A stretch of DNA of 64,000 nucleotides, from positions 9,476,501 to 9,540,500 of the forward strand of contig JAPNXP010000001.1 of NCBI GenBank assembly GCA_028753945.1. Direction: 5' to 3'. How positions within the stretch are numbered: the first letter of the stretch is position 1; every line of letters starts with the position of its first letter. The stretch comes from Hexactinellida sp. DTS-2022 (Eukaryota > Porifera > Hexactinellida). Positions 1-64,000 of the stretch are shown in pieces. Position numbers and translations under genes: made by a program. Below the pieces are notes generated by a model. It had not been told where the DNA came from. It saw nothing but the letters and a program-made list of their open reading frames with translations, and made no database searches.

Positions 1-2357
1 AGCTTGTAGGATGGTTCGTTTGTTGCTAAATTGTATCGCATTATACATAAATTTATATTCACTATATGACTGATTAGTGGTATACGGAGTTATCAGCGAG
101 TGTAATACTCAGACTGATATGTTATATAGCAGTAATTATAGTGTTGGAACCTGATAGCACTAAACTAAGGATACCTCGCAGACTGTATCAGGTGAGACAT
201 ATGGGAAATGGTAACACGGTTCTCACAGCTTATAAATTCCGTGAAGAGTCATAAACTTATGCGCATAAATAAGTGAATGGGTACAAGTTAGTATAAGTAA
301 TACATAATATGAGAGGCTATAGTCTTATGTGAATCAGATGTGTGGGGGGCTTAAAAAGTGTAAGATTTGACAATACTGACACACACAATAGGAATAATAA
401 CGCAATTAGAGTCATTCAAAGTTATCTATAGCACACAAATCTTTTGTAATCAACCAAGTTCAATAGAACCTATATTCCTCAAGCTAACAAAAGAGATAAT
501 ACGTACGTGATAAATCAGACTACAACACAAATTCCAGGACACTACTATAAATTATTACTCGTTACACAACGTTACTTGAGATTTTTGTACAAGTCATTAT
601 GTCATAATTTGCTATTTTATTCCTTTTAGGATAAAATGGCTCAATAAATCTATCCACGTATAAAATGTTATGAGATTTTCATGTATGTAATCATTCTATA
701 TGATACTGCTAGCTAGCAGGATAATTATAGCTGAAAAAAAGAAATATATAGGTGCAGCTATTTGGGCCATTTTACAAGAAGTGGTATTGTACTTAGTTGT
801 GCGATCAATTACTTGAAAATGCCTAATTGATTTTTGATAGTTGCATTAACTACAGCATATTAATGGGACATGGAAGCCTCAGCTTAATCTGATGCATATT
901 ATTCCTCTTGAGTCGGCTCAGTCAAGTTGCAACTCATTCGTGCTCTAACCTACACAGAGAATGCGAATTAAGTGTGTATCCCCTTCCTTGCTTTTGCCTT
1001 TGTTAAGGTTGGAAAGTCTGTAGGACGGATAGTAGGAATCACATTTCAATACAAATAGTGTACAGTGGATAGTATTCAGCAATTATACCATAATTCATAT
1101 TGTAGAAATATATTAATACAAAACATATAATTACCAAGGATATTGAGCAAGTTCGTAATACATCATTACTTTGACTTGGTTTAATGTAATCTTCACAAAT
1201 CAGGTCCAATTATAGCAAAAGTCATTAATAAATACGTGTATGCTGTTACTCTTATATAACGTCAACAGTAGATTTAATAAATTTAGTCATTAAGTGTAAA
1301 TACTAAATACCCCGTGAAATTATAACTAAATTAATCTCTAATTATTTCAACAAATACTGTGCAACCTCGATTATCCGAAATCGGTTAATTAAAGTTCGGA
1401 TAATCAAGGTTGCACTGAATGTATCAAATATGAGTATTTGTGGTTTTAATAAGAAACAGCTATTAATAATCTACAATATAAGCAAATACAAGCCCACAGT
1501 GAGAGCCAATTTCCAAAAGTGAATACTTGTAGGGAACTGAAGTTACTATTAACCAAGTTCAGATCCATACAAATATTAATGTTGGCAAGTTGCCAAACTT
1601 TCAGCTTAACGATGATGCAAAAGAATTCGTTATATCTGGATATTCAAGTGCTGTTGGGAAGTAAATGGTATCCAAACAACTGTACTTCATTCAGTATCAA
1701 ATGTACTCTATAATATACCTTGGATGCTTTAGTAAATATTTACCCTGAAAAATAGCGTGTAGTTTCCAATAAACTTGAGACAATATTTTGAACTTTTAAT
1801 TAGATAATATATTAAAATACTTTTAATAATAATAAAATCGTTGTTTTCAGCGCAGATACTGGATAATAATTAGCTTATAATTTCATAGTCTATACTTAGA
1901 AGTGACTCTTCTTTGCAGCTCAATCTTCTCGCGAGGAAGCTGTCCAATTCGCAGTAAATAAGCGAAATCCGCACTGTCAGTCCTTACCAGAGTCAATTCA
2001 TATATTTCAGAATGGTTTGGTGGAAACTAGTGAACAAACTTGTCTTCACTAAAGTAGAATCTTTCGATTAAAATAAAACACAAAGGATTACCAAGTATTG
2101 ATAATAGCGATGTGCTTATAATAAACTTAATATTACTAACAATAGAATAGTTTGTGAAAATGATGACAAAATTAATCGAAGTAGAACATTCTGCAATCAC
2201 TACCTCCTAGCTCAAACTATAAGAGTGTTAGTCCAGCACAAGAAGAGGTGACAGGTGAAACTCAGTACACTGCTAGAAGAGAATAAATCTATATTTGCGT
2301 CTCGAATTGGTGGTGTTACTCTTGAAGTGGGATTGGCTTGGTTAAAGTAGCCCTGCC
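1..2357. other. Gene-free AT-rich stretch downstream of the KANSL1-like gene
   Basis: No convincing coding region is seen on either strand. Short open frames here are isolated, with no recognisable domain. The only clear structure is a 62-bp hairpin element at 1357-1418, listed separately. The part next to 2357 should contain the 3' UTR of the gene on the minus strand, but I could not pick a convincing poly(A) signal. Confidence 0.6.
1357..1418. mobile_element. 62-bp pogo/Tigger-like hairpin MITE
   Basis: Two arms of about 21 bp, at 1359-1380 and 1395-1416, are inverted copies containing CTCGATTATCCGAA and TTCGGATAATCAAGG, separated by about 14 bp. The outer ends read like CAGTGCAACC. Ends of the type CAGT..AACC..GATTATCCG are typical of pogo/Tigger-type MITEs; the family assignment is inferred from these ends only. 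Confidence 0.6.
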
Positions 2358-5300
2358 TCACTGCTGCGACTTGAAGCTGAGAGATGTCACGTGAGGCGTA
2401 GAGAATACAGAATCTTCAATCGGAGAGTTGAAGTCTGTTGGCTTAGACATTTCTGAGTGGTTAGTGATCTCCTCTAACAACTCGTCCGAAGAGAGAGGGA
2501 ACTTCCTGGACCTCCAGCCGTAGCAGGACGGCTTCGGAGAGTCGGAGTAGACCTGCAGTCGCTTCAGCTTCTTGCTGGAAGCAGAATGGTTATGTCCTGT
2601 GTCCTGGTAGTTCCGAATCTCCAGTTCCTCGCACTTGGTATGCATTGCTTCGTATGAACCGTCGGTCGTATCCTTATAAAGGAGATTGTTAATCGAATGC
2701 TATAATGAATAGTCCTATTAAAGCAAACTAGTAACCTCAGGATTCGTAGCTTCGGGGTCAAGTTGTTGTGAAGATTCCGCTCGCCTCCAACCAGGGATTA
2801 CAATCTCCTTCAAGCTGTGCTTCTCTGGCTTGGGGAGATAGCTGCCGGGAATAACGATGCTGGTCGTGTCGTAGCTCCTGGCGCGCCTCTGTCGGGACGC
2901 AGAGAGCATGGGCTTGCTCTTGCCTGGTTTGTGCTGAGACAGCTCTGCAATGGAACTACTGGCGTATCTGTGCTTGCTATCTACATAACTGTAGCATAAC
3001 AACATAGAGTGTCAAATGGAATCTCAGCGAACCAAATAGAAAACTTACTCTGGGCTTGCGAAATATTTAGCTTGGGTCTGTGGCCTATTTTTCTGTTATT
3101 CCCTCTGACAGCCCGGTAGCGAGCTCCCTGCACATTAGGAAATGTTCTGTTGTGCGACATAGCGAGCTCTATCTTCCGTAGGTCCTTCGGGTCCAAGGGC
3201 AAGTCTTTGGTAGCCAGCCTCATAGTAGAATCGTACATGAGGAGGGTACTGGGGATATCTACAGGAGTATTTTATTTAATTAATTAATTAATTTAATTTT
3301 ATTTATTATTTTATTTTATAGGGTTGATAAAAATCATGATTTTTTTTTTAATAAAAAAAAATCCGATTTTTTTGATTAAAATCAGAGTTTTGATTTTAAT
3401 TGTTTTTTTGCAATCTATATCACACTGGCGTATATTATTTGGCTAATAGATTAATTACATTGATAATGACTCATTTTCATTGTAATTTGACTCATTATCA
3501 ATGTATTTCTTTTCTTTTCGCAAAAAACAATAGACATAAAAAATCTGATTAAATCAATGATTTAAATCACTTGATTTAAATCAAACAACCCTGAGGAGTA
3601 AGCTCATAACACAGGACAGGTCTCAGAGCTGACAACACATACCGTCTGAGAGGGAGAGAACAGAGTGGTAGTGGGGCGTGGACTGCAGCACGTTGGTGAG
3701 GGGGCGGCGTGGTAGCGAGGCCGCTTGGTGGATGACGCGAGAAGACGGGAGAGAGGGCGAGTAAGGCGTGCAGCGAGACGAGGTGTCAGCGGAGACATCT
3801 CCCTCGTGTGGCGAATGAGAGCAGCGCAGCTCCCCCAGTCTCTGGTCAACAGAGGACAGCTCGCTGTCGATCTGACTGATCTGCAGGTCCAGCCAGCTCC
3901 ATCTCCCTCCGACCTCGGCCCTGTCGCGGAGCCAGCCGCGGTGCAGCTTTGTGAGTCTAGCGGGCACAATAAGCACTCTGCTAGGTAACCCTATCTCCCC
4001 AGTTAGCTAGCACTCTCATAAGAGAGTTAAAACACTCACAATAGGCTACAAACCTCCTGCGTTTGGGTCCCCCTAGGTTAGTACTGTTCATATAGCAGTC
4101 GTCTTCTGAGGAGCTCTCGGTCTCGCAGCCAGTTCTCACTCGGTCTCTGCAGTGTCTGAGCGTCGCTCTGAAGCTACGCGCTTGCTTCTCAGACTCTCTA
4201 CAAGCAAGCAGCAACATAATAGTAAGGGCATCGAGTAGTGGTACACTTAATCTAAGTTGACTAATTCCTGAATGAGTTTACTTATCCACCGATCATCGGC
4301 GTTTGTATTAAAAAACCTTGCTACTTTCTATCGATTGTTCTTTTATGTTTATAAAAAAACACCATCGGTAGAAACTAGCCAGGTTATTTAATACAAACGC
4401 CGATGATCGGTGGATAAGTAAATTCTTCTTGAATTATTCAAGAACTACTCAAAATATATTTTCATAATTTCGGTGGTGTCCACTATTTTTTTGCATATAC
4501 TTAGCAATGGTATTATTTTGAGAACTTGAAATGGGTCAAATATTACTGCTACCGCGGGTAATAGATGATCCACAAATGCTTGTGAGCACAATGAACAATC
4601 ATGAATAATCTATAATTCTTTCCATTTTCAATGTATTAGTCAACTTAGCATTTAATAAGATAACTATTAGCTAGGGAATTACATTAGATCACAGATTATA
4701 TAGTATACTATAACTTAATAAGCTTTGTGAAGTATGAATACATACCTGGTGTTGGTTTGCATCAAAAGGTGTGAGTGTGTGTGTGCAGGCACTCGGCAGA
4801 CATCAGAGTGTCCTCTGTCTTGAGTTACGGATATAAACGTGCGACTTTGCTGAATCAAGATTCCCTCCTCTATCCGGGCAATGATCTGCTTCAAATCTCT
4901 ACTTTTCTCCTGCAACGTCCGCTGCATACAAATAATATCCTCGCACTTCTCGAGGTGTGATCTCGTGGTCTCCTGCAGAGAGGGGCTGTATATGGAGTTC
5001 TGTAGACAGGGCGGGATGTGTGCCCGCGTGGCCTCCTCCTCTCTCTGGGAGTCCGGCATGACTGTGCAGAAGGTCTCTATCTCCGTGAGGAGAGTGGGCG
5101 TGAGCGGGTCTACCGAGGAGTACTGGATGTCCGGCGGGAGAGACTCGGGTTCTGGAAAGCGCTTCGGAGAAACCTCCTCATTGATAAACCCCTGCTCACA
5201 GTCGTGGAACTCAGAGGGACTGGACTGCTGTGTAGGGTCCTCAGCGCGGGCAGGCATTACGTATGCTACGTCATCAGGCGGGGTTTCCAGCGCATAGTTG

Positions 5301-6223
5301 GGGTTCTTGTTCTCTATCTCCCGAGAGTCCTCTCTGGACAGCTTCCGCGAGGGCTCCTGTCCCAGCTCCTGCGGAGAGCCGTTGGGACGAGTGTCGGAGG
5401 AGAGACTGCTGAAGGCGTCGCTGACTGGCTCCTCTGGGGTGGTCGAGCTGAGGGGGGGCGTGTCCAGGGAGTGAGGCTTATAAGCAGATTTCAGTTGAGC
5501 AGGTGCCTCCTCGTGTTCAGCTCCGTTAGTAATAACGGGAGAGGGGATGCGGCTACAATAAGCGGGTTGTGCAGTGTCTATACTTCTCGCTCGTGACGAA
5601 TCATTGTCGGAGTCGCCTACACTATTGTAGAGGTTTTTCAGATCTTGGTTTAGAGTTGGAGATGGAAAGGTTCTATCGACGTTGGTTTGTGTAGGCGATA
5701 TCTCTGAATTCTGTTCACACTCTTGGTTCGAATAGTGCTGACACGGGTCGCAAGTGGAGTTCAAAAAGAACCTGTTTTTGTGTACTGAGTTAATTCTGGC
5801 GTTGTCAGTAGGTTCCGAGTGCGGGGTGTCCCTGGAGTGCTGGGGCGGGCCCGAGAAGGAGCGACGGGGAGAGGAGAGCAGAGGGAGGGAGGTGGTACTC
5901 TTAGGTTTCATGGATGTGGTTTGAGAGAATAAAATTTCCTCTGAATGAGAGAGGTGTGCTCGGATATTCTCACCAATCGTGAGCTGGTCGCCCGAAGATA
6001 GGCTCAGTATCTTTGTTCTCGTCTGCTCCCGATCAGCTTGCATCTGCTCGCTGAAGTCAGAGTGCGAGTAAGAGTACTGGCTAATAATAATTTCAGGATC
6101 CTCTTCGATCGGCCAATCAGCAGCGACGTCACCGGTCAAAAGGGAAGGCGGGGGGCCTGTTTCAAGTTCCATCGGCTCAGGAGAGCTGGTTACAGACATG
6201 TAATCAGGAATGTAGTCAGAGAC
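2358..6223 (-). CDS. KANSL1: KANSL1-like NSL-complex subunit with PEHE domain (6 exons, 5' end open)
   Basis: KANSL1 is the scaffold of the NSL histone acetyltransferase complex in the nucleus, and its C-terminal PEHE domain binds MOF/KAT8. Exons, minus strand: 6223-4746, 4197-4054, 3977-3643, 3258-3049, 2980-2736, 2672-2358. All junctions are GT-AG, codon phases agree at each one, and the total of 2727 nt gives 908 residues plus stop (human KANSL1 has about 1100). The first exon is a Ser/Pro-rich low-complexity tail ending in a short coiled stretch (CEDIICMQRTLQEKSRDLKQ). Exon 3 has GGRWSWLDLQISQIDSEL, like the KANSL1 region before the PEHE domain. Exon 5 has the PEHE core RSYDTTSIVIP, then EIVIPGW. 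Exon 6 has MHTKCEELEI, matching the conserved post-PEHE HxxCEE segment. The first exon begins right after a strong acceptor (ctattgcag), so a further upstream exon is likely; otherwise the first Met is residue 11 of this exon. Introns 1 and 3 contain MITEs. Confidence 0.85.
3320..3592. mobile_element. MITE in KANSL1 intron 3
   Basis: The element starts AGGGTTGATAAAAATCATG and ends ATTTAAATCAAACAACCCT, giving AGGGTTG/CAACCCT termini with AT-rich subterminal palindromes built on TGATTTAAATCA. It fills most of the 384-bp intron between exons 3 and 4, which would otherwise be about 110 bp. No coding capacity. Confidence 0.65.
4277..4423. mobile_element. 147-bp MITE with long near-perfect TIRs in KANSL1 intron 1
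   Basis: Arms of more than 30 bp read inward from TTTACTTATCCACCGATC at 4277 and from the reverse complement ending at 4423. They enclose about 70 bp with a second, weaker inverted motif. The near-identity of the arms suggests a recent insertion. It lies inside the first coding intron (4198-4745). Confidence 0.75.
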
Positions 6224-8669
6224 CTGCAATAGAACAAGAGTAAATATACAGACATAGTTACTGTTTATAAAAAGCTATATTTTTGGTTCAGTATAATTAC
6301 TACAATTCCTAGAGCTTCGAAGCCTTCCTTTCATAGCACAAATTGATAAGTCAATTCAGATCAGTGAGGCTATTTATAAATAAAATAAAAGAACATATAA
6401 ACCGAATAGAAGAAACATAATGGGAAAATATTAATTGATTTGGCATAGAGACAGCTACAATCAATATAAACGTTATTTGATATTTACTGTTTTGGCTAAG
6501 CAAGAATATGTCAATAAAATAATAAGAAACTCTTGAATAGGAGAGCTAAGAAGTTAGAATAGCAACGTGTATAACTTGAGCTAATGGCTACTTTATAATT
6601 CACATTGAAAGTTGAATGAATAAAGTATAAAATATGTACTACACAAGATTACTTAGGTCACAAGGTAGGTACATTGACTGTATAATTAAATAATTGAATT
6701 CATGAGAATCCATAGCATGCTAGAATTTAGTCTATTATCATCAATAGAGAATCAATGTGCTAAAGTATAATTAAAATTCAAACCTTCCTCATGAAACATT
6801 GTAGGTTACTAATTAGAAAATTGAGATAGGGTGTGATTATACTTTCAGATATTAACCCATACCAGGAAGCGATTTGGAACAAAAAGAACATATACAGTTG
6901 GTTCTCGTTATTAGCTCGGGTGTAGTAGCTCTGCCTCTGGCTAATGGGAAGAAGTTTTCACCAATTTGGGTAAATACGTACTTCGTATAATAACTAATTT
7001 AGAAGGTCCCCTGGTGTCGACCAGTGTTTAATTCATTATTATTGCTTATTAGGTCAAAAGCTAAGGTGTTACACTGTCTAATAATAGTAACTAATACGGA
7101 GCATCAATTAAAGGATTTGCGTATTTGGTATGATACGTACTATGATTACACTAACGTACAAGTTATCAGCACTGCTTATGAACAACGTGAGCCAATTTAG
7201 AGAGGTTGTTGGGAGTAGGACGAGATCATATAGATAACTATTTAAGTAATATTATAATAACAAGCTGCTCGTCCGCGCTACGCGCGTTCTTACAACTTGC
7301 ACTCGGGCCTGTGGCCCTCGCTTGTATTCATGGCAAATATATTTTCAAAATGTTATGCCAGTTGTATTTAAATACTGTGGAATGTAACGGAAATTTAACG
7401 AAAATTATACATCCCTTTCCTTACGTCAATTTTTTGCCATTTTGGAATAAAAATTACGGTATGTGACATTCGTTATCCTTCTCCTCCCTCGAAAGCGTTA
7501 CTTAAATTTCGAAAGCCTCATACGCAGGTTAATTATATTATGGGAAATCTTTTAGGAATATAATAGCTGGCCGCTAGCCTATGTACAAATGACCGTTGTA
7601 TAGAGTAACCTTTAGCAGATTCTACTATACAGTATGTAGGTAGCAGATCCCAACCTTATTGAGCTGTGACCCCTAAGCAGTATATTTAAGCTGATCGACC
7701 GCACTACGCGCGTTCTCACTCGAGCCTTCGGTCCTCGCGTGTATTTACAACAATTTTGATTCCTTAATTAGATTAGACAAATTTGTTACTTCAGAAAGAA
7801 AGTAAACAGCTCAAACTTTTAGACTAAATCATAAAAATATATGCTCATGATTCTCGGTAAATTAATACGTTAATTCTAGCTAAAAAAGTCATTGATACGA
7901 AAATTATTCTTAACTGACAAATATATCTTTTTTCGGGTTTATGAGTAGCAAATCTGAAATCAAATTGATTAATCAAAAGTTTGGAAATGAAGATTTTATA
8001 AGGTGGAATGAAAGGTTTTAATTAAACTTTTACTAAATAGACTATTTATGCGATTAATGGGACTATTAAAGTACTAACTTATAGGGTAAAATTTATTGGT
8101 CAAATGTATTGACCCAGAATTATTTGTATTTATTTTTTCAGCCAATTAAATTGCAGTCTCTGTTAGGCTTTCTATAATGCATAATTAACAGCTGATAGTT
8201 TTGTCACCTTTTGAAAGGGAAGATATGAATATTTTTCTTAGATATTAGAACTTGTTCCTAGAAACAATATTTTCTACCCCTCTGCCAAATTTCAAGTCTG
8301 TAGCTCCTACCAGTTCCTCAATCAATTCCGAACAACAACAAAAAACAAAAAATCATTGTGATTTAATATACGTATAAGATAATAATACAGAAATTCGCAT
8401 TATTAATTGGGAATATAGTATTATGCAATGTCTAATTAGCGGAATAGGATTATCAAAGAATAGACCAATTTGTCTAATGAGCTAATTATTACAGATAAGT
8501 TCCGGTCGGAATCAATTTGCAGCAAGAACAATATGACATTATAATTATATTCTACCGAACTCGTGCGAATAAGGAATTAATACAGAATAGAATAACTTGA
8601 TAGCATTTATGCTCTCTATAGCACAAGTCTTAATTAATACCTCTAAGGTGTAGATATGTAACTAATTGC

Positions 8670-8670
<1 letters not shown>
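6224..8670. other. Gene-free region upstream of the KANSL1-like gene
   Basis: No supported coding region. The missing 5' exon(s) and promoter of the minus-strand KANSL1-like gene should lie here, but I cannot place them. Two GC-rich hairpin clusters occur at about 7262-7330 and 7690-7745, each with CGCGC-type triloop hairpins (for example 7274-7286) followed by a CTCG-rich hairpin. These resemble the hairpin cassettes described elsewhere in the window. Confidence 0.5.

Positions 8671-8703
<33 letters not shown>
8671..8703. repeat. Trinucleotide microsatellite (TAA)n
   Basis: About 11 uninterrupted copies of TAA/ATA. No nearby gene. Confidence 0.9.
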
Positions 8704-8705
<2 letters not shown>

Positions 8706-8781
8706 TTCTCAACTGTTAGCCTGAAAACTTGTTTGTACAATTGAACAGTTTAATGGGAAGTGCTTTAACTAATAAACTAAA

Positions 8782-9009
8782 TACCGTATTTCCCCGAATA
8801 AGCGCCGGGTCAATAAAAATGACATTGGCAGATTAGTTGATCACTGTAATGTAATTCCATTGATTTTGGCAACTTCAGTAGGTATACTGTTGGTGGAAAC
8901 TTTAGAACCGACCTAAATATTACATTCTGGATTTTTCACAAAAATTTCAGGATAATTTTGGCCCACGAAAACAATAAGCGCCGGGGCGCTTATTCGGGGA
9001 AATACGGTA
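8782..9009. mobile_element. 228-bp MITE with TACCGTATTTCCCCGAATAA ends
   Basis: Left end TACCGTATTTCCCCGAATAA followed by GCGCC; right end GGCGCTTATTCGGGGAAA followed by TACGGTA. The TIR is about 25 bp. A diverged copy in the opposite orientation lies at about 60705-60953, sharing the interior phrases about CCATTGATTTTGGCAA and GGATTTTTCA. Non-coding. Confidence 0.8.
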
Positions 9010-12000
9010 ATAACGTATTGAGTGGAACCTCTGAATAACGTAGACATTGGGGACAGGACTGTAGTCAGTAGTAGGAAGATGTCCGCTCTTGAGAGGTCGT
9101 TAATCATTTATTATTTTATACTATAATACATACAATTCTGAATACATTTTTAAGGTCGAATAATGACAGGTATGTCATAAGTATGATTATAACCTCTAAA
9201 TACAAGCATACTAGTCTAACTAAGTAGTCAAATGTTATTGTTGTTGTATATCTACATATTATCACGCTAAAATTAGTGAATTAATGAATTAATTATTGGG
9301 AGTAGTTTTGGTTTTCCGTTAACTGGATCTAATTTTATATTAATACACACCAGGCGCGTGTGAGCGAGCTCAAACTAACTACCTATAAGTTTCATTGAAT
9401 AAAATATCAATTCAATTAATGTATATTCCGTATTTATTCGAATAGTAGATTAGGCGATGATTGTTTTTTAGGCCTTTTTCTGACCTTTTCGAGAATATAA
9501 CATGTTGATACAATTTATTTACTATAGTCGGTTGATAATCATATTGCGACTAATATTAGATAAAGAAATTTACTCAGGGTACCGGTAATAAATTTGTATT
9601 TTCTAATTGGGGGGGGGGGGTTTATTATTGGAGGTAGACGATTATTCGAATAGGAGCTACTATTAGACTATATACGGCCTGAATAGCAATATTATAATAA
9701 CAAACAAATACACAGTAGATAAATCAATAACGAACAAAAGAGTAGTCAAGCAAGAAAAAGCTTCCGTCAGAAGCTAGAGAATTTAAACGCTTATAAATTT
9801 TGGAGCGCGCTCCCAAGTTTTAAGAGGAACAAGCTCTCATTTCAGCACCTAATCTTCAAAAGCTTTCTACCAGAATTTAACACAATGTATGATTAGGTCC
9901 CGATGGTTCATTTTGCATCATTTTGTATGGAAGGAGCTTCAAGTGAAAAATATATTTTGGTCGAATTAACGAGTATTCGAATTAACGGATGTTCGCTGCA
10001 ATTTTACCAATAATTCTTCACAGATATGTTTGCAGTATAATAAGAACGCAGTTCAGGGTGCGTGCTCCTAAATGGAGCGCACATCAGCTGCGTTCTCTAA
10101 TTCATATTTCGAGATACTCAGACAAGGTCCGCTCCTCAGAATTGGAGAGAGTACTGAAGCGGGCTCTTAAATGCTCTGTGAGTTCATTTTCTAGCAAATA
10201 TACTCTCTCGTTAGCATATACACTGGGCCTTTCGAAGTTTGCACTACGGTACCGAAATGAGTCCTATGCATATGTACCTTATTATAGGAATTAACGTCAT
10301 TTAAATTACCGATGGAGGAAATTTAACGTTATTTGGACCAAAACATTTTCATATAATTAACTCGATTTGTTTAATGTAAGTCACTGATTGTTCCAAATTG
10401 ACTGATAGATGTGGAATCTTCGTAAGCCACCAACACATCAAAAATTGGCGCTCTTGACTGTGTCTTTTATTGATATATAAATTATATAAGAATGGTAGAA
10501 ATTAAATGAGGAGTGTACCACCTGACTTGACATAAGTACATCTTTATCTCATTTTTAAAATAAATTTAAAATTGTTTAGTCACACTTTATTCTAGGCTAC
10601 AATAAAATAATCTATAAAATGGTATTTGTAGCATACTGTGAAAGTTATGGAAATTAACGATGAAGGAAATCGGCCGGACAAATATTTGGTGACAGATCAA
10701 ATCGCGTTAATGAGATGTAACTTTAATTTCTCATAAATAAAGGATACTAATTGTTGTTTCCTGAGGGGTGTTTATAAATCAGCACGCTATAATTTGTAAG
10801 TTAGTAAACACTTTTATGATAATGAGATCTATAAAGTGCATCAAAAGCACACGCCCAATTTGCTATATTCTGTTATAACGTAATTCCCCCTTGCGCTCTT
10901 TTACTTCCGACACTTATTCACGCCAAATTACTCCGGGAAGGACGGCAACGGTATATAATACCCCCGTTTAAACTAACACGAGTCCACTGTAAATAAATAC
11001 AATATTACTTGTATACGTACTTGATTAGGTTATTCTATAATCATTTGAGAATAGTATATAAATTCAGTATACTATAAGCGTGGTTACAAGATACAATATC
11101 CTATACAATAATATAAATTCAGACTCTAAATGTCTGTATTTGGAATGCATAGAAACTCGTTTTGGTGGTTGAGCGAAGCCGCGAAGTACAAAAATGCATA
11201 GTAGCCCTACAGTGTATAAACAGTTTGAGAAGCATTACAATAGAAATGGCTTCTGCCATTGTAAGAATAGTATAATGTAATAGAAGAAGTATTAGGTAAT
11301 TCAATACATACTGTGAATTAATAAATGAACTAACCACGGATAAATGTAGTCTTAGTCTGAATAAGAATTCCTCAAAAAAAGTAAAAAATAGGCTGTTTTC
11401 GATCGCTACAAGCTGGCTGTGTGAAAGTTAGTGAAAATTTCTGAGTCAAGGTTCGTGTGCCGGAGAGGCTTGGGAACCAAGAGAACGTAAATTCTGAAGA
11501 AAAGATCAAAAATTGAGAGAGAAATCGTGATATATCTGAGAGGAGTATTTGTGAATTCTGAAATAGGAAAGTAGGCATATAGGAAGATTAGTTGAAATTG
11601 AGCACTTGAAGAGTAATAAAATCTTCTCTTTATATACTTGTTCTACAGTGTATTATTATATAGGAGTGCCATGAATGAGCCCAAGCACCAAAACAAACAT
11701 GATTTGTGTGCTGTTCCTGCCTCATTGGTTATCAAATCACTAAAATATCAAGAAACGAAAATAAAATTTTGAATATTTGTAAAAAATGTTCAGTTATATT
11801 ACCAAATAAGCGAATTACTTTAAGATCGTTGCGCCATCCTAGGAAAGAGTAGGATGGTAAATGTAGGTCATATGAACCAACGAGCTGCCCATATCTGATG
11901 TCAACTCTCATGGAAAGGTAGTTTAGAATTGATTGCGATATTAGCTTTTTAAAAATTAGTTCAAGTATCAAAATAAACAATACAAGAGTTGCCCAACAGA

Positions 12001-12279
12001 ATGTATTTCACGATCGCATTATCAGTAGACTATATAAATTTAGGAATTAATTCTATATCGGCCATCTTTTCTGATGTAATTTTCAGGCACTGACGTTGAC
12101 AAGGTCATTTTTTAAAATCAAAAATTCACCTTTGCGTAACCCGGGTTTTTGATTAAAAAGTGTTGACTGATATCATATAAGTAAGTCCTAAATTTGCATC
12201 TATACAAAAGGTGTCCCATCTAAAAAACAACTTGAATATGCCATCCTTAATAGGCCACCTAGATACCTTATACATATAG
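9010..12279. other. Gene-free stretch with scattered repeat fragments
   Basis: No supported gene. A fragment at about 9350-9390 (GCGTGTGAGCGAGCTCAAAC) matches part of the MITE at 61862-62047. A run of 13 G lies near 9608-9620. GAGCGCGCTC-type inverted motifs occur near 9800-9870 and 10050-10180. An end fragment reading GAATTAACGGATGTTCG near 9978 is the reverse complement of a Tigger-like end at about 34724. Open frames here have no recognisable domain. Confidence 0.45.
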
Positions 12280-12622
12280 GTACACTAGATGACGATTATA
12301 AGAAAATCGTAGGGAACTGCATATAATGGTCTTATAACCGGCATAGAATATAGGAGTATATGCCAACCGTAATCCATAGTAAATGTTCTTATAACCGGTG
12401 TTCTTTTATCCGACATCCAGGCACGTAGCTACGGGGGGGCGACCGCCCCCCCAAAAGTACTTCTCGCCCCCCCTCCCAAGAGAATTAGGAAGTGTTCGTT
12501 ATAGTAAATAGAGTGATTCGTCCCCCACTTGCCCCCCCGACTCCCTGCACTTGCCCCCCCAACATAAAACTTGCCCCCCTGAATTACATACTCTAGCTAC
12601 GTGCCTGCCGACATCTACTGTA
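12280..12622. mobile_element. Diverged ATAAGCAC-family MITE, split by a younger insertion
   Basis: Outer ends TACACTAGATGACGATTATA and CCGACATC+TACTGTA match the ends of the elements at 14723-14899 and 59930-60107. The interior contains several CTTATAACCGG motifs typical of that family. A 190-bp hAT-like MITE is inserted at 12418, eight bases from the right end motif. Confidence 0.6.
12418..12607. mobile_element. 190-bp hAT-like MITE with perfect 8-bp target-site duplication
   Basis: Ends CAGGCACGTAGCTACG and CTAGCTACGTGCCTG. Both sides carry CCGACATC (12410-12417 and 12608-12615), an 8-bp duplication as made by hAT transposases. The interior has two poly-C/poly-G tracts (GGGGGGGCGACCGCCCCCCC). 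It is nested inside an older MITE. Confidence 0.85.
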
Positions 12623-13613
12623 GTGCATGGTCGTTAGTTAAACGAGTCACACAACCAATCATATTATATGCGCTAAGTTAGCCACTATGGAGGGGTGCCC
12701 TCTTTGCTCACGATGAAGCCAAATCTGCGCTGGTGTGGGTGGACTATTATCGGAGCATTTCAAATAACCAGTAGTGTAGTTGCGACAATAGGTAATTAGA
12801 AATATATGAAAGCATCAGAAGTATATGGCGGACGCGGAAAATACTAAGAAAATAATTATAGTATAGTGATAATATAAGTAACGAACTGTTTAATTACAAA
12901 ATCATATATTTAAACATTGAGTGTATCAATTTTAAGTCACAAACTTCAAATTCAAATTGAATACGTAGTAAACTTCACCACTTAAGACTTAACCCATTCA
13001 GTGCCAGGGAGTCACAGCACCTATACACACACCAACTTTCCTGACAATTTGAATAATTAAATAAACAGTAAACCCAATGTGCCTGAGATAAAGGGACAAT
13101 TCTGGCTTGCTAAACATGATCCGTTAGAGGCTGTTTCTCTGTTGTATCTAATAATCTAAATAACGTATAACCAAACTAACGTGACTCTAGTATCAAAAGG
13201 TCTTCTCGAAGTCCTGATAAAACAAGGTATTCAAATTTATAGAACAAACCCAAAGTACCTAAATTTAGGCGCGAATAAAGAGGGCGCCACCTGATTTATA
13301 GGCTGGTTATGACCCTGCTAAACTCTCAAACAGAAAGTATTTAAAATTACATACGGAATAAAGTTAAGTCAAGCACGAATTGGGTAATGTTTCTTAACGT
13401 TAAACATTTCTTTATGCGTCACATCCATTCGGAAAGTGGTCCATCAGAAGCTATATGGTATCACATTGTATTAAAAGTGTCCGGTGACGTCGTCGTGCCA
13501 TTCAAATTAACCTGCTACAATACGGTTCTATTGTCCCGCCCTTGTATTTACAGTTTATCCTACTTCTCTAACTCTAATTGTTAGGCTACTGTGAAAAATG
13601 GTATGGTGGTCGC

Positions 13614-13793
13614 CAGGATTTCATCCAGTCGAAATTTCTGCGCACCTAAATTTAGTTTGAACCATTCACACGCTCCTAAGAGACTGAATTTGTATTACGT
13701 CTAATGGGAGCATCTCTGATTCCGCGCGACTAGAAAAGTTTCCTTACAAAATACCGCCTGGAGGCGCGTCGCATACGCCTGGATGAAACCCTG
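13614..13793. mobile_element. 180-bp hAT-like MITE (CAGGRTTTCATCC family)
   Basis: Ends CAGGATTTCATCCAG and CTGGATGAAACCCTG. Flanks GTGGTCGC and GTGGTTGT agree at 6 of 8 bases, consistent with an aged hAT target duplication. An inverted relative lies at 61862-62047. Not coding. Confidence 0.7.
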
Positions 13794-14051
13794 GTGGTTG
13801 TGGTGCCTGCCGCCCCTGAGTAAGTAGCTACCCCTTTCTAAACTAACAATATCCAATCGGTGTTCGGTAGTTAACAAGCCGTACCGTTTCTGTAATTTAT
13901 AGTGATAATATTATTATATAATATGTACTTGTCATTATACCAAGTAAGGTCGGAAGCAGGGTTTTGTCGGGTCCAAAACTAGTTTTGGGTGTTTGAACAG
14001 AGCAGGTTTAATCACTGAATAATACTGATTGAATATTGTTAGCATTTAAGG

Positions 14052-14307
14052 CAGGGGTGCCCAACTCGATTTAATTGCGGGCCACGTTGGGTTCCTCAAA
14101 TATTTAGGTGGGCCATATAGGCCAATTGATAAATTTAGATTTTTATAGGGAGAGATAGGTTCGGGTATCCAAGCGAAAATGGAACAGAAAAGGTTAAGAA
14201 ACACATCTAAAATCATGACAGACTACATAAAATGTTCAAAAATATTACCCGGATTAAATTTTACGTGGGCCGGATCCGGCCCACGGGCCGTATGTTGGTC
14301 ACCCCTG
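14052..14307. mobile_element. 256-bp hAT-like MITE (CAGGGGTGCCCAA ends)
   Basis: Ends CAGGGGTGCCCAACTC and TTGGTCACCCCTG with GGCCACGT/ACGTGGGCC and GGCCCACGGGCC subterminal palindromes, a common hAT-derived type. Flanks ATTTAAGG and ATTAAGGG are similar but not identical. A related end fragment is seen near 20995-21055 (GGCCCGCGGGCCGTAGGTTGG) and another near 17575-17635. Confidence 0.65.
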
Positions 14308-14722
14308 ATTAAGGGGTTTAATAAAATATAATTGAATTAATAAACCATGATAGTAACAATTAACTCTGGGAAACAAATGGCACGCCAATTAAATGTATGG
14401 AAATGTGGTTACTAACTCGTTCCTATTGCACAGGGTACAGTAAATAGTCAATTTACCTCAATCGTATCATCTCTTTAGTTAGTTTATACTCTTCTTTCAC
14501 AAACGATTATATTAGAAATCTGTATGATCAACACATCTGAGATTCTGAACTCAAAAGAGAGTTGAATAACTTGTAAAATCTACCAAGTTGACAAAATTGA
14601 GAGCTTGAGTCAGTTAATTAATGAAGCTCTTATTAAAGTTGAGGCATATTGTGATAACTTATATAAGTCACTCTTTTAGCTGTGTCTATTCACTCTGAGT
14701 CTCTGACGGCCGTAAAAAGAGA

Positions 14723-14899
14723 TACAGTAGATGTCGGATATAAGCACACCGGTTATAAGAACATATCGGATATAAGCACACTATGTTGGAAAACGGTTGC
14801 ATATACCCTGTATAATTTATGTCGGTTATAAGAACATGCCGGTTATAAGCACCTTAAGTGCAGTTCCCGACGATGTGCTTATAACCGGCATCCACTGTA
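14723..14899. mobile_element. 177-bp ATAAGCAC-family MITE, copy 1
   Basis: Ends TACAGTAGATGTCGGATATA and its counterpart ending CCGGCATCCACTGTA form a TIR of about 25 bp. The interior repeats the phrases CGGATATAAGCACA and CGGTTATAAGAACAT in both orientations. Nearly identical to the element at 59930-60107. Confidence 0.8.
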
Positions 14900-16396
14900 T
14901 ATATCTAATCACAATTGTCGGTTAGATACTCTCTAAGTGGCGTCTCCTTACAGAGGAGACTCGATGTTATGAATTTATTAGCGCATAATATAAATCATAG
15001 GCATTACGTTATGTGGACGTCAAGTATACTGGGATAGGAAATATCAGGATTAATTAATCAGAGGACTGAACGTACCTGGAAGACTATGCGAAATAAGGAG
15101 CCAATATATTTTATTGAGTACAACAACTACATTCAATGAAGTCAAATTCTAATAGCTTACTGCCAAAGTTACTTTGTAAATAAAATAAAGATAACTATGG
15201 ATATATAAATAGAGTAAATTTCTAACCTTATTATCACAATTGTATTTGCTGTCATTATTTTATAATTAGTTTATTGTACGGAGAACTTACAATGCGCATA
15301 ATGAGAGTCAGGGACTCACAATGAGCTGTTAACTATGTATTAGTTGGCTTCTTAATGAAGAAACAAGATTTAAAGAAATCGACCATTAATTAATGAATTG
15401 AAGCTTTTCATCAACTAATTTCACAACCCAATCGCGAATTTTAACTATTCGCAATTAATCCATTAAAACACTTTATTAACATTATTTTAAATAGGATTTT
15501 GGTCTAATTCGGCCCATAAGGAATTTGACACTGTTTACATTTGCATCGGGCAATATCACATGGCATTACTTTTAATTCAAGTAACTTAGATAACTGAAAC
15601 TAACACCTAGTAAATTATACTTGCTATACTTTTGAAAAATGGGTACAAATACGTAATCTGGAAATTGCACAACTCACGATGATATAATTATAGTAACTCG
15701 AGTACAATACACATACGCTGGGATCATGAAATAATATATCTAATTAATAATTATGCAACTAATTAAGAACGACACATAGAGAAATACTACTGATCTCTTG
15801 ACCTCCAACAAAACTATCATAAATCCTAGCTACATATTCTCCTATATTATACGAAATGTACAAGAGCTGAGGATCTAACAACATTCGAAAACGAGTAGAC
15901 ACTGCATCAGATTAGCCCGGTGGGCGTAATATTATGCATCATATTATGCATCATATTATGCATCATATTACTTTTCAGAAACTATTCTTTGTAGTTAAAC
16001 TGCAGTGTAGACAGATTAGAGATTATATAATAATCACATCCTTTTGTAAAGATGAGGAATGTAGATAAGGTTAGAGCTAAACTCTACCGTCTCTAGTTTA
16101 GACGTTGGAAATATGTTCCGTCATCAAAAGTTGACACATTTATATGCCCATATATGATCAAAATCAATACGAGCAGTCTTAAAGACATATAGGAACGAAG
16201 TCAGGTATTTAATGTAGTTTGGAATTGTGATATTGATTCTAATGGTTTTGGTGTTTGAAATATTAACAGGTGTGAACAGGATTGAATTATTGACCCCAAG
16301 AGGTTTATGGCTCATAACTTTCGTAAATTAATTTTTTCTCGTCCTTTAGACTTTTTCAAATAAAGTCTCTATATCATCAAATTAAGTTTTAATATT
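14900..16396. other. Gene-free AT-rich stretch
   Basis: No supported gene, RNA or complete element. Three direct copies of a 14-bp unit (ATTATGCATCATAT phase) occur at about 15929-15971. Confidence 0.5.
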
Positions 16397-17135
16397 GACG
16401 AGCCCTTCGGTCTCGGTCGCTTTGCGACGGATCGGTGCTACGCACCTCAAGTTAACGGCCGCTATGCGGCCTTACTCCTCACCCTTGCTACCATGGAAAA
16501 TGGTAGTGGATGTTATATACAACCCTTTCTACCATTTTCCATAGTTTTAACTTGTTTACTTATAATACCCGTTGAAGGCTAACTTCTAGGTCCATTTTGA
16601 ATTTTCACTAATTTTTTTACCTATTTTGTGAAATCAACAACAACAAATATTCATATTATAAATTTGTAAATGCCAAATTCGTGTTCAGCATACTTGTTAA
16701 CCTATAATACCCGTTGAAAGCTAACTTCTAGGTTGAGTTTGAATTTCATTAATTTGTTTACCTATCTTGTGTCATTAACAACAACTAATGTTCATATTAT
16801 AAATTTATAAATGCGAAATTCGTGTTCAGCATACTTGTTAACCTACAATACCCGTTGAAAGCTAACTTCTAGGTTTATTTTGAATTTTCATTAATTTGTT
16901 TACCATTTTTGTGTAAACAACAACAACAAATATTCATATTATAAATTTATAAATGCGAAATTCGTGTTCAGCATACTTGTTTACCTATTATAACATTTGT
17001 TTACCCATTATAACATTTGGAACTTAATCTCTATCTCAATTATAAATGCGGTTTCTATCCCCCATCACTTTAATACAATCCGGACAACAAACAAACACAC
17101 AAACAAACAACAATCGAGATTTAATAATATAGATT
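16397..17135 (-). mobile_element. Hairpin-ended repeat element with three internal ~140-bp tandem units, copy 1
   Basis: Read on the minus strand, the element begins TCTCGATTGTTGTTTGTTTG (near 17122). It then carries three tandem units of roughly 140 bp, each with AGTATGCTGAACACGAATTT, TTGTTGTTGTTTACAC and CTAGAAGTTAGCTTTCAA. It ends in four consecutive hairpins: 16457-16471 (GGCCGC stem), 16434-16446 (GGTGC stem), 16416-16428 (GTCGC stem) and 16399-16415 (CGAG.CC stem). A second copy lies at 42437-43115 on the plus strand. No coding region and no recognised transposase, so this is a non-autonomous element of unknown class. Confidence 0.6.
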
Positions 17136-17756
17136 ATTAATGTATACCTGAGCCTCCGGAATCGGCGAATCTGGCTGAAATACTTAGGCCGCAGCACTAA
17201 ATTGATCATAACTCAGAAAATAATGGTCAGAAAGTTTCAAAACAAATGCTATTGTAACATATGATAGTCTGCAGTGTCTGGCTGCAAAATTAAAATTTTC
17301 ATTTTGAAAAACTATAAATAGCAAATTGTCTCAACTTGGTGCACTAGAGTTAATTAGACCCATTGCAATTAGAGTGTGTGAAACTATTCAATGGAATTGT
17401 AAGAAGTAAGAATTAGGTGTAATATTAGGCCTGTAAACAGCATGCATGTAAAGGCGAATAAAACGTTATATAACGGTGAATCAGATATAACGGGCTTATG
17501 TCTCTGAGATTATTGATATTTAGCTAATTGGTTTAATTTCAATTATTAAAATTATGAATGATCTAAAATGGGTTGTCCAACCTTTTTGGTTCGCGGGCCC
17601 ATTAAGGGATCCTTGGGCTACCTGAGGGCCGCACGACCTTAGACATGCCAAGGTAGCATGATGACTGACATTTATTTGGGTATGGCGTTTAACGCGGTCC
17701 GGAAGATCATATATGAGACACTTTAGGAAGATCATTACATATTATATTTGATTATA

Positions 17757-17890
17757 AAATCCAAAATTGCAGCCTGTGCCGACGCATGTTCCTTTGGTGG
17801 CACTATATTTTGTTGGTTGTTTATTGATAGTGCCTCCAAAGCAGACCAAAGGAACATGCTGTCGGCACAGGCTGCAATTTTTGATTTTTT
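17757..17890. mobile_element. Hairpin MITE (GCAGCCTGTGCCGAC family), copy 1
   Basis: Left arm AATTGCAGCCTGTGCCGAC, then GCATGTTCCTTTGG; right arm is the reverse complement with one extra base. The interior carries a second inverted pair, GGTGGCACTAT/ATAGTGCCTCC. The relative at 18858-18976 lies in the opposite orientation. Confidence 0.75.
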
Positions 17891-18231
17891 TCGCCCAGTC
17901 ATCAACGCCTCAAGGTGTCAAGAACCATTTGTTAATTGGTCCGAGTCACAAGGAACGGTAGATAAATTTGAAGATAAATTTGAAACTTGCGTATATTGAT
18001 TTAACTTATAAATTCCAGCTGGTTTCTATTTTACTATACAATGGATTAAATTAAATTAAATAATATATGGAATTTGTTGACTTTAAAATAAATAACTAAT
18101 AATATAATTTATTATCAACACATAATGAATGAATGGCATTAAACTCAAGATGGTTTATGATAGAAACAAACTTTGTAACATGTTTTAATTTTAATATGTT
18201 TTTTTTTAACATGTTTTTATTTTAACATGTT

Positions 18232-18745
18232 TTAATTTAAACATCCCTCACAAACCCGCTGGAGACTCGACACCAAGTAGGGACTGAATCTCGGCAAAAA
18301 GTCTAACGGGAATTCCTTCACGTCTGTGTCTACCGACTCTAGAGCCATACTGTTATCCGACTGGTCAGCAGTGTCAGTAATGAAGTCATACAGAGAGAGC
18401 TCACGTGGGGCTTCTACACCAGTAACATCGTGCACGGAAACACAGGTTACCTTATGGCTCAGTCCGTACACCTCCATGACCTGTTCGTACTGGTGCTGTA
18501 CAACCTCCTTGCTACATGGGCCCTCCTGTTGTGTGAAGGAGAGCAGCATCGAGTGCACTTGCCAGTCTACAATGCAGTGAGCTGTCATTCCTATGAGAGT
18601 TCGCATATCCTGACTGGGGTGGGTGAGAGACAAATTGATGCACACCGTGTGAGCTCTCTGGAGCCTCAGCTTTACGAAGCTCTGTATTGCGGAAGTTCTC
18701 ACTCTCCACAATGGAGAGAGGCAACCCGTCTCCTGCGATGAGCTG
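18232..18745 (-). pseudogene. hAT/ZBED-type transposase fragment, frameshifted
   Basis: On the minus strand, one frame gives LPLSIVESENFRN and another gives the downstream part with DMRTLIGMTAHCIVDWQVHS. These resemble the 'LPLSFVEn.gF' and 'TAHxID.DW' segments of hAT/ZBED transposases, where they are also separated by a short distance. The two pieces are in different frames, so at least one frameshift is present. The N-terminal zinc finger and the C-terminal dimerisation region are absent. The fragment sits between two inverted copies of a hairpin MITE (17757-17890 and 18858-18976). The family call rests on short motifs read by eye. Confidence 0.5.
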
Positions 18746-18857
18746 TATTAATGTGTCCGTGGGTTGTACTGGTAGTGGTTGATGTGGAATTGCTCTACAG
18801 CGGCTTTACTCGCTCTACCGACAGTACAACGAATTCCCGCTACCTGTCTCTGATGCA

Positions 18858-18976
18858 TAATTGCAGCCTGTGCCGACAGCATGTTCCTTTGGAGGCACTA
18901 TCAATAAACCACAATCAAAATATAGTACCACCAAAGGAACATGCGTCGGCACAGGCTGCAATTTTGGATTTTTTTT
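18858..18976. mobile_element. Hairpin MITE (GCAGCCTGTGCCGAC family), copy 2, inverted
   Basis: Arms ATTGCAGCCTGTGCCGACAG and the reverse complement before GGATTTTTTTT. Its reverse complement is nearly colinear with copy 1 at 17757-17890, so the two copies form an inverted pair around the transposase relic. Confidence 0.75.
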
Positions 18977-19155
18977 CTATATTATTATTTTTTCTCCATA
19001 GACGGTGTCCTGGCCAGAGCTTTATAGTTGATGTGATGACGGGCTGACAGGAGTGCACTAGAGGGATCCTAGTGTAGGTGGGTTGTGCTTAGTACCTGTG
19101 GTAGGAGAACGGCATGGCTCACTGGTAACTAGAACTGGTGTAGACCAGTTGTAGT

Positions 19156-19205
19156 GTGGTCGAGGGTTACCCTCCTGATGAGTCCTTGTGATAGGACGAA
19201 ACCAC
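19156..19205 (+). ncRNA. Hammerhead ribozyme, type III topology
   Basis: All conserved core elements are present in order. Stem III 5' strand GTGGT (19156-19160) is followed by the cleavage base C at 19161, so cleavage is expected between 19161 and 19162. Stem I is a closed hairpin GAGGG-TTA-CCCTC (19162-19174). The core CTGATGA is at 19175-19181. Stem II is GTCC-TTGTGATA-GGAC (19182-19197). GAAA is at 19198-19201, and the stem III 3' strand ACCAC at 19201-19205 pairs fully with GTGGT. These match the consensus of self-cleaving hammerhead RNAs (NUH site, CUGAUGA, GAAA). In eukaryotes such motifs are found in satellite RNAs, Penelope-like elements and retrozymes. Downstream, 19228-19270 can form a long imperfect hairpin (GGTG.. 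/ ..CACC). Self-cleavage activity is inferred, not shown. Confidence 0.88.
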
Positions 19206-19610
19206 TTCCACCACATGTCGTATCCCGGTGGGTGTGAGATACATTTACGGTGTCTCATGCTCACCACAGATGGTCTGAAACTTGGCATGTAGGTGCGATG
19301 GGACCGTCTAATTTGCACCTGGGGTTACGATTTTTGATTAACAAATTTTGGACACATTTTTAACATCTTTCAAAATTTGTCTGGTCCATAACTCCACAAA
19401 TGTTTTACTAAACCCCCAATTATTATTTCACCATTGGATTCATCTTCAAATTCTGCGTCTGATGGAAGAAGAATATTTTTAATAATGGGTTTAATTTCTG
19501 CCACAAATGGGGGTTGAAATTTCTTTGTTTACTCACACTTCAATTTGAATAAAACTGTTAAATCTAATTCCATTGTTTCAACTTGCGATAATTATATTGA
19601 GAGCATCCTT
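19206..19610 (+). mobile_element. Sequence downstream of the ribozyme, shared with an inverted copy near 24885-25005
   Basis: Phrases CACCTGGGGTTACG, TTTTTGATTAA, GGACACATTTTT and AAATCTAATTC.ATTGTTTCAACTTG recur in the same order on the minus strand at 24885-25005, with about 200 bp missing there. GGTGTCTCATG upstream of these phrases is also shared. The second copy lacks the ribozyme core. This suggests the ribozyme belongs to a dispersed, probably non-autonomous element; no long protein-coding frame is seen in it. Confidence 0.5.
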
Positions 19611-19616
19611 ATATGC

Positions 19617-19772
19617 AGACGGTCTATTTCTAGACGGTCTATAAAAGCCCATACAAATAAGCCAAAAATTTATAGACCGTCTATAAATTCTGTAGACCAA
19701 AAACCCTGCTGTCTATGTGTAATACTAATGTATATGTAAGAAAACCTGGTCTAGAAATAGACGGTCTACATA
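19617..19772. repeat. Hairpin-forming repeat built on AGACGGTCTA
   Basis: The motif AGACGGTCTAT(A/T) occurs four or more times in both orientations: direct copies at about 19617 and 19634, an inverted copy at about 19676, and another direct copy at about 19759. This gives a stem-loop of about 60 bp in its first half and suggests a small MITE. Confidence 0.5.
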
Positions 19773-20125
19773 TAAGTTATCTCTTATATTGATTCATTAC
19801 ACCGTAACTCCATATATCACAATTAGAAAAGCAATTATTTCACTATAATTCATACCTTCACACTTAAAAGGACCTGCTTTTATCCCTGATCCATAGATCA
19901 CAAATAGAAAAGCGTACGTTTTCAATATAATCCTTATCACACTTTGTAAGGCGATTATTTACTATAATCAATACAAGTAAATTAGAATGATTATTCTTTT
20001 CTCAGGTATCCACAATAGTCAATTAGAAAGCGATCCTTTTCACCTTTTTCCATTCCAAGAAGGCTGAATTCACCAATTTCTTCAGGCCGAATTCACTCAT
20101 AGGCCAAATTTGTTCTAGGCCGAAT

Positions 20126-20498
20126 CAGTGGCTTAACGTGGTAAAGTGCCGCTGGGGGCAGCAACAAAAAAAAAGCCGCCCCCACAGACAAAAATCACGT
20201 TCATCGCGTTGACGTTTGTAGCCAGCCCTGCTTAGCCGGTCGCGACCTTTTGAACGTTTAGAGTTCATATACAAATATGTTACTGAATTATTCAAAAAAT
20301 ATTACTGTATCGGGGAACAACTGCAATTGTTAAGAAAAAACCTGGAAAATCAACTTGAAATGGTTCAAAGAGATATTTATCAGCATGTAATTCGTGCAAT
20401 TGTGAGAGAAAAATGATAAACAAAATGTCAAAATGCCGCCCCCAAAGCGTGCCGCTGGGGGCTCGTGCCCCCTTCGCCCCTACCTAGTTAAGCTACTG
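20126..20498. mobile_element. 373-bp non-autonomous hAT element with perfect TSD
   Basis: Ends CAGTGGCTTAACGTGG and CCTAGTTAAGCTACTG, flanked by identical GGCCGAAT at 20118-20125 and 20499-20506. Subterminal repeats GTGCCGCTGGGGGC occur near both ends in the same orientation. The interior holds no intact transposase. Confidence 0.85.
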
Positions 20499-20777
20499 GG
20501 CCGAATCCCCCTGTATTCGTTTGACATTAAATTCTTCAAATACAGCTATCTTCTCCTGACATATCAAGCACAATAAGCCCGCGTTGTGTTCTAAAACGAA
20601 AAAGTCGAATGTCCATGAGGATTTGAAAACTCGACATTCACTATCAATTTTCATTTTCTTTCCATTTTAATTACGGGAGTGGACATATTTGTTTTTAAAT
20701 ATTTGAATATTGTTTGAGTTGGGTTTTACTGTATTTGGAATTTATATGAGTTATTCCAGTTGAGAGAACACCTTATG

Positions 20778-20858
20778 TGCCAGATAAATATTTGATCAAA
20801 ACCCAATAAAAAGGTTATACAAATATTTGATCAAAACCCAATAAAAAGGTTTTACAAG
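20778..20858. repeat. Two direct 38-bp repeats
   Basis: The unit containing AAATATTTGATCAAAACCC and AATAAAAAGGTT occurs twice back to back with one or two differences. Not associated with a gene. Confidence 0.8.
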
Positions 20859-21607
20859 GAGTTTATTAGTTATGTAAATAACACCATTGTTGAAAAAGGT
20901 TTCATTCAATTTAGTTTTGCAGAATTAAGTTTCTCTTTATTGGGTTCGCTCAAATAGGTTTCAATCAATAAGTATCACCCGAAACTGGGAAAGTTCCCTG
21001 ACATGTCGGCGAGCCGGATTGTGGCCCGCGGGCCGTAGGTTGGACAAGCCTGATCTAACACCAATTTCAATGTCAACTTAAATTTCTTAAATTATTTGTT
21101 ATAAATAGTAATTTTAAATAAACTTGACTACATTATTTTAATTAAATAGGTATTTGGTTGAAGCGGTTTAAACCTTGATAAATTGTCTGTTATTGAAACA
21201 AAATCGAGCTATTCTTATGGCGCAGCTGAAATTTATTGAGCTATTAATATGAGCATTGTAATTCCCCAAACAAATTACATTGTGTAGCTATTTATTTATT
21301 ATGAATTTATGAGTGATATTTTGAGAAAAGTAAGGCCGCGAAGCGGCCGTTAATTGTGTTGTGAGTGAGTGATGCGTCACGAAGCGACCGAGACCAAGGG
21401 CTCGTAAGATAAAAGACTTCTCAATGAGATTACTGTAAAGCTAAAAGAATGTTCAAGAGGTGATAAGTATAGTTTACAAATTTATAGATTCATCTTTTCT
21501 TAGTATGCAATTTCTAATATGCATAAAATCTTGAAAATTAGTTCTACATAATTCAGAGTAAGATATAATAATTTGGAGATAATTAAAATATATTTTTATT
21601 GATAATA

Positions 21608-23147
21608 ATGCAGAAGTTAAAACGCCATTGGATTTTTGTTGAGCTCGTATATTTAATAATACTAGCACTTCCTGCCGCAATAGAATGCTTCTCAGAGGGA
21701 CTGCAAATGAAATTGAGTAATGTGTTCATTGGACGAGCATCAGGTAACAATATAGCATTGGTATTAAGCGCACTATTTATGGGACAGACAACCAATGCAT
21801 TAATAGCTTATCCAATCGCAGAGGGATTTGGTGTTTATGTGAATATCCTATGCTCACAGGCATATGGAGCAAAACAGTACAAACTAGTGGGATTGTACTT
21901 CTACAGAGCTCTATTCATGGCAGCTCTCACTTGCTTTCCAGTATTCACAGTCTTCATTAGTGTCCGCGCTATCGTCTACTTCCTATTCCAAGATTGGGAA
22001 TTGGCTCAGTACACTGGTAGCTTTACAGATGTTCTATGTTTCGGCTATCCTGCCTATTTGTACTATAAAATTGGTATTCGTTTACTTCAGTCATTGAACA
22101 TAGTGTGGGGTCCTGTGTTGTATCTTATCATTGGGAACATTTTGAATGGAGTAATACAGTATATTCTGATATTCCGATACAACACGAATATTGAAGGCGC
22201 AGCTGCTGGTTACGTCATCAGTAATTACTTAGTTGCAGTATTAGTATTTACACAAATACAACTCTCTCATGTGCGTGCACACTATTATAGCACAGAAGTG
22301 GACTATTGAATATATCACCAACTGGTTACATACAGCTAAGTTGCTATTGTGACAATTAGCCAATTCATAATACTAATAGGTATAGGTCCAGCAACAGTTA
22401 ATCCTATACTATGCATTGGTTTGATGTCTCATGATAAGAGAGAACTCGCTATATACTCAATCCTCTTTTCCATATGGTGGATGTTACTATAGGCACGATG
22501 GGATTTGCTAGTGCTATCACAGTGAGAGTTGGAAATCTGTTAGGAGCAAACCAACCCATAAAAGCAAAAAGAGCAGCGATAATAGGTATCATATGTGGGC
22601 AATTAACGATGGTGTTGTGTAATATAGTTATATTTACGATTAGTGAGCCTTTGAGTAATCTATTCACCACAGATCCATTATTCGCAAGGCAATTAACATG
22701 GAATATCCGACTTTTCTCATTTCTTCTCAATACTGATGTTAAACTTGTGGTACAGGGAGTTATGAATGCCTGCTGTAAGCAAGGAATACAATTAACATTG
22801 AAATTTGTATTTCAAATTATTATTGGAACTGTTGCCACAGTTTTGTTGGTACATTTCGTGCGTTGGAAAGCCCTTAGTGTTTTGGTGCAGTTTTCAATTA
22901 CCAGTATAATTTGTTGCATAATCGCTCTTTCAATCCTCTTTGGCAGTAAGTGGGAAAATTTTCCGTCTTCGGAAATACACAATTGAAAAATGCCAATCTT
23001 AATAATGAGGATCAACCAAATCTTACAGGGATTAGAGATGTTTACCAGACAAAAGCATTCCAATTGGCTAGGTACTCCGTTTGCCAAACATTATGTGTTT
23101 GTATTTTCGCTACTGGTGTGACAATCATTAATATGAATGGTTATTAA
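21608..23147 (+). pseudogene. MATE-family (SLC47-like) multidrug/cation extruder, frame-broken
   Basis: MATE proteins are 12-13 helix membrane antiporters that export organic cations. The first Met is at 21608. The first intact part (to about 22295) has IECFSEGLQMKLSNVFIGRA and LCSQAYGAKQYKLVG, the family signature near helix 2. The second part, from 22474, has ITVRVGNLLGANQP, the signature of the second half (usual form SVRVGNALGAG). Between them, about 22296-22473, coding similarity continues but switches frame at least three times (WTIEYITNW in one frame, RELAIYSILFS in another), with in-frame stops, and the usual EWW motif is not recognisable. The last part has a clean 83-bp GT-AG intron (22946-23028, gtaagt...cttacag) joining LFG to RIRDVYQTKAF and a final membrane helix before the stop at 23147. 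Either a decaying gene or a locus with assembly indels. Confidence 0.7.
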
Positions 23148-23485
23148 TTTTATGCTAGTAAATGCTTTATATTCTTGTATTCCCGAGATTAGTTAACTTT
23201 ATCCATATGAAATTTATTATTGGGGAATGGGAAATGGGAATTCATATTTAGGGACTCAGTAGATCACATTGATTTCATAAGGCGTTCCCCTTAGCCTATA
23301 TTAAATTTTGGTACTCTCCACAGGAAGATTGCCCGACCCTGTTTTGTAGTTTAGCTAATTCTTACCTATCAGATATCTGTAATTATGTTGTTTATTAAAA
23401 AATCTTGATGCTACAGTGTAATTATATAGGTTGATGCTACAGAATATCTATATAGATAGATGCTACAGTATATCCATAGAGAGAA

Positions 23486-24650
23486 GCGCGCTTCGCTTGC
23501 TAGGTCGCTTCGCGGCAGAACCCAACCACACACCAACCGCGAAGCGGTTGGTGTGTGGTTTATATACTTCTAACAATGATTAAAAAGCCTAAATAGGCGT
23601 AAATAGTCAAATTTAACAATGTGAAATTTTAGTGATTACGTCATCATGCAATAATGAGTAAGTATATTGGCAATCTGGTGTGGCCAACCTGTCCGCATCA
23701 TTAATGTCCATGTTCTATTAAAGTTTCAGATTTTTATCTCTTAGAGGGCGCGAATTATGTAAATTTTCAGGGTTCTCGAAATGTGACAGATTCAATGACG
23801 TAATAACTTGTCGAGGTGTGAGAAATTTTGAGTGGAAACCTCAATTTGTTGTCGGGTGCCAAAAGTTACCCCTATATGCCAAAAATCACATTTGGAAACC
23901 GGAAACCTAATGCTTTTTCAATTTATAAATTGGAGCCTCTCAGCCTCTAGTTTTTTTTCAACACTGCGAGTTTCCCGTCCGGGTATTCTAGAAGTCCGTG
24001 ATACTATTAAAACATAAACCTATATATATGTACAGGGGCGGCGGAAGCGGTCAGGCCATGGCCTGACCACTTTTATCAAGTGGCAAGGCCAATAGCCTGA
24101 ACAGTCTTACGTCACTAGTTAGGCCGGTAAAGCCATGGCCTGACCACTTCATAACTGCCCCTGAATATACGTGTATATATTTGTTTGTATGTTCGAATTG
24201 AATGAAGAAAGTGGACGGTTTCCAAATGTGATTTTTGGCATATGGGAGTAACTTTTGGCACCCGCCAACAAGTTGAGGTTTCCAATCAAAAATTTTCGCA
24301 CCTCGACAAGTTATGACGTCATTGTCACATTTCGGGAACCCTGAAAATTCACTTAATGGCACATAAATCGCTCCCTCTAGCTCTAAGAGATAAAAATCGT
24401 AAAATTTAATAGAATATGCACATTAGTGATCACGGACACGTTAATCACACCAGATTTCCAATATGATAACTCATTATCGCGTGATGACGTAAGCACTAAA
24501 TTTTTACATTGTTAAATTTGCCTATTTAGGCCTATTTAAGCTTTATAATCAATGCTAGAAGTATATAAACCACACACAAACCGCGAAGCGGTTGGTGTGC
24601 GGTTGTGATCTGCCGCGAAGCGACCCAGCAAGCGAATCGCGCTAGTAAAT
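23486..24650. mobile_element. Large foldback: ~430-bp inverted arms with GAA-triloop hairpin ends
   Basis: The left arm (about 23486-23910) and the right arm (about 24215-24650) are inverted copies with many small differences. Shared phrases include AGCGCG..TTCGCTTGCT, TCGCTTCGCGGCAGA, TTTAACAATGT, TAACTTGTCGAGGTG and AAAAATCACATTTGGAAACC. Each outer end carries a hairpin: 23524-23560 has a perfect 17-bp stem closing a GAA loop, and 24568-24604 is its mismatched partner. The centre carries another MITE at 24033-24163. No coding function seen. Confidence 0.75.
24033..24163. mobile_element. 131-bp hAT-like MITE nested in the foldback
   Basis: Ends CAGGGGCGGCGG and AACTGCCCCTG. The subterminal GGTCAGGCCATGGCCTGACC palindrome is repeated near the right end as GCCATGGCCTGACCAC. 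Flanking duplication is not clear. Confidence 0.6.
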
Positions 24651-25756
24651 ATTAATTTATAATTAATTTGGCTACCATTTTTGTATTCCGCATACTGGAT
24701 AACCCCGATAAACAAATTGGAAGCATCTCTATATGTTAAAATAAAATACAAACTAAATTTATCATAATTAAATGCGTCAGTATATTAATAATTGCAAGAT
24801 TTTGCAGTTGGAAATATACTCACATAATTTGTCGTTGTTATGGTTTATATTCTTAATTTTCAATTAGGAAATAGAAGCCTTCTCGATCTCACAAGTTGAA
24901 ACAATAGAATTAGATTTAAACAGGTGTAAAATGTGTCCAAAGAAATTTAATCAAAAATCGTTACTCCAGGTGAACATCTGTAATCCATGAGACACCTGTC
25001 CTGAAAAATTTAGTTCTTAGTTTACCCGATTGAGCAGAGAAACATATTAACCGGATCTAATAAGCGCAGTATACTGTAGTCATATATATTATATGATATT
25101 TATACCAAGGAATTATCCAAGAGCGCGAGATTTTTAGAAAATTTGGAATCCTCTCATATACCGTAACATTAATTTGTGAATTGTGTATTGAAAATTGGAT
25201 CAGACCAAGATTAGGAGCGTATTTACAAATGACTGTATAATACACTAATTTAGACCCATGACGATATACCATGTGCAAAACGCGGGTCCTTAATTATAGT
25301 GATGTAGGGTCGAGAATCGAAGAGCCTTAAAAAGCTTACCTCTATAAATAAGTGCCTGGAAAGAAAATCCTAGATGAACCACTGAACATATAGTAGGTAC
25401 AAACAAGTTAAGAACTACAGCATATTAGTATAGTTGCTAACTTGCTATATATATTGTTGCAAAGCAGAATAGATACCTTTTTTATCTAATAGAATAATTA
25501 TTAAACAGTGTAAATTCATGAAGTAACGTATACTAAATGGTCTGGAGTGAATACATTTAATTAGTTATTTAATTTAATTTTAATGCGCTCGTGTAGTGTA
25601 TCTATTATCTAACGCGCATGTGTAGTTGTGCTTTAATATATGGAAGCTAATGCAAGAGATATAAATAATGCGCCTGAAAGATCAAAGAGCAAATTATTAT
25701 TAACAAAGAGCACGAGGTTGTAAAATCGTCTCAAAAGTTAAATATTAAAAGAAAGT
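24651..25756. other. Gene-free stretch between the MATE and ABCC loci
   Basis: No supported gene. The part at 24885-25005 is the inverted relative of the ribozyme-associated repeat. The end near 25756 should hold the 3' UTR of the minus-strand ABCC gene. Confidence 0.5.
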
Positions 25757-28700
25757 TCAAATAACAAAAGCCTTCTCTGCTACATCTCTCAAGTGAGATT
25801 GGGTGTCAGGTTCTAACTGAGACACTAATTTACTGAGACTGCTATTCTCATCACGCAGCATCAAGTGCGGAACATCAGCAGCTACGATCCTCCCCTTATC
25901 GAGAACAACAATTCTATCCGAGTCAATTATTGTTTCAATCCTGTGTGCTATTGTAAGTACGGAGCAGTTTGAGAAGTGAGACCGTATTGCCTGCTGCACC
26001 AGAGCGTCTGTGTGCATGTCGACATTAGCAGTGGCTTCATCTATCAGGATTATCTTGTTGTTCCTGAGTATGGCTCTAGCCAGGCACAAGAGCTGGCGCT
26101 CTCCCGTGGAGAAGTTCAATCCGTCTTCCTCCACACGAGCCATCAGCTGGTCAGGGAGAGATTCCACCATTCTCTTCAGATGTGCCTTCTCCAGTGCACT
26201 CCACAGCTCAGCGGCACTGAACTCATCGAAAGGATCCAAGTTGTACCGGAGGGTGCCTGAGAACAGAAATGGGTCCTGTGGGATTACAGACAGTCTTTTT
26301 CGATGTTCATACAGATTCAAACTTGATATGTCACGACCTTCGATATAGATACTCCCGCTGCTGATAGGATTAATGCGGAGCAATGAGTTCAGGAGAGAAG
26401 TCTTACCAGCGCCAGTCCTACCAACAATACCTATCTTCTCACCAGAGGACACTAGTAGAGAGACATCCGAGAGGGAGTAAGGAAGATCCTCTGAGTATCT
26501 GAAATGTACATTCTTAAACTCAATAACACCGCTATCTCCACTACTCACGGAAGGATCTGGTTGGACATTTTTGATAGATACCAGTTCTTGTGGCAGTCTA
26601 CAGTAGTTGAGAATTCTATCTACAGATACCATTAACACCTCCACCTCTCCACTCTGTCTAATCATGTACTGGAAAGTAACAGCTAGAGAAAGGAGCAATG
26701 GGATAGAGAAGCCTACCAACTCATCTGTTAAGAAGATACAGCGGGTAAAGAACGAATAAAACACTCCAAACACAACTACAAGAGAAGTCATTAGATCAAG
26801 TCGAATACCAAACCACCTGTGACAGCAGGTATAGTAGTACCAGTTACAAGAGTGTCGGTCCTGCAACAGGTGTAGATCCTGTGTTACTCGCTTCTCAATG
26901 CCGAGAGCACGTATGGTGGAGAGACCTTGTAGCGTGAGAGAAATGTGGGAGTAGAGGGGACTGCGAGCAACACTTTCCAGCTGTTTCACCTGTGTAGACG
27001 TCCTAAGGTAGTAATACCTCAGAGCTAGCATAGATACGAGCAGGACGAAGAATGGGATTATCAAATAGTACTGCACCACACAGGTAGCAATAATAATGGT
27101 AAAGTTGAAGGAAAAATGTTGCCAGAAGTCATAGAATGCCATAGGCAGCTGCTCATCAAGAAATCCGATGTCTTTGGCGAACCGATTTAGAATCCTACCA
27201 CTGGGATTTGTATCAAAGAAGTGCATAGGAGTGTATATCAGTCTCCGTAGCATCCTATTGTGCAGTCTCCTGCCTGCCTGGAGCACAATATAGTAGAAGT
27301 TAAACCCACGGAGAAACAGAAATACAGATCCAGAGAACGTAATTACCGCTAACAACATAAGAGCCCCTGGACTGCAAAAGTTGTAATACTTGGGAGATAG
27401 AGATGTGCCATTGGTCATTCCAATTGAGTCATTGGTTACTAATTGCGAGCATTCAGCCATAGACTGCATCCACCAGTAAGCTAGGATTATGCCTCCATTT
27501 CCCAAGACGGTTAGGAGTAGCATAACAAGTGTAGCCATGAAACCTCCTGTCCAGAAGTAACGCAGGTAAGTAACTAGGCCGATAGCATTGGGACGATAGT
27601 CTTCTGAAGTCATTGCAGAGGATAGCGGCTGAACAGCTGTAGAGTCTTCGTTAGTTTCATCAAGGCTGGTTAGGAAAGAATCTTTCTCAAGTTTTGACCA
27701 GCTGACCGACTTTGTAACTCTGACTGATAAGTCTTTGGTTTCTGTAGTAACTTTCTTCTCCTTTTTCTTCTGGAGACTATGAAGAAATTTTTCAGAGAAC
27801 TCATCCTCTGCGACAATATTTTCAAATGTTCCACTGGAAACAATTGTACCTTCATTCATCATGACAATAAGATCAGATTGCGAAACGTAGTTGATCTGGT
27901 GAGTCACCATCAGGATCAGTTTTTGTTTGAGAAAGCCCCTCAAACAGTTCTCAAATATTTCTCTACCCACTCTCACGTCTACAGCACTGAGAGGATCGTC
28001 AAACAAATAAATATCAGCTTCATGGTAGACAGCCCGTGCTAGAGAAATTCTAGCTTTCTGTCCCCCACTCAACGTCACACCTCTCTCTCCTACCATCGTC
28101 ATGTCACCTTCTTCATAGCAGTCAATGTCCTCCTTCAGACTACAAGCCAGTACCACTTTCTGGTAGCGGGCTGGCTCCAGTGTCTTTCCGAATAGGATAT
28201 TATCTCTGATGGTGCCGGAGAATATCCATGGAACCTGAGCAGCGTATGAAAGGACTCCAGTGATGGATATACGACCAGATAGTCCAGGCAGCTCATTGGT
28301 TATACTCAAAAGAAGGCTGGACTTCCCAGCGCCGATAGGACCAGCAACAGCTACCAACTGAGGACGATCCAATCTTAGGCTGATACACTTCAGAACTAAA
28401 TTATCAAAATGTTCATTCTCGGTTCCTTTCCATGAAGCACAGAAATTAACAAACTCAACAGACGGATTTGAATCTTCAGATGAAGGCTTCTGAACTAAAC
28501 AGTTTTCTATGTTCTCAGGTAGCAGCAACACACGCTGTATTCTTCTCAGAGCAATAACACACTCCCTGAATCCAAATATAGCGTGGCCTAAGAATAACAC
28601 ATTTATTAAACGTAAAGCATTGAATATGAGAAATGCCAGAGCCAGATTGGGCGGAGAGATTCTGTGTCCCACGGCAATGCTGACTGAGAAAACTAAGAAT

Positions 28701-29674
28701 AAGGCAATGAATATACTCGTGCTGAATAGTGAATATGTTGTACTCTGTATTATTCCAGACAAACTGGCATAGAATACCTCATTTCTTCGAATCTTACTGA
28801 TGTACCTGACGAATGGTTCTTCCCAAACATAAAATTTAATCACATGCATTCCTCTGATAATCTGATCCATCAGTCGAATGCGCTTATCCGCCGTAGTTGA
28901 AAGTTTGTATCTGAAGTGTCCGAATAGGAATCCTAATACAATCTGTAATGGAGTGTGTAGCATAATGTAAACAATCCCTACTAGTCCTATCGGTCCTACG
29001 TATACCAGAATGATAATTGTGGATAATATTAAAACAATGGGTGCCAACCAGAACGCGTTACAATAGCGAACTCCAACATCAAACTTGAATACATCGTTAG
29101 AAGTGAGGTTTATAATGTGTCCTATGGTGACTTTGTGAAGTACGGACTGTTGTATGCGCAGTATCTTTTTGTATAACGCCACGACACATATGGCTCGCAT
29201 TTGGATGCCTAGGCAGTATACAAAGTAGAAAGCCAAGCTATGAATAATCGTCAAGCTGACTGTGATAATTGAAAGAGCAAACGCATACCCCAGGGATGGA
29301 CCAAGGCTGCTAACAGTCACATTGCTATTGTCTCCTGTACAGAGAGATGAGATATGATACACCAATATAGCTTGCACCAAAAATAATATCATTTCAATGA
29401 AGAAGAAAAGGCCTCCAATAATAGACAAAGAATACAGAGCTTTAGCAAGAGGGATTTTAATATCCGGCGTACCACTCTTCTTCAACTCACCCTGCCAATA
29501 CTTCTCAAATCTCTCATAGAGTTCCTTGGAGCATTGTTCCTTTGGACAGGGATGCAGATCACTCTGTGTTAAAGTATTTCCAAAACCTTTGTAAAAGAAT
29601 TTCTCTAGCCAGAAGAAGAAAGTTTGAGAAAATAAGTTTCCCCTGTAATCTATCTGTTTCGGCAAGATATTCAT
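25757..29674 (-). CDS. ABC transporter, ABCC/MRP4-type 'short' MRP, intronless
   Basis: A full ABC exporter of 1305 residues in one exon, starting at ATG 29674. There is no extra N-terminal TMD0, as in ABCC4-type MRPs, which export organic anions and cyclic nucleotides at the plasma membrane. Order: TMD1 about 80-370, NBD1 with Walker A GPIGAGKSSLL (about 445), signature LSGGQKARISLARA and Walker B IYLFDDPLSAVD, then a charged linker with a KKKEKK stretch, TMD2 about 700-1000, and NBD2 with Walker A GRTGAGKTSLL (about 1085), degenerate signature FSTGERQLLCLARA, Walker B KIILIDEATANVD and H-loop TIAHR. NBD1 has Asp after Walker B (DDP) where NBD2 has Glu (DEA), the usual ABCC asymmetry. Substrate cannot be read from sequence. 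The lack of introns in a 3.9-kb coding region is unusual for an animal MRP. Confidence 0.93.
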   Translation of the reverse strand: MNILPKQIDYRGNLFSQTFFFWLEKFFYKGFGNTLTQSDLHPCPKEQCSKELYERFEKYWQGELKKSGTPDIKIPLAKALYSLSIIGGLFFFIEMILFLVQAILVYHISSLCTGDNSNVTVSSLGPSLGYAFALSIITVSLTIIHSLAFYFVYCLGIQMRAICVVALYKKILRIQQSVLHKVTIGHIINLTSNDVFKFDVGVRYCNAFWLAPIVLILSTIIILVYVGPIGLVGIVYIMLHTPLQIVLGFLFGHFRYKLSTTADKRIRLMDQIIRGMHVIKFYVWEEPFVRYISKIRRNEVFYASLSGIIQSTTYSLFSTSIFIALFLVFSVSIAVGHRISPPNLALAFLIFNALRLINVLFLGHAIFGFRECVIALRRIQRVLLLPENIENCLVQKPSSEDSNPSVEFVNFCASWKGTENEHFDNLVLKCISLRLDRPQLVAVAGPIGAGKSSLLLSITNELPGLSGRISITGVLSYAAQVPWIFSGTIRDNILFGKTLEPARYQKVVLACSLKEDIDCYEEGDMTMVGERGVTLSGGQKARISLARAVYHEADIYLFDDPLSAVDVRVGREIFENCLRGFLKQKLILMVTHQINYVSQSDLIVMMNEGTIVSSGTFENIVAEDEFSEKFLHSLQKKKEKKVTTETKDLSVRVTKSVSWSKLEKDSFLTSLDETNEDSTAVQPLSSAMTSEDYRPNAIGLVTYLRYFWTGGFMATLVMLLLTVLGNGGIILAYWWMQSMAECSQLVTNDSIGMTNGTSLSPKYYNFCSPGALMLLAVITFSGSVFLFLRGFNFYYIVLQAGRRLHNRMLRRLIYTPMHFFDTNPSGRILNRFAKDIGFLDEQLPMAFYDFWQHFSFNFTIIIATCVVQYYLIIPFFVLLVSMLALRYYYLRTSTQVKQLESVARSPLYSHISLTLQGLSTIRALGIEKRVTQDLHLLQDRHSCNWYYYTCCHRWFGIRLDLMTSLVVVFGVFYSFFTRCIFLTDELVGFSIPLLLSLAVTFQYMIRQSGEVEVLMVSVDRILNYCRLPQELVSIKNVQPDPSVSSGDSGVIEFKNVHFRYSEDLPYSLSDVSLLVSSGEKIGIVGRTGAGKTSLLNSLLRINPISSGSIYIEGRDISSLNLYEHRKRLSVIPQDPFLFSGTLRYNLDPFDEFSAAELWSALEKAHLKRMVESLPDQLMARVEEDGLNFSTGERQLLCLARAILRNNKIILIDEATANVDMHTDALVQQAIRSHFSNCSVLTIAHRIETIIDSDRIVVLDKGRIVAADVPHLMLRDENSSLSKLVSQLEPDTQSHLRDVAEKAFVI

Positions 29675-30101
29675 TACATCAGAGCACGTATCTATCTCAC
29701 TAAAGTAAATAAATTTTGTAAAAGTTACCTACTACCGTACTACGTACAAAGGATAATTTCCAAAATGCGCCATCATCTTGTGAAGTCGCTTGTCCACATT
29801 TCGGCTATTTTCTTCACCAAACCGTAATTAATGATTATAGTTAGTTATTGTTCACTCCAGCAATGGTCTGTTAACAATGCATGAATTATTATTCAGTTTC
29901 CAAATAGGTACTATGAATCCTTGATTATCCGACCACGTTGGGACTAGTGAAACATGTTGGGATAATTTAAGGCTGAACAAACTTATGAGATGCCATTTTG
30001 GCCAGCCTGGTGATTTCATAAAATCGTAGTTCAGATATTCGAGGCTACTTTCTAGCTCTACAACACAACTTGTCATATCCGAAAATGCGTTAATACTAAA
30101 G

Positions 30102-30568
30102 CAGAGTTGCACGCGGGCAGAAATTTCTAACCGCGGCCCGGCCCTCGGCTCGCAATATTAAGTAAACCCGGCCCGCTGCCCGCGACTGAATTATTCGGGC
30201 CGCAAAAAGCCCGCATGTATATTTTTGGCCCGCAAGAGGCCCGCAGCTTGTTTGTTGCAGCTTGCAGCTTGTATATAAATTTCAATATGTTTGTTATTAA
30301 TTTCAGGTCAAGGCAATAATTAGGGAATCCTTGTGTGAAACCGCGTTTGTGAAAACAGATGAATAAGGGAAAAATTAGTCTTCTTACTTTTATGTATTCC
30401 CAATTGGTAACTCGTGACAATTCATCAAAACAGTAATGCGGAATATAATGGGAATGTTTCCCGGCCGGCCCGCACGGCCCGCGTGCCGATGTGAAAAGTC
30501 GGCCCGCAACCGCAAGGCTTCGGGCTGGGCGCGGGCTTACAAGCCGGGCCGGCCCGCGTGAAACTCTG
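30102..30568. mobile_element. 467-bp hAT-like element, GC-rich ends
   Basis: Ends CAGAGTTGCACGCGGGC and GCCCGCGTGAAACTCTG. Flanks TACTAAAG (30094-30101) and TCATAAAG (30569-30576) agree at 6 of 8 positions. Subterminal regions are rich in CGGCCCG/CGGGCC blocks. No intact transposase. Confidence 0.75.
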
Positions 30569-31146
30569 TCATAAAGTATTCATACATTAAAAATGGTCAT
30601 TCGTTGCAGGTCAATAGGTATTGTACTATACATTACTATCCGTCCTGGAAGTGTTCGCTCTTCACAAGGGTCGTACAATGTCAATACAGGTACACGTACC
30701 ACTGCACTGCACATACAGTGGCGTTTGCGTTAAAGCAGAGCTCCCAACTCTCCAGCTTTTCGATTTTATCTCCGCCGCCCTTTTCAAAACTCCCGCTTTT
30801 TGAAAAGTGTATATAGGCAATAGGCATTATCCGACAGGGTTGTTATTAGAGGTCGCGGCCTTTAACTATCTGAATTGGCATCATTGTTTCAAAATTTCCG
30901 AGTTTAAAAAAAAAAATTTAATCTCTCATAAACTTGTCTTTTGTACTATTTCAAGAGAAATTCGTAATTGTTTAAGTAATTTATAGTATCTCAATTTATA
31001 CAACTATTGATATCTCATTGGGATAGATAGGATGCTTGCTTCGGACTAAAATAACTTTATAATAGAGCAATTGCTATTGCCGCACCACTGTATTTATATT
31101 TCACCACTGTTTATTTACAAATTTGTTCCTTGAATACTAGCATTTC

Positions 31147-32674
31147 ATGTTTCTATCTATCCTATCGATTCCTATTTTCCTGCTACTGGTACACGGAATT
31201 TGCGCAGAATTAACTTGTTCAATTGGTACTTCCTCTTCCTGTATAATCAGTGCATCTAACGAAACCAGGATAAGCTACCTGATAGAGAAGTGTTCTACTG
31301 AATTAGCAGAGACTGGAAGAACTTATATTATTAGATTTATTGTGTATTTGACGGAGAATAATGAAACTGTCACACTGGATATAGCTGGAGGTATAACCAC
31401 ATTCATTTTGTATGTTTATCATACATATGATACAATCTCGATTTATGATACAATCTCGATTGAATTCAACAAGATTCAAATGGACATCCGAACTCTAAAT
31501 TTAGTTGCAATCAGTCAGGCTGTTATATATTGTCCTTATGATTTCTTTAATTATTTTCCAAGCGTTACATACTTCTATGTAGAGAATGTTGTATTCGATC
31601 GCTTTCCATCCTTAAACTCTACAAGTTTAACAGTATTGCGTCTTTACTACCTTACACTACCTAATGTCGTAACCATTCTTCCGTCAATGCTTATTCTACC
31701 TAATTTGTTTTCGTTAATATTATATCAATCAGAAAACGCACAGTGGTATAATGTATTTCCCAGCAGTTTCGAGAATACTCATATTGGGAATTTGCAACTG
31801 AGTGGAATACAACACCTCTATAGCTACCAGTTTGCTAACTTGACACATTTGAGAATATTGTATTTGTCCAAATTTTTCACTAATTTCACTTTTGAAGATA
31901 ACGCACTAACTGGATTAGATGAATTGACAGATTTATATACTCTGTACTTGCAAACAAATTTAGATTTGGTTTCCAAAGAGGCCTTCCCTAGTCTAACACT
32001 ATTCGATTTACGCCATTCTTATATAACTACACTCGAACAAACATTTTTTGAAAGGCAGAAAGAATTAGTAACAATATGGTGATGATACTCCATTCCATTG
32101 TAACTGTGAGATGGCATGGGTCAGTCACGTTGCTAACAATTTGGTTTGGATAGTTACTGGCATGTGTGAAACCCCTTTTAGTTTGAATGGGAACTCCATT
32201 AGTGATAGTTCAAATTATGTCAACTGTTCAATCCAGTCTTATCATTGCTTCAATGATACTTTCATTTGTCCTCCTGAGAGCATCTGTGTTAACACAGCAG
32301 ACAGTGCTTACTGTGAATGCGATGGATACACACTAAATGAAACCAACAACTTATGTGTGGATACAAACGAGTGCACTGGTACCAACAATTGCGAACATAT
32401 CTGTACTAACAGCATCGGTTCCTATGTATGTTCCTGTTTATCTGGATTCACCCTTAACCCCCCTCACTCATGTGAAGATATAAACGAGTGCTCTGGTACC
32501 AATAACTGTGAACATAATTGTATTAATACAGCTGGTTCCTATTCATGTTCCTGTTTATCTGGATTCACTCTGCAACCCGATCTACTCACCTGTATCTCGT
32601 CCGGAGTAAGTTCACTTACTTCTTCAATATCTTTCTGTATAACCTCTCTCTTGCTTATTTCACTCCTCCTATAG
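31147..32674 (+). CDS. Secreted/GPI-type LRR-EGF protein with one internal frameshift
   Basis: A signal peptide (MFLSILSIPIFLLLVHG) starts at ATG 31147. It is followed by about 290 residues of irregular leucine-rich repeats (LRILYLSKF, LYTLYLQTN, LTLFDLRHS) with several N-glycosylation motifs. The first frame ends at 32082. The next frame starts in register one base off, at about 32072, with GDDTPFHCNCEMAWVS, which is the expected LRR C-terminal cap (CxC..W) and should follow directly. Three EGF-like modules then follow: CFNDTFICPPESIC.., DTNECTGTNNCEH.., DINECSGTNNCEHNC... The last two are calcium-binding type and nearly duplicate. The C-terminus is a hydrophobic tail (SFCITSLLLISLLL) typical of a GPI signal. 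Such proteins are cell-surface adhesion or recognition proteins; the ligand is unknown. The single frame break may be a real mutation, an assembly indel or recoding. The named family is not recognised. Confidence 0.75.
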
Positions 32675-33724
32675 TACACTCCCAACTTCTCTATTTATCA
32701 CTATTTACTTATTTCGAATTTAATTGTTCTCCTTCATTTTTCACTTTTCTCATCCCCATGTGTCTTTTACAGAAATATTTACTTATTTATTCTTTTCCAA
32801 ACTTGTTTTTGTTTCGGCACTTTTATACTTCGTTTTTACGCAAATATTTTTTAAAAATTGGATTATTAATGTTTCCTCTTAATAAAGTGTTAACAAGGGT
32901 GGGGTTGGTTAGCCGATCTGGCTACGGTTACAATTCGATTTATCGCCACGGTTAACCGGTTAACCGCCCATCCTACTTAATACAATAAATCCTTTATAAA
33001 AATTTGATTATACTACAGAATAAGACTCAGCTGTATAAAGTATAACCGCATAAGTACGTATATTAATTAAGTGTGCGCTATAGATTTTGCCTATCTGAGA
33101 TCGTGATTTAATTGGTCGAGAGGATTCATTCATCCAACAGTTATTGTGTTCCCTCTGTCTACCCAAAGTACCCATACATTTCTAACATTCCATTGTGTCT
33201 ATTTGATTATTACCAATCAATTCAATAACTTCTCCACATCCCAAAAGTCAGGGGTCCACAGAGTTGTACAGTTCCTTAGTGATATTTAATTAATTTTCTA
33301 TTTGGAGTTGGTATATTATTATACACGGACATGCGTTAATATCTAGAAATATCTAGTGTACATATTAACAAGGTTCTACTGTATACAGTCAAGTTTGCTT
33401 AAAATGAACTTTTTATTAAGAACAAGCCCTATGGTCTCAATTTAAAAACTTACATAGGGTTTGTATTAAGTGGAGTTCGCTTATTGTGCTTTTCTCTATT
33501 ATAGACACAATTTTTGGTCCTTGAATGTTCATAATATAATAACCTGATTGTACAAGTAATTCCCAAATTATTCATCAAATATTCTCAGATATTAGTGCCT
33601 AATACAATCTTTCCATAACAACGCTTATGGTATATTGCTATCCCTATAGAGCAGCGTGATAACATGCCATACACGAATGACTACAATGTCCCGTCTACAA
33701 AACATCAGAGAGAAGAGGTGTACT
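32675..33724. other. Gene-free stretch downstream of the LRR-EGF gene
   Basis: No supported gene. A Tigger-like end fragment (ATACAGTCAAGTTTGCTTAA) is seen near 33385 without a clear partner. Confidence 0.45.
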
Positions 33725-34395
33725 CACTAGCGTAGCAATAGGCGGTTCAGGCGGTTCATTGAACCAGGGCCCCCGATGTCTCGGGGGCCCCCAAAGGCAT
33801 ACCTGCCAACCTATTTGTGTAATATCCCTGTACAGGGCTCCAATTTTCCACTGTACATTGGCCAAAATCCCTATACACCTCCCAAAATTTTTCTCGCTCG
33901 CTCGTTCGGGGAATTACTATACGTACACTTATACGTATATAAAAATTAGCACTTTGGAAAAGAAAAAGCATTGAATTATATACTGTACAGGGAATCCCTG
34001 TATACAGCTGTACGCTTGAATAAATATATAAACCAACTTGTGCCTTTATGTGGTCAATGCAGAATGCATGGCAGAATATATACTATCATCACTGTAGACA
34101 TTTTAGGCATTATTTGACTCATAATTAGTAAATTAAAAATCCCTGTACGCCTGTACAGAACATCCAAAATGGTTCAAATCCCTGTACGGTTGGCAAGTAT
34201 GCAAATTTTCCAAAGTTCTCCATATGCAGATATAATTCAATCAACTTCGTCAAAATGCGGGAAATGCCATTTCCGAACCCAAATTTAACGCCGCGAACCT
34301 CCTTAAAATATACTACTCCAATTTGAACTAGTGGGGCCAGGGGCCCCGGCACATACTTTTGAACCGGGGCCCCCGAAACCCTAGCTACGCCACTG
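33725..34395. mobile_element. 671-bp non-autonomous hAT element with perfect TSD
   Basis: Ends CACTAGCGTAGC and GCTACGCCACTG, flanked by identical GGTGTACT at 33717-33724 and 34396-34403. Subterminal blocks of GGGCCCCCG / CGGGGGCCC occur in both orientations. The interior contains repeated phrases around ATCCCTGTACRG. The open frames inside do not match a known transposase. Confidence 0.85.
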
Positions 34396-35033
34396 GGTGT
34401 ACTATCAACAACAGGGCACTCTACTAACTATGTACTCCCAGTTATGATACCAACTGATAAACCGGTTTCTCATTGACCGTGGTGTCGCTATGTTATGCCA
34501 ACTCGACGACTAATCTTATAATAAGTAACCCACCCTACCGTTCCTCTTATTGATTATCTTATAGCTTATCTGTAATAGTACTTAATAGTATAGTAACTCG
34601 ATTTTATCTATGTCTTGTCTGTGAACACATTACTTATTTTCGATCTTATGCTACAGAGTTTAACGTACGTAAATATATTGGGAGATATTGTATGGGGTAA
34701 GGTTGTAATTAATATACAGTCAACATCCGTTAATTCGAACACTCAAGGGAAAAATTCATTTATTTTCTATCTATAGGCGCATAGACAACATTTTAGTTAG
34801 GGGGTTTAATTATGATCAAAGCATAAATCAGTATGAACAAATTGAATTAATAATAACCGATACTATATAGTCATATTTTTGTTGCTTTGTTTTGCTTTCT
34901 ACATAATGAGAGTACTATTATTATTATTAAATGATTTTGAATCTCATATATTTCTGGCATATATCTACGTATCTATCGAATACTGTTTTTTTAAAGTTAT
35001 CATTATCATATTAAAGAATTTTAATTATTTCAA

Positions 35034-35222
35034 TACAGTCGACTCCGCTTAATAGAGTCACCTCGGGACCAGATTATTTTGACACGATTAAGCGGAGAAT
35101 TCTATTAACCGAAAATATTTTAAGCCAAACTGTACTTCCGTCTTATAAATCCTGTAAAATTTTGACCCGATTAAGCAGTGAAATCTATTAACCGTTGGCT
35201 CTATTAAGCTGAGTCGACTGTA
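35034..35222. mobile_element. 189-bp pogo/Tigger-like MITE
   Basis: Ends TACAGTCGACTCCGCTTAAT and CTCTATTAAGCTGAGTCGAC followed by TGTA. The interior has GATTAAGC / GCTTAAT motifs in both orientations. TA lies at both borders, as expected for pogo-type insertion. Confidence 0.75.
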
Positions 35223-36007
35223 TTTTCTTTTTCATTATTGTTCTATTTTAGACAATGTTTGGGTATATACAGAGTATCCTGTTGTTTATTTCTTTGTTTC
35301 TTTGTCAGACTTTTTGTTTGCCTGTTTGTTTATTTGTTTGTAAAACAAATGATGTCCGTTTATTATACGAATTCCGGTTAAGGAGTATACATTTTGACGG
35401 CCCCTTGGTGTTCGTACTAATGAGATTCTACTGTTACTGTATTCATAGTACGCATGTATTTTTTAATGAACAACGAGCGATCGAATTTTAAAACTTTAGA
35501 TCCCTTTAGAAATGTGCCCAAAGAACAATTGTTAAGTTGGCAGGTATGCATTCAATTGTATTATAGCATTGCATTAAGCATTAATTATTAATCATTAGAG
35601 CAAAATAGCAGCAATTAAGCAGAATATATAGTTAGGGAATTCTAACTCAAAACCTTGAAAAAAATTGTTACCAAACAATTTATACACTAGCGTCTTCTTC
35701 TGTGTCCGAATAAACATATAAAAAAAGTTGCAAGCCCAAAGCTGTGAGGAAATTTTTTACGCCCCTTCAAACCTGGGGTCAAGCGACCAATAATCGCCGA
35801 TTTTTTTTCCGATTTTTTTAATGAATATCAAATTTTATGGTGTATTTGGGCACTAGGAATCGTTTAGAATCACTCAATTGTGCTAGAATTAATAAAATCT
35901 CTCGAGTTTTATCCATTTACTCGAAAAATTCGAAAATCTGAAATCTAATAGTACTACAAATGTTTTACTCTAATAATTATCTACGTATTAGTATTCAATC
36001 TACATCC

Positions 36008-38220
36008 TCGTCGTTAGGCATGCGCATGAATTCTTCATCTTCATCATCTGTGTCCTCTGGTTGGTAGCTTATCTGATCAACAGAAGAATTGTTACAATCA
36101 GTACCGTGACATGTCCCACAGGCAGAGCAGCATTTGACACTATACTTACTACAATTGCAATGATTATTCTCACATCGTTTTTCTTGGCTTTTTCAATTGC
36201 AACATATAATATTTAGAAGATTAGGTGGAGCTATTGGATCTTTTGTTGGTACTGATTCAAACCTCCCATCTTTCTTATACCATCCATATTTCAGGGGATC
36301 TAACGATTGGCTTTCTAGGAGTAACCAATCATGAGTTTGGAGATACGCCCTGAGGCTATGCTGCATTGCCGCTCCATCAGAAGGCGGCAATTTCTCAGGG
36401 TTTATCATTCCTTTTGCAGCACACCAGTAAAAGTGTGGTACCTTTGTACATATAGTGGAATGTCCATTCTGCCACTATACATGTAACGTAAAACTTGATT
36501 ACCGGAATTTGTGATTGAATCTTCACTAGACCGCAGACAGTTAAAGACTTTTGATGGTATTTCAGAGAAACTGCTGGTGGTGAGTTTTTTAAATATATTT
36601 ACTTTTCCAAATCCATAAATTGATGATACGGTGTTACAACCTGTAAAACTATAAAGGAATACAAGGTCACTCTTGTGACGTTGGGTGAGTTCATTTCTGA
36701 TATCTTGTACCTTATATGTCCCAGAACCAGTAGCTAGGTATATTGGATTATGGTAATCCTTGCAGTGGTGTACCAACAACACCAGGATGTCAGTATCTTC
36801 AGCTTTAACAGTGATTGGACCATTAACTGATAAGTCAAGTGTGGTTCGAACTATCAGTGTGTCAGCATCATCCCTTGCTTGATGAAAGCAAATTCCATTT
36901 CCAAGAATGTTTATGACAAAAGATTTATTAACTCGGCCTTGTTATGGAGATTGTCGAGCATTCGTTTCTTTGAAATGATGCTGGTCTTATCAGGACTTAC
37001 CTTAATATTTCCACAAAACTTTTGGTACGGATACTATGTTCGTGATCTTTAGGAGAACTTTCATACCCGTCAAATACAACAATAACAGTCTTACCCGAAT
37101 TCTGATAACTTTTTAAGTAGCTCAGAAAACAAGTTTGCGATCTCACGATATGTTATCCCAGTGTTCCAGTAGATCTGAAACAATAGCCATCCCCCATCTA
37201 TAACCGTAACAACGGTTTCCTGTTCAACTGGTCTAACAAGGGATTTCAAGAATTTTCCAAAATCAGACTTAGCAGTTTTTCTCATTTTTTGATGTTTGTT
37301 GAAAAGAGTCATGGGAAATGCTGTTAGTTCGAATTTTGGATTCTCTTTAGTTGTCACTTCTCTTTCACTTATTATGATTAGCCTATTGAATAGTTTCAAA
37401 GAGTCCATGATTAATTTATTTTCGTTAACTACAATCCCCATTTTGAAGTCTCGCAAGGGCTTTATTTTAAAACTGAGTTGTAGTGTATCAGCAACTGCCT
37501 TCCCATCTAAGGTCTTCTGCATTTTTACGTCCGATGTACTGAGCCATCTATGGATTTATACCATCATATTTCGTACTTATCAGCCCAGTTGATAAGGATA
37601 CCAAGATATCCTTATCGCGTGAATCAGCAAAGGGGTCGTTGTCCTCAAACCAGTTGATTACTTTGACCAATGTATCATGGTCTTTCTTCATCCTGCTATG
37701 TGCAAGGTCTGCGTGGATAACTTTCATTCCCCTCTTTCCCTGAGAGGATGAATTTTCCATTTCGTCGTTTACTTTAACAAAATGGTTTAAAGTACCTGTC
37801 CATAATTTGTAGGATGACTCTTGATTACGAAATCTCCCTCCTTGTAAACCACCTTTGGACTTTGCATATTTCATCAATGTTTGCTCGATGCACAAATCCG
37901 ACCAAACCTCAGACCATTTAAAGTCAGAGTATCGAACTGTATGGTATCCATTAATAGTAAACTCTTCAAAAATATCTTTACAGATATCATTTCTCTCTAA
38001 CATGACTTGGAGATATAGCCTGCCTCCTTTCGCATACTTTCCCACCCCTGCTGCTGCGAATGTGTCCAACATATCACCTACACATTGCAAGTGAGCTCCC
38101 AGTCATGGGTTGTTTCAGCTCGTATGAAATTTTTATTCTGTTTACCATATAGTGATATTCTACCCAAAGCTTTGAGGTTCTGCCCTTTCGTGAATGCTTC
38201 TCAAAAGTCTCATTTAATTT
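36008..38220 (-). pseudogene. Decayed transposon-associated gene (nuclease-like plus C-terminal Cys-rich family)
   Basis: Fragments on the minus strand, in the expected order, belong to a protein type common in animal genomes within repeats. 38220-37548: WEL then QCVGDMLDTF (one frame change) and GVGKYAKGGRLYLQVM, HTVRYSDFKWSEVWSDL, EQTLMKYAKSKGGLQGG. 37522-37091: central region. 36870-36405: ADDADTLIVRTTLDL, EDTDILVLLVHHC and YSFTGCNTVSSIYGFGK, which look like a PIN/FEN-type acidic nuclease core. 36408-36008: SLDPLKYGWYKKDG, LNIICCN, then after an in-frame TGA a Cys-rich tail (CENNHCNCS, CCSACGTC) and an acidic end. Several frameshifts and the stop make it non-functional. Whether the family is a transposase or a passenger is not established from this sequence. 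Confidence 0.7.
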
Positions 38221-38494
38221 CATCTCTAAAACTATAAGAAGTGATGTTCTATTGGTATCCTGTTTTTTTATCTTTCATCTCATGAATAATCGCTTTAATG
38301 TTTTGTAATTCCTCTGCAGTTAAAACATCTCTAAGACAATGACACATAGCGCTGCATCTACTAACAGATGGGCCCGAATTGCTTTGGCATAGTCACTAAC
38401 TGTGGAACTTCCTTGATAAACTATCTCTAATACATCCTCCAGTCCAGATCCTAACATAATAGCACCAATTGACCCAACATAACTTTTGAGAAAT

Positions 38495-41400
38495 CGAATT
38501 TCTTGTTGTGGGAATTGAATTTCTTGTGCATGAAATTGAATATCTTGTTCTTGAAATTGAATTTCTTGTTATTGAAATGTAATTTCTAGTCCTTGAAATT
38601 GAATTTCTTGTTGTTGAATTTGAATTTCTTGTTCTTGAATTGGATTTCTTGGTCTTGAATTGGATTTCTTGTTCCTGAATTGGATTTCTTGTGGTTGAAA
38701 TTGGATTTCTTGTTCCTGAATTGGATTTCTTGTGCTTGAAATTGGATTTCTTGTTCCTGAATTGGATTTCTTGTGCTTGAAATTGGATTTCTTGTTCCTG
38801 AATTGAATTTCTTCTTCTTTAAATTGGATTTCTTGTTCTTGAAATAGGATTTCTTGTGCTTTAAATTGGATTTCTTGTTCTGGAAACTGGATTTCTTGTG
38901 AAATGAATTTCCTGAAATTGAATTTCTTGTTAATTAAATTGGATTTCTTGTTCTTTAAATTGAATTTCTTAGTCTTGAATAGGATTTCTTGTTGTTGTTA
39001 ATCGGATTTCTTGTGTTTGAAATTCGATTTCTTGTTCCTGAATTGGATTTCTTGTTCCTGAATTGGATTTCTTGTTCTTGAATTGGATTTCTTCTTCTTT
39101 AAATTGGATTTTTTGTTCTTGAAATAGGATTTCTTGTGCTTTAAATTGGATTTCTTGTGCTTTAAATTGGATTTCTTGTGCTTTAAATTGGATTTCTTGT
39201 TCCTTAAATTGCATTTCTTGTTCTTGAATTCGATTTCTTGTGCTTGAAATCGGATTTCTTGTTCTTGAAATTGGATTTCTTGTTATTGAAATGTAATTTC
39301 TAGTCCTTGAAATTGAATTTCTTGTTGTTGAATTTGAATTTCTTGTTCTTGAATTGGATTTCTTGGTCTTGAATTGGATTTCTTGTTCCTGAATTGGATT
39401 TCTTGTGGTTGAAATTGGATTTCTTGTTCCTGAATTGGATTTCTTGTGCTTGAAATTGGATTTCTTGTTCCTGAATTGGATTTCTTGTGCTTGAAATTGG
39501 ATTTCTTGTTCCTGAATTGAATTTCTTCTTCTTTAAATTGGATTTCTTGTTCTTGAAATAGGATTTCTTGTGCTTTAAATTGGATTTCTTGTTCTGGAAA
39601 CTGGATTTCTTGTGAAATGAATTTCCTGAAATTGAATTTCTTGTTAATTAAATTGGATTTCTTGTTCTTTAAATTGAATTTCTTAGTCTTGAATAGGATT
39701 TCTTGTTGTTGTTAATCGGATTTCTTGTGTTTGAAATTCGATTTCTTGTTCCTGAATTGGATTTCTTGTTCCTGAATTGGATTTCTTGTTCTTGAATTGG
39801 ATTTCTTCTTCTTTAAATTGGATTTTTTGTTCTTGAAATAGGATTTCTTGTGCTTTAAATTGGATTTCTTGTGCTTTAAATTGGATTTCTTGTGCTTTAA
39901 ATTGGATTTCTTGTTCCTTAAATTGCATTTCTTGTTCTTGAATTCGATTTCTTGTGCTTGAAATCGGATTTCTTGTGCTTTAAATTGGATTTCTTGTTCC
40001 TGAATTGGATTTCTTGTTCTTGAATTCGATTTCTTGTGCTTGAAATCGGATTTCTTGTTCTTGAAATTGGATTTCTAGTTCCTGAATTGGATTTCTTGTG
40101 CTTGAAATTGGATTTCTTGTTCCTGAATTGGATTTCTTCTTCTTTAAATTGGATTTTTTGTTCTTGAAATAGGATTTCTTGTGCTTTAAATTGGATTTCT
40201 TGTGCTTTAAATTGGATTTCTTGTGCTTTAAATTGGATTTCTTGTTCCTTAAATTGCATTTCTTGTTCTTGAATTCGATTTCTTGTGCTTGAAATCGGAT
40301 TTCTTGTTCTTGAAATTGGATTTCTTGTTCCTGAATTGGATTTCTTGTGCTTGAAATTGGATTTCTTGTTCCTGAATTGGATTTCTTGTGCTTGAAATTG
40401 GATTTCTTGTTCCTGAATTGGATTTCTTCTTCTTGAATTGGATTTCTTCTTCTTTAAATTGGATTTCTTGTTCTTGAAATAGGATTTCTTGTGCTTTAAA
40501 TTGGATTTCTTGTTCTGGAAACTGGATTTCTTGTTCTTGAATTCGATTTCTTGTTCTGGAAACTGGATTTCTTGTTCTTTAAATTGGATTTCTTGTTCTT
40601 GAATTCGATTTCTTGTGCTTGAAATCGGATTTCTTGTTCTTGAAATTGGATTTCTAGTTCCTGAATTGGATTTCTTGTGCTTGAAATTGGATTTCTTGTT
40701 CCTGAATTGGATTTCTTCTTCTTTAAATTGGATTTTTTGTTCTTGAAATCGGATTTCTTGTGCTTTAAATTGGATTTCTTGTTCCTGAATTGGATTTCTT
40801 GTGCTTTAAATTGGATTTCTTGTTCCTGAATTGGATTTCTTGTTCTTGAATTGGATTTCTTCTTCTTTAAATTGGATTTCTTGTTCTTGAAATAGGATTT
40901 CTTGTGCTTTAAATTGGATTTCTTGTTCTGGAAACTGGATTTCTTGTTCTTGAATTGGATTTCTTGTTCTGGAAACTGGATTTCTTGTTCTTTAAATTGG
41001 ATTTCTTGTGGAATGAATTTCCTGAAATTGAATTTCTTGTTAATTAAATTGGATTTCTTGTTCTTTAAATTGAATTTCTTAGTCTTGAATAGGATTTCTT
41101 GTTGTTGTTAATCGGATTTCTTGTGTTTGAAATTCGATTTCTTGTTCTTGAATTGGATTTCTTGTTCCTGAATTGGATTTCTTGTCTTGAATTGAATTTC
41201 TTCTTCTTTAAATTGGATTTTTTGTTCTTGAAATAGGATTTCTTGTGCTTTAAATTGGATTTCTTGTGCTTTAAATTGGATTTCTTGTTCCTTAAATTGC
41301 ATTTCTTGTTCTTGAATCGGATTTCTTGTGTTTGAAATTGGATTTCTTGTTCTTGAATTGGATTTCTTGTGCTTGAAATTGGATTTCTTGTTCCTGAATT

Positions 41401-42178
41401 GGATTTCTTGTGCTTGAAATTGGATTTCTTGTTCCTGAATTGGATTTCTTGTTCTTGAATTGGATTTCTTCTTCTTTAAATTGGATTTCTTCTTCTTGAA
41501 ATAGGATTTCTTGTGCTTTAAATTGGATTTCTTGTGCTTTAAATTGGATTTCTTGTTCCTTAAATTGCATTTCTTGTTCTTGAATCGGATTTCTTGTGTT
41601 TGAAATTCGATTTCTTGTTCTTGAATTGGATTTCTTGTGCTTGAAATTGGATTTCTTGTTCCTGAATTCGATTTCTTGTTCTTGAATTGGATTTCTTGTG
41701 CTTGAAATTGGATCTCTTGTTCCTGAATTGGATTTCTTGTGCTTGAAATTGGATTTCTTGTTCCTGAATTGGATTTCTTGTTCTTGAATTGGATTTCTTG
41801 TTCTTGAAATTGAATTTTTTGTGCTTTAAAATGAATTTCTTGTTCTTGAATTGGATTTCTTGTTCTTGAATTGGATTTCTTGCTCTTGAATCGGATTTCT
41901 TGTTCTTGAATTGGATTTCTTGTTCTTGAAATTGAATTTTTTGTGCTTTAAAATGAATTTCTTGTTCTTGAATTGGATTTCTTGTTCTTGAATTGGATTT
42001 CTTGCTCTTGAATCGGATTTCTTGTTCTTGAATTGGATTTCTTGTTCTTTAAAATGAATTTCTTGGTCTTGAATTGAATTTCTTGTTTCTGAAATTGAAT
42101 TTCTTGTTGTTGAATAGGATTTCTTGTTCTTGAAATTGAATTTCTTGTGAAATGAACTTCATGAAATTGAATTTCTTG
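38495..42178. repeat. 3.7-kb minisatellite, ~21-bp unit (TTTCTTGTGCTTTAAATTGGA type)
   Basis: The array consists of roughly 170 degenerate units of 20-22 bp, with variants CTTGTTCTTGAATTGGATTT, CTTGTTCCTGAATTGGATTT, CTTGTGCTTGAAATTGGATT and CTTCTTCTTTAAATTGGATT. On the minus strand, 21-bp units read as the heptad QEIQFKA/QEIQFKE, giving several open frames up to 113 codons; these lack a start context and a non-repeat domain. Higher-order structure is present: 38969-39214 recurs without visible change at 39683-39928, a 714-bp period, and a third related block lies at 39918-40259. The array abuts the decayed transposon gene on its left. Confidence 0.9.
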
Positions 42179-42403
42179 TATAACAGTGTTCTCAAACTTT
42201 TTTCGGACAGCGCCTCTTGTACCGCCCATTGCACAAAGTCTCAATATTAAATCTTTTATTTGTTTAACATATCCGTACTTTATTTAATGAATCAGCACTA
42301 TGGTCTACATTTCCTTTTACTATTCATTTATTCGATCTAGATTATATTTTATCAATTCTATTCGGTTTAGATTTGTTTTATATATAAATTAAAGAGATAC
42401 AAA

Positions 42404-43115
42404 AGTCGCGAAGCGACCGAGACCGAAGGGCTCGTATTATTAAATCTCGATTGTTGTGTGTGTGTGTGTTTATGTGTTTGTCCGGATTGTATTAAAGTGG
42501 TGGGGAAATAGAAACCGCGTTTATATATGAGATAGAGACTAAGTTTAAAATGTTATAATAGGTAAACAAGTAGCAGATTTCGAATTTCGCATTTATAAAT
42601 TTATAACATGAATATTTATTGTTGTTGTTTACACAAATAGTTAAACAAATTTATGAAAATTCAAAATTGACCTAGAAGTTAGCTTTCAAAGGGTATTATA
42701 AGTAAACAAGTATGCTGAACACGAATTTCGCATTTATAAATTTCTAATATGAATATTTGTTGTTGTTGTTTACACAAAATAAGTAAACAATTAATGAAAA
42801 TTCAAAATCAACCTAGAAGTTAGCTTTCAACGAGTATTATAGGTAAACAAGTATGCTGAACACGAATTTCGCGTTTATAAAATTATAATATGAATATTTG
42901 TTGTTGTTGTTTACACAAATAGGTAAACAATTAATGAAATTCAAAATCAAACCAGAAGTTAGCTTTCAACGGGTATTATAAGTATATAACTATGACAAAT
43001 ATTACTAACTATATAATCAATTGTTTAGTGAGGAGTAAGGCCGCGTAGCGGCCGTTAACTTGAGGTGCGTAGCACCGATCTGTCGCAAAGCGACCGAGAC
43101 TGAAGGGCTCAGATC
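42404..43115 (+). mobile_element. Hairpin-ended repeat element, copy 2, with a second hairpin tail in tandem
   Basis: 42405-42417 (GTCGC-GAA-GCGAC) and 42418-42434 (CGAG.CC-GAA-GG.CTCG) are the 3' hairpin tail of one element. After TATTATTAAA a second element starts TCTCGATTGTTGTGTG at about 42445. It carries three ~140-bp units (shared motifs as in 16397-17135) and ends in hairpins at 43039-43053 (GGCCGC-GTA-GCGGCC), 43064-43076 (GGTGC-GTA-GCACC) and 43082-43094 (GTCGC-AAA-GCGAC). Same order and spacing as copy 1, in the opposite orientation. Confidence 0.65.
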
Positions 43116-45115
43116 ATATAAAGACTTATGCAAATTGATATAATTGACAGGCTATTGAGTATTGACCCGATTAGTTGATTTTTTAATTTTTTAAAGCGAA
43201 TATTGTGTCAATTTAGTTATTACTTAGTTTTCATACAATTTTCTAAGTACTTATAGTTAAGAGATACCTTAAGTTGATAAATGAATAGAATTTTTGAAGT
43301 TTATAATCCTAATTCCAAAAGAATTCCTAAATACTGATACTGATTGATGGGTTAGACTCTGAGTTGTTTCAGCTTCATTTAATAAAAGAAATAGTGCCAC
43401 TCAAAATAATAGTTAAGTTGTATTTGATAGAAATGAAAGTTTTATAAATAAATATTGTATTTCAACACTATTAAAATCTTAAATAAATACTGTCGATGTT
43501 GATTCTGCATAATGAATTTTAAATAAATGACAATTTAGTATAAACTAAGTAAACACTTGTTTGGGATAAAAACTAGTAAATACTAAGTAAATACTTAGTT
43601 TTATTTAAGTAGGATAAATTTGAGAATACTTAATGAAAACTAAGTATACTATGTTATGTGAACTTATGTCGATTTTGTCAAATGTCGATTTTACAAAATC
43701 GACATTTTGGATGTGATTTTGTAAAATCGACTATTTGACAAAATCGCCATACTAACATATACACTAAGTAAATACTTAGTTTATACTAAGTTTTTACTTA
43801 GCTTAAGTTTAAGTAGTTTAGTGAATAAGGCCCCTGGTGACGAAGTATTGTTAAATGTAAAACGCAAAGGAAAACTGATCCTAAGTGGGAAGATGGTTAG
43901 TGTGAAAAAGAGATATTGGGCCCAGTAAATGTTAAGATCCTACATAGTGCAGTGATGGGAGAATAGATTGAGGTCACATAACAAAAGAGACTTATCTCAA
44001 GATAGGCAAATATATTTTCTTTCAGGAAAAATTACTTGAGAGAGGTAGTTTGCAAAAAGAGAAATTCACCATATTATGAGGGAAATAGAGTTCTACATCT
44101 TCAATTTAGAATTCGAATTATAAGTGTTACTGGACTAGTACACAAATTACGATATAATTAAGGAATAAATACGAAATTGAGAAATTGGTCTTCGAAGTGC
44201 AAATATACAGAAATTCTCCATCTCCTGACCAAAGTTGAAATCTATATCACCAATAGTCTAGTCAGGCTGCTCTATCTGCCGGCCGGCAGAAGCCCGACAA
44301 ATGATTTTAGAACTTATAGTATAATCTGTAAGATCCTACTATAGAGTTTAAATAGAAGAAACATACAAAAAAGCAGCTACAAATACAGATTGTACTATGT
44401 AGTATACATGACCTCGGTATTGATCTCAGCATGGCTAAGAAAAGAATAACAAAGTGTCGATTGAATTTACAATGTTCCAGATCCGTTTTGTATAAATACT
44501 GGGAAATCTAAATAGTTGCAAAATTATGTCTTACCAAACCGTTATCCAACTTAGAAGTGTTCTGAGGAAGAAGGTCAAAGAGGTCCAATGTAAGCTCCAA
44601 AATGAAAATACATAACTAGTCATTATATAATTACACTATTTAAGTAGATACAACTCAAATAATAATACAGCTCTCGAGCTGTGTTTAATTGATATACAAT
44701 TTGTAAATATTGTTTATACAATTAGTTGAGCAGAAATGTAAATACACAATTATATATAGACGAACCCTCCGGCCTCGCTATAGCTGTATGTATTAATAAT
44801 TAAACACAAATGCGGGTTTATTGCTTATCACCCCGGAAAGAGACAAACAACGATCGAGTTTTAACATTATAGTATGTTTTAGATAGAGAGGGGTTTCAGA
44901 ATACTTCCGCAAAATGGGGGCCAAGGAATGCTCCCAAAGGGTGGCCTACAAGCCAGGTGCCCTTTGGGGAACCAACCAGGTTCCGAAGAGGAGACCTGGA
45001 ATTAGTCTTGACGGAAATGAATAAATGTAAGTTGATTAAATATTATCCTATTTATATTCGAAACATCTTTATTCTTTAATGTTTATTAAAATAGCATACA
45101 ATTTAAATATTAATG
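43116..45115. other. Gene-free stretch with AT-rich palindromic repeats
   Basis: No supported gene. At 43667-43749 a long hairpin is formed by GTCGATTTTACAAAATCGAC-like arms. Around it (43545-43810) CTAAGTAAATACTTAG motifs recur. A GC palindrome CTGCCGGCCGGCAG lies near 44277. A hairpin-tail fragment (ACCCTCCGGCCTCG) is near 44765. Confidence 0.5.
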
Positions 45116-45213
45116 TACAGTAGAACCTAATCCGACGCTCGTTGGGACAGGAAATTTGTGTCGGATTAAGGCGAATTCCGGTTTATAGGTCGGATTACGC
45201 AGGGTCTAATGTA
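45116..45213. mobile_element. 98-bp pogo/Tigger-like MITE
   Basis: Left end TACAGTAGAACCTAATCCGA and right end TCGGATTACGCAGGGTCTAA then TGTA. Two internal GTCGGATTA copies. The TIRs are imperfect. Confidence 0.55.
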
Positions 45214-45579
45214 CCTACAAGAGCATATTATTATCAATTCTATTCTGTAGATGAGAGCAGAAAGATATCACTTATCATCGAAGGATTAATTAATGAATAA
45301 AGATCAGACGACTGAATCTATTATAATTAATAACTGTTAATTAATTATTATTATTATTATTTACATTATTATTGTTGTTGTTAAGTAATTAATTATTAAC
45401 TCGATCATATCAAAATTCATGAAATAGTACTATAATCATTTCTTAATTCAATAAGTATTCTACGTATTAATAACTATTTACTAACTAAAACTGAAGTGGA
45501 ACCTGAGAACAACGACCACCAAGGGACTGGCCGAAAATGGCTGTCGGCAAGCTTGGGCATATACACTAACATTACTTAA

Positions 45580-45895
45580 ACCATTTAATCAAGACATAAC
45601 ATGTCATGATTAATTGAAAACTTGTCGTAATTAAATGAAAACATGTCGTGATTAAATCATAACTTGCTATGTTTAACATGTTAGGTTCTAATCGTAACAC
45701 GTTATGTTTTAACCGTAACATGATTAAAACATAACATGTTAGGTTTTAATCATAACATGTTATGTTTTAACCGTAACATGTTATGATTTAATCGTAACAT
45801 GTTATGTTTTAATCGTAACATGTTATGTTTTAATCGTAACATGTTATGTTTTAATCTTAACATGTTATGTTTTAAACATAACATGTTATAATTAA
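45580..45895. repeat. Tandem array of ~20-bp unit (GTAACATGTTATGTTTTAAT)
   Basis: About 15 units alternate GTAACATGTTATG with TTTTAATC or TTTTAACC. The AACATGTT core is itself palindromic, so the array can form many small hairpins. The unit degenerates toward the left end (AAAACATGTCGTGATT). No gene. Confidence 0.8.
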
Positions 45896-46539
45896 GTAAT
45901 TTACTCCAATGATTTATCTTCGACATAATACATAGTTAAATGGTTAAATTAATACCACAAGCGGTCCTACTCCAGCATTAAATCATTTATTATGTAGAAA
46001 CTAAATCCTTGTTTAGTAAATCGTTCAATACAATTACCTTTGCTTCGCGACAAAAATTAATGAATGAATTAAGTAGGTATGTATAGTTTACAAGCCACAA
46101 ATTTAAACTATTATTATGATTGTTTGTTTGAGCTAACGAGCTGACTTTGATGCACTGAAAGCTACTCATCAATTTATTGAGCTATTATGAGAATGCTCCA
46201 AAAGGAGCGTCTCGCGCTCCTGGATAATTCCTTGTATGGCCCTACCAATAATTTGATTAAAACGAATATTAAAACGAATATACATGTAGTAGAGAATTGG
46301 TCAGTTGGGACTCGGCTGGTGTTTTATTTTTTCATTCACAAGCGATGTATTTAAGCTCTGAAACACTCCAAACCTAATCGTTGAGATTTTAAGAATGAAA
46401 ATAATGATTCAAAACAAAGCATGAAAGGTGTATAGTTGAATCGTGTTTGAGGAAATCTATGTTCAATGCGCTTAGATTAAACAATTAAACTGCAGTAGCA
46501 TTTGAAATGAGAAGGTTATGTCAATGCTATAATATAATA

Positions 46540-47300
46540 TACAGTGGAGTTGCTTTATTAGCAACTCGGATTTTGTGGCAAAAATAGTTGCTAATAGGGG
46601 AATTTTCTTTAAAAAGAATAAAACATGAATTTACATAGTTATTCGTCATTCTCATTCTCTTAATTATACAGTAAGTACTAGAAATGATAATGAAAATACA
46701 CATTATCATTCTCCTCATAGTATTTCTTGATCAACTACTGGTTTCATAAGACTGATAAGAGCATACAGTTTTCCTGGAAAATGGTGAAAGGAGGCAATGC
46801 ACTGGGAAAGGGATATAACAGAGACTCCACTTTGGATAATAGACAATTTGAAAATGAAAATATAAATAATATAAAAATACTTTAAAGTATTGAAATTATG
46901 AGAGCAATTATTTATTGAGGAAGTCCTACTTGGAAAAATTATCAAGTCACATGACGAACCTAAATAGTAAATATGTCGACACAATACGTAGGTGTATGTG
47001 CTAATTTTGATAGTAAATCGTTATCATTACTTGTGCGAGTAATGTAATTGTTGTTCCTTTATTAGTAGTAACTTTGAGTTGCTCAAAAATTAATTTTTTG
47101 TTTGTCTATTTGCAACTTTGAGTTGCTTATAGGGGAACAGATCTACACTTGGCACCAGAAAATAGGTTGTTAAAAACGAATATTGTATTAAGCGAGTTGG
47201 TAATAGGGGAGCTTGATTATATAGAATTCCCCATGCTTTTGATCGGGATCTGTAAATTGGTTGTTAATAGGTAAGTTGGTAATAAAGCAACTCCACTGTA
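46540..47300. mobile_element. 761-bp TIR element (TACAGTGGAGTTGCTTTATT)
   Basis: Left end TACAGTGGAGTTGCTTTATT and right end AATAAAGCAACTCCACTGTA are perfect inverted copies, with TA at both borders, as in pogo/Tc1-type elements. GTTGCTAATAGGGGA-type motifs recur in both halves. No long transposase frame is present, so it is non-autonomous. Confidence 0.8.
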
Positions 47301-47838
47301 TATGATATCCTGACTACGCCTATGGTGAAAGGTTATGTTGATACATACTTCAATGTCAATGAGCAACCAACTATATTTAGTACTGTCGATCCTATTATTG
47401 ACGAGAAACGAAGGAACGAATAACAGACAGAAACCAAAGTTAATCACATGAGAACATACACAACAACAAGATGCAGTCGTTTGCATTATATTCCATATCG
47501 AAACTGATTGTGTCACTCAAGATTTCAATTATGTCTGCTCTCAAATTGCCCCTCTTACAACCCGTTATACAGGTCATTCGAAATATACGCCCAAAAGTTA
47601 TAAAGAAACATGCGAAATTGTCAATAATAAACCAGAATGCATTGAAAATAAATATAATTACTACTATACACAGGTAGTTAAGTGAAGCAAGCGTTTGTTA
47701 GAATGTTTTTTGAACTATGAACAGAGAGCAAAATAAAGATCTATACATGCAGAGTTCATTATGATTAGAAACAAGCAAACAAAAAGATCAAAGTCTCAAA
47801 TAGAACAATCCACTTATGGGGCAACACTCATCAGCTGA

Positions 47839-50234
47839 TCAGCTGGGTCTGGAGCTGGTATACATAGGTGGGTGGGTAGGTATTGGATTATTGCCTGACA
47901 TGTTTGGGACGTGTTCCGGCATGAACGGCCGATGTCCCATCTGTGGCGAAGGAAATGGGTTGTGCTTATAACCTACCATGTGGCTCGAATTGTTATACTG
48001 TGGTTGGTAGTTGGACACAAATGCGGGCATATTCGTTGGAATAACACCGATCCCAGTTGGGGGGAGGGGGTGGCCCATGTTGTTGTGAAAAGGCGGTTGG
48101 TTGTGAGGGATACGGGGCGGGATCTGCATCTGGGGGTGTAGCGGGCGAGGGGGGTGGTGAAAAGTGTGAGAAGGAATGGAGAATTGAGGGAGAGGCGGAA
48201 CATCACTATTGCCCTGGGGCTGTAGGTTTAGAGCCGGTATTTGCATGTTGGGATGAGAATACATATTTGTGTGTAGTGGGGATTGTGGGGGAGGAGACTC
48301 TTGCAGGTTGAGAGCAGGAGCACGAGACATCTTAGGGGGAGTGTCAGTGATGAGAGGCTCAGTTAGAGAGGAAGTAGAATGGATTTTAGAATCGGGAGTG
48401 CTGGAGTTAGACGTGTCGTTCGGTGCTGGGTCATGAGTAGGGGTGTTGGAGCCGGGACTCATCTCGTTCTTGATGGAGAGACTCAGATCGCTAGACTCTG
48501 TCGGTACGGAGGTATCAGAGGCAGTTTGAGAGCTCCGGAGTATTTTTAGAAACGGCGGATAATACCCACTGCCTAGAGTTAGCTTGTGTCTGAAATTAAC
48601 ATGGGACTCCAGGTCTCTGAGGGATTTGTAGCTGGAGTAGCATCCTTCGGAGGAATATCTCTTCGCATCGAATGCGCAGAGAAATAGATCTCCGAACTTG
48701 CATTCTTCAACCTTTTCAAATGTAGTGTTACACCTGAATCAGAGAATATTAATTGATTAGAATAGAATACTTGATCGCTTCGTTCATATTTCCTATACGT
48801 ATATTAATACATTCCGGAATGTATTAATATATGCATAAGAAATTATTAACGAAGCGATCCACTGTAAATTCAAATCAACAAGAAAATAAATGATAGGCTA
48901 CAGACCTGGGGCTGATTACTAGTGAGTGATTACGATTACATCCTTCAAAAAAGTTTGATTATGATTACGATTACGATTACAGGAAAAGTTGTAATCGATT
49001 ACAATCGATTACGATTGTAATCGTAATCAGCCCCAAGCCGGTATTAGGCTAGAATGTACTATATCAGTAAATCAAACGAAGTTATTCTGATAGTCTGATT
49101 GTCTAGACGTATTAATTATTGTGTAGCGTTATGAACTGTAAATTACTAATTTAATGATGGCTATTAATACAATCGCTACATGGTCTGTTTGTACCTGACA
49201 GAACATATTACGAATATTGTAATCACTAATAAGAAGAACAGATATCGTTAATATAATATAGTTGTGCGGAATCTTGTGGACGAATTTTCTAAAATTTTCG
49301 GCCCGCGTTGACAAAATTCAGCTAGCATACAACACTGATCGTATGTCCTTTAATTAGCCAAACAATGCGTTTGATACATATAACAAAACTTACACTCAGG
49401 GATATTGTACAAATACGCCTGCGTAAAGTGATCTGTGGGAAATGACGCATCTACAGCGGTTTAAAAAATTTCGATAAATTTCATTAAATTCATTAAAACT
49501 ATTCAAAAAGCAATATTATGTCTGACTCTGGGAAATTGATAAACTCTTCTTAGCAAAACAAATTAAGATCACACCGGAAATACGGAGTTATAGGGCGCCG
49601 AGACTGTGGTCATAGGCGTAGAGTATGACGGGGCGGGCCAGGGCACGCCCCGTCAGCCCGTATGCATTACGGGGCGGAGGCCTCTTCGCCCCGTCAGCTT
49701 TCTGTTAAAGATTCCGGAAAATATATAAATAGATACAGAGTATGAAATCATGACTATTTCAATCAAGAATAATTGTACTTTCCGGATATTTTATCAATAA
49801 TTTACTGCACGAGTATACCAATTGGGGAATCCCGCTTAACGACCACCTCAGAATAACGATCATCCCGATATTGCTACTAATTTTTATATTCTCGTTCAAC
49901 CACTTATTAACATTAGTATTAATTGATTTTGGAATTACGAGCACCCCGCTATTCAAAATTTTGGCCATTGTTTATGAACGAAAAATTATTTTCAAACACA
50001 GAATTACGCCCCGTCAGCTTTTGGTAAAATAATTAATAACTCTACGCCCATGACTGTGGTGGATACGATTAAAACAAATTGTATACATCTAACTGGTTCA
50101 CTGAATGCTGTTTAGCGAGGGTATTAATTAAATGTATATAAAACTGAAATTTACAAATAAATAAAGTAATATTACCTTTTACATTCTTTCAGGTTTTTGG
50201 CACAGGAGTAGCAAAATGTGTGTTTACATGGTTT
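47839..50234 (-). CDS. CBLL1: Hakai/CBLL1-like E3 ubiquitin ligase, last two exons (5' exons not found)
   Basis: Hakai is a RING-type E3 ligase and also a stabilising subunit of the m6A writer-associated complex. Exon 50234-50176 encodes KPCKHTFCYSCAKNLKECK, the RING core (human form IPCKHVFCYDCA), bounded by ttttctag and gtaata. Exon 48733-47839 follows in phase (AG|G makes Arg), completing ECKRC, then NTTFEKVEECKFGDLFLC and DLESHVNFRH, which match the phosphotyrosine-binding HYB zinc-finger region (QRIEQC..GSLFMC..DLQAHINHRH). A Ser/Thr-rich stretch and a long Pro/Met/His-rich tail typical of Hakai follow. The two exons sum to 954 nt, 317 residues plus stop. The upstream CDKCGLPI-type half of the RING is not found between 50235 and the eL37 gene, so earlier exons must lie further upstream or be lost. 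The 1442-bp intron holds three MITEs. Confidence 0.85.
48773..48859. mobile_element. 87-bp palindromic MITE in Hakai intron
   Basis: Ends GATCGCTTCGTT and AACGAAGCGATC. The middle contains a perfect palindrome of about 30 bp centred on TTCCGGAA. Located in the last Hakai intron, close to the acceptor at 48734. Confidence 0.7.
48907..49035. mobile_element. 129-bp MITE rich in GATTACG
   Basis: Ends TGGGGCTGATTAC and GTAATCAGCCCCA. The interior is a run of GATTACGATTACGATTACA-like repeats and their complements. Lies within the last Hakai intron. Confidence 0.75.
49611..50052. mobile_element. 442-bp non-autonomous hAT element with perfect TSD
   Basis: Ends CATAGGCGTAGAGTA and AACTCTACGCCCATG, flanked by identical ACTGTGGT at 49603-49610 and 50053-50060. 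GCCCCGTCAGC occurs three times inside. Located in the last Hakai intron, about 120 bp from its donor. Confidence 0.85.
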
Positions 50235-50483
50235 CTAGAAAATATACAATAATACGCGTTTCAATAAACATATAATATTACAATACTCTTAAATATAAAT
50301 CTAGAGATTGCAACCTCTCAGAGACCACAGCTCACTCTCCCTTAGCCTCCTACAATGCCGCTAGACATCATTCCTATTTGTCAAATCACATACAACTAGT
50401 GTTTAATCACATCTCTAACAATTAATAAGTTATCTATCAGATATAATCTATCGTCTAAGCACTACAAATAGTTCTAATTCAAA

Positions 50484-50780
50484 TCATGATTGCCCTAATT
50501 GGGATTTGTTCCGAGCTTGCTTGTTGGACTTGGCCAGTCCACTCCTGAATCCGTGTTTGAATCTCCTGTGCACCAGTTTCATGTGCTTCATCCTACCAGT
50601 TCCCGTTGTGTGTCTGCGGTGGGCCTTCTCGCTCCAGTTGAACACCCTCTTCTTCTTGCTGGGATAGGCGCAGGAGGAGCACCTGCTCTTCTGGATGTGG
50701 TACGACCTACGGCCGCACCGCCTGCACAGAGTGTGCGTCTTGTTGTGACGCTTTCCGAAACTTGTGGTGCCCTTTGTCAT
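50484..50780 (-). CDS. RPL37: 60S ribosomal protein eL37, intronless coding region
   Basis: 98 residues, ATG at 50780. The N-terminal [19 protein letters not shown] and the zinc-binding pattern CRRCG...CSSCAYP (four Cys) are those of eL37, as is the C-terminal [20 protein letters not shown] and [10 protein letters not shown]. Human eL37 has 97 residues. It is a structural component of the large ribosomal subunit that contacts 5.8S/25S-28S rRNA. In many animals the first intron follows the start codon; here no intron interrupts the frame. It lies between the collagen gene and the last known Hakai exons, all on the minus strand. The tail [15 protein letters not shown] is basic and variable, as in other species. 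Confidence 0.97.
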
Positions 50781-51068
50781 GGGAATACAACTTCAAAATA
50801 ACAATCTAGAAATGTCTCCATTATAAGATATACAGTCAGGGTAACGTACATATTTTAAGGTTCCTAAATTGGTAATTTAACAACTCTTACAAATCAGACA
50901 CTAAAACAAATGTACTTTTATGAACAGTGATATTGATACAAACAAAATATACAAATTTCATCAATCTGGTTCTAAAAATCTCAAATTCAATAGTCATTAA
51001 ACAGCTCGGTAGGGTATAATACAGGACAAACAAATAACATCATATTTGTAATTTTACAAGAAGGCTGA

Positions 51069-53756
51069 TTAAAAGGAAATAAGGACACATATAAGAGAGC
51101 ATTTTTTATTGCAAGTCGAAGGGATATGGGAATAACCATCCGCACCATTGATTGACGAGAGTCCAGTATCCGAAGACTGTTGACTATTCCAATTTCGACA
51201 GTTGTTGTTTCGTCCTCCATTCCAATAGCAGGAACTTGTAACTGACTCCCCGTCTGAGGTCAGTAGATCCGCCGAAGCTTCATTGAATGGCAAGTCGCGT
51301 AGAAACTCTGCCCACGACTCATACATAGTCTGTGCAAGAGCGTTCTTAACTGGTATGAAGTGGTAACGAAAGGGAATGAGAGCAGCTGGGTTTCTGTTGA
51401 AACTATAAAGATGGGCCTTGTAGTATCCAGTTACGCTGTCCTGATTGCACAGGTTATCCGCCCCAGTGACTCCCTCCAGACGGCCCGAGACAGGGGTACT
51501 CAGACCGAATATAATAATGCTAGAGAGCTGGCACTCAGTTAAGTCCAGTGTGCATTGAGAGGTACAGCGGAGCTCTCCCTCGTACAGGTCGCCTCTCAGC
51601 AATTTACAAGTCAGCTCGTTAATATTGGTAGAATCACACTCTTCGTTGTCATCAATAATCTCGTCTCCACAGTAGCTACCAGACTGAGGGACACTAGTGC
51701 TCCCTACGTCCACAATCTCAACCCAGGGCGTGACAGAAGCCCGGATCTCCAACCAACCATCAAGCGAAAGAAACGCCATCTTCCCGAGATCAGATCGATA
51801 CACCAGAGCCCCGGGTTCATTAACGGCAGCCATCTCTTGTCCAGACCGGGCATGAAATACCCTAGTCCCATTCGCGGCCTTGCCTGGCTCCCCTTTAGTC
51901 CCCTGAGGACCAGGGATACCGGGGAACCCCTGCCGGCCCGAGTCTCCTTTGGGACTAGATGCACCTTCTTGACCTCGATCACCTTTCAGATTCAGCAAAT
52001 CGGACATTCGACCTACAGCAGACCTCAAGTACTCATCAGTTATATTCATGCTGGCAGGGTTACCCTTTTCACCTTTTGCGCCGACGTATCCCTTCCCATC
52101 GATTCCCTGTGGGCCCATCTCCCCCCTAGCACCCTCCTCGCCTGTCCTTCCATTCAGGCCGGCGCTACCCGCTGCACCCTTGGGACCCGGGTCTCCCGAG
52201 GCTCCCCTCTCGCCAGGAGCTCCTTTACTGCCATTTCTACCCGCAACGATAAGGTTGGGAGGGACAACGCCAGGTGGACCGGAAGGGCCAATGGGACCAG
52301 ATGTTCCAATGGGACCTCTATTACCATCTCTACCAGACACTCCGACCTCTCCACTTACTCCTGGCTCTCCTTTCTCGCCCCTCACTCCTGGAGTAGCTTT
52401 ACCAGAGGGCCCTTCTAGCCCCTGTTCCCCCTTCTCTCCCCTGACACCAGGGGTCCCACTGTCCCCCTGATCTCCCACTTCTCCTTTAATTCCTGACTGG
52501 CCGGCAGCTCCAACTGCGCCACTCTCTCCCCTGGCACCTCTTAACCCCGGCTCTCCCTTGCTGCCGCGCTGCCCTCTATTCCCCTGATCCCCTTTCAGAC
52601 CCTTCTCGCCCACTCTGGACTCATTAGCCAAACAAGCGTGCACCAGCTCACAGACTGGCTGGCTAGACTCAACACTCAGAGTAGAGTTCTCGATTATCTC
52701 CTCGATTTCCTCTTCAACTCTATCCCACTCTACTCCCACTCCTTTCTGCCCCTTCTCCCCGTAAACACCTCGATCTCCTTTATCCCCCTTCGGACCCGAC
52801 TCCCCATCCCCTCCAGAGGTGCCTGTGTCCCCCTTCTCACCACTCGGCCCGACCTCAGTCACAACAGAAGTGCCCCCCTTCTGGCCCTTAGGGCCGGGAG
52901 GCCCCGCTATGCCCTGGGCTCCGGGGTCTCCCTTCTCACTGCCGCTGGCAGAGCTGCTAGTCGGAGCCTCCTCATCCGGACTCTCTCCGGACCCAGAGGC
53001 GGACATGCAGTCAGGGTCGTAGTCCCCGGACCCGCTCATGCCCTCGCCCCACGTCGCACACTCGGGATCTGGGACGGGAGCGGGAGAGGCAGAGGTGAAG
53101 GGGCGACACAACTGGTTGTAAGCCTGTGGCCCCGAATACAGATATAGCTCAGACAGGTCGATGTTATTCATTGTGCTAGCGAGATCCTCTCCCGTAGTAG
53201 CGAGAAAGAGAGAGTAGTCCTCCAAATTAGTCGGCCATTCAATGCCAGGAATCGACTCTGAGTCTCCAGAGAGACAGTCAGTCTTATCATACAGAAATAT
53301 CCTATGTTGAGTGAGGATAAGTACAAAATGTGACCAGGTGCTCGAATCAAAAGACTGGACGTTAAGGGTAACGCTCTCGCTCGATGGCAGAGTTATCTGG
53401 ACCTTCATGTAGTACAGATCGTAGAGTGACTGGGAAAACTGGATTCTAAATAGAATTTTATCAGTGGTTGGGTTTGTAATGGCTAAGAGCGTTCCTTTCG
53501 TCGCATAACTAGCACGTATTGATATACGAAATGCGAGAGAAGATAGATTGATTGCAGGGTCTAACTCGAGTAATGGCCTCGAGGCTGAATTAGTTACCGT
53601 GTATACCTTTTTGCTATAAAGAACATTTACTTTTGATGATTCGTTCAGTCCCAAAAGATCAATCAGATCAATTGGATCACGTAATGCATTCTGTGCATAA
53701 AGCTGGAGAATAATGGTAGCGAATAGAAAGAGAAATAGTCTTGACAAACTCGACAT
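51069..53756 (-). CDS. Multiplexin-like collagen (type XV/XVIII) with endostatin-like C-terminus
   Basis: 895 residues in one exon; the first ATG is at 53756 (MSSLSRLFLFLF, signal peptide). Domains: a thrombospondin-N/laminin-G-like domain to about 220 ending in two Cys; an acidic linker with GMSGSGDYDPD and SASGSGESPDEE, Ser-Gly sites suited to glycosaminoglycan chains; interrupted Gly-X-Y repeats, about 275-615; a trimerisation segment, HARSGQEMAAVNEPGALVYR (about 638), as in collagen XV/XVIII; a Cys module CGDEIIDDNEEC...C...C..QC...EC (about 697-745); and an endostatin-like end, FGLSTPVSGRLEGVTGADNLC to CSLICVLISF, which parallels human endostatin 'LNSPLSGGMRGIRGADFQC ... LCIENSF'. Multiplexins are basement-membrane proteoglycans. 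The Cys module resembles repeats best known from bacterial surface proteins and is not a standard part of this family. The absence of introns is notable for a fibrous collagen gene. Confidence 0.88.
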   Translation of the reverse strand: MSSLSRLFLFLFATIILQLYAQNALRDPIDLIDLLGLNESSKVNVLYSKKVYTVTNSASRPLLELDPAINLSSLAFRISIRASYATKGTLLAITNPTTDKILFRIQFSQSLYDLYYMKVQITLPSSESVTLNVQSFDSSTWSHFVLILTQHRIFLYDKTDCLSGDSESIPGIEWPTNLEDYSLFLATTGEDLASTMNNIDLSELYLYSGPQAYNQLCRPFTSASPAPVPDPECATWGEGMSGSGDYDPDCMSASGSGESPDEEAPTSSSASGSEKGDPGAQGIAGPPGPKGQKGGTSVVTEVGPSGEKGDTGTSGGDGESGPKGDKGDRGVYGEKGQKGVGVEWDRVEEEIEEIIENSTLSVESSQPVCELVHACLANESRVGEKGLKGDQGNRGQRGSKGEPGLRGARGESGAVGAAGQSGIKGEVGDQGDSGTPGVRGEKGEQGLEGPSGKATPGVRGEKGEPGVSGEVGVSGRDGNRGPIGTSGPIGPSGPPGVVPPNLIVAGRNGSKGAPGERGASGDPGPKGAAGSAGLNGRTGEEGARGEMGPQGIDGKGYVGAKGEKGNPASMNITDEYLRSAVGRMSDLLNLKGDRGQEGASSPKGDSGRQGFPGIPGPQGTKGEPGKAANGTRVFHARSGQEMAAVNEPGALVYRSDLGKMAFLSLDGWLEIRASVTPWVEIVDVGSTSVPQSGSYCGDEIIDDNEECDSTNINELTCKLLRGDLYEGELRCTSQCTLDLTECQLSSIIIFGLSTPVSGRLEGVTGADNLCNQDSVTGYYKAHLYSFNRNPAALIPFRYHFIPVKNALAQTMYESWAEFLRDLPFNEASADLLTSDGESVTSSCYWNGGRNNNCRNWNSQQSSDTGLSSINGADGYSHIPSTCNKKCSLICVLISF

Positions 53757-54311
53757 TACATTCAAGTAGAAGTTAATGCAAAGAACGAACGAAGTAACGA
53801 ACGAAGTTAGTTTACACTGTTCACTACTAATTCAAACAATAATCTACCCAGGTAATAAAATCATTAGGCAATAGTTGACTCTACTACCTACTATATATTA
53901 GATATTGTTTCGTCTAATTTAACCACTTATACCTTGTACACATTGAAAGTCAATCCAATATAGATTTATTGTTTCAAAGAGAAACCTAACTTGGTGCAGA
54001 GTATGTTAACTGATATGTAATCACTGATATGTAATCATAATTGCTCAAGTAAATTGATTAACAAAAGTAATGGAAAGGAATGTATAAATTATATTCAGAA
54101 TAACAATTTGAAATTTATATAAAACACATTTATTACATTATTATTGATTAATGATAAATTAAAAATATTTTAAATGTGAGTGTTGAATAGACAAAACTGA
54201 ACCAAATCATCATTCAATCAATCCAAAATAAATCCCGGATAAATTAGCAGCATGATTTGTGGAAACTAAATACGAATCTTGACTAGTAATAAAATAAATA
54301 CAAATTAAAAC
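53757..54311. other. Intergenic region between collagen and flightless-1
   Basis: Holds the collagen promoter side and the flightless-1 3' end (both genes on the minus strand, about 550 bp apart). Near the collagen start there is a direct repeat of AACGAACGAAGT (53784-53808). TTTATT at about 54128 could be the reverse complement of a poly(A) signal for flightless-1. No other gene seen. Confidence 0.4.
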
Positions 54312-57300
54312 TTATTCCTTCCATGGGTCCCACCCATGAAAACAGCGTCGAAATATCCATGGTTCTCTTCCAGGCTTTGTAACCCTCAACTTTCTCTTAG
54401 GCTCGGTATCCATCTGCTCCAGATGTTTCAAATATAGTTCGCATGAACGAGCGGCCAATTTCTTTTCTACATCAGAAGCGGAATTTCCGATCCAGATAAA
54501 AACCTCTTCCCCAGTATCCAGTATCATGACGTCATCGTTATTAAGGTCGCCTTGATGGAAGTCCAGCAGTAGCTCACTAACACGGAAGAATCCCCTCTCA
54601 TTCGTGCATTTGAAGAGGCGGGCATGGCGCAAGTAATCAGCGCTGCGTTCCAACTCAAAATCTGGCCCAGGCCGCCCTCCCATCGCTGCCCAGAAGAAGT
54701 TGTCCGGCTCTTTGCCCTCTCGGATCACCTGGAGTGCGTAAGAGGGAGGCGACATGACTCTCCCCATTTGCTCTGCATGCAGCTCCTCTTCCTGTGTAGC
54801 TTTGCTTCCGAGCCAAACGTATGTGATTCCAGAGCCGCTCGTGCCGGGAAAGGGAATGCGCATAATGCAGCAGAACTCCGAGTTGAGCATGGTTGGGGAG
54901 ACCGGATTAACTTGGACAATTCTCCTACACAACTTGCTGTACTTAGCACGGATCTGATACAGGCAGGGGCTGGTGGGCTCGAGTGAGGGGCCATACAATC
55001 CTTTGTGGACAATGACTTTCTGACCAAAATGGGCCAAGAATTTGAATTCCTCACCTTGTTGCTTATAGCGTACGAGCTCAAAGTCAGGCCCAATGAAGTC
55101 TTCCCACGAGAGTCTCTGTCGAATCCCTTTCTCCTCAATTTCAACAAAGAAATCGTTGAACTGAAACTTAACCCAAACGCTCTCCTTGGCATCCTTTCCT
55201 TGCCAGAAATACACGATTCTATACTCCTCTGGGTCATCAGAGCTCCCCTCCGGCTGCTCTTCGTAGTAATCAGCTACGAACGCGTAGCACTCCATTGAGT
55301 AGAAGTGCCCCTTGGCTTCCTGCGGGAGCGGCTCACAGATGCTGCCGCGCAGTATGAAGCATTCTATTCGGATAAGATTCCTGCAGGAATCTTTAAAGAG
55401 GTGATAGATGTCTATGTCCATTTTCATGTTCCTCTGTTGGAACAAGGCAGAGATGTCCAGCTTGAGGGAGGGTGCGCGCGCAGCAGCAGTGGTCGCAGAC
55501 AAACTGGATGGGTTGACGATAGTGGAGTTCATGGAAAGGGTACTCACGTTTAGAGTTACGTCATTTGGTGACTGTGACGATTGATAGTTAGGACGTTTGT
55601 CCAGATGACCCCAGTTATGGAACTGGCTGCGAAAAGAAACAGGCTCGAGTCCTTGTGAGATAAGCCGGGAATTAACGTGGTCCGGTCTCGGGAACATCTC
55701 CTTAATCTCCTGAGCGAGGAATATACCTGCGTTGCGCAGGATTCCCTTCGCCTTCCTTCCTTGCCACACAAACACTTGTGAGTGGCTGTCTAGAATGAAT
55801 ACTTGCCCCCCGTCGAGCAGAGTCTTGCTAGGTCGATACTCTGAGAAGTGCAGCTGAGGCAGCTCCAGGCTGTCCTTCTCGAGGCGGACTGAAAACAGTT
55901 TGGATTTCGGAGGCTTGACTTCATTCAGAATTGAGTTATTCGGGATTTCATAATCGGAAGGCGGATACCCGCCCAGTGCCTCCCAGAACCTCCTAGGCTC
56001 GTTTCCTGCGTACACCGTGAGCACCTGCACCTTCCCGCGGTACTCGATCCACTTCATGTCTTCTGCGACTAATCTAGCCTTGCTCACAGTCCCTCGTCCC
56101 AAACTCGGAGCCGCCCATATGAAAATGATATTAATCTCTGGAGCTTCAAACAAGTGCGGGACGGAAAGATCCAAGCTGAGATAGGATAATGGGATGGGCT
56201 CCATTATGGGCGGGATATTCACTGCGGGCGTTAAGATGCGATAGAGACGGGTCTCAGGAATTTCAATATGAACCGGACGCAGCGCCGAAGCTTGTCCGCC
56301 CTCCAAATACCTAATGTCATCGGGAAATATTCTCAGGAACTCATTGGTTTCTTCGCCCATCTCAATTCGCTTGGTACGACACTTAGCTCCCAGCATGTTG
56401 CGCAGATGCACTGCGTGTATAGCGACCAGAGCCTTCTTATCGAGGCTGCTCTCGCTGCCCACCCAGTAGAAGATGTCCCAATCAATGCGCATGTTCTCGT
56501 TGTTAAAGGTGTATAGGATCAGGTAGCAGTCGCCAGTGCTGAAGGTCCCGTGGCAGGAAGACGGGATCATGCAGGGAGCCAGCTGATCAATTATCCACAT
56601 TGAGATGCCAGTGGAGTTGCCAATCTCCTGCGAGGAATCGAATATGAGTGCATAGTCCAGATCCGGCTTCTTGAGCAACTTCTCCTCCCAGCTGAGCTTC
56701 TGTCCAAACAATGACGTCACACTAGAGCCTGAGTCGCTCAGGTCGTCCAGAGAATCCTTGTGTTTATCCGCGATGTCAGCTAGCCCGCGCAGCACTTTCT
56801 CTGCCTCGGCTGAGTTGTGTGGGTGGGAGGACGGCTGCCTTGAGGCCGTAGCCTTGCCTGCCAGAGATGAGTTGTCGCAGTCCTGGGACAGGATTCCCTG
56901 CAGCTGCAGCAGTTTGCGTCTGCGATGCCGCGCGGCGCCCTTCAGTTTGTTGACCTTAGGATCTATAGTGACCACACCCTTTTTGAACTCCTGACTGGTC
57001 GCTTGCTTGAAATGATCCAATACCTCCTCTTTCTGTTTGGGAGGCAGCTTGAGCTGCGGGTTGTCGTCCAACTCCAGTGTCACCAGCTGAGTCATCGTTC
57101 TGAAGCCCTCAGGCAGCGTAATGAGTCGGTTGCTGGTGAGAACCAACTTCTTCAGCTGCAGACAGGTACACATGCTGGCTGGGACAGAAACTAGTTGGTT
57201 CCTGGCGGCGACGAAGCTCTCTAGGTTTATCATGTTACCGATATTCTTCGGTATCCCATCCATTTGGAGTCTGTTGTCCGAGAGGAAGAGACGCTTGAGC

Positions 57301-58265
57301 TGAGTCATTTCACACAGGTTGTGAGGGAGGAAGGCGATGTAGTTTCCAGAGAGATCCAATGTTTGGAGCTGACTCCAAGCGTCTATGGAACTTGAAATGT
57401 CTTTCAGCTTACAATAGCTAAGGTTTAGCCGCCGTAGGTTCGTCAGCTTAAACAAATCAGCTGGGATTTTGGACAGATGGTTGTGAGATAGATCCAGGTC
57501 TCTCAGACAAACCAATTTATGCAAGTTATTAATATTAGTCTGCTGGCCTGCAGTTTGTTCTGACGAATCAAAGTAGCATCTCCCGGTGTCGGAGAGATTG
57601 AGATGCTGGAGTTTAGTCAGACGTTCAAAAGCTTTTCTAAACGCATAGAGATCCAATGGGTTGCTGGAGATATCCAGATGCTGCAGTCTGCTCAGTCGGA
57701 TGAACTGCACTGGTAGGGTGCGGAGTGAGTTGTGACTCAGGTCTAGGTGCTGCAGCCCAGTGCAGGCAGTGAATAGCTCTGGTGGCAGAAGCTCTATGCT
57801 GTTGTGACTGAGGTTTAGTATAATCAAGCTCTGTAGTATCCGAATTTGTTTTGGAATTGTAGTTAGTTTGTTGTGACTCAAGTCGAGAGTCTTTAACTCG
57901 GAACTGATGGACTGAAAGAAATGGTCTGTGAGTCCATCGTCTTCCAGTTTGTTGTGTCTAGCATTAATCTGGTTAAGATGAGGTAGATTTTCCTTGGCGA
58001 GGATGTCATTGTCCAGGAGAGATATGAGGTTGTTCCTGTCAAGAGAGATCTTCTCAAGAGTGCTAATTATTCCCAATTCGGAAGGGACGACATCAATTTT
58101 AGTAGCGGAGAGAGACAACCAACGGAGCCCTCTCATGTCCTGTAAGATTAGTGGGAAATCTTGAGATTGGAAGGAGTAATCTGAGAGATCGATTCCTTTC
58201 ACAAAATTAAGAATATTTCTCCGTTTCTTCTCCTCAAACTCGTCATACTCCTCAGAGCTATTCAT
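54312..58265 (-). CDS. FLII: Flightless-1 homologue (LRR plus six gelsolin-like repeats), intronless
   Basis: Flightless-1 is a gelsolin-superfamily actin regulator that also acts as a nuclear receptor coactivator; human FLII has 1269 residues, this one 1317, starting at ATG 58265. The N-terminal 410 residues hold about 15 leucine-rich repeats (LKTLDLSHNKL, LQHLDLSHNSL, LRDLDLSHNHL, LRRLNLSYCKL, LVTLELDDN). A basic/Ser-rich linker runs from about 420 to 520. Gelsolin-like repeats follow: G1 about 530-640 (FSTGDCYLILYTF, DIFYWVGSESS), G2 from about 710, G3 about 815-880 (VFILDSHSQVFVWQG), G4 about 955-1040 (CYAFVADYYEE, VYFWQGKDA), G5 about 1095-1170 (ITYVWLGSKA) and G6 about 1205-1290 (DVMILDTGEEVFIWIG), ending EPWIFRRCFHGWDPWKE. 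The LRR-gelsolin fusion is diagnostic. No intron interrupts 3.95 kb of coding sequence. Confidence 0.96.
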   Translation of the reverse strand: MNSSEEYDEFEEKKRRNILNFVKGIDLSDYSFQSQDFPLILQDMRGLRWLSLSATKIDVVPSELGIISTLEKISLDRNNLISLLDNDILAKENLPHLNQINARHNKLEDDGLTDHFFQSISSELKTLDLSHNKLTTIPKQIRILQSLIILNLSHNSIELLPPELFTACTGLQHLDLSHNSLRTLPVQFIRLSRLQHLDISSNPLDLYAFRKAFERLTKLQHLNLSDTGRCYFDSSEQTAGQQTNINNLHKLVCLRDLDLSHNHLSKIPADLFKLTNLRRLNLSYCKLKDISSSIDAWSQLQTLDLSGNYIAFLPHNLCEMTQLKRLFLSDNRLQMDGIPKNIGNMINLESFVAARNQLVSVPASMCTCLQLKKLVLTSNRLITLPEGFRTMTQLVTLELDDNPQLKLPPKQKEEVLDHFKQATSQEFKKGVVTIDPKVNKLKGAARHRRRKLLQLQGILSQDCDNSSLAGKATASRQPSSHPHNSAEAEKVLRGLADIADKHKDSLDDLSDSGSSVTSLFGQKLSWEEKLLKKPDLDYALIFDSSQEIGNSTGISMWIIDQLAPCMIPSSCHGTFSTGDCYLILYTFNNENMRIDWDIFYWVGSESSLDKKALVAIHAVHLRNMLGAKCRTKRIEMGEETNEFLRIFPDDIRYLEGGQASALRPVHIEIPETRLYRILTPAVNIPPIMEPIPLSYLSLDLSVPHLFEAPEINIIFIWAAPSLGRGTVSKARLVAEDMKWIEYRGKVQVLTVYAGNEPRRFWEALGGYPPSDYEIPNNSILNEVKPPKSKLFSVRLEKDSLELPQLHFSEYRPSKTLLDGGQVFILDSHSQVFVWQGRKAKGILRNAGIFLAQEIKEMFPRPDHVNSRLISQGLEPVSFRSQFHNWGHLDKRPNYQSSQSPNDVTLNVSTLSMNSTIVNPSSLSATTAAARAPSLKLDISALFQQRNMKMDIDIYHLFKDSCRNLIRIECFILRGSICEPLPQEAKGHFYSMECYAFVADYYEEQPEGSSDDPEEYRIVYFWQGKDAKESVWVKFQFNDFFVEIEEKGIRQRLSWEDFIGPDFELVRYKQQGEEFKFLAHFGQKVIVHKGLYGPSLEPTSPCLYQIRAKYSKLCRRIVQVNPVSPTMLNSEFCCIMRIPFPGTSGSGITYVWLGSKATQEEELHAEQMGRVMSPPSYALQVIREGKEPDNFFWAAMGGRPGPDFELERSADYLRHARLFKCTNERGFFRVSELLLDFHQGDLNNDDVMILDTGEEVFIWIGNSASDVEKKLAARSCELYLKHLEQMDTEPKRKLRVTKPGREPWIFRRCFHGWDPWKE

Positions 58266-59929
58266 TGTATCTAGCTGCCTGACAGCGATTGGTGAGCTCT
58301 TGGATACGCTACAATAGTCTATTCAGAGGAAAGGAACAATTGTAAGTTACAGTTAACAATAACACAGGTAAATAGCGAGAAATCGATAAGTAATAGTATA
58401 GTAATAGCAATACGTATAATATAATATAAATAGTGCATAATATTAAAGTCTTTGGATTAAAGATATTCGTTTAGAGCTGAATTCCAATTATAATTCGGTT
58501 AGTAATGGTTTTAAACGCTTTAGTGTAGGCACAAGACTGCCGCTTTGGGTCGCTTTGCGACGGATCATTAAACCACTACACGGCTACTACAGTATTTACC
58601 AAAATACACATTCAATTCTCTCTACAATCTGATAGATTTGGGCGTGACCTTCGTTATACAAGGCCTTACTACTACTCGGAACCATGGATTACTTAAAGGC
58701 CATTGATTATTAGCTGACATATCTTTATCTCAATAGCTAGTAATGACAGACCTGAGAAATGCATTATAATTATATAGGAAATTAGGAACATGATATCAAG
58801 GCATACATAACACCCTTTAGAATTGTGATATATCACCATTTGATTACGTAATCGCTATTTTTCGTGGGAATTATCGTGTTTTTATTCCTGCTTTTAACAT
58901 AGTTAAACGCATTATAAATGTTCAAAATTGGAACATGAGGATGTCCATAACTCGTTGAATGAAATATATCGAAATTATAATTGGAATGTTGACACATTCC
59001 TTGGTTGCCAGGGAAATGCATAGGTTTCTTAAAATGAGCCATAGCTCAAAAACTATCTATCTTATGTAAACTATGCTAGTACTGATCCATTCGCAATTGG
59101 TAACTTCCTATTCATTGATAATACATTTTCTAGGCCTAAACTTCAATAATATTTGAGATAATGAGATTATTAGCACTTAATTCTTTATATGATTAAACAC
59201 TCATTACGAAGGTGACGATTTGAATTATTTTGTTTTTTGGCAGGACCAAAAATTTAGGGCGTTTTGGGTCCGGGTTTATATTTTTTCCGCTCGAACCAAA
59301 TAATACTGAAATATTTTATCTGGGGTAAATGAAGTAATGTATTGTATATCAGGACCACACTTTAAAGAAAGCTGCAATATGAAAAGGAACTTTTTCGTCG
59401 AAATGGAATTTAGTTGAATTTAATAATGTGGGACACTATTTTTTGTTGTGGGTAAAGTGCAAGAAGTGTGGAGAAACGTCATTATCACTATTTTAGACGG
59501 ATATTACTCGATTTGAAATACATAAGAATTTAGAATATACCCCGGATCAAATATTTCAGATATTTCGATCTGGGCGGGTGAAATATAAACCCGGAGTGAG
59601 TGAGTGAGTGAGTCGGCAGCGATTGAAATTAATGATTTAATTGATTGGAATTGATTTGAAAGAACATAACTCAAATTATAGAAAATTAATTGAATTGCTA
59701 TTCGAATATTTTGTAATATTACGTTGAGATTACTACGGTTGAAATAGATTTCGCCATTTAAAATAGTAAATCAACTTCAAATCGATTGATTTTGAATTTT
59801 ATTTTATTTTAAATCCTCTGACCCGGACCAATAACGCCTGAAATATTTTCTCAGAACCCTATTACCACCGAGGAAATACCCTATATACAGTGCCTGCAGA
59901 CACAAAAACACACAATGGAGATTGTAAAT
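58266..59929. other. Gene-free region upstream of flightless-1
   Basis: Should hold the flightless-1 promoter; no motif could be assigned. A GTCGC-TTT-GCGAC hairpin lies at 58549-58561. A sequence near 58975-59020 (TTGACACATTCCTTGG) resembles part of the spacer at about 63755-63790. A GAGT microsatellite lies at about 59594-59614. Confidence 0.45.
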
Positions 59930-60107
59930 TACAGTAGATGTCGGATATAAGCACACCGGTTACAAGAACATATCGGATATAAGCACACTATGTTGGGAAA
60001 CGGATGCCATATACACTGTATAATTTATGTCGGTTATAATAACATGTCGGTTATAAGCACATTAAGTGCAGTTCCCGACGATGTGCTTATAACCGGCATC
60101 CACTGTA
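59930..60107. mobile_element. 178-bp ATAAGCAC-family MITE, copy 2
   Basis: Ends TACAGTAGATGTCGGATATA and CCGGCATCCACTGTA. Same orientation as, and about 95% identical by eye to, the element at 14723-14899. This high similarity suggests recent activity of the family. Confidence 0.82.
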
Positions 60108-60387
60108 CTTAGTTTATTATTATAGTTAGCCGATTGTACCATAGGTTGTGGGTGAGATGAGCACGGGTAAAGTGTGTAATGATAACAGACCAGCTATGGG
60201 TATAATAGACACAAATCGGGTGCATTATCACTGGTGTGAACATAGCGTGTGCGATACTAGGACACTCTGCGTTAAAAGGGTTTTAAATACTTAAATAATT
60301 ATATAAAAAGGGTTATAAAAAGGGTTTTAAATATATATTTGTTTATAGTCTAGAATCAGGATCTGCCAGTCTTATATTGAGGTAATA

Positions 60388-61412
60388 ACAGACATGTCCA
60401 TAACAGACATGTCTATAACAGACATGTCTATAACAGTCATGTCCATAACAGACATGTCCATAACAGACATGTCTATAACAGACATGTCCATTACGGGATA
60501 CAGACAATTCGTGACAAGACAATTCGTGACGAGACAATTCGTGACAGACAATTCGTGACAAGACAATTCGTGACAGAGACAATTCGTGACAGGACAATTC
60601 GTGACAGAGACAATTCGTGACAGGACAATTCGTGACAATTTTAATATACTACATAGGACTCTCACTATAGACACGGGTCATAATGTATGCTCCCAATTGC
60701 AAATACCGTATTTCTCCGAATAAGCGCCCGACGCTTATTGTTTTCGTGGACCAATTTATCCTGATTTTTTTGAAAAATCCAGAAAATAATATTTTGGTGG
60801 GTTCCATTGGTTTTCAGCGACAGTATACATACCGTAGTTGCCAAAATCAATGTAATTACTGCCCAGATATTTATTATTGTGTTATAATTTACTATACCAA
60901 TGCCATTTTTATTGACCCAGCACTTATTAAATCCCCCGGCGCTTTTTCGATTCAATACGATATTTACATTATGACCCGTGTCTATAGTGAGAGTCCTATG
61001 TAGTATATTAAAATTGTCACGAATTGTCCTGTCACGAATTGTCTCTGTCACGAATTGTCCTGTCACGAATTGTCTCTGTCACGAATTGTCTTGTCACGAA
61101 TTGTCTGTCACGAATTGTCTCGTCACGAATTGTCTTGTCACGAATTGTCTGTATCCCGTCCATAACAGACATGTCTATAATAGACATGTCCATAACAGAC
61201 ATGTCCATAACAGACATGTCCATAACAGACATGTCTATAACAGACATGTCTATAACAGACATGTCCATAACAGACATGTCTATAACAGACATGTCTATAA
61301 CAGACATGTCCATAACAGACATGTCCATAACAGACATGTCTATAACAGACATGTCCATAACAGACATGTCTATAACAGACATGTCCATAACAGACATGTC
61401 TATAACAGACAT
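60388..61412. repeat. 15-bp tandem array (CATAACAGACATGTC) interrupted by a foldback element
   Basis: About 7 units lie at 60388-60492 and about 17 units at 61160-61412, all in the same orientation, with C/T alternation in the first position of the CAT/TAT triplet. Because 15 is divisible by 3, both strands stay open and give meaningless repeats such as (TDMSI)n or (MDMSV)n. The array is split at 60493 by the foldback element. Confidence 0.85.
60493..61159. mobile_element. 667-bp foldback element with repeat-built arms and a nested MITE
   Basis: Inverted arms about 60493-60687 and 60965-61159 start ACGGGATACAGACAATTCGT and are made of about nine copies of GACAATTCGTGACA with variable A/G linkers. 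They end with CACGGGTCATAATGTA. CCAT lies on both sides of the insertion and may be the target duplication. The centre (about 60705-60953) is a diverged, inverted copy of the MITE at 8782-9009. Confidence 0.75.
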
Positions 61413-61861
61413 GTCCATAGCTAATCTGTGTTTGAGTATATTTAGTATTGAATCTACTTACATTATATTCTCGTTAGTACGAACAGATTAGACGTAACTC
61501 TAGTTTAATCATAATGAACTTATAAGTTCCATCAGCCTCAGGTTACGAGCACTTTAGTGACATGAGAGCACAAAAGTAACTTCGAGTTGTAGTTGTTGAT
61601 AGTATAATGTCCAAACTTACTTATAAACAAATATAAACATAACCAAACAAGTTCACCAAACAGTTGGTTACCTTGCAAATACATATATACAAACTCTGAA
61701 TAATAACTCAGTATATACTCTATTAATTAATATATTTAAAGCCTAGTTTTGTAATTAATAAGTTAAAAACGTTAGCAAAAATAAGATAATTATAGCAAAT
61801 AAGCAAAAATAAAGACTAATAGTGTCTACATAGCAATAAATTAGTCTACATACGTAAGGGG

Positions 61862-62047
61862 CAGGGCTTCATCCAGGCGTGCGGCGACCCACCTCCAGGC
61901 GCGTAATTTTGAAAGGAAACTATTCTAGGAGCGCGAAAATCGAGAGATGCTCCCATAGACGTAATACAAATTGAGTATTTTAGGCGTGTGTGAGCAAGCT
62001 CAAACTAAATCTAGGCGCGCAGAAAATTTTGCATGGCTGAAAGCCTG
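61862..62047. mobile_element. 186-bp hAT-like MITE (CAGGGYTTCATCC family) with perfect TSD
   Basis: Ends CAGGGCTTCATCCAGGCG and TGGCTGAAAGCCTG, flanked by identical GTAAGGGG at 61854-61861 and 62048-62055. Inverted relative of 13614-13793. A fragment of the same family lies at about 9350-9390. Confidence 0.82.
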
Positions 62048-62090
62048 GTAAGGGGCATATGTAAACAACCATTAATGTAATAAATATAGC

Positions 62091-62160
62091 TACAGTAGAA
62101 CTCGGTTAATACGTACCACCCTGGGAAACAAGAAAAAGAACGTATTAACCGAGAATCCGA
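62091..62160. mobile_element. Truncated pogo/Tigger-like MITE
   Basis: Left end TACAGTAGAACTCGGTTAAT and right internal arm ACGTATTAACCGAGAATCCG; the outermost right end is missing or diverged. Confidence 0.5.
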
Positions 62161-63485
62161 GATACATCTTATCTCATTGCATAATCCAAGGCGAAATACT
62201 GACTTGTTCAATTATATGAATGTAGGGTCCTCCTGTCCTGGCTATACAAGTCTTTAACGGTGTTCGTACAGGCGAATAATTGAGATTTTCGGTAAATAGC
62301 TTTATGTTATAGAAAATATTTTTTTTACAAATAAATATACCTCGATATCTTATTTTACTATAACCATACGAATTCTTCTTAAAAATATTCGGTAACACCG
62401 ATAATTACGTCATTTAACACCTCCATATATGGATTAAATGTTATTTCCCCGATTTGAGTGAAAAAATTCACTGAATATCCGGGATAATATTTGAATTAAT
62501 TCTACATGGTTTAATGCTAGTGCACTCATAATTTTTATATATTTCAAATAAATTATTATCGATAATATAATAATAAAATTTTTACCCCTTGGAATTCCGC
62601 AAGCCTATTTTCCAGTCTATATTTCTCAGTATACTCATTATATAATAATTTTCTTTTTAGCGTATATATTATTTTTTCTAATAATTTAAGTTATGATGAA
62701 TTTTATTGTTATTTTTTGTTTATTATTTTCTCTATGGAGCTTGACAATTATATCTAAATTCTAAATGATATCTGATGGTATTTCTCTAATTGAATTTATA
62801 CTATTTTTGGAAGTTTTTGAAATATTGTTTGAGTCACTGAAATCACTTCATGGAATACTAAGGTATATTTATAAATTTATTTTTGCTTATCTAGTCGATT
62901 ATTATTTGATCAGCTAACTGAGTATTAATAATTTATTCGAACTTTCATTCAGTGTTGTCGGGCAATATTATTCGAATATTTATACGTTGAGCTCGCTGAA
63001 TATTAGTTACTTATTTATTCCCTTAGCTCGCTAATTATTATTCGAATATATATTCATTTGCTCGCAAAGTATTATCCGACTAATTATCAGCTCTGCTCAC
63101 CTATTAGGACTTGACAATTGGGTATTCAAGTTTCGCTTGGTCACTTAGGAATTTCTTCCATATAAAACTCTATTTTGATATCCTATTGTATGTGCGTCTA
63201 TGTAGAAATTGAAAGCATTATTGTGACAAAATAGGAACTTGTGATGGAATTCACACCTAGATTATTTATCAAACCATAATTACTGATATTTTGTAACACT
63301 AAAACTCGGAATATATGACTAAAAGAATATTGAACAAAGAATTATAACTGCAACAAAACTACAACTAACTTAATATAGTCCAGCGGCATAGCTATAAAAT
63401 TTCAAAGGATTGTTCATTTTTTTGATAAAAGCACCAAAATTTGTACACATATATACTTTGATGTAGTGCGAACATTTTTGGATGT
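62161..63485. other. Gene-free, very AT-rich stretch
   Basis: No coding region, RNA or complete element supported. GAATATTTAT and TTAGCTCGCT-type phrases recur loosely at 62930-63090. Confidence 0.5.
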
Positions 63486-64000
63486 TGCGGTAATTGAAAG
63501 AGTGTCTATATCGGCCATAACAGCTCGTCAAAGTTAACACGTCCGATAGTGTTCGCCGGACTTGTTTCCCATAAAAACCTGTTCAAATTAAGTTATATCG
63601 TCTTCTAGATTCACCGTGATTTACCATAAATATGGAATAATTTATCAAATCACGTTTTACAGGGTCGGTATGTGTATAATTATACTCAAGTAGTTGAGTG
63701 GAGTCGAAAGAGGGGTCACTCGATTGGGTAAGGACACAATTGGAGAATTGAATTTTTGACACATTCCTGGTACATTCCCGCGTTGCTATGGAAAAAAAAA
63801 CTTCCAAATATGGTCATGTGATATATCAAATTATCGGAAATTTTACTTGGAAACCGAATTCAACAATAAAAAGACGATATAACTTAATTTGAACAAGTTT
63901 TTATGGGGAACAAGTCCGGCGAACACTATCGGACGTGGTTAGTGGTTACTTTGGCGAGCTGTCATGGCCGATATAGACACTCTTTCAATTGCCTCAATAT
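63486..64000. repeat. Inverted repeat reaching the right edge of the window
   Basis: The left arm (63486-63608) and the right arm (about 63870-63997) are inverted copies sharing TTGAAAGAGTGTCTATATCG, CGGACTTGTT, CCATAAAAACC and AACTTAAT/ATTAAGTT phrases. The spacer of about 260 bp has no known domain. The element may extend past 64000. Confidence 0.7.

Follow-up and report, generated by a model that had tools for sequence, protein, structure and literature searches.

A type III hammerhead ribozyme amid transposon debris in a hexactinellid sponge genome, probably carried by a decayed mobile element

The stretch analysed here (the window, 64 kb of the Hexactinellida sp. DTS-2022 assembly) carries at positions 19154-19207 of its plus strand what its sequence and family match identify as a true type III hammerhead ribozyme with all of its parts. 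The ribozyme is predicted to be active, and it most likely lies in a decayed non-autonomous mobile element surrounded by transposon debris, a reading to which we give a probability of about 0.55. This reading is favoured because the site is found amid transposon remains and because a dispersed repeat forms its 3' flank. It agrees with the general picture of genomic self-cleaving RNAs, which are mostly tied to mobile elements, retrotransposons among them (PMC7761336, PMC7229834). The motif and its stems, its occurrence as a single copy in the window, the GC-rich folded unit around it and a downstream repeat in two copies are direct observations. The parts of the ribozyme are as follows:

19154-19207, plus strand: type III hammerhead ribozyme, whole Rfam match (RF00008)
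19156-19160, plus strand: 5' arm of stem III at the open end of the motif, 5 bp with 19201-19205
19159-19161, plus strand: GUC cleavage triplet (from the sequence), with the cut predicted after C19161 by hammerhead rules
19162-19174, plus strand: stem I hairpin of 5 bp (19162-19166 with 19170-19174), loop UUA (sequence, fold)
19175-19181, plus strand: CUGAUGA core box (sequence)
19182-19197, plus strand: stem II hairpin of 5 bp (19182-19186 with 19193-19197), loop UGUGAU of 6 nt (sequence, fold)
19198-19205, plus strand: GAAA core box (19198-19201) and, at 19201-19205, the 3' arm of stem III (sequence, fold)

A covariance-model search of the window gave a match to RF00008 (Hammerhead_3) with a score of 58.3 bits, above the gathering score of 48.5. 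All 54 of the 54 model positions are aligned without insertion or deletion at 19154-19207 on the plus strand, and the E-value is 2.2e-10 for a scan of 64 kb, both strands, against 4227 Rfam families. One pair of the match, in the outer part of stem III and counted second from its open end, is non-standard. The CUGANGA and GAAA boxes, the NUH site and the three helices are all present. The site had been placed at 19156-19205 of the plus strand, with an invariant core (NUH site, CTGATGA and GAAA); both the location and the core are borne out by the sequence, and the location by the Rfam match as well. Stems I and II are closed and stem III is open in the RF00008 match and in the RNAfold structure, which is the type III topology, as had been proposed. 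The closed stem I and the open stem III, each of 5 bp, were also described correctly, while stem II has 5 bp and not 4 bp. The minimum free energy (MFE) structure of the motif is exactly the three-stem hammerhead, with an energy only modestly better than that of shuffled sequences (z -1.7; 9 of 200 shuffles are as good). The sizes of loops I and II fit the RF00008 consensus. No second hammerhead was found on either strand of the whole 64-kb window in the Rfam scan at E up to 10, and besides the hammerhead no Rfam family, including tRNA, scores above its gathering score in 18970-19420.

The bare core, CTGATGA followed by GAAA, is expected by chance, with a mean of 1.6 occurrences per shuffled window and at least one in 81 of 100 shuffles, and for this reason the weight of the evidence lies in the stems and not in the core. 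A strict script scan for the core together with the NUH site and three stems picks out a single site, the present one, in the real window, while 200 dinucleotide shuffles give no match. A chance assembly of the motif, for which the frequency of the bare core would speak, is thus hardly credible in view of the 0/200 count and of an E-value that takes window and library together; the original prediction had likewise judged it very unlikely.

By established hammerhead chemistry, plus-strand RNA should cut itself after C19161. The transcribed RNA would fold into the three stems, with loops I and II held together, and self-cutting would give an upstream product with a 2',3'-cyclic phosphate and a downstream product with a 5'-hydroxyl. 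Efficient cleavage as monomers has been described for type III hammerheads, their speed coming from loop-loop contacts (PMC6155905, excerpt). For this locus we infer the loop contact, the cleavage, the transcription, the movement and the retroelement nature. Partition-function models were computed for ten transcript lengths around the ribozyme. Stems I and II both have a probability of at least 0.9 in six of the ten, and stem III has a probability of at least 0.5 in six of the ten. The latter value ranges from 0.96 in the bare motif to 0.06 in a transcript ending at 19207, and the three longest transcripts modelled give 0.23-0.25. As the probability of stem III varies with transcript length, the extent of flanking RNA may govern cutting. 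In MFE folds the ribozyme is broken in 18985-19325 and kept in 18973-19340 and 19000-19330.

The class is known, and it is the combination of host and loop design that is unusual. Type III hammerheads are described mostly from plants, and from the circular RNAs that infect them, whereas animal genomes typically contain type I, according to PMC7229834, PMC7761336 and PMC4918200 (for the circular RNAs, PMC7761336); the remark in the original prediction that animal hammerheads are mostly of type I agrees with the first two of these sources. The ribozyme shares with RF00008 its topology and loop sizes, with no indel over the 54 positions, and differs in the letters of its stems and of part of loop II, which depart from the consensus at 19154-19207, and in its animal host. 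Type III hammerheads of another design have been described in HDV-like RNAs and in termite and fly genomes (PMC7936874, excerpt). Like the present case these include type III forms in animal DNA, and the termite motifs are isolated, without recognisable frames nearby; they possess, however, a long helix I, an extra hairpin and a loop-loop pseudoknot, while stem I has here 5 bp and a 3-nt loop. Hammerhead Penelope-like elements carry a minimal type I ribozyme in the pseudo-LTRs of a reverse transcriptase (RT) element, in contrast with the type III form and full stems found here. The open-licence literature, as far as the excerpts go, yielded no animal genome for which a compact type III hammerhead had been reported. 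Perreault et al. reported many animal hammerheads (PMC3088659), the excerpt giving no breakdown by type, and compact type III cases may sit in data sets of this kind. A compact animal type III ribozyme offers a test case for shared mobile ancestors of the plant and animal families, exchange between hosts or repeated origin.

The ribozyme lies within a GC-rich stretch that is predicted to be strongly structured and contains further hairpins:

18999-19312, plus strand: GC-rich structured unit with inverted TAGACGGT at its edges (GC content and folding; boundaries set by inference)
19077-19123, plus strand: hairpin 5' of the ribozyme, outer stem of 13 bp (z -2.4 for 19077-19126)
19127-19153, plus strand: short hairpin directly 5' of the ribozyme (z -4.0)
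19227-19265, plus strand: hairpin of 16 bp, four of them G-U, on the 3' side of the ribozyme (fold)

The GC content is 0.51 in 18999-19312, compared with 0.14 in 18970-18998 and 0.30 in 19320-19600. Five copies of the word TAGACGGT are present in the 64 kb, always within 18999-19765: an inverted pair lies at the edges of the unit, one copy at each, and the other three are inside a 169-bp element at 19608-19776. The folding z-score of the unit is -4.5 on the plus strand and -2.5 on the minus strand, and that of 19100-19270 is -4.4. Strong folding is, however, not unusual in this window. Among 189 window tiles (two of the 189 overlap the unit), 13 have a z-score as low as -4.5, in a comparison that used 30 shuffles per tile against 200 for the unit and left out the tandem array at 38-42 kb; 69% of the bases of the unit are paired, and 6 of the 189 tiles have as many. 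The strands differ in folding energy, with -20.5 kcal/mol on the plus and -7.3 on the minus strand for 19226-19264, and the difference over the unit is equalled by 3 of 189 tiles. A strand-neutral count over the unit gives 6 G-U against 3 A-C, an imbalance reached by 16 of 187 other tiles. The 16-bp hairpin with its G-U pairs is striking and the energy difference between strands is rare, but selection at the RNA level is not claimed for the unit, because the count is only 6 to 3 and because 13 of 189 tiles fold as well.

The small size and strong folding of the unit invite comparison with retrozymes. In plant LTR retrozymes a type III ribozyme is likewise found in non-coding, strongly folded DNA; their RNAs, however, have about 600-1000 nt compared with about 314 nt for the unit, and they carry two ribozymes in direct long repeats, whereas here there is one, with no second copy and no LTR seen at the locus (PMC4918200, excerpt). 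Further marks of plant LTR retrozymes are a primer binding site for tRNA-Met and a polypurine tract, and those of animal non-LTR retrozymes are circular RNA and numerous copies in the genome. Animal non-LTR retrozymes are closer in their small unit of a few hundred bp and in their host, but consist of type I ribozymes in tandem repeats of 150-450 bp, where the present one is of type III and single, and their reported GC content is below 45-50% compared with 51% here (PMC7229834, excerpt). The carrier would be a mobile element, similar to retrozymes in being small and strongly folded, that inserted into DNA rich in transposons, and the ribozyme most likely trimmed its transcript. A more far-reaching proposal, that an animal lineage has a type III retrozyme-like family of its own, with the compact RF00008 design in place of the type I or pseudoknotted forms described in animals, and with small self-cleaved, possibly circular RNAs, is put forward only tentatively and we hold it to be rather doubtful.

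The 3' flank of the unit is made of a repeat whose blocks recur, inverted, elsewhere in the window:

19316-19373, plus strand: first block of the dispersed repeat, with an inverted copy at 24972-24915 (BLAST, 79% over 58 nt, E 1e-7)
19555-19588, plus strand: second block, with an inverted copy at 24923-24889 directly after the copy of the first (BLAST)
24889-24996, minus strand: second, shorter copy of the downstream repeat, without the ribozyme and 19374-19554

In the copy at 24972-24889, 5.3 kb away, the two blocks are continuous and inverted. The similarity may extend back to 19249 (from 24972 to 24996 in the other copy) through an 11-nt match, which is equalled by 9 of 2000 shuffles and by 7 of 1454 window segments. 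The second copy is without a ribozyme, and so the tie between ribozyme and repeat consists of one locus and the 11-nt extension. In the mobile-element reading, the downstream part of the carrier would be common to both copies; the other copy stops short of the ribozyme, as a 5'-truncated retrocopy would, and two copies are no proof of this. By eye, the first block contains in both copies a short frame ending in PGVTIFD-stop with silent differences, so that it may be the final exon of a gene that was duplicated; next to the ribozyme the frame has a stop at 19309-19311.

A single insertion of another sort, in which a viroid-like or other self-cleaving circular RNA was reverse-transcribed into DNA, would account for a unit of about 314 nt that is strongly folded, exceeds its surroundings in GC content and carries a ribozyme with the loop design of RF00008. 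We consider it unlikely: the flank is a repeat present elsewhere in the window, and no convincing target duplication was found around the unit, the longest direct repeats being AT-rich 9- and 10-mers judged, with no control, to be at chance level. Some viroids and viroid-like satellites carry one hammerhead per strand (PMC9608096, excerpt), whereas none is found here on the minus strand at E up to 10.

On a larger scale, the locus is enclosed by what appear to be the remains of a DNA transposon, with further repeats nested in it:

17567-21050, strand not assigned: hAT-like transposon frame enclosing the locus (flanking TGATCTAA and inverted ends)
17559-17566 and 21051-21058, plus strand: TGATCTAA, 8-bp candidate target duplication (word count)
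19608-19776, strand not assigned: 169-bp inverted-repeat element with 28-bp ends and the AGACGGTCTA motif (repeat search)

The pair of TGATCTAA words is a candidate target duplication, which would place the locus within a hAT-like insertion some 3.5 kb long. The word has two plus-strand occurrences in the 64 kb, both flanking the frame; they begin at 17559 and 21051 and have the 8-bp length of a hAT target duplication. Its reverse complement occurs twice elsewhere in the window (4684 and 26791). The inverted ends are GGGTTGTCCAACC, 3 nt after the left TGATCTAA, and GGCTTGTCCAACC, which adjoins the right one; taken alone, their alignment scores 24, and the best of 500 shuffles scores 25. Two copies of a self-palindromic repeat element lie just left of the unit, at 17756-17888 and 18853-18975, and flank a GC-rich stretch with a 171-aa frame on the minus strand and a 132-aa frame on the plus strand. 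The former (18232-18747) looks like a possible hAT transposase remnant; it has no Pfam or PDB match, and the latter has no Pfam match. The original prediction had called the setting intergenic, which stands but is incomplete, as the ribozyme lies inside the hAT-like frame with its nested repeats and beside the dispersed repeat.

The evidence counted against the mobile-element reading consists of the single ribozyme, of the absence of a tandem ribozyme array or direct long repeat across the unit in repeat searches of the 64-kb window, of the absence of a tRNA gene from the same 64 kb, and of the absence of a domain-bearing frame. For the last point, no protein domain exceeds the Pfam cut-off in nine reading frames around the locus, and the frames over or near the unit that lack one include an 88-aa frame on the minus strand and six others; no RT domain was found in the reading frames tried, which cover part of the window. 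In a search of ten proteins, three weak Pfam matches fell below the cut-offs and were disregarded, and a Hakai zinc finger is a real match, but far from the ribozyme.

Another explanation is a silent fossil, namely a once active mobile-element ribozyme that still looks intact and has lost its transcription. The decayed surroundings, the lack of any frame with a domain above the Pfam cut-off among those tried and the shorter second repeat copy without a ribozyme are in line with it, while the intact state of all core positions and all three stems argues the other way, and we regard this explanation as having a low probability. The same intact core amid decayed transposons could instead reflect domestication by a host gene, in whose 5' region or intron the ribozyme would set the transcript level. 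A candidate is the MATE transporter gene (about 21587, same strand), the MatE reading frames of which begin 2.4 kb downstream of the ribozyme, and intronic hammerheads conserved in amniotes have been described (PMC6155905, excerpt). The end of the hAT-like frame (21050), the inverted-repeat element and other repeats stand, however, between ribozyme and MATE frame, and domestication seems improbable.

Viral contigs (IMG/VR) and a phage collection were searched for related sequences. The stem II pattern was found in no viral contig; its one match, in a Paenibacillus contig, was rejected (not type III by the script, and no hammerhead at the gathering score). A looser hammerhead pattern returned at least 120 stretches of viral contigs. 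Among the 121 loci from the matches listed, 24 of 131 matches, in 23 loci, are of type III by the script, and among these same matches 2 of the 15 type III loci scanned with Rfam (of the 23) reach the RF00008 gathering score. As only 2 of 15 do so, the loop design of the window ribozyme is shared by a minority of the sampled type III loci. The two loci, L006 (53.6 bits) and L098 (52.6 bits), share with it the RF00008 match; they have a short loop I (ATA and TTTA, respectively) and a loop II that begins with TGAAA. No flank common to them and to the window unit was found. By eye, L006 has portal- and terminase-like frames and looks like a phage. The compact loop design occurs also in at least one apparent phage and is not proof of a plant or viroid origin.

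A possible contact between loops I and II was examined by their association in viral contigs: TWA in loop I was found in the one case with the same loop II class (1/1, a single case) compared with 14 of 121 others. A combined TWA/TGNNAT pattern matched 15 times, in 11 contigs, and in no match was a closed stem I convincing; a locus with a weak type III call (L122) was set aside. Patterns taken from the window unit and its flanks were found either in no contig or as three exact 16-mer matches; a search of the phage collection with the window unit gave no match at E up to 1. Two viral contigs, L128 (9603-11434) and L131 (minus strand), each contain four hammerhead core motifs on one strand, and the six of these motifs that were classified by script are all of type I.

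Elsewhere in the window, Pfam searches identify collagen, calcium-binding EGF and LRR-plus-gelsolin domains, which back the original assignment of this DNA to an animal. Long intronless frames encode an ABC transporter (25757-29728), a collagen (51069-53831) and an LRR-gelsolin protein (54312-58322); very long intronless reading frames are unusual for an animal genome. A 3.6-kb array at 38498-42148 is built of a 20-41 bp unit, with about 89 copies of 41 bp; its minus strand has long open stretches, which by eye would specify a Lys-, Asn- and Arg-rich repeat protein. Two segments of about 750 bp at 16383-17129 and 42435-43128 form an inverted pair (83% alike), and each contains a 140-142 bp unit about three times in tandem. 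Finally, 60385-61419 contains four arrays of 15-bp units, of which the outer arrays are built of a common unit that keeps its orientation and the inner arrays of another unit that is inverted between them; weak matches to miRNA models in this interval fall on the 15-bp repeats.
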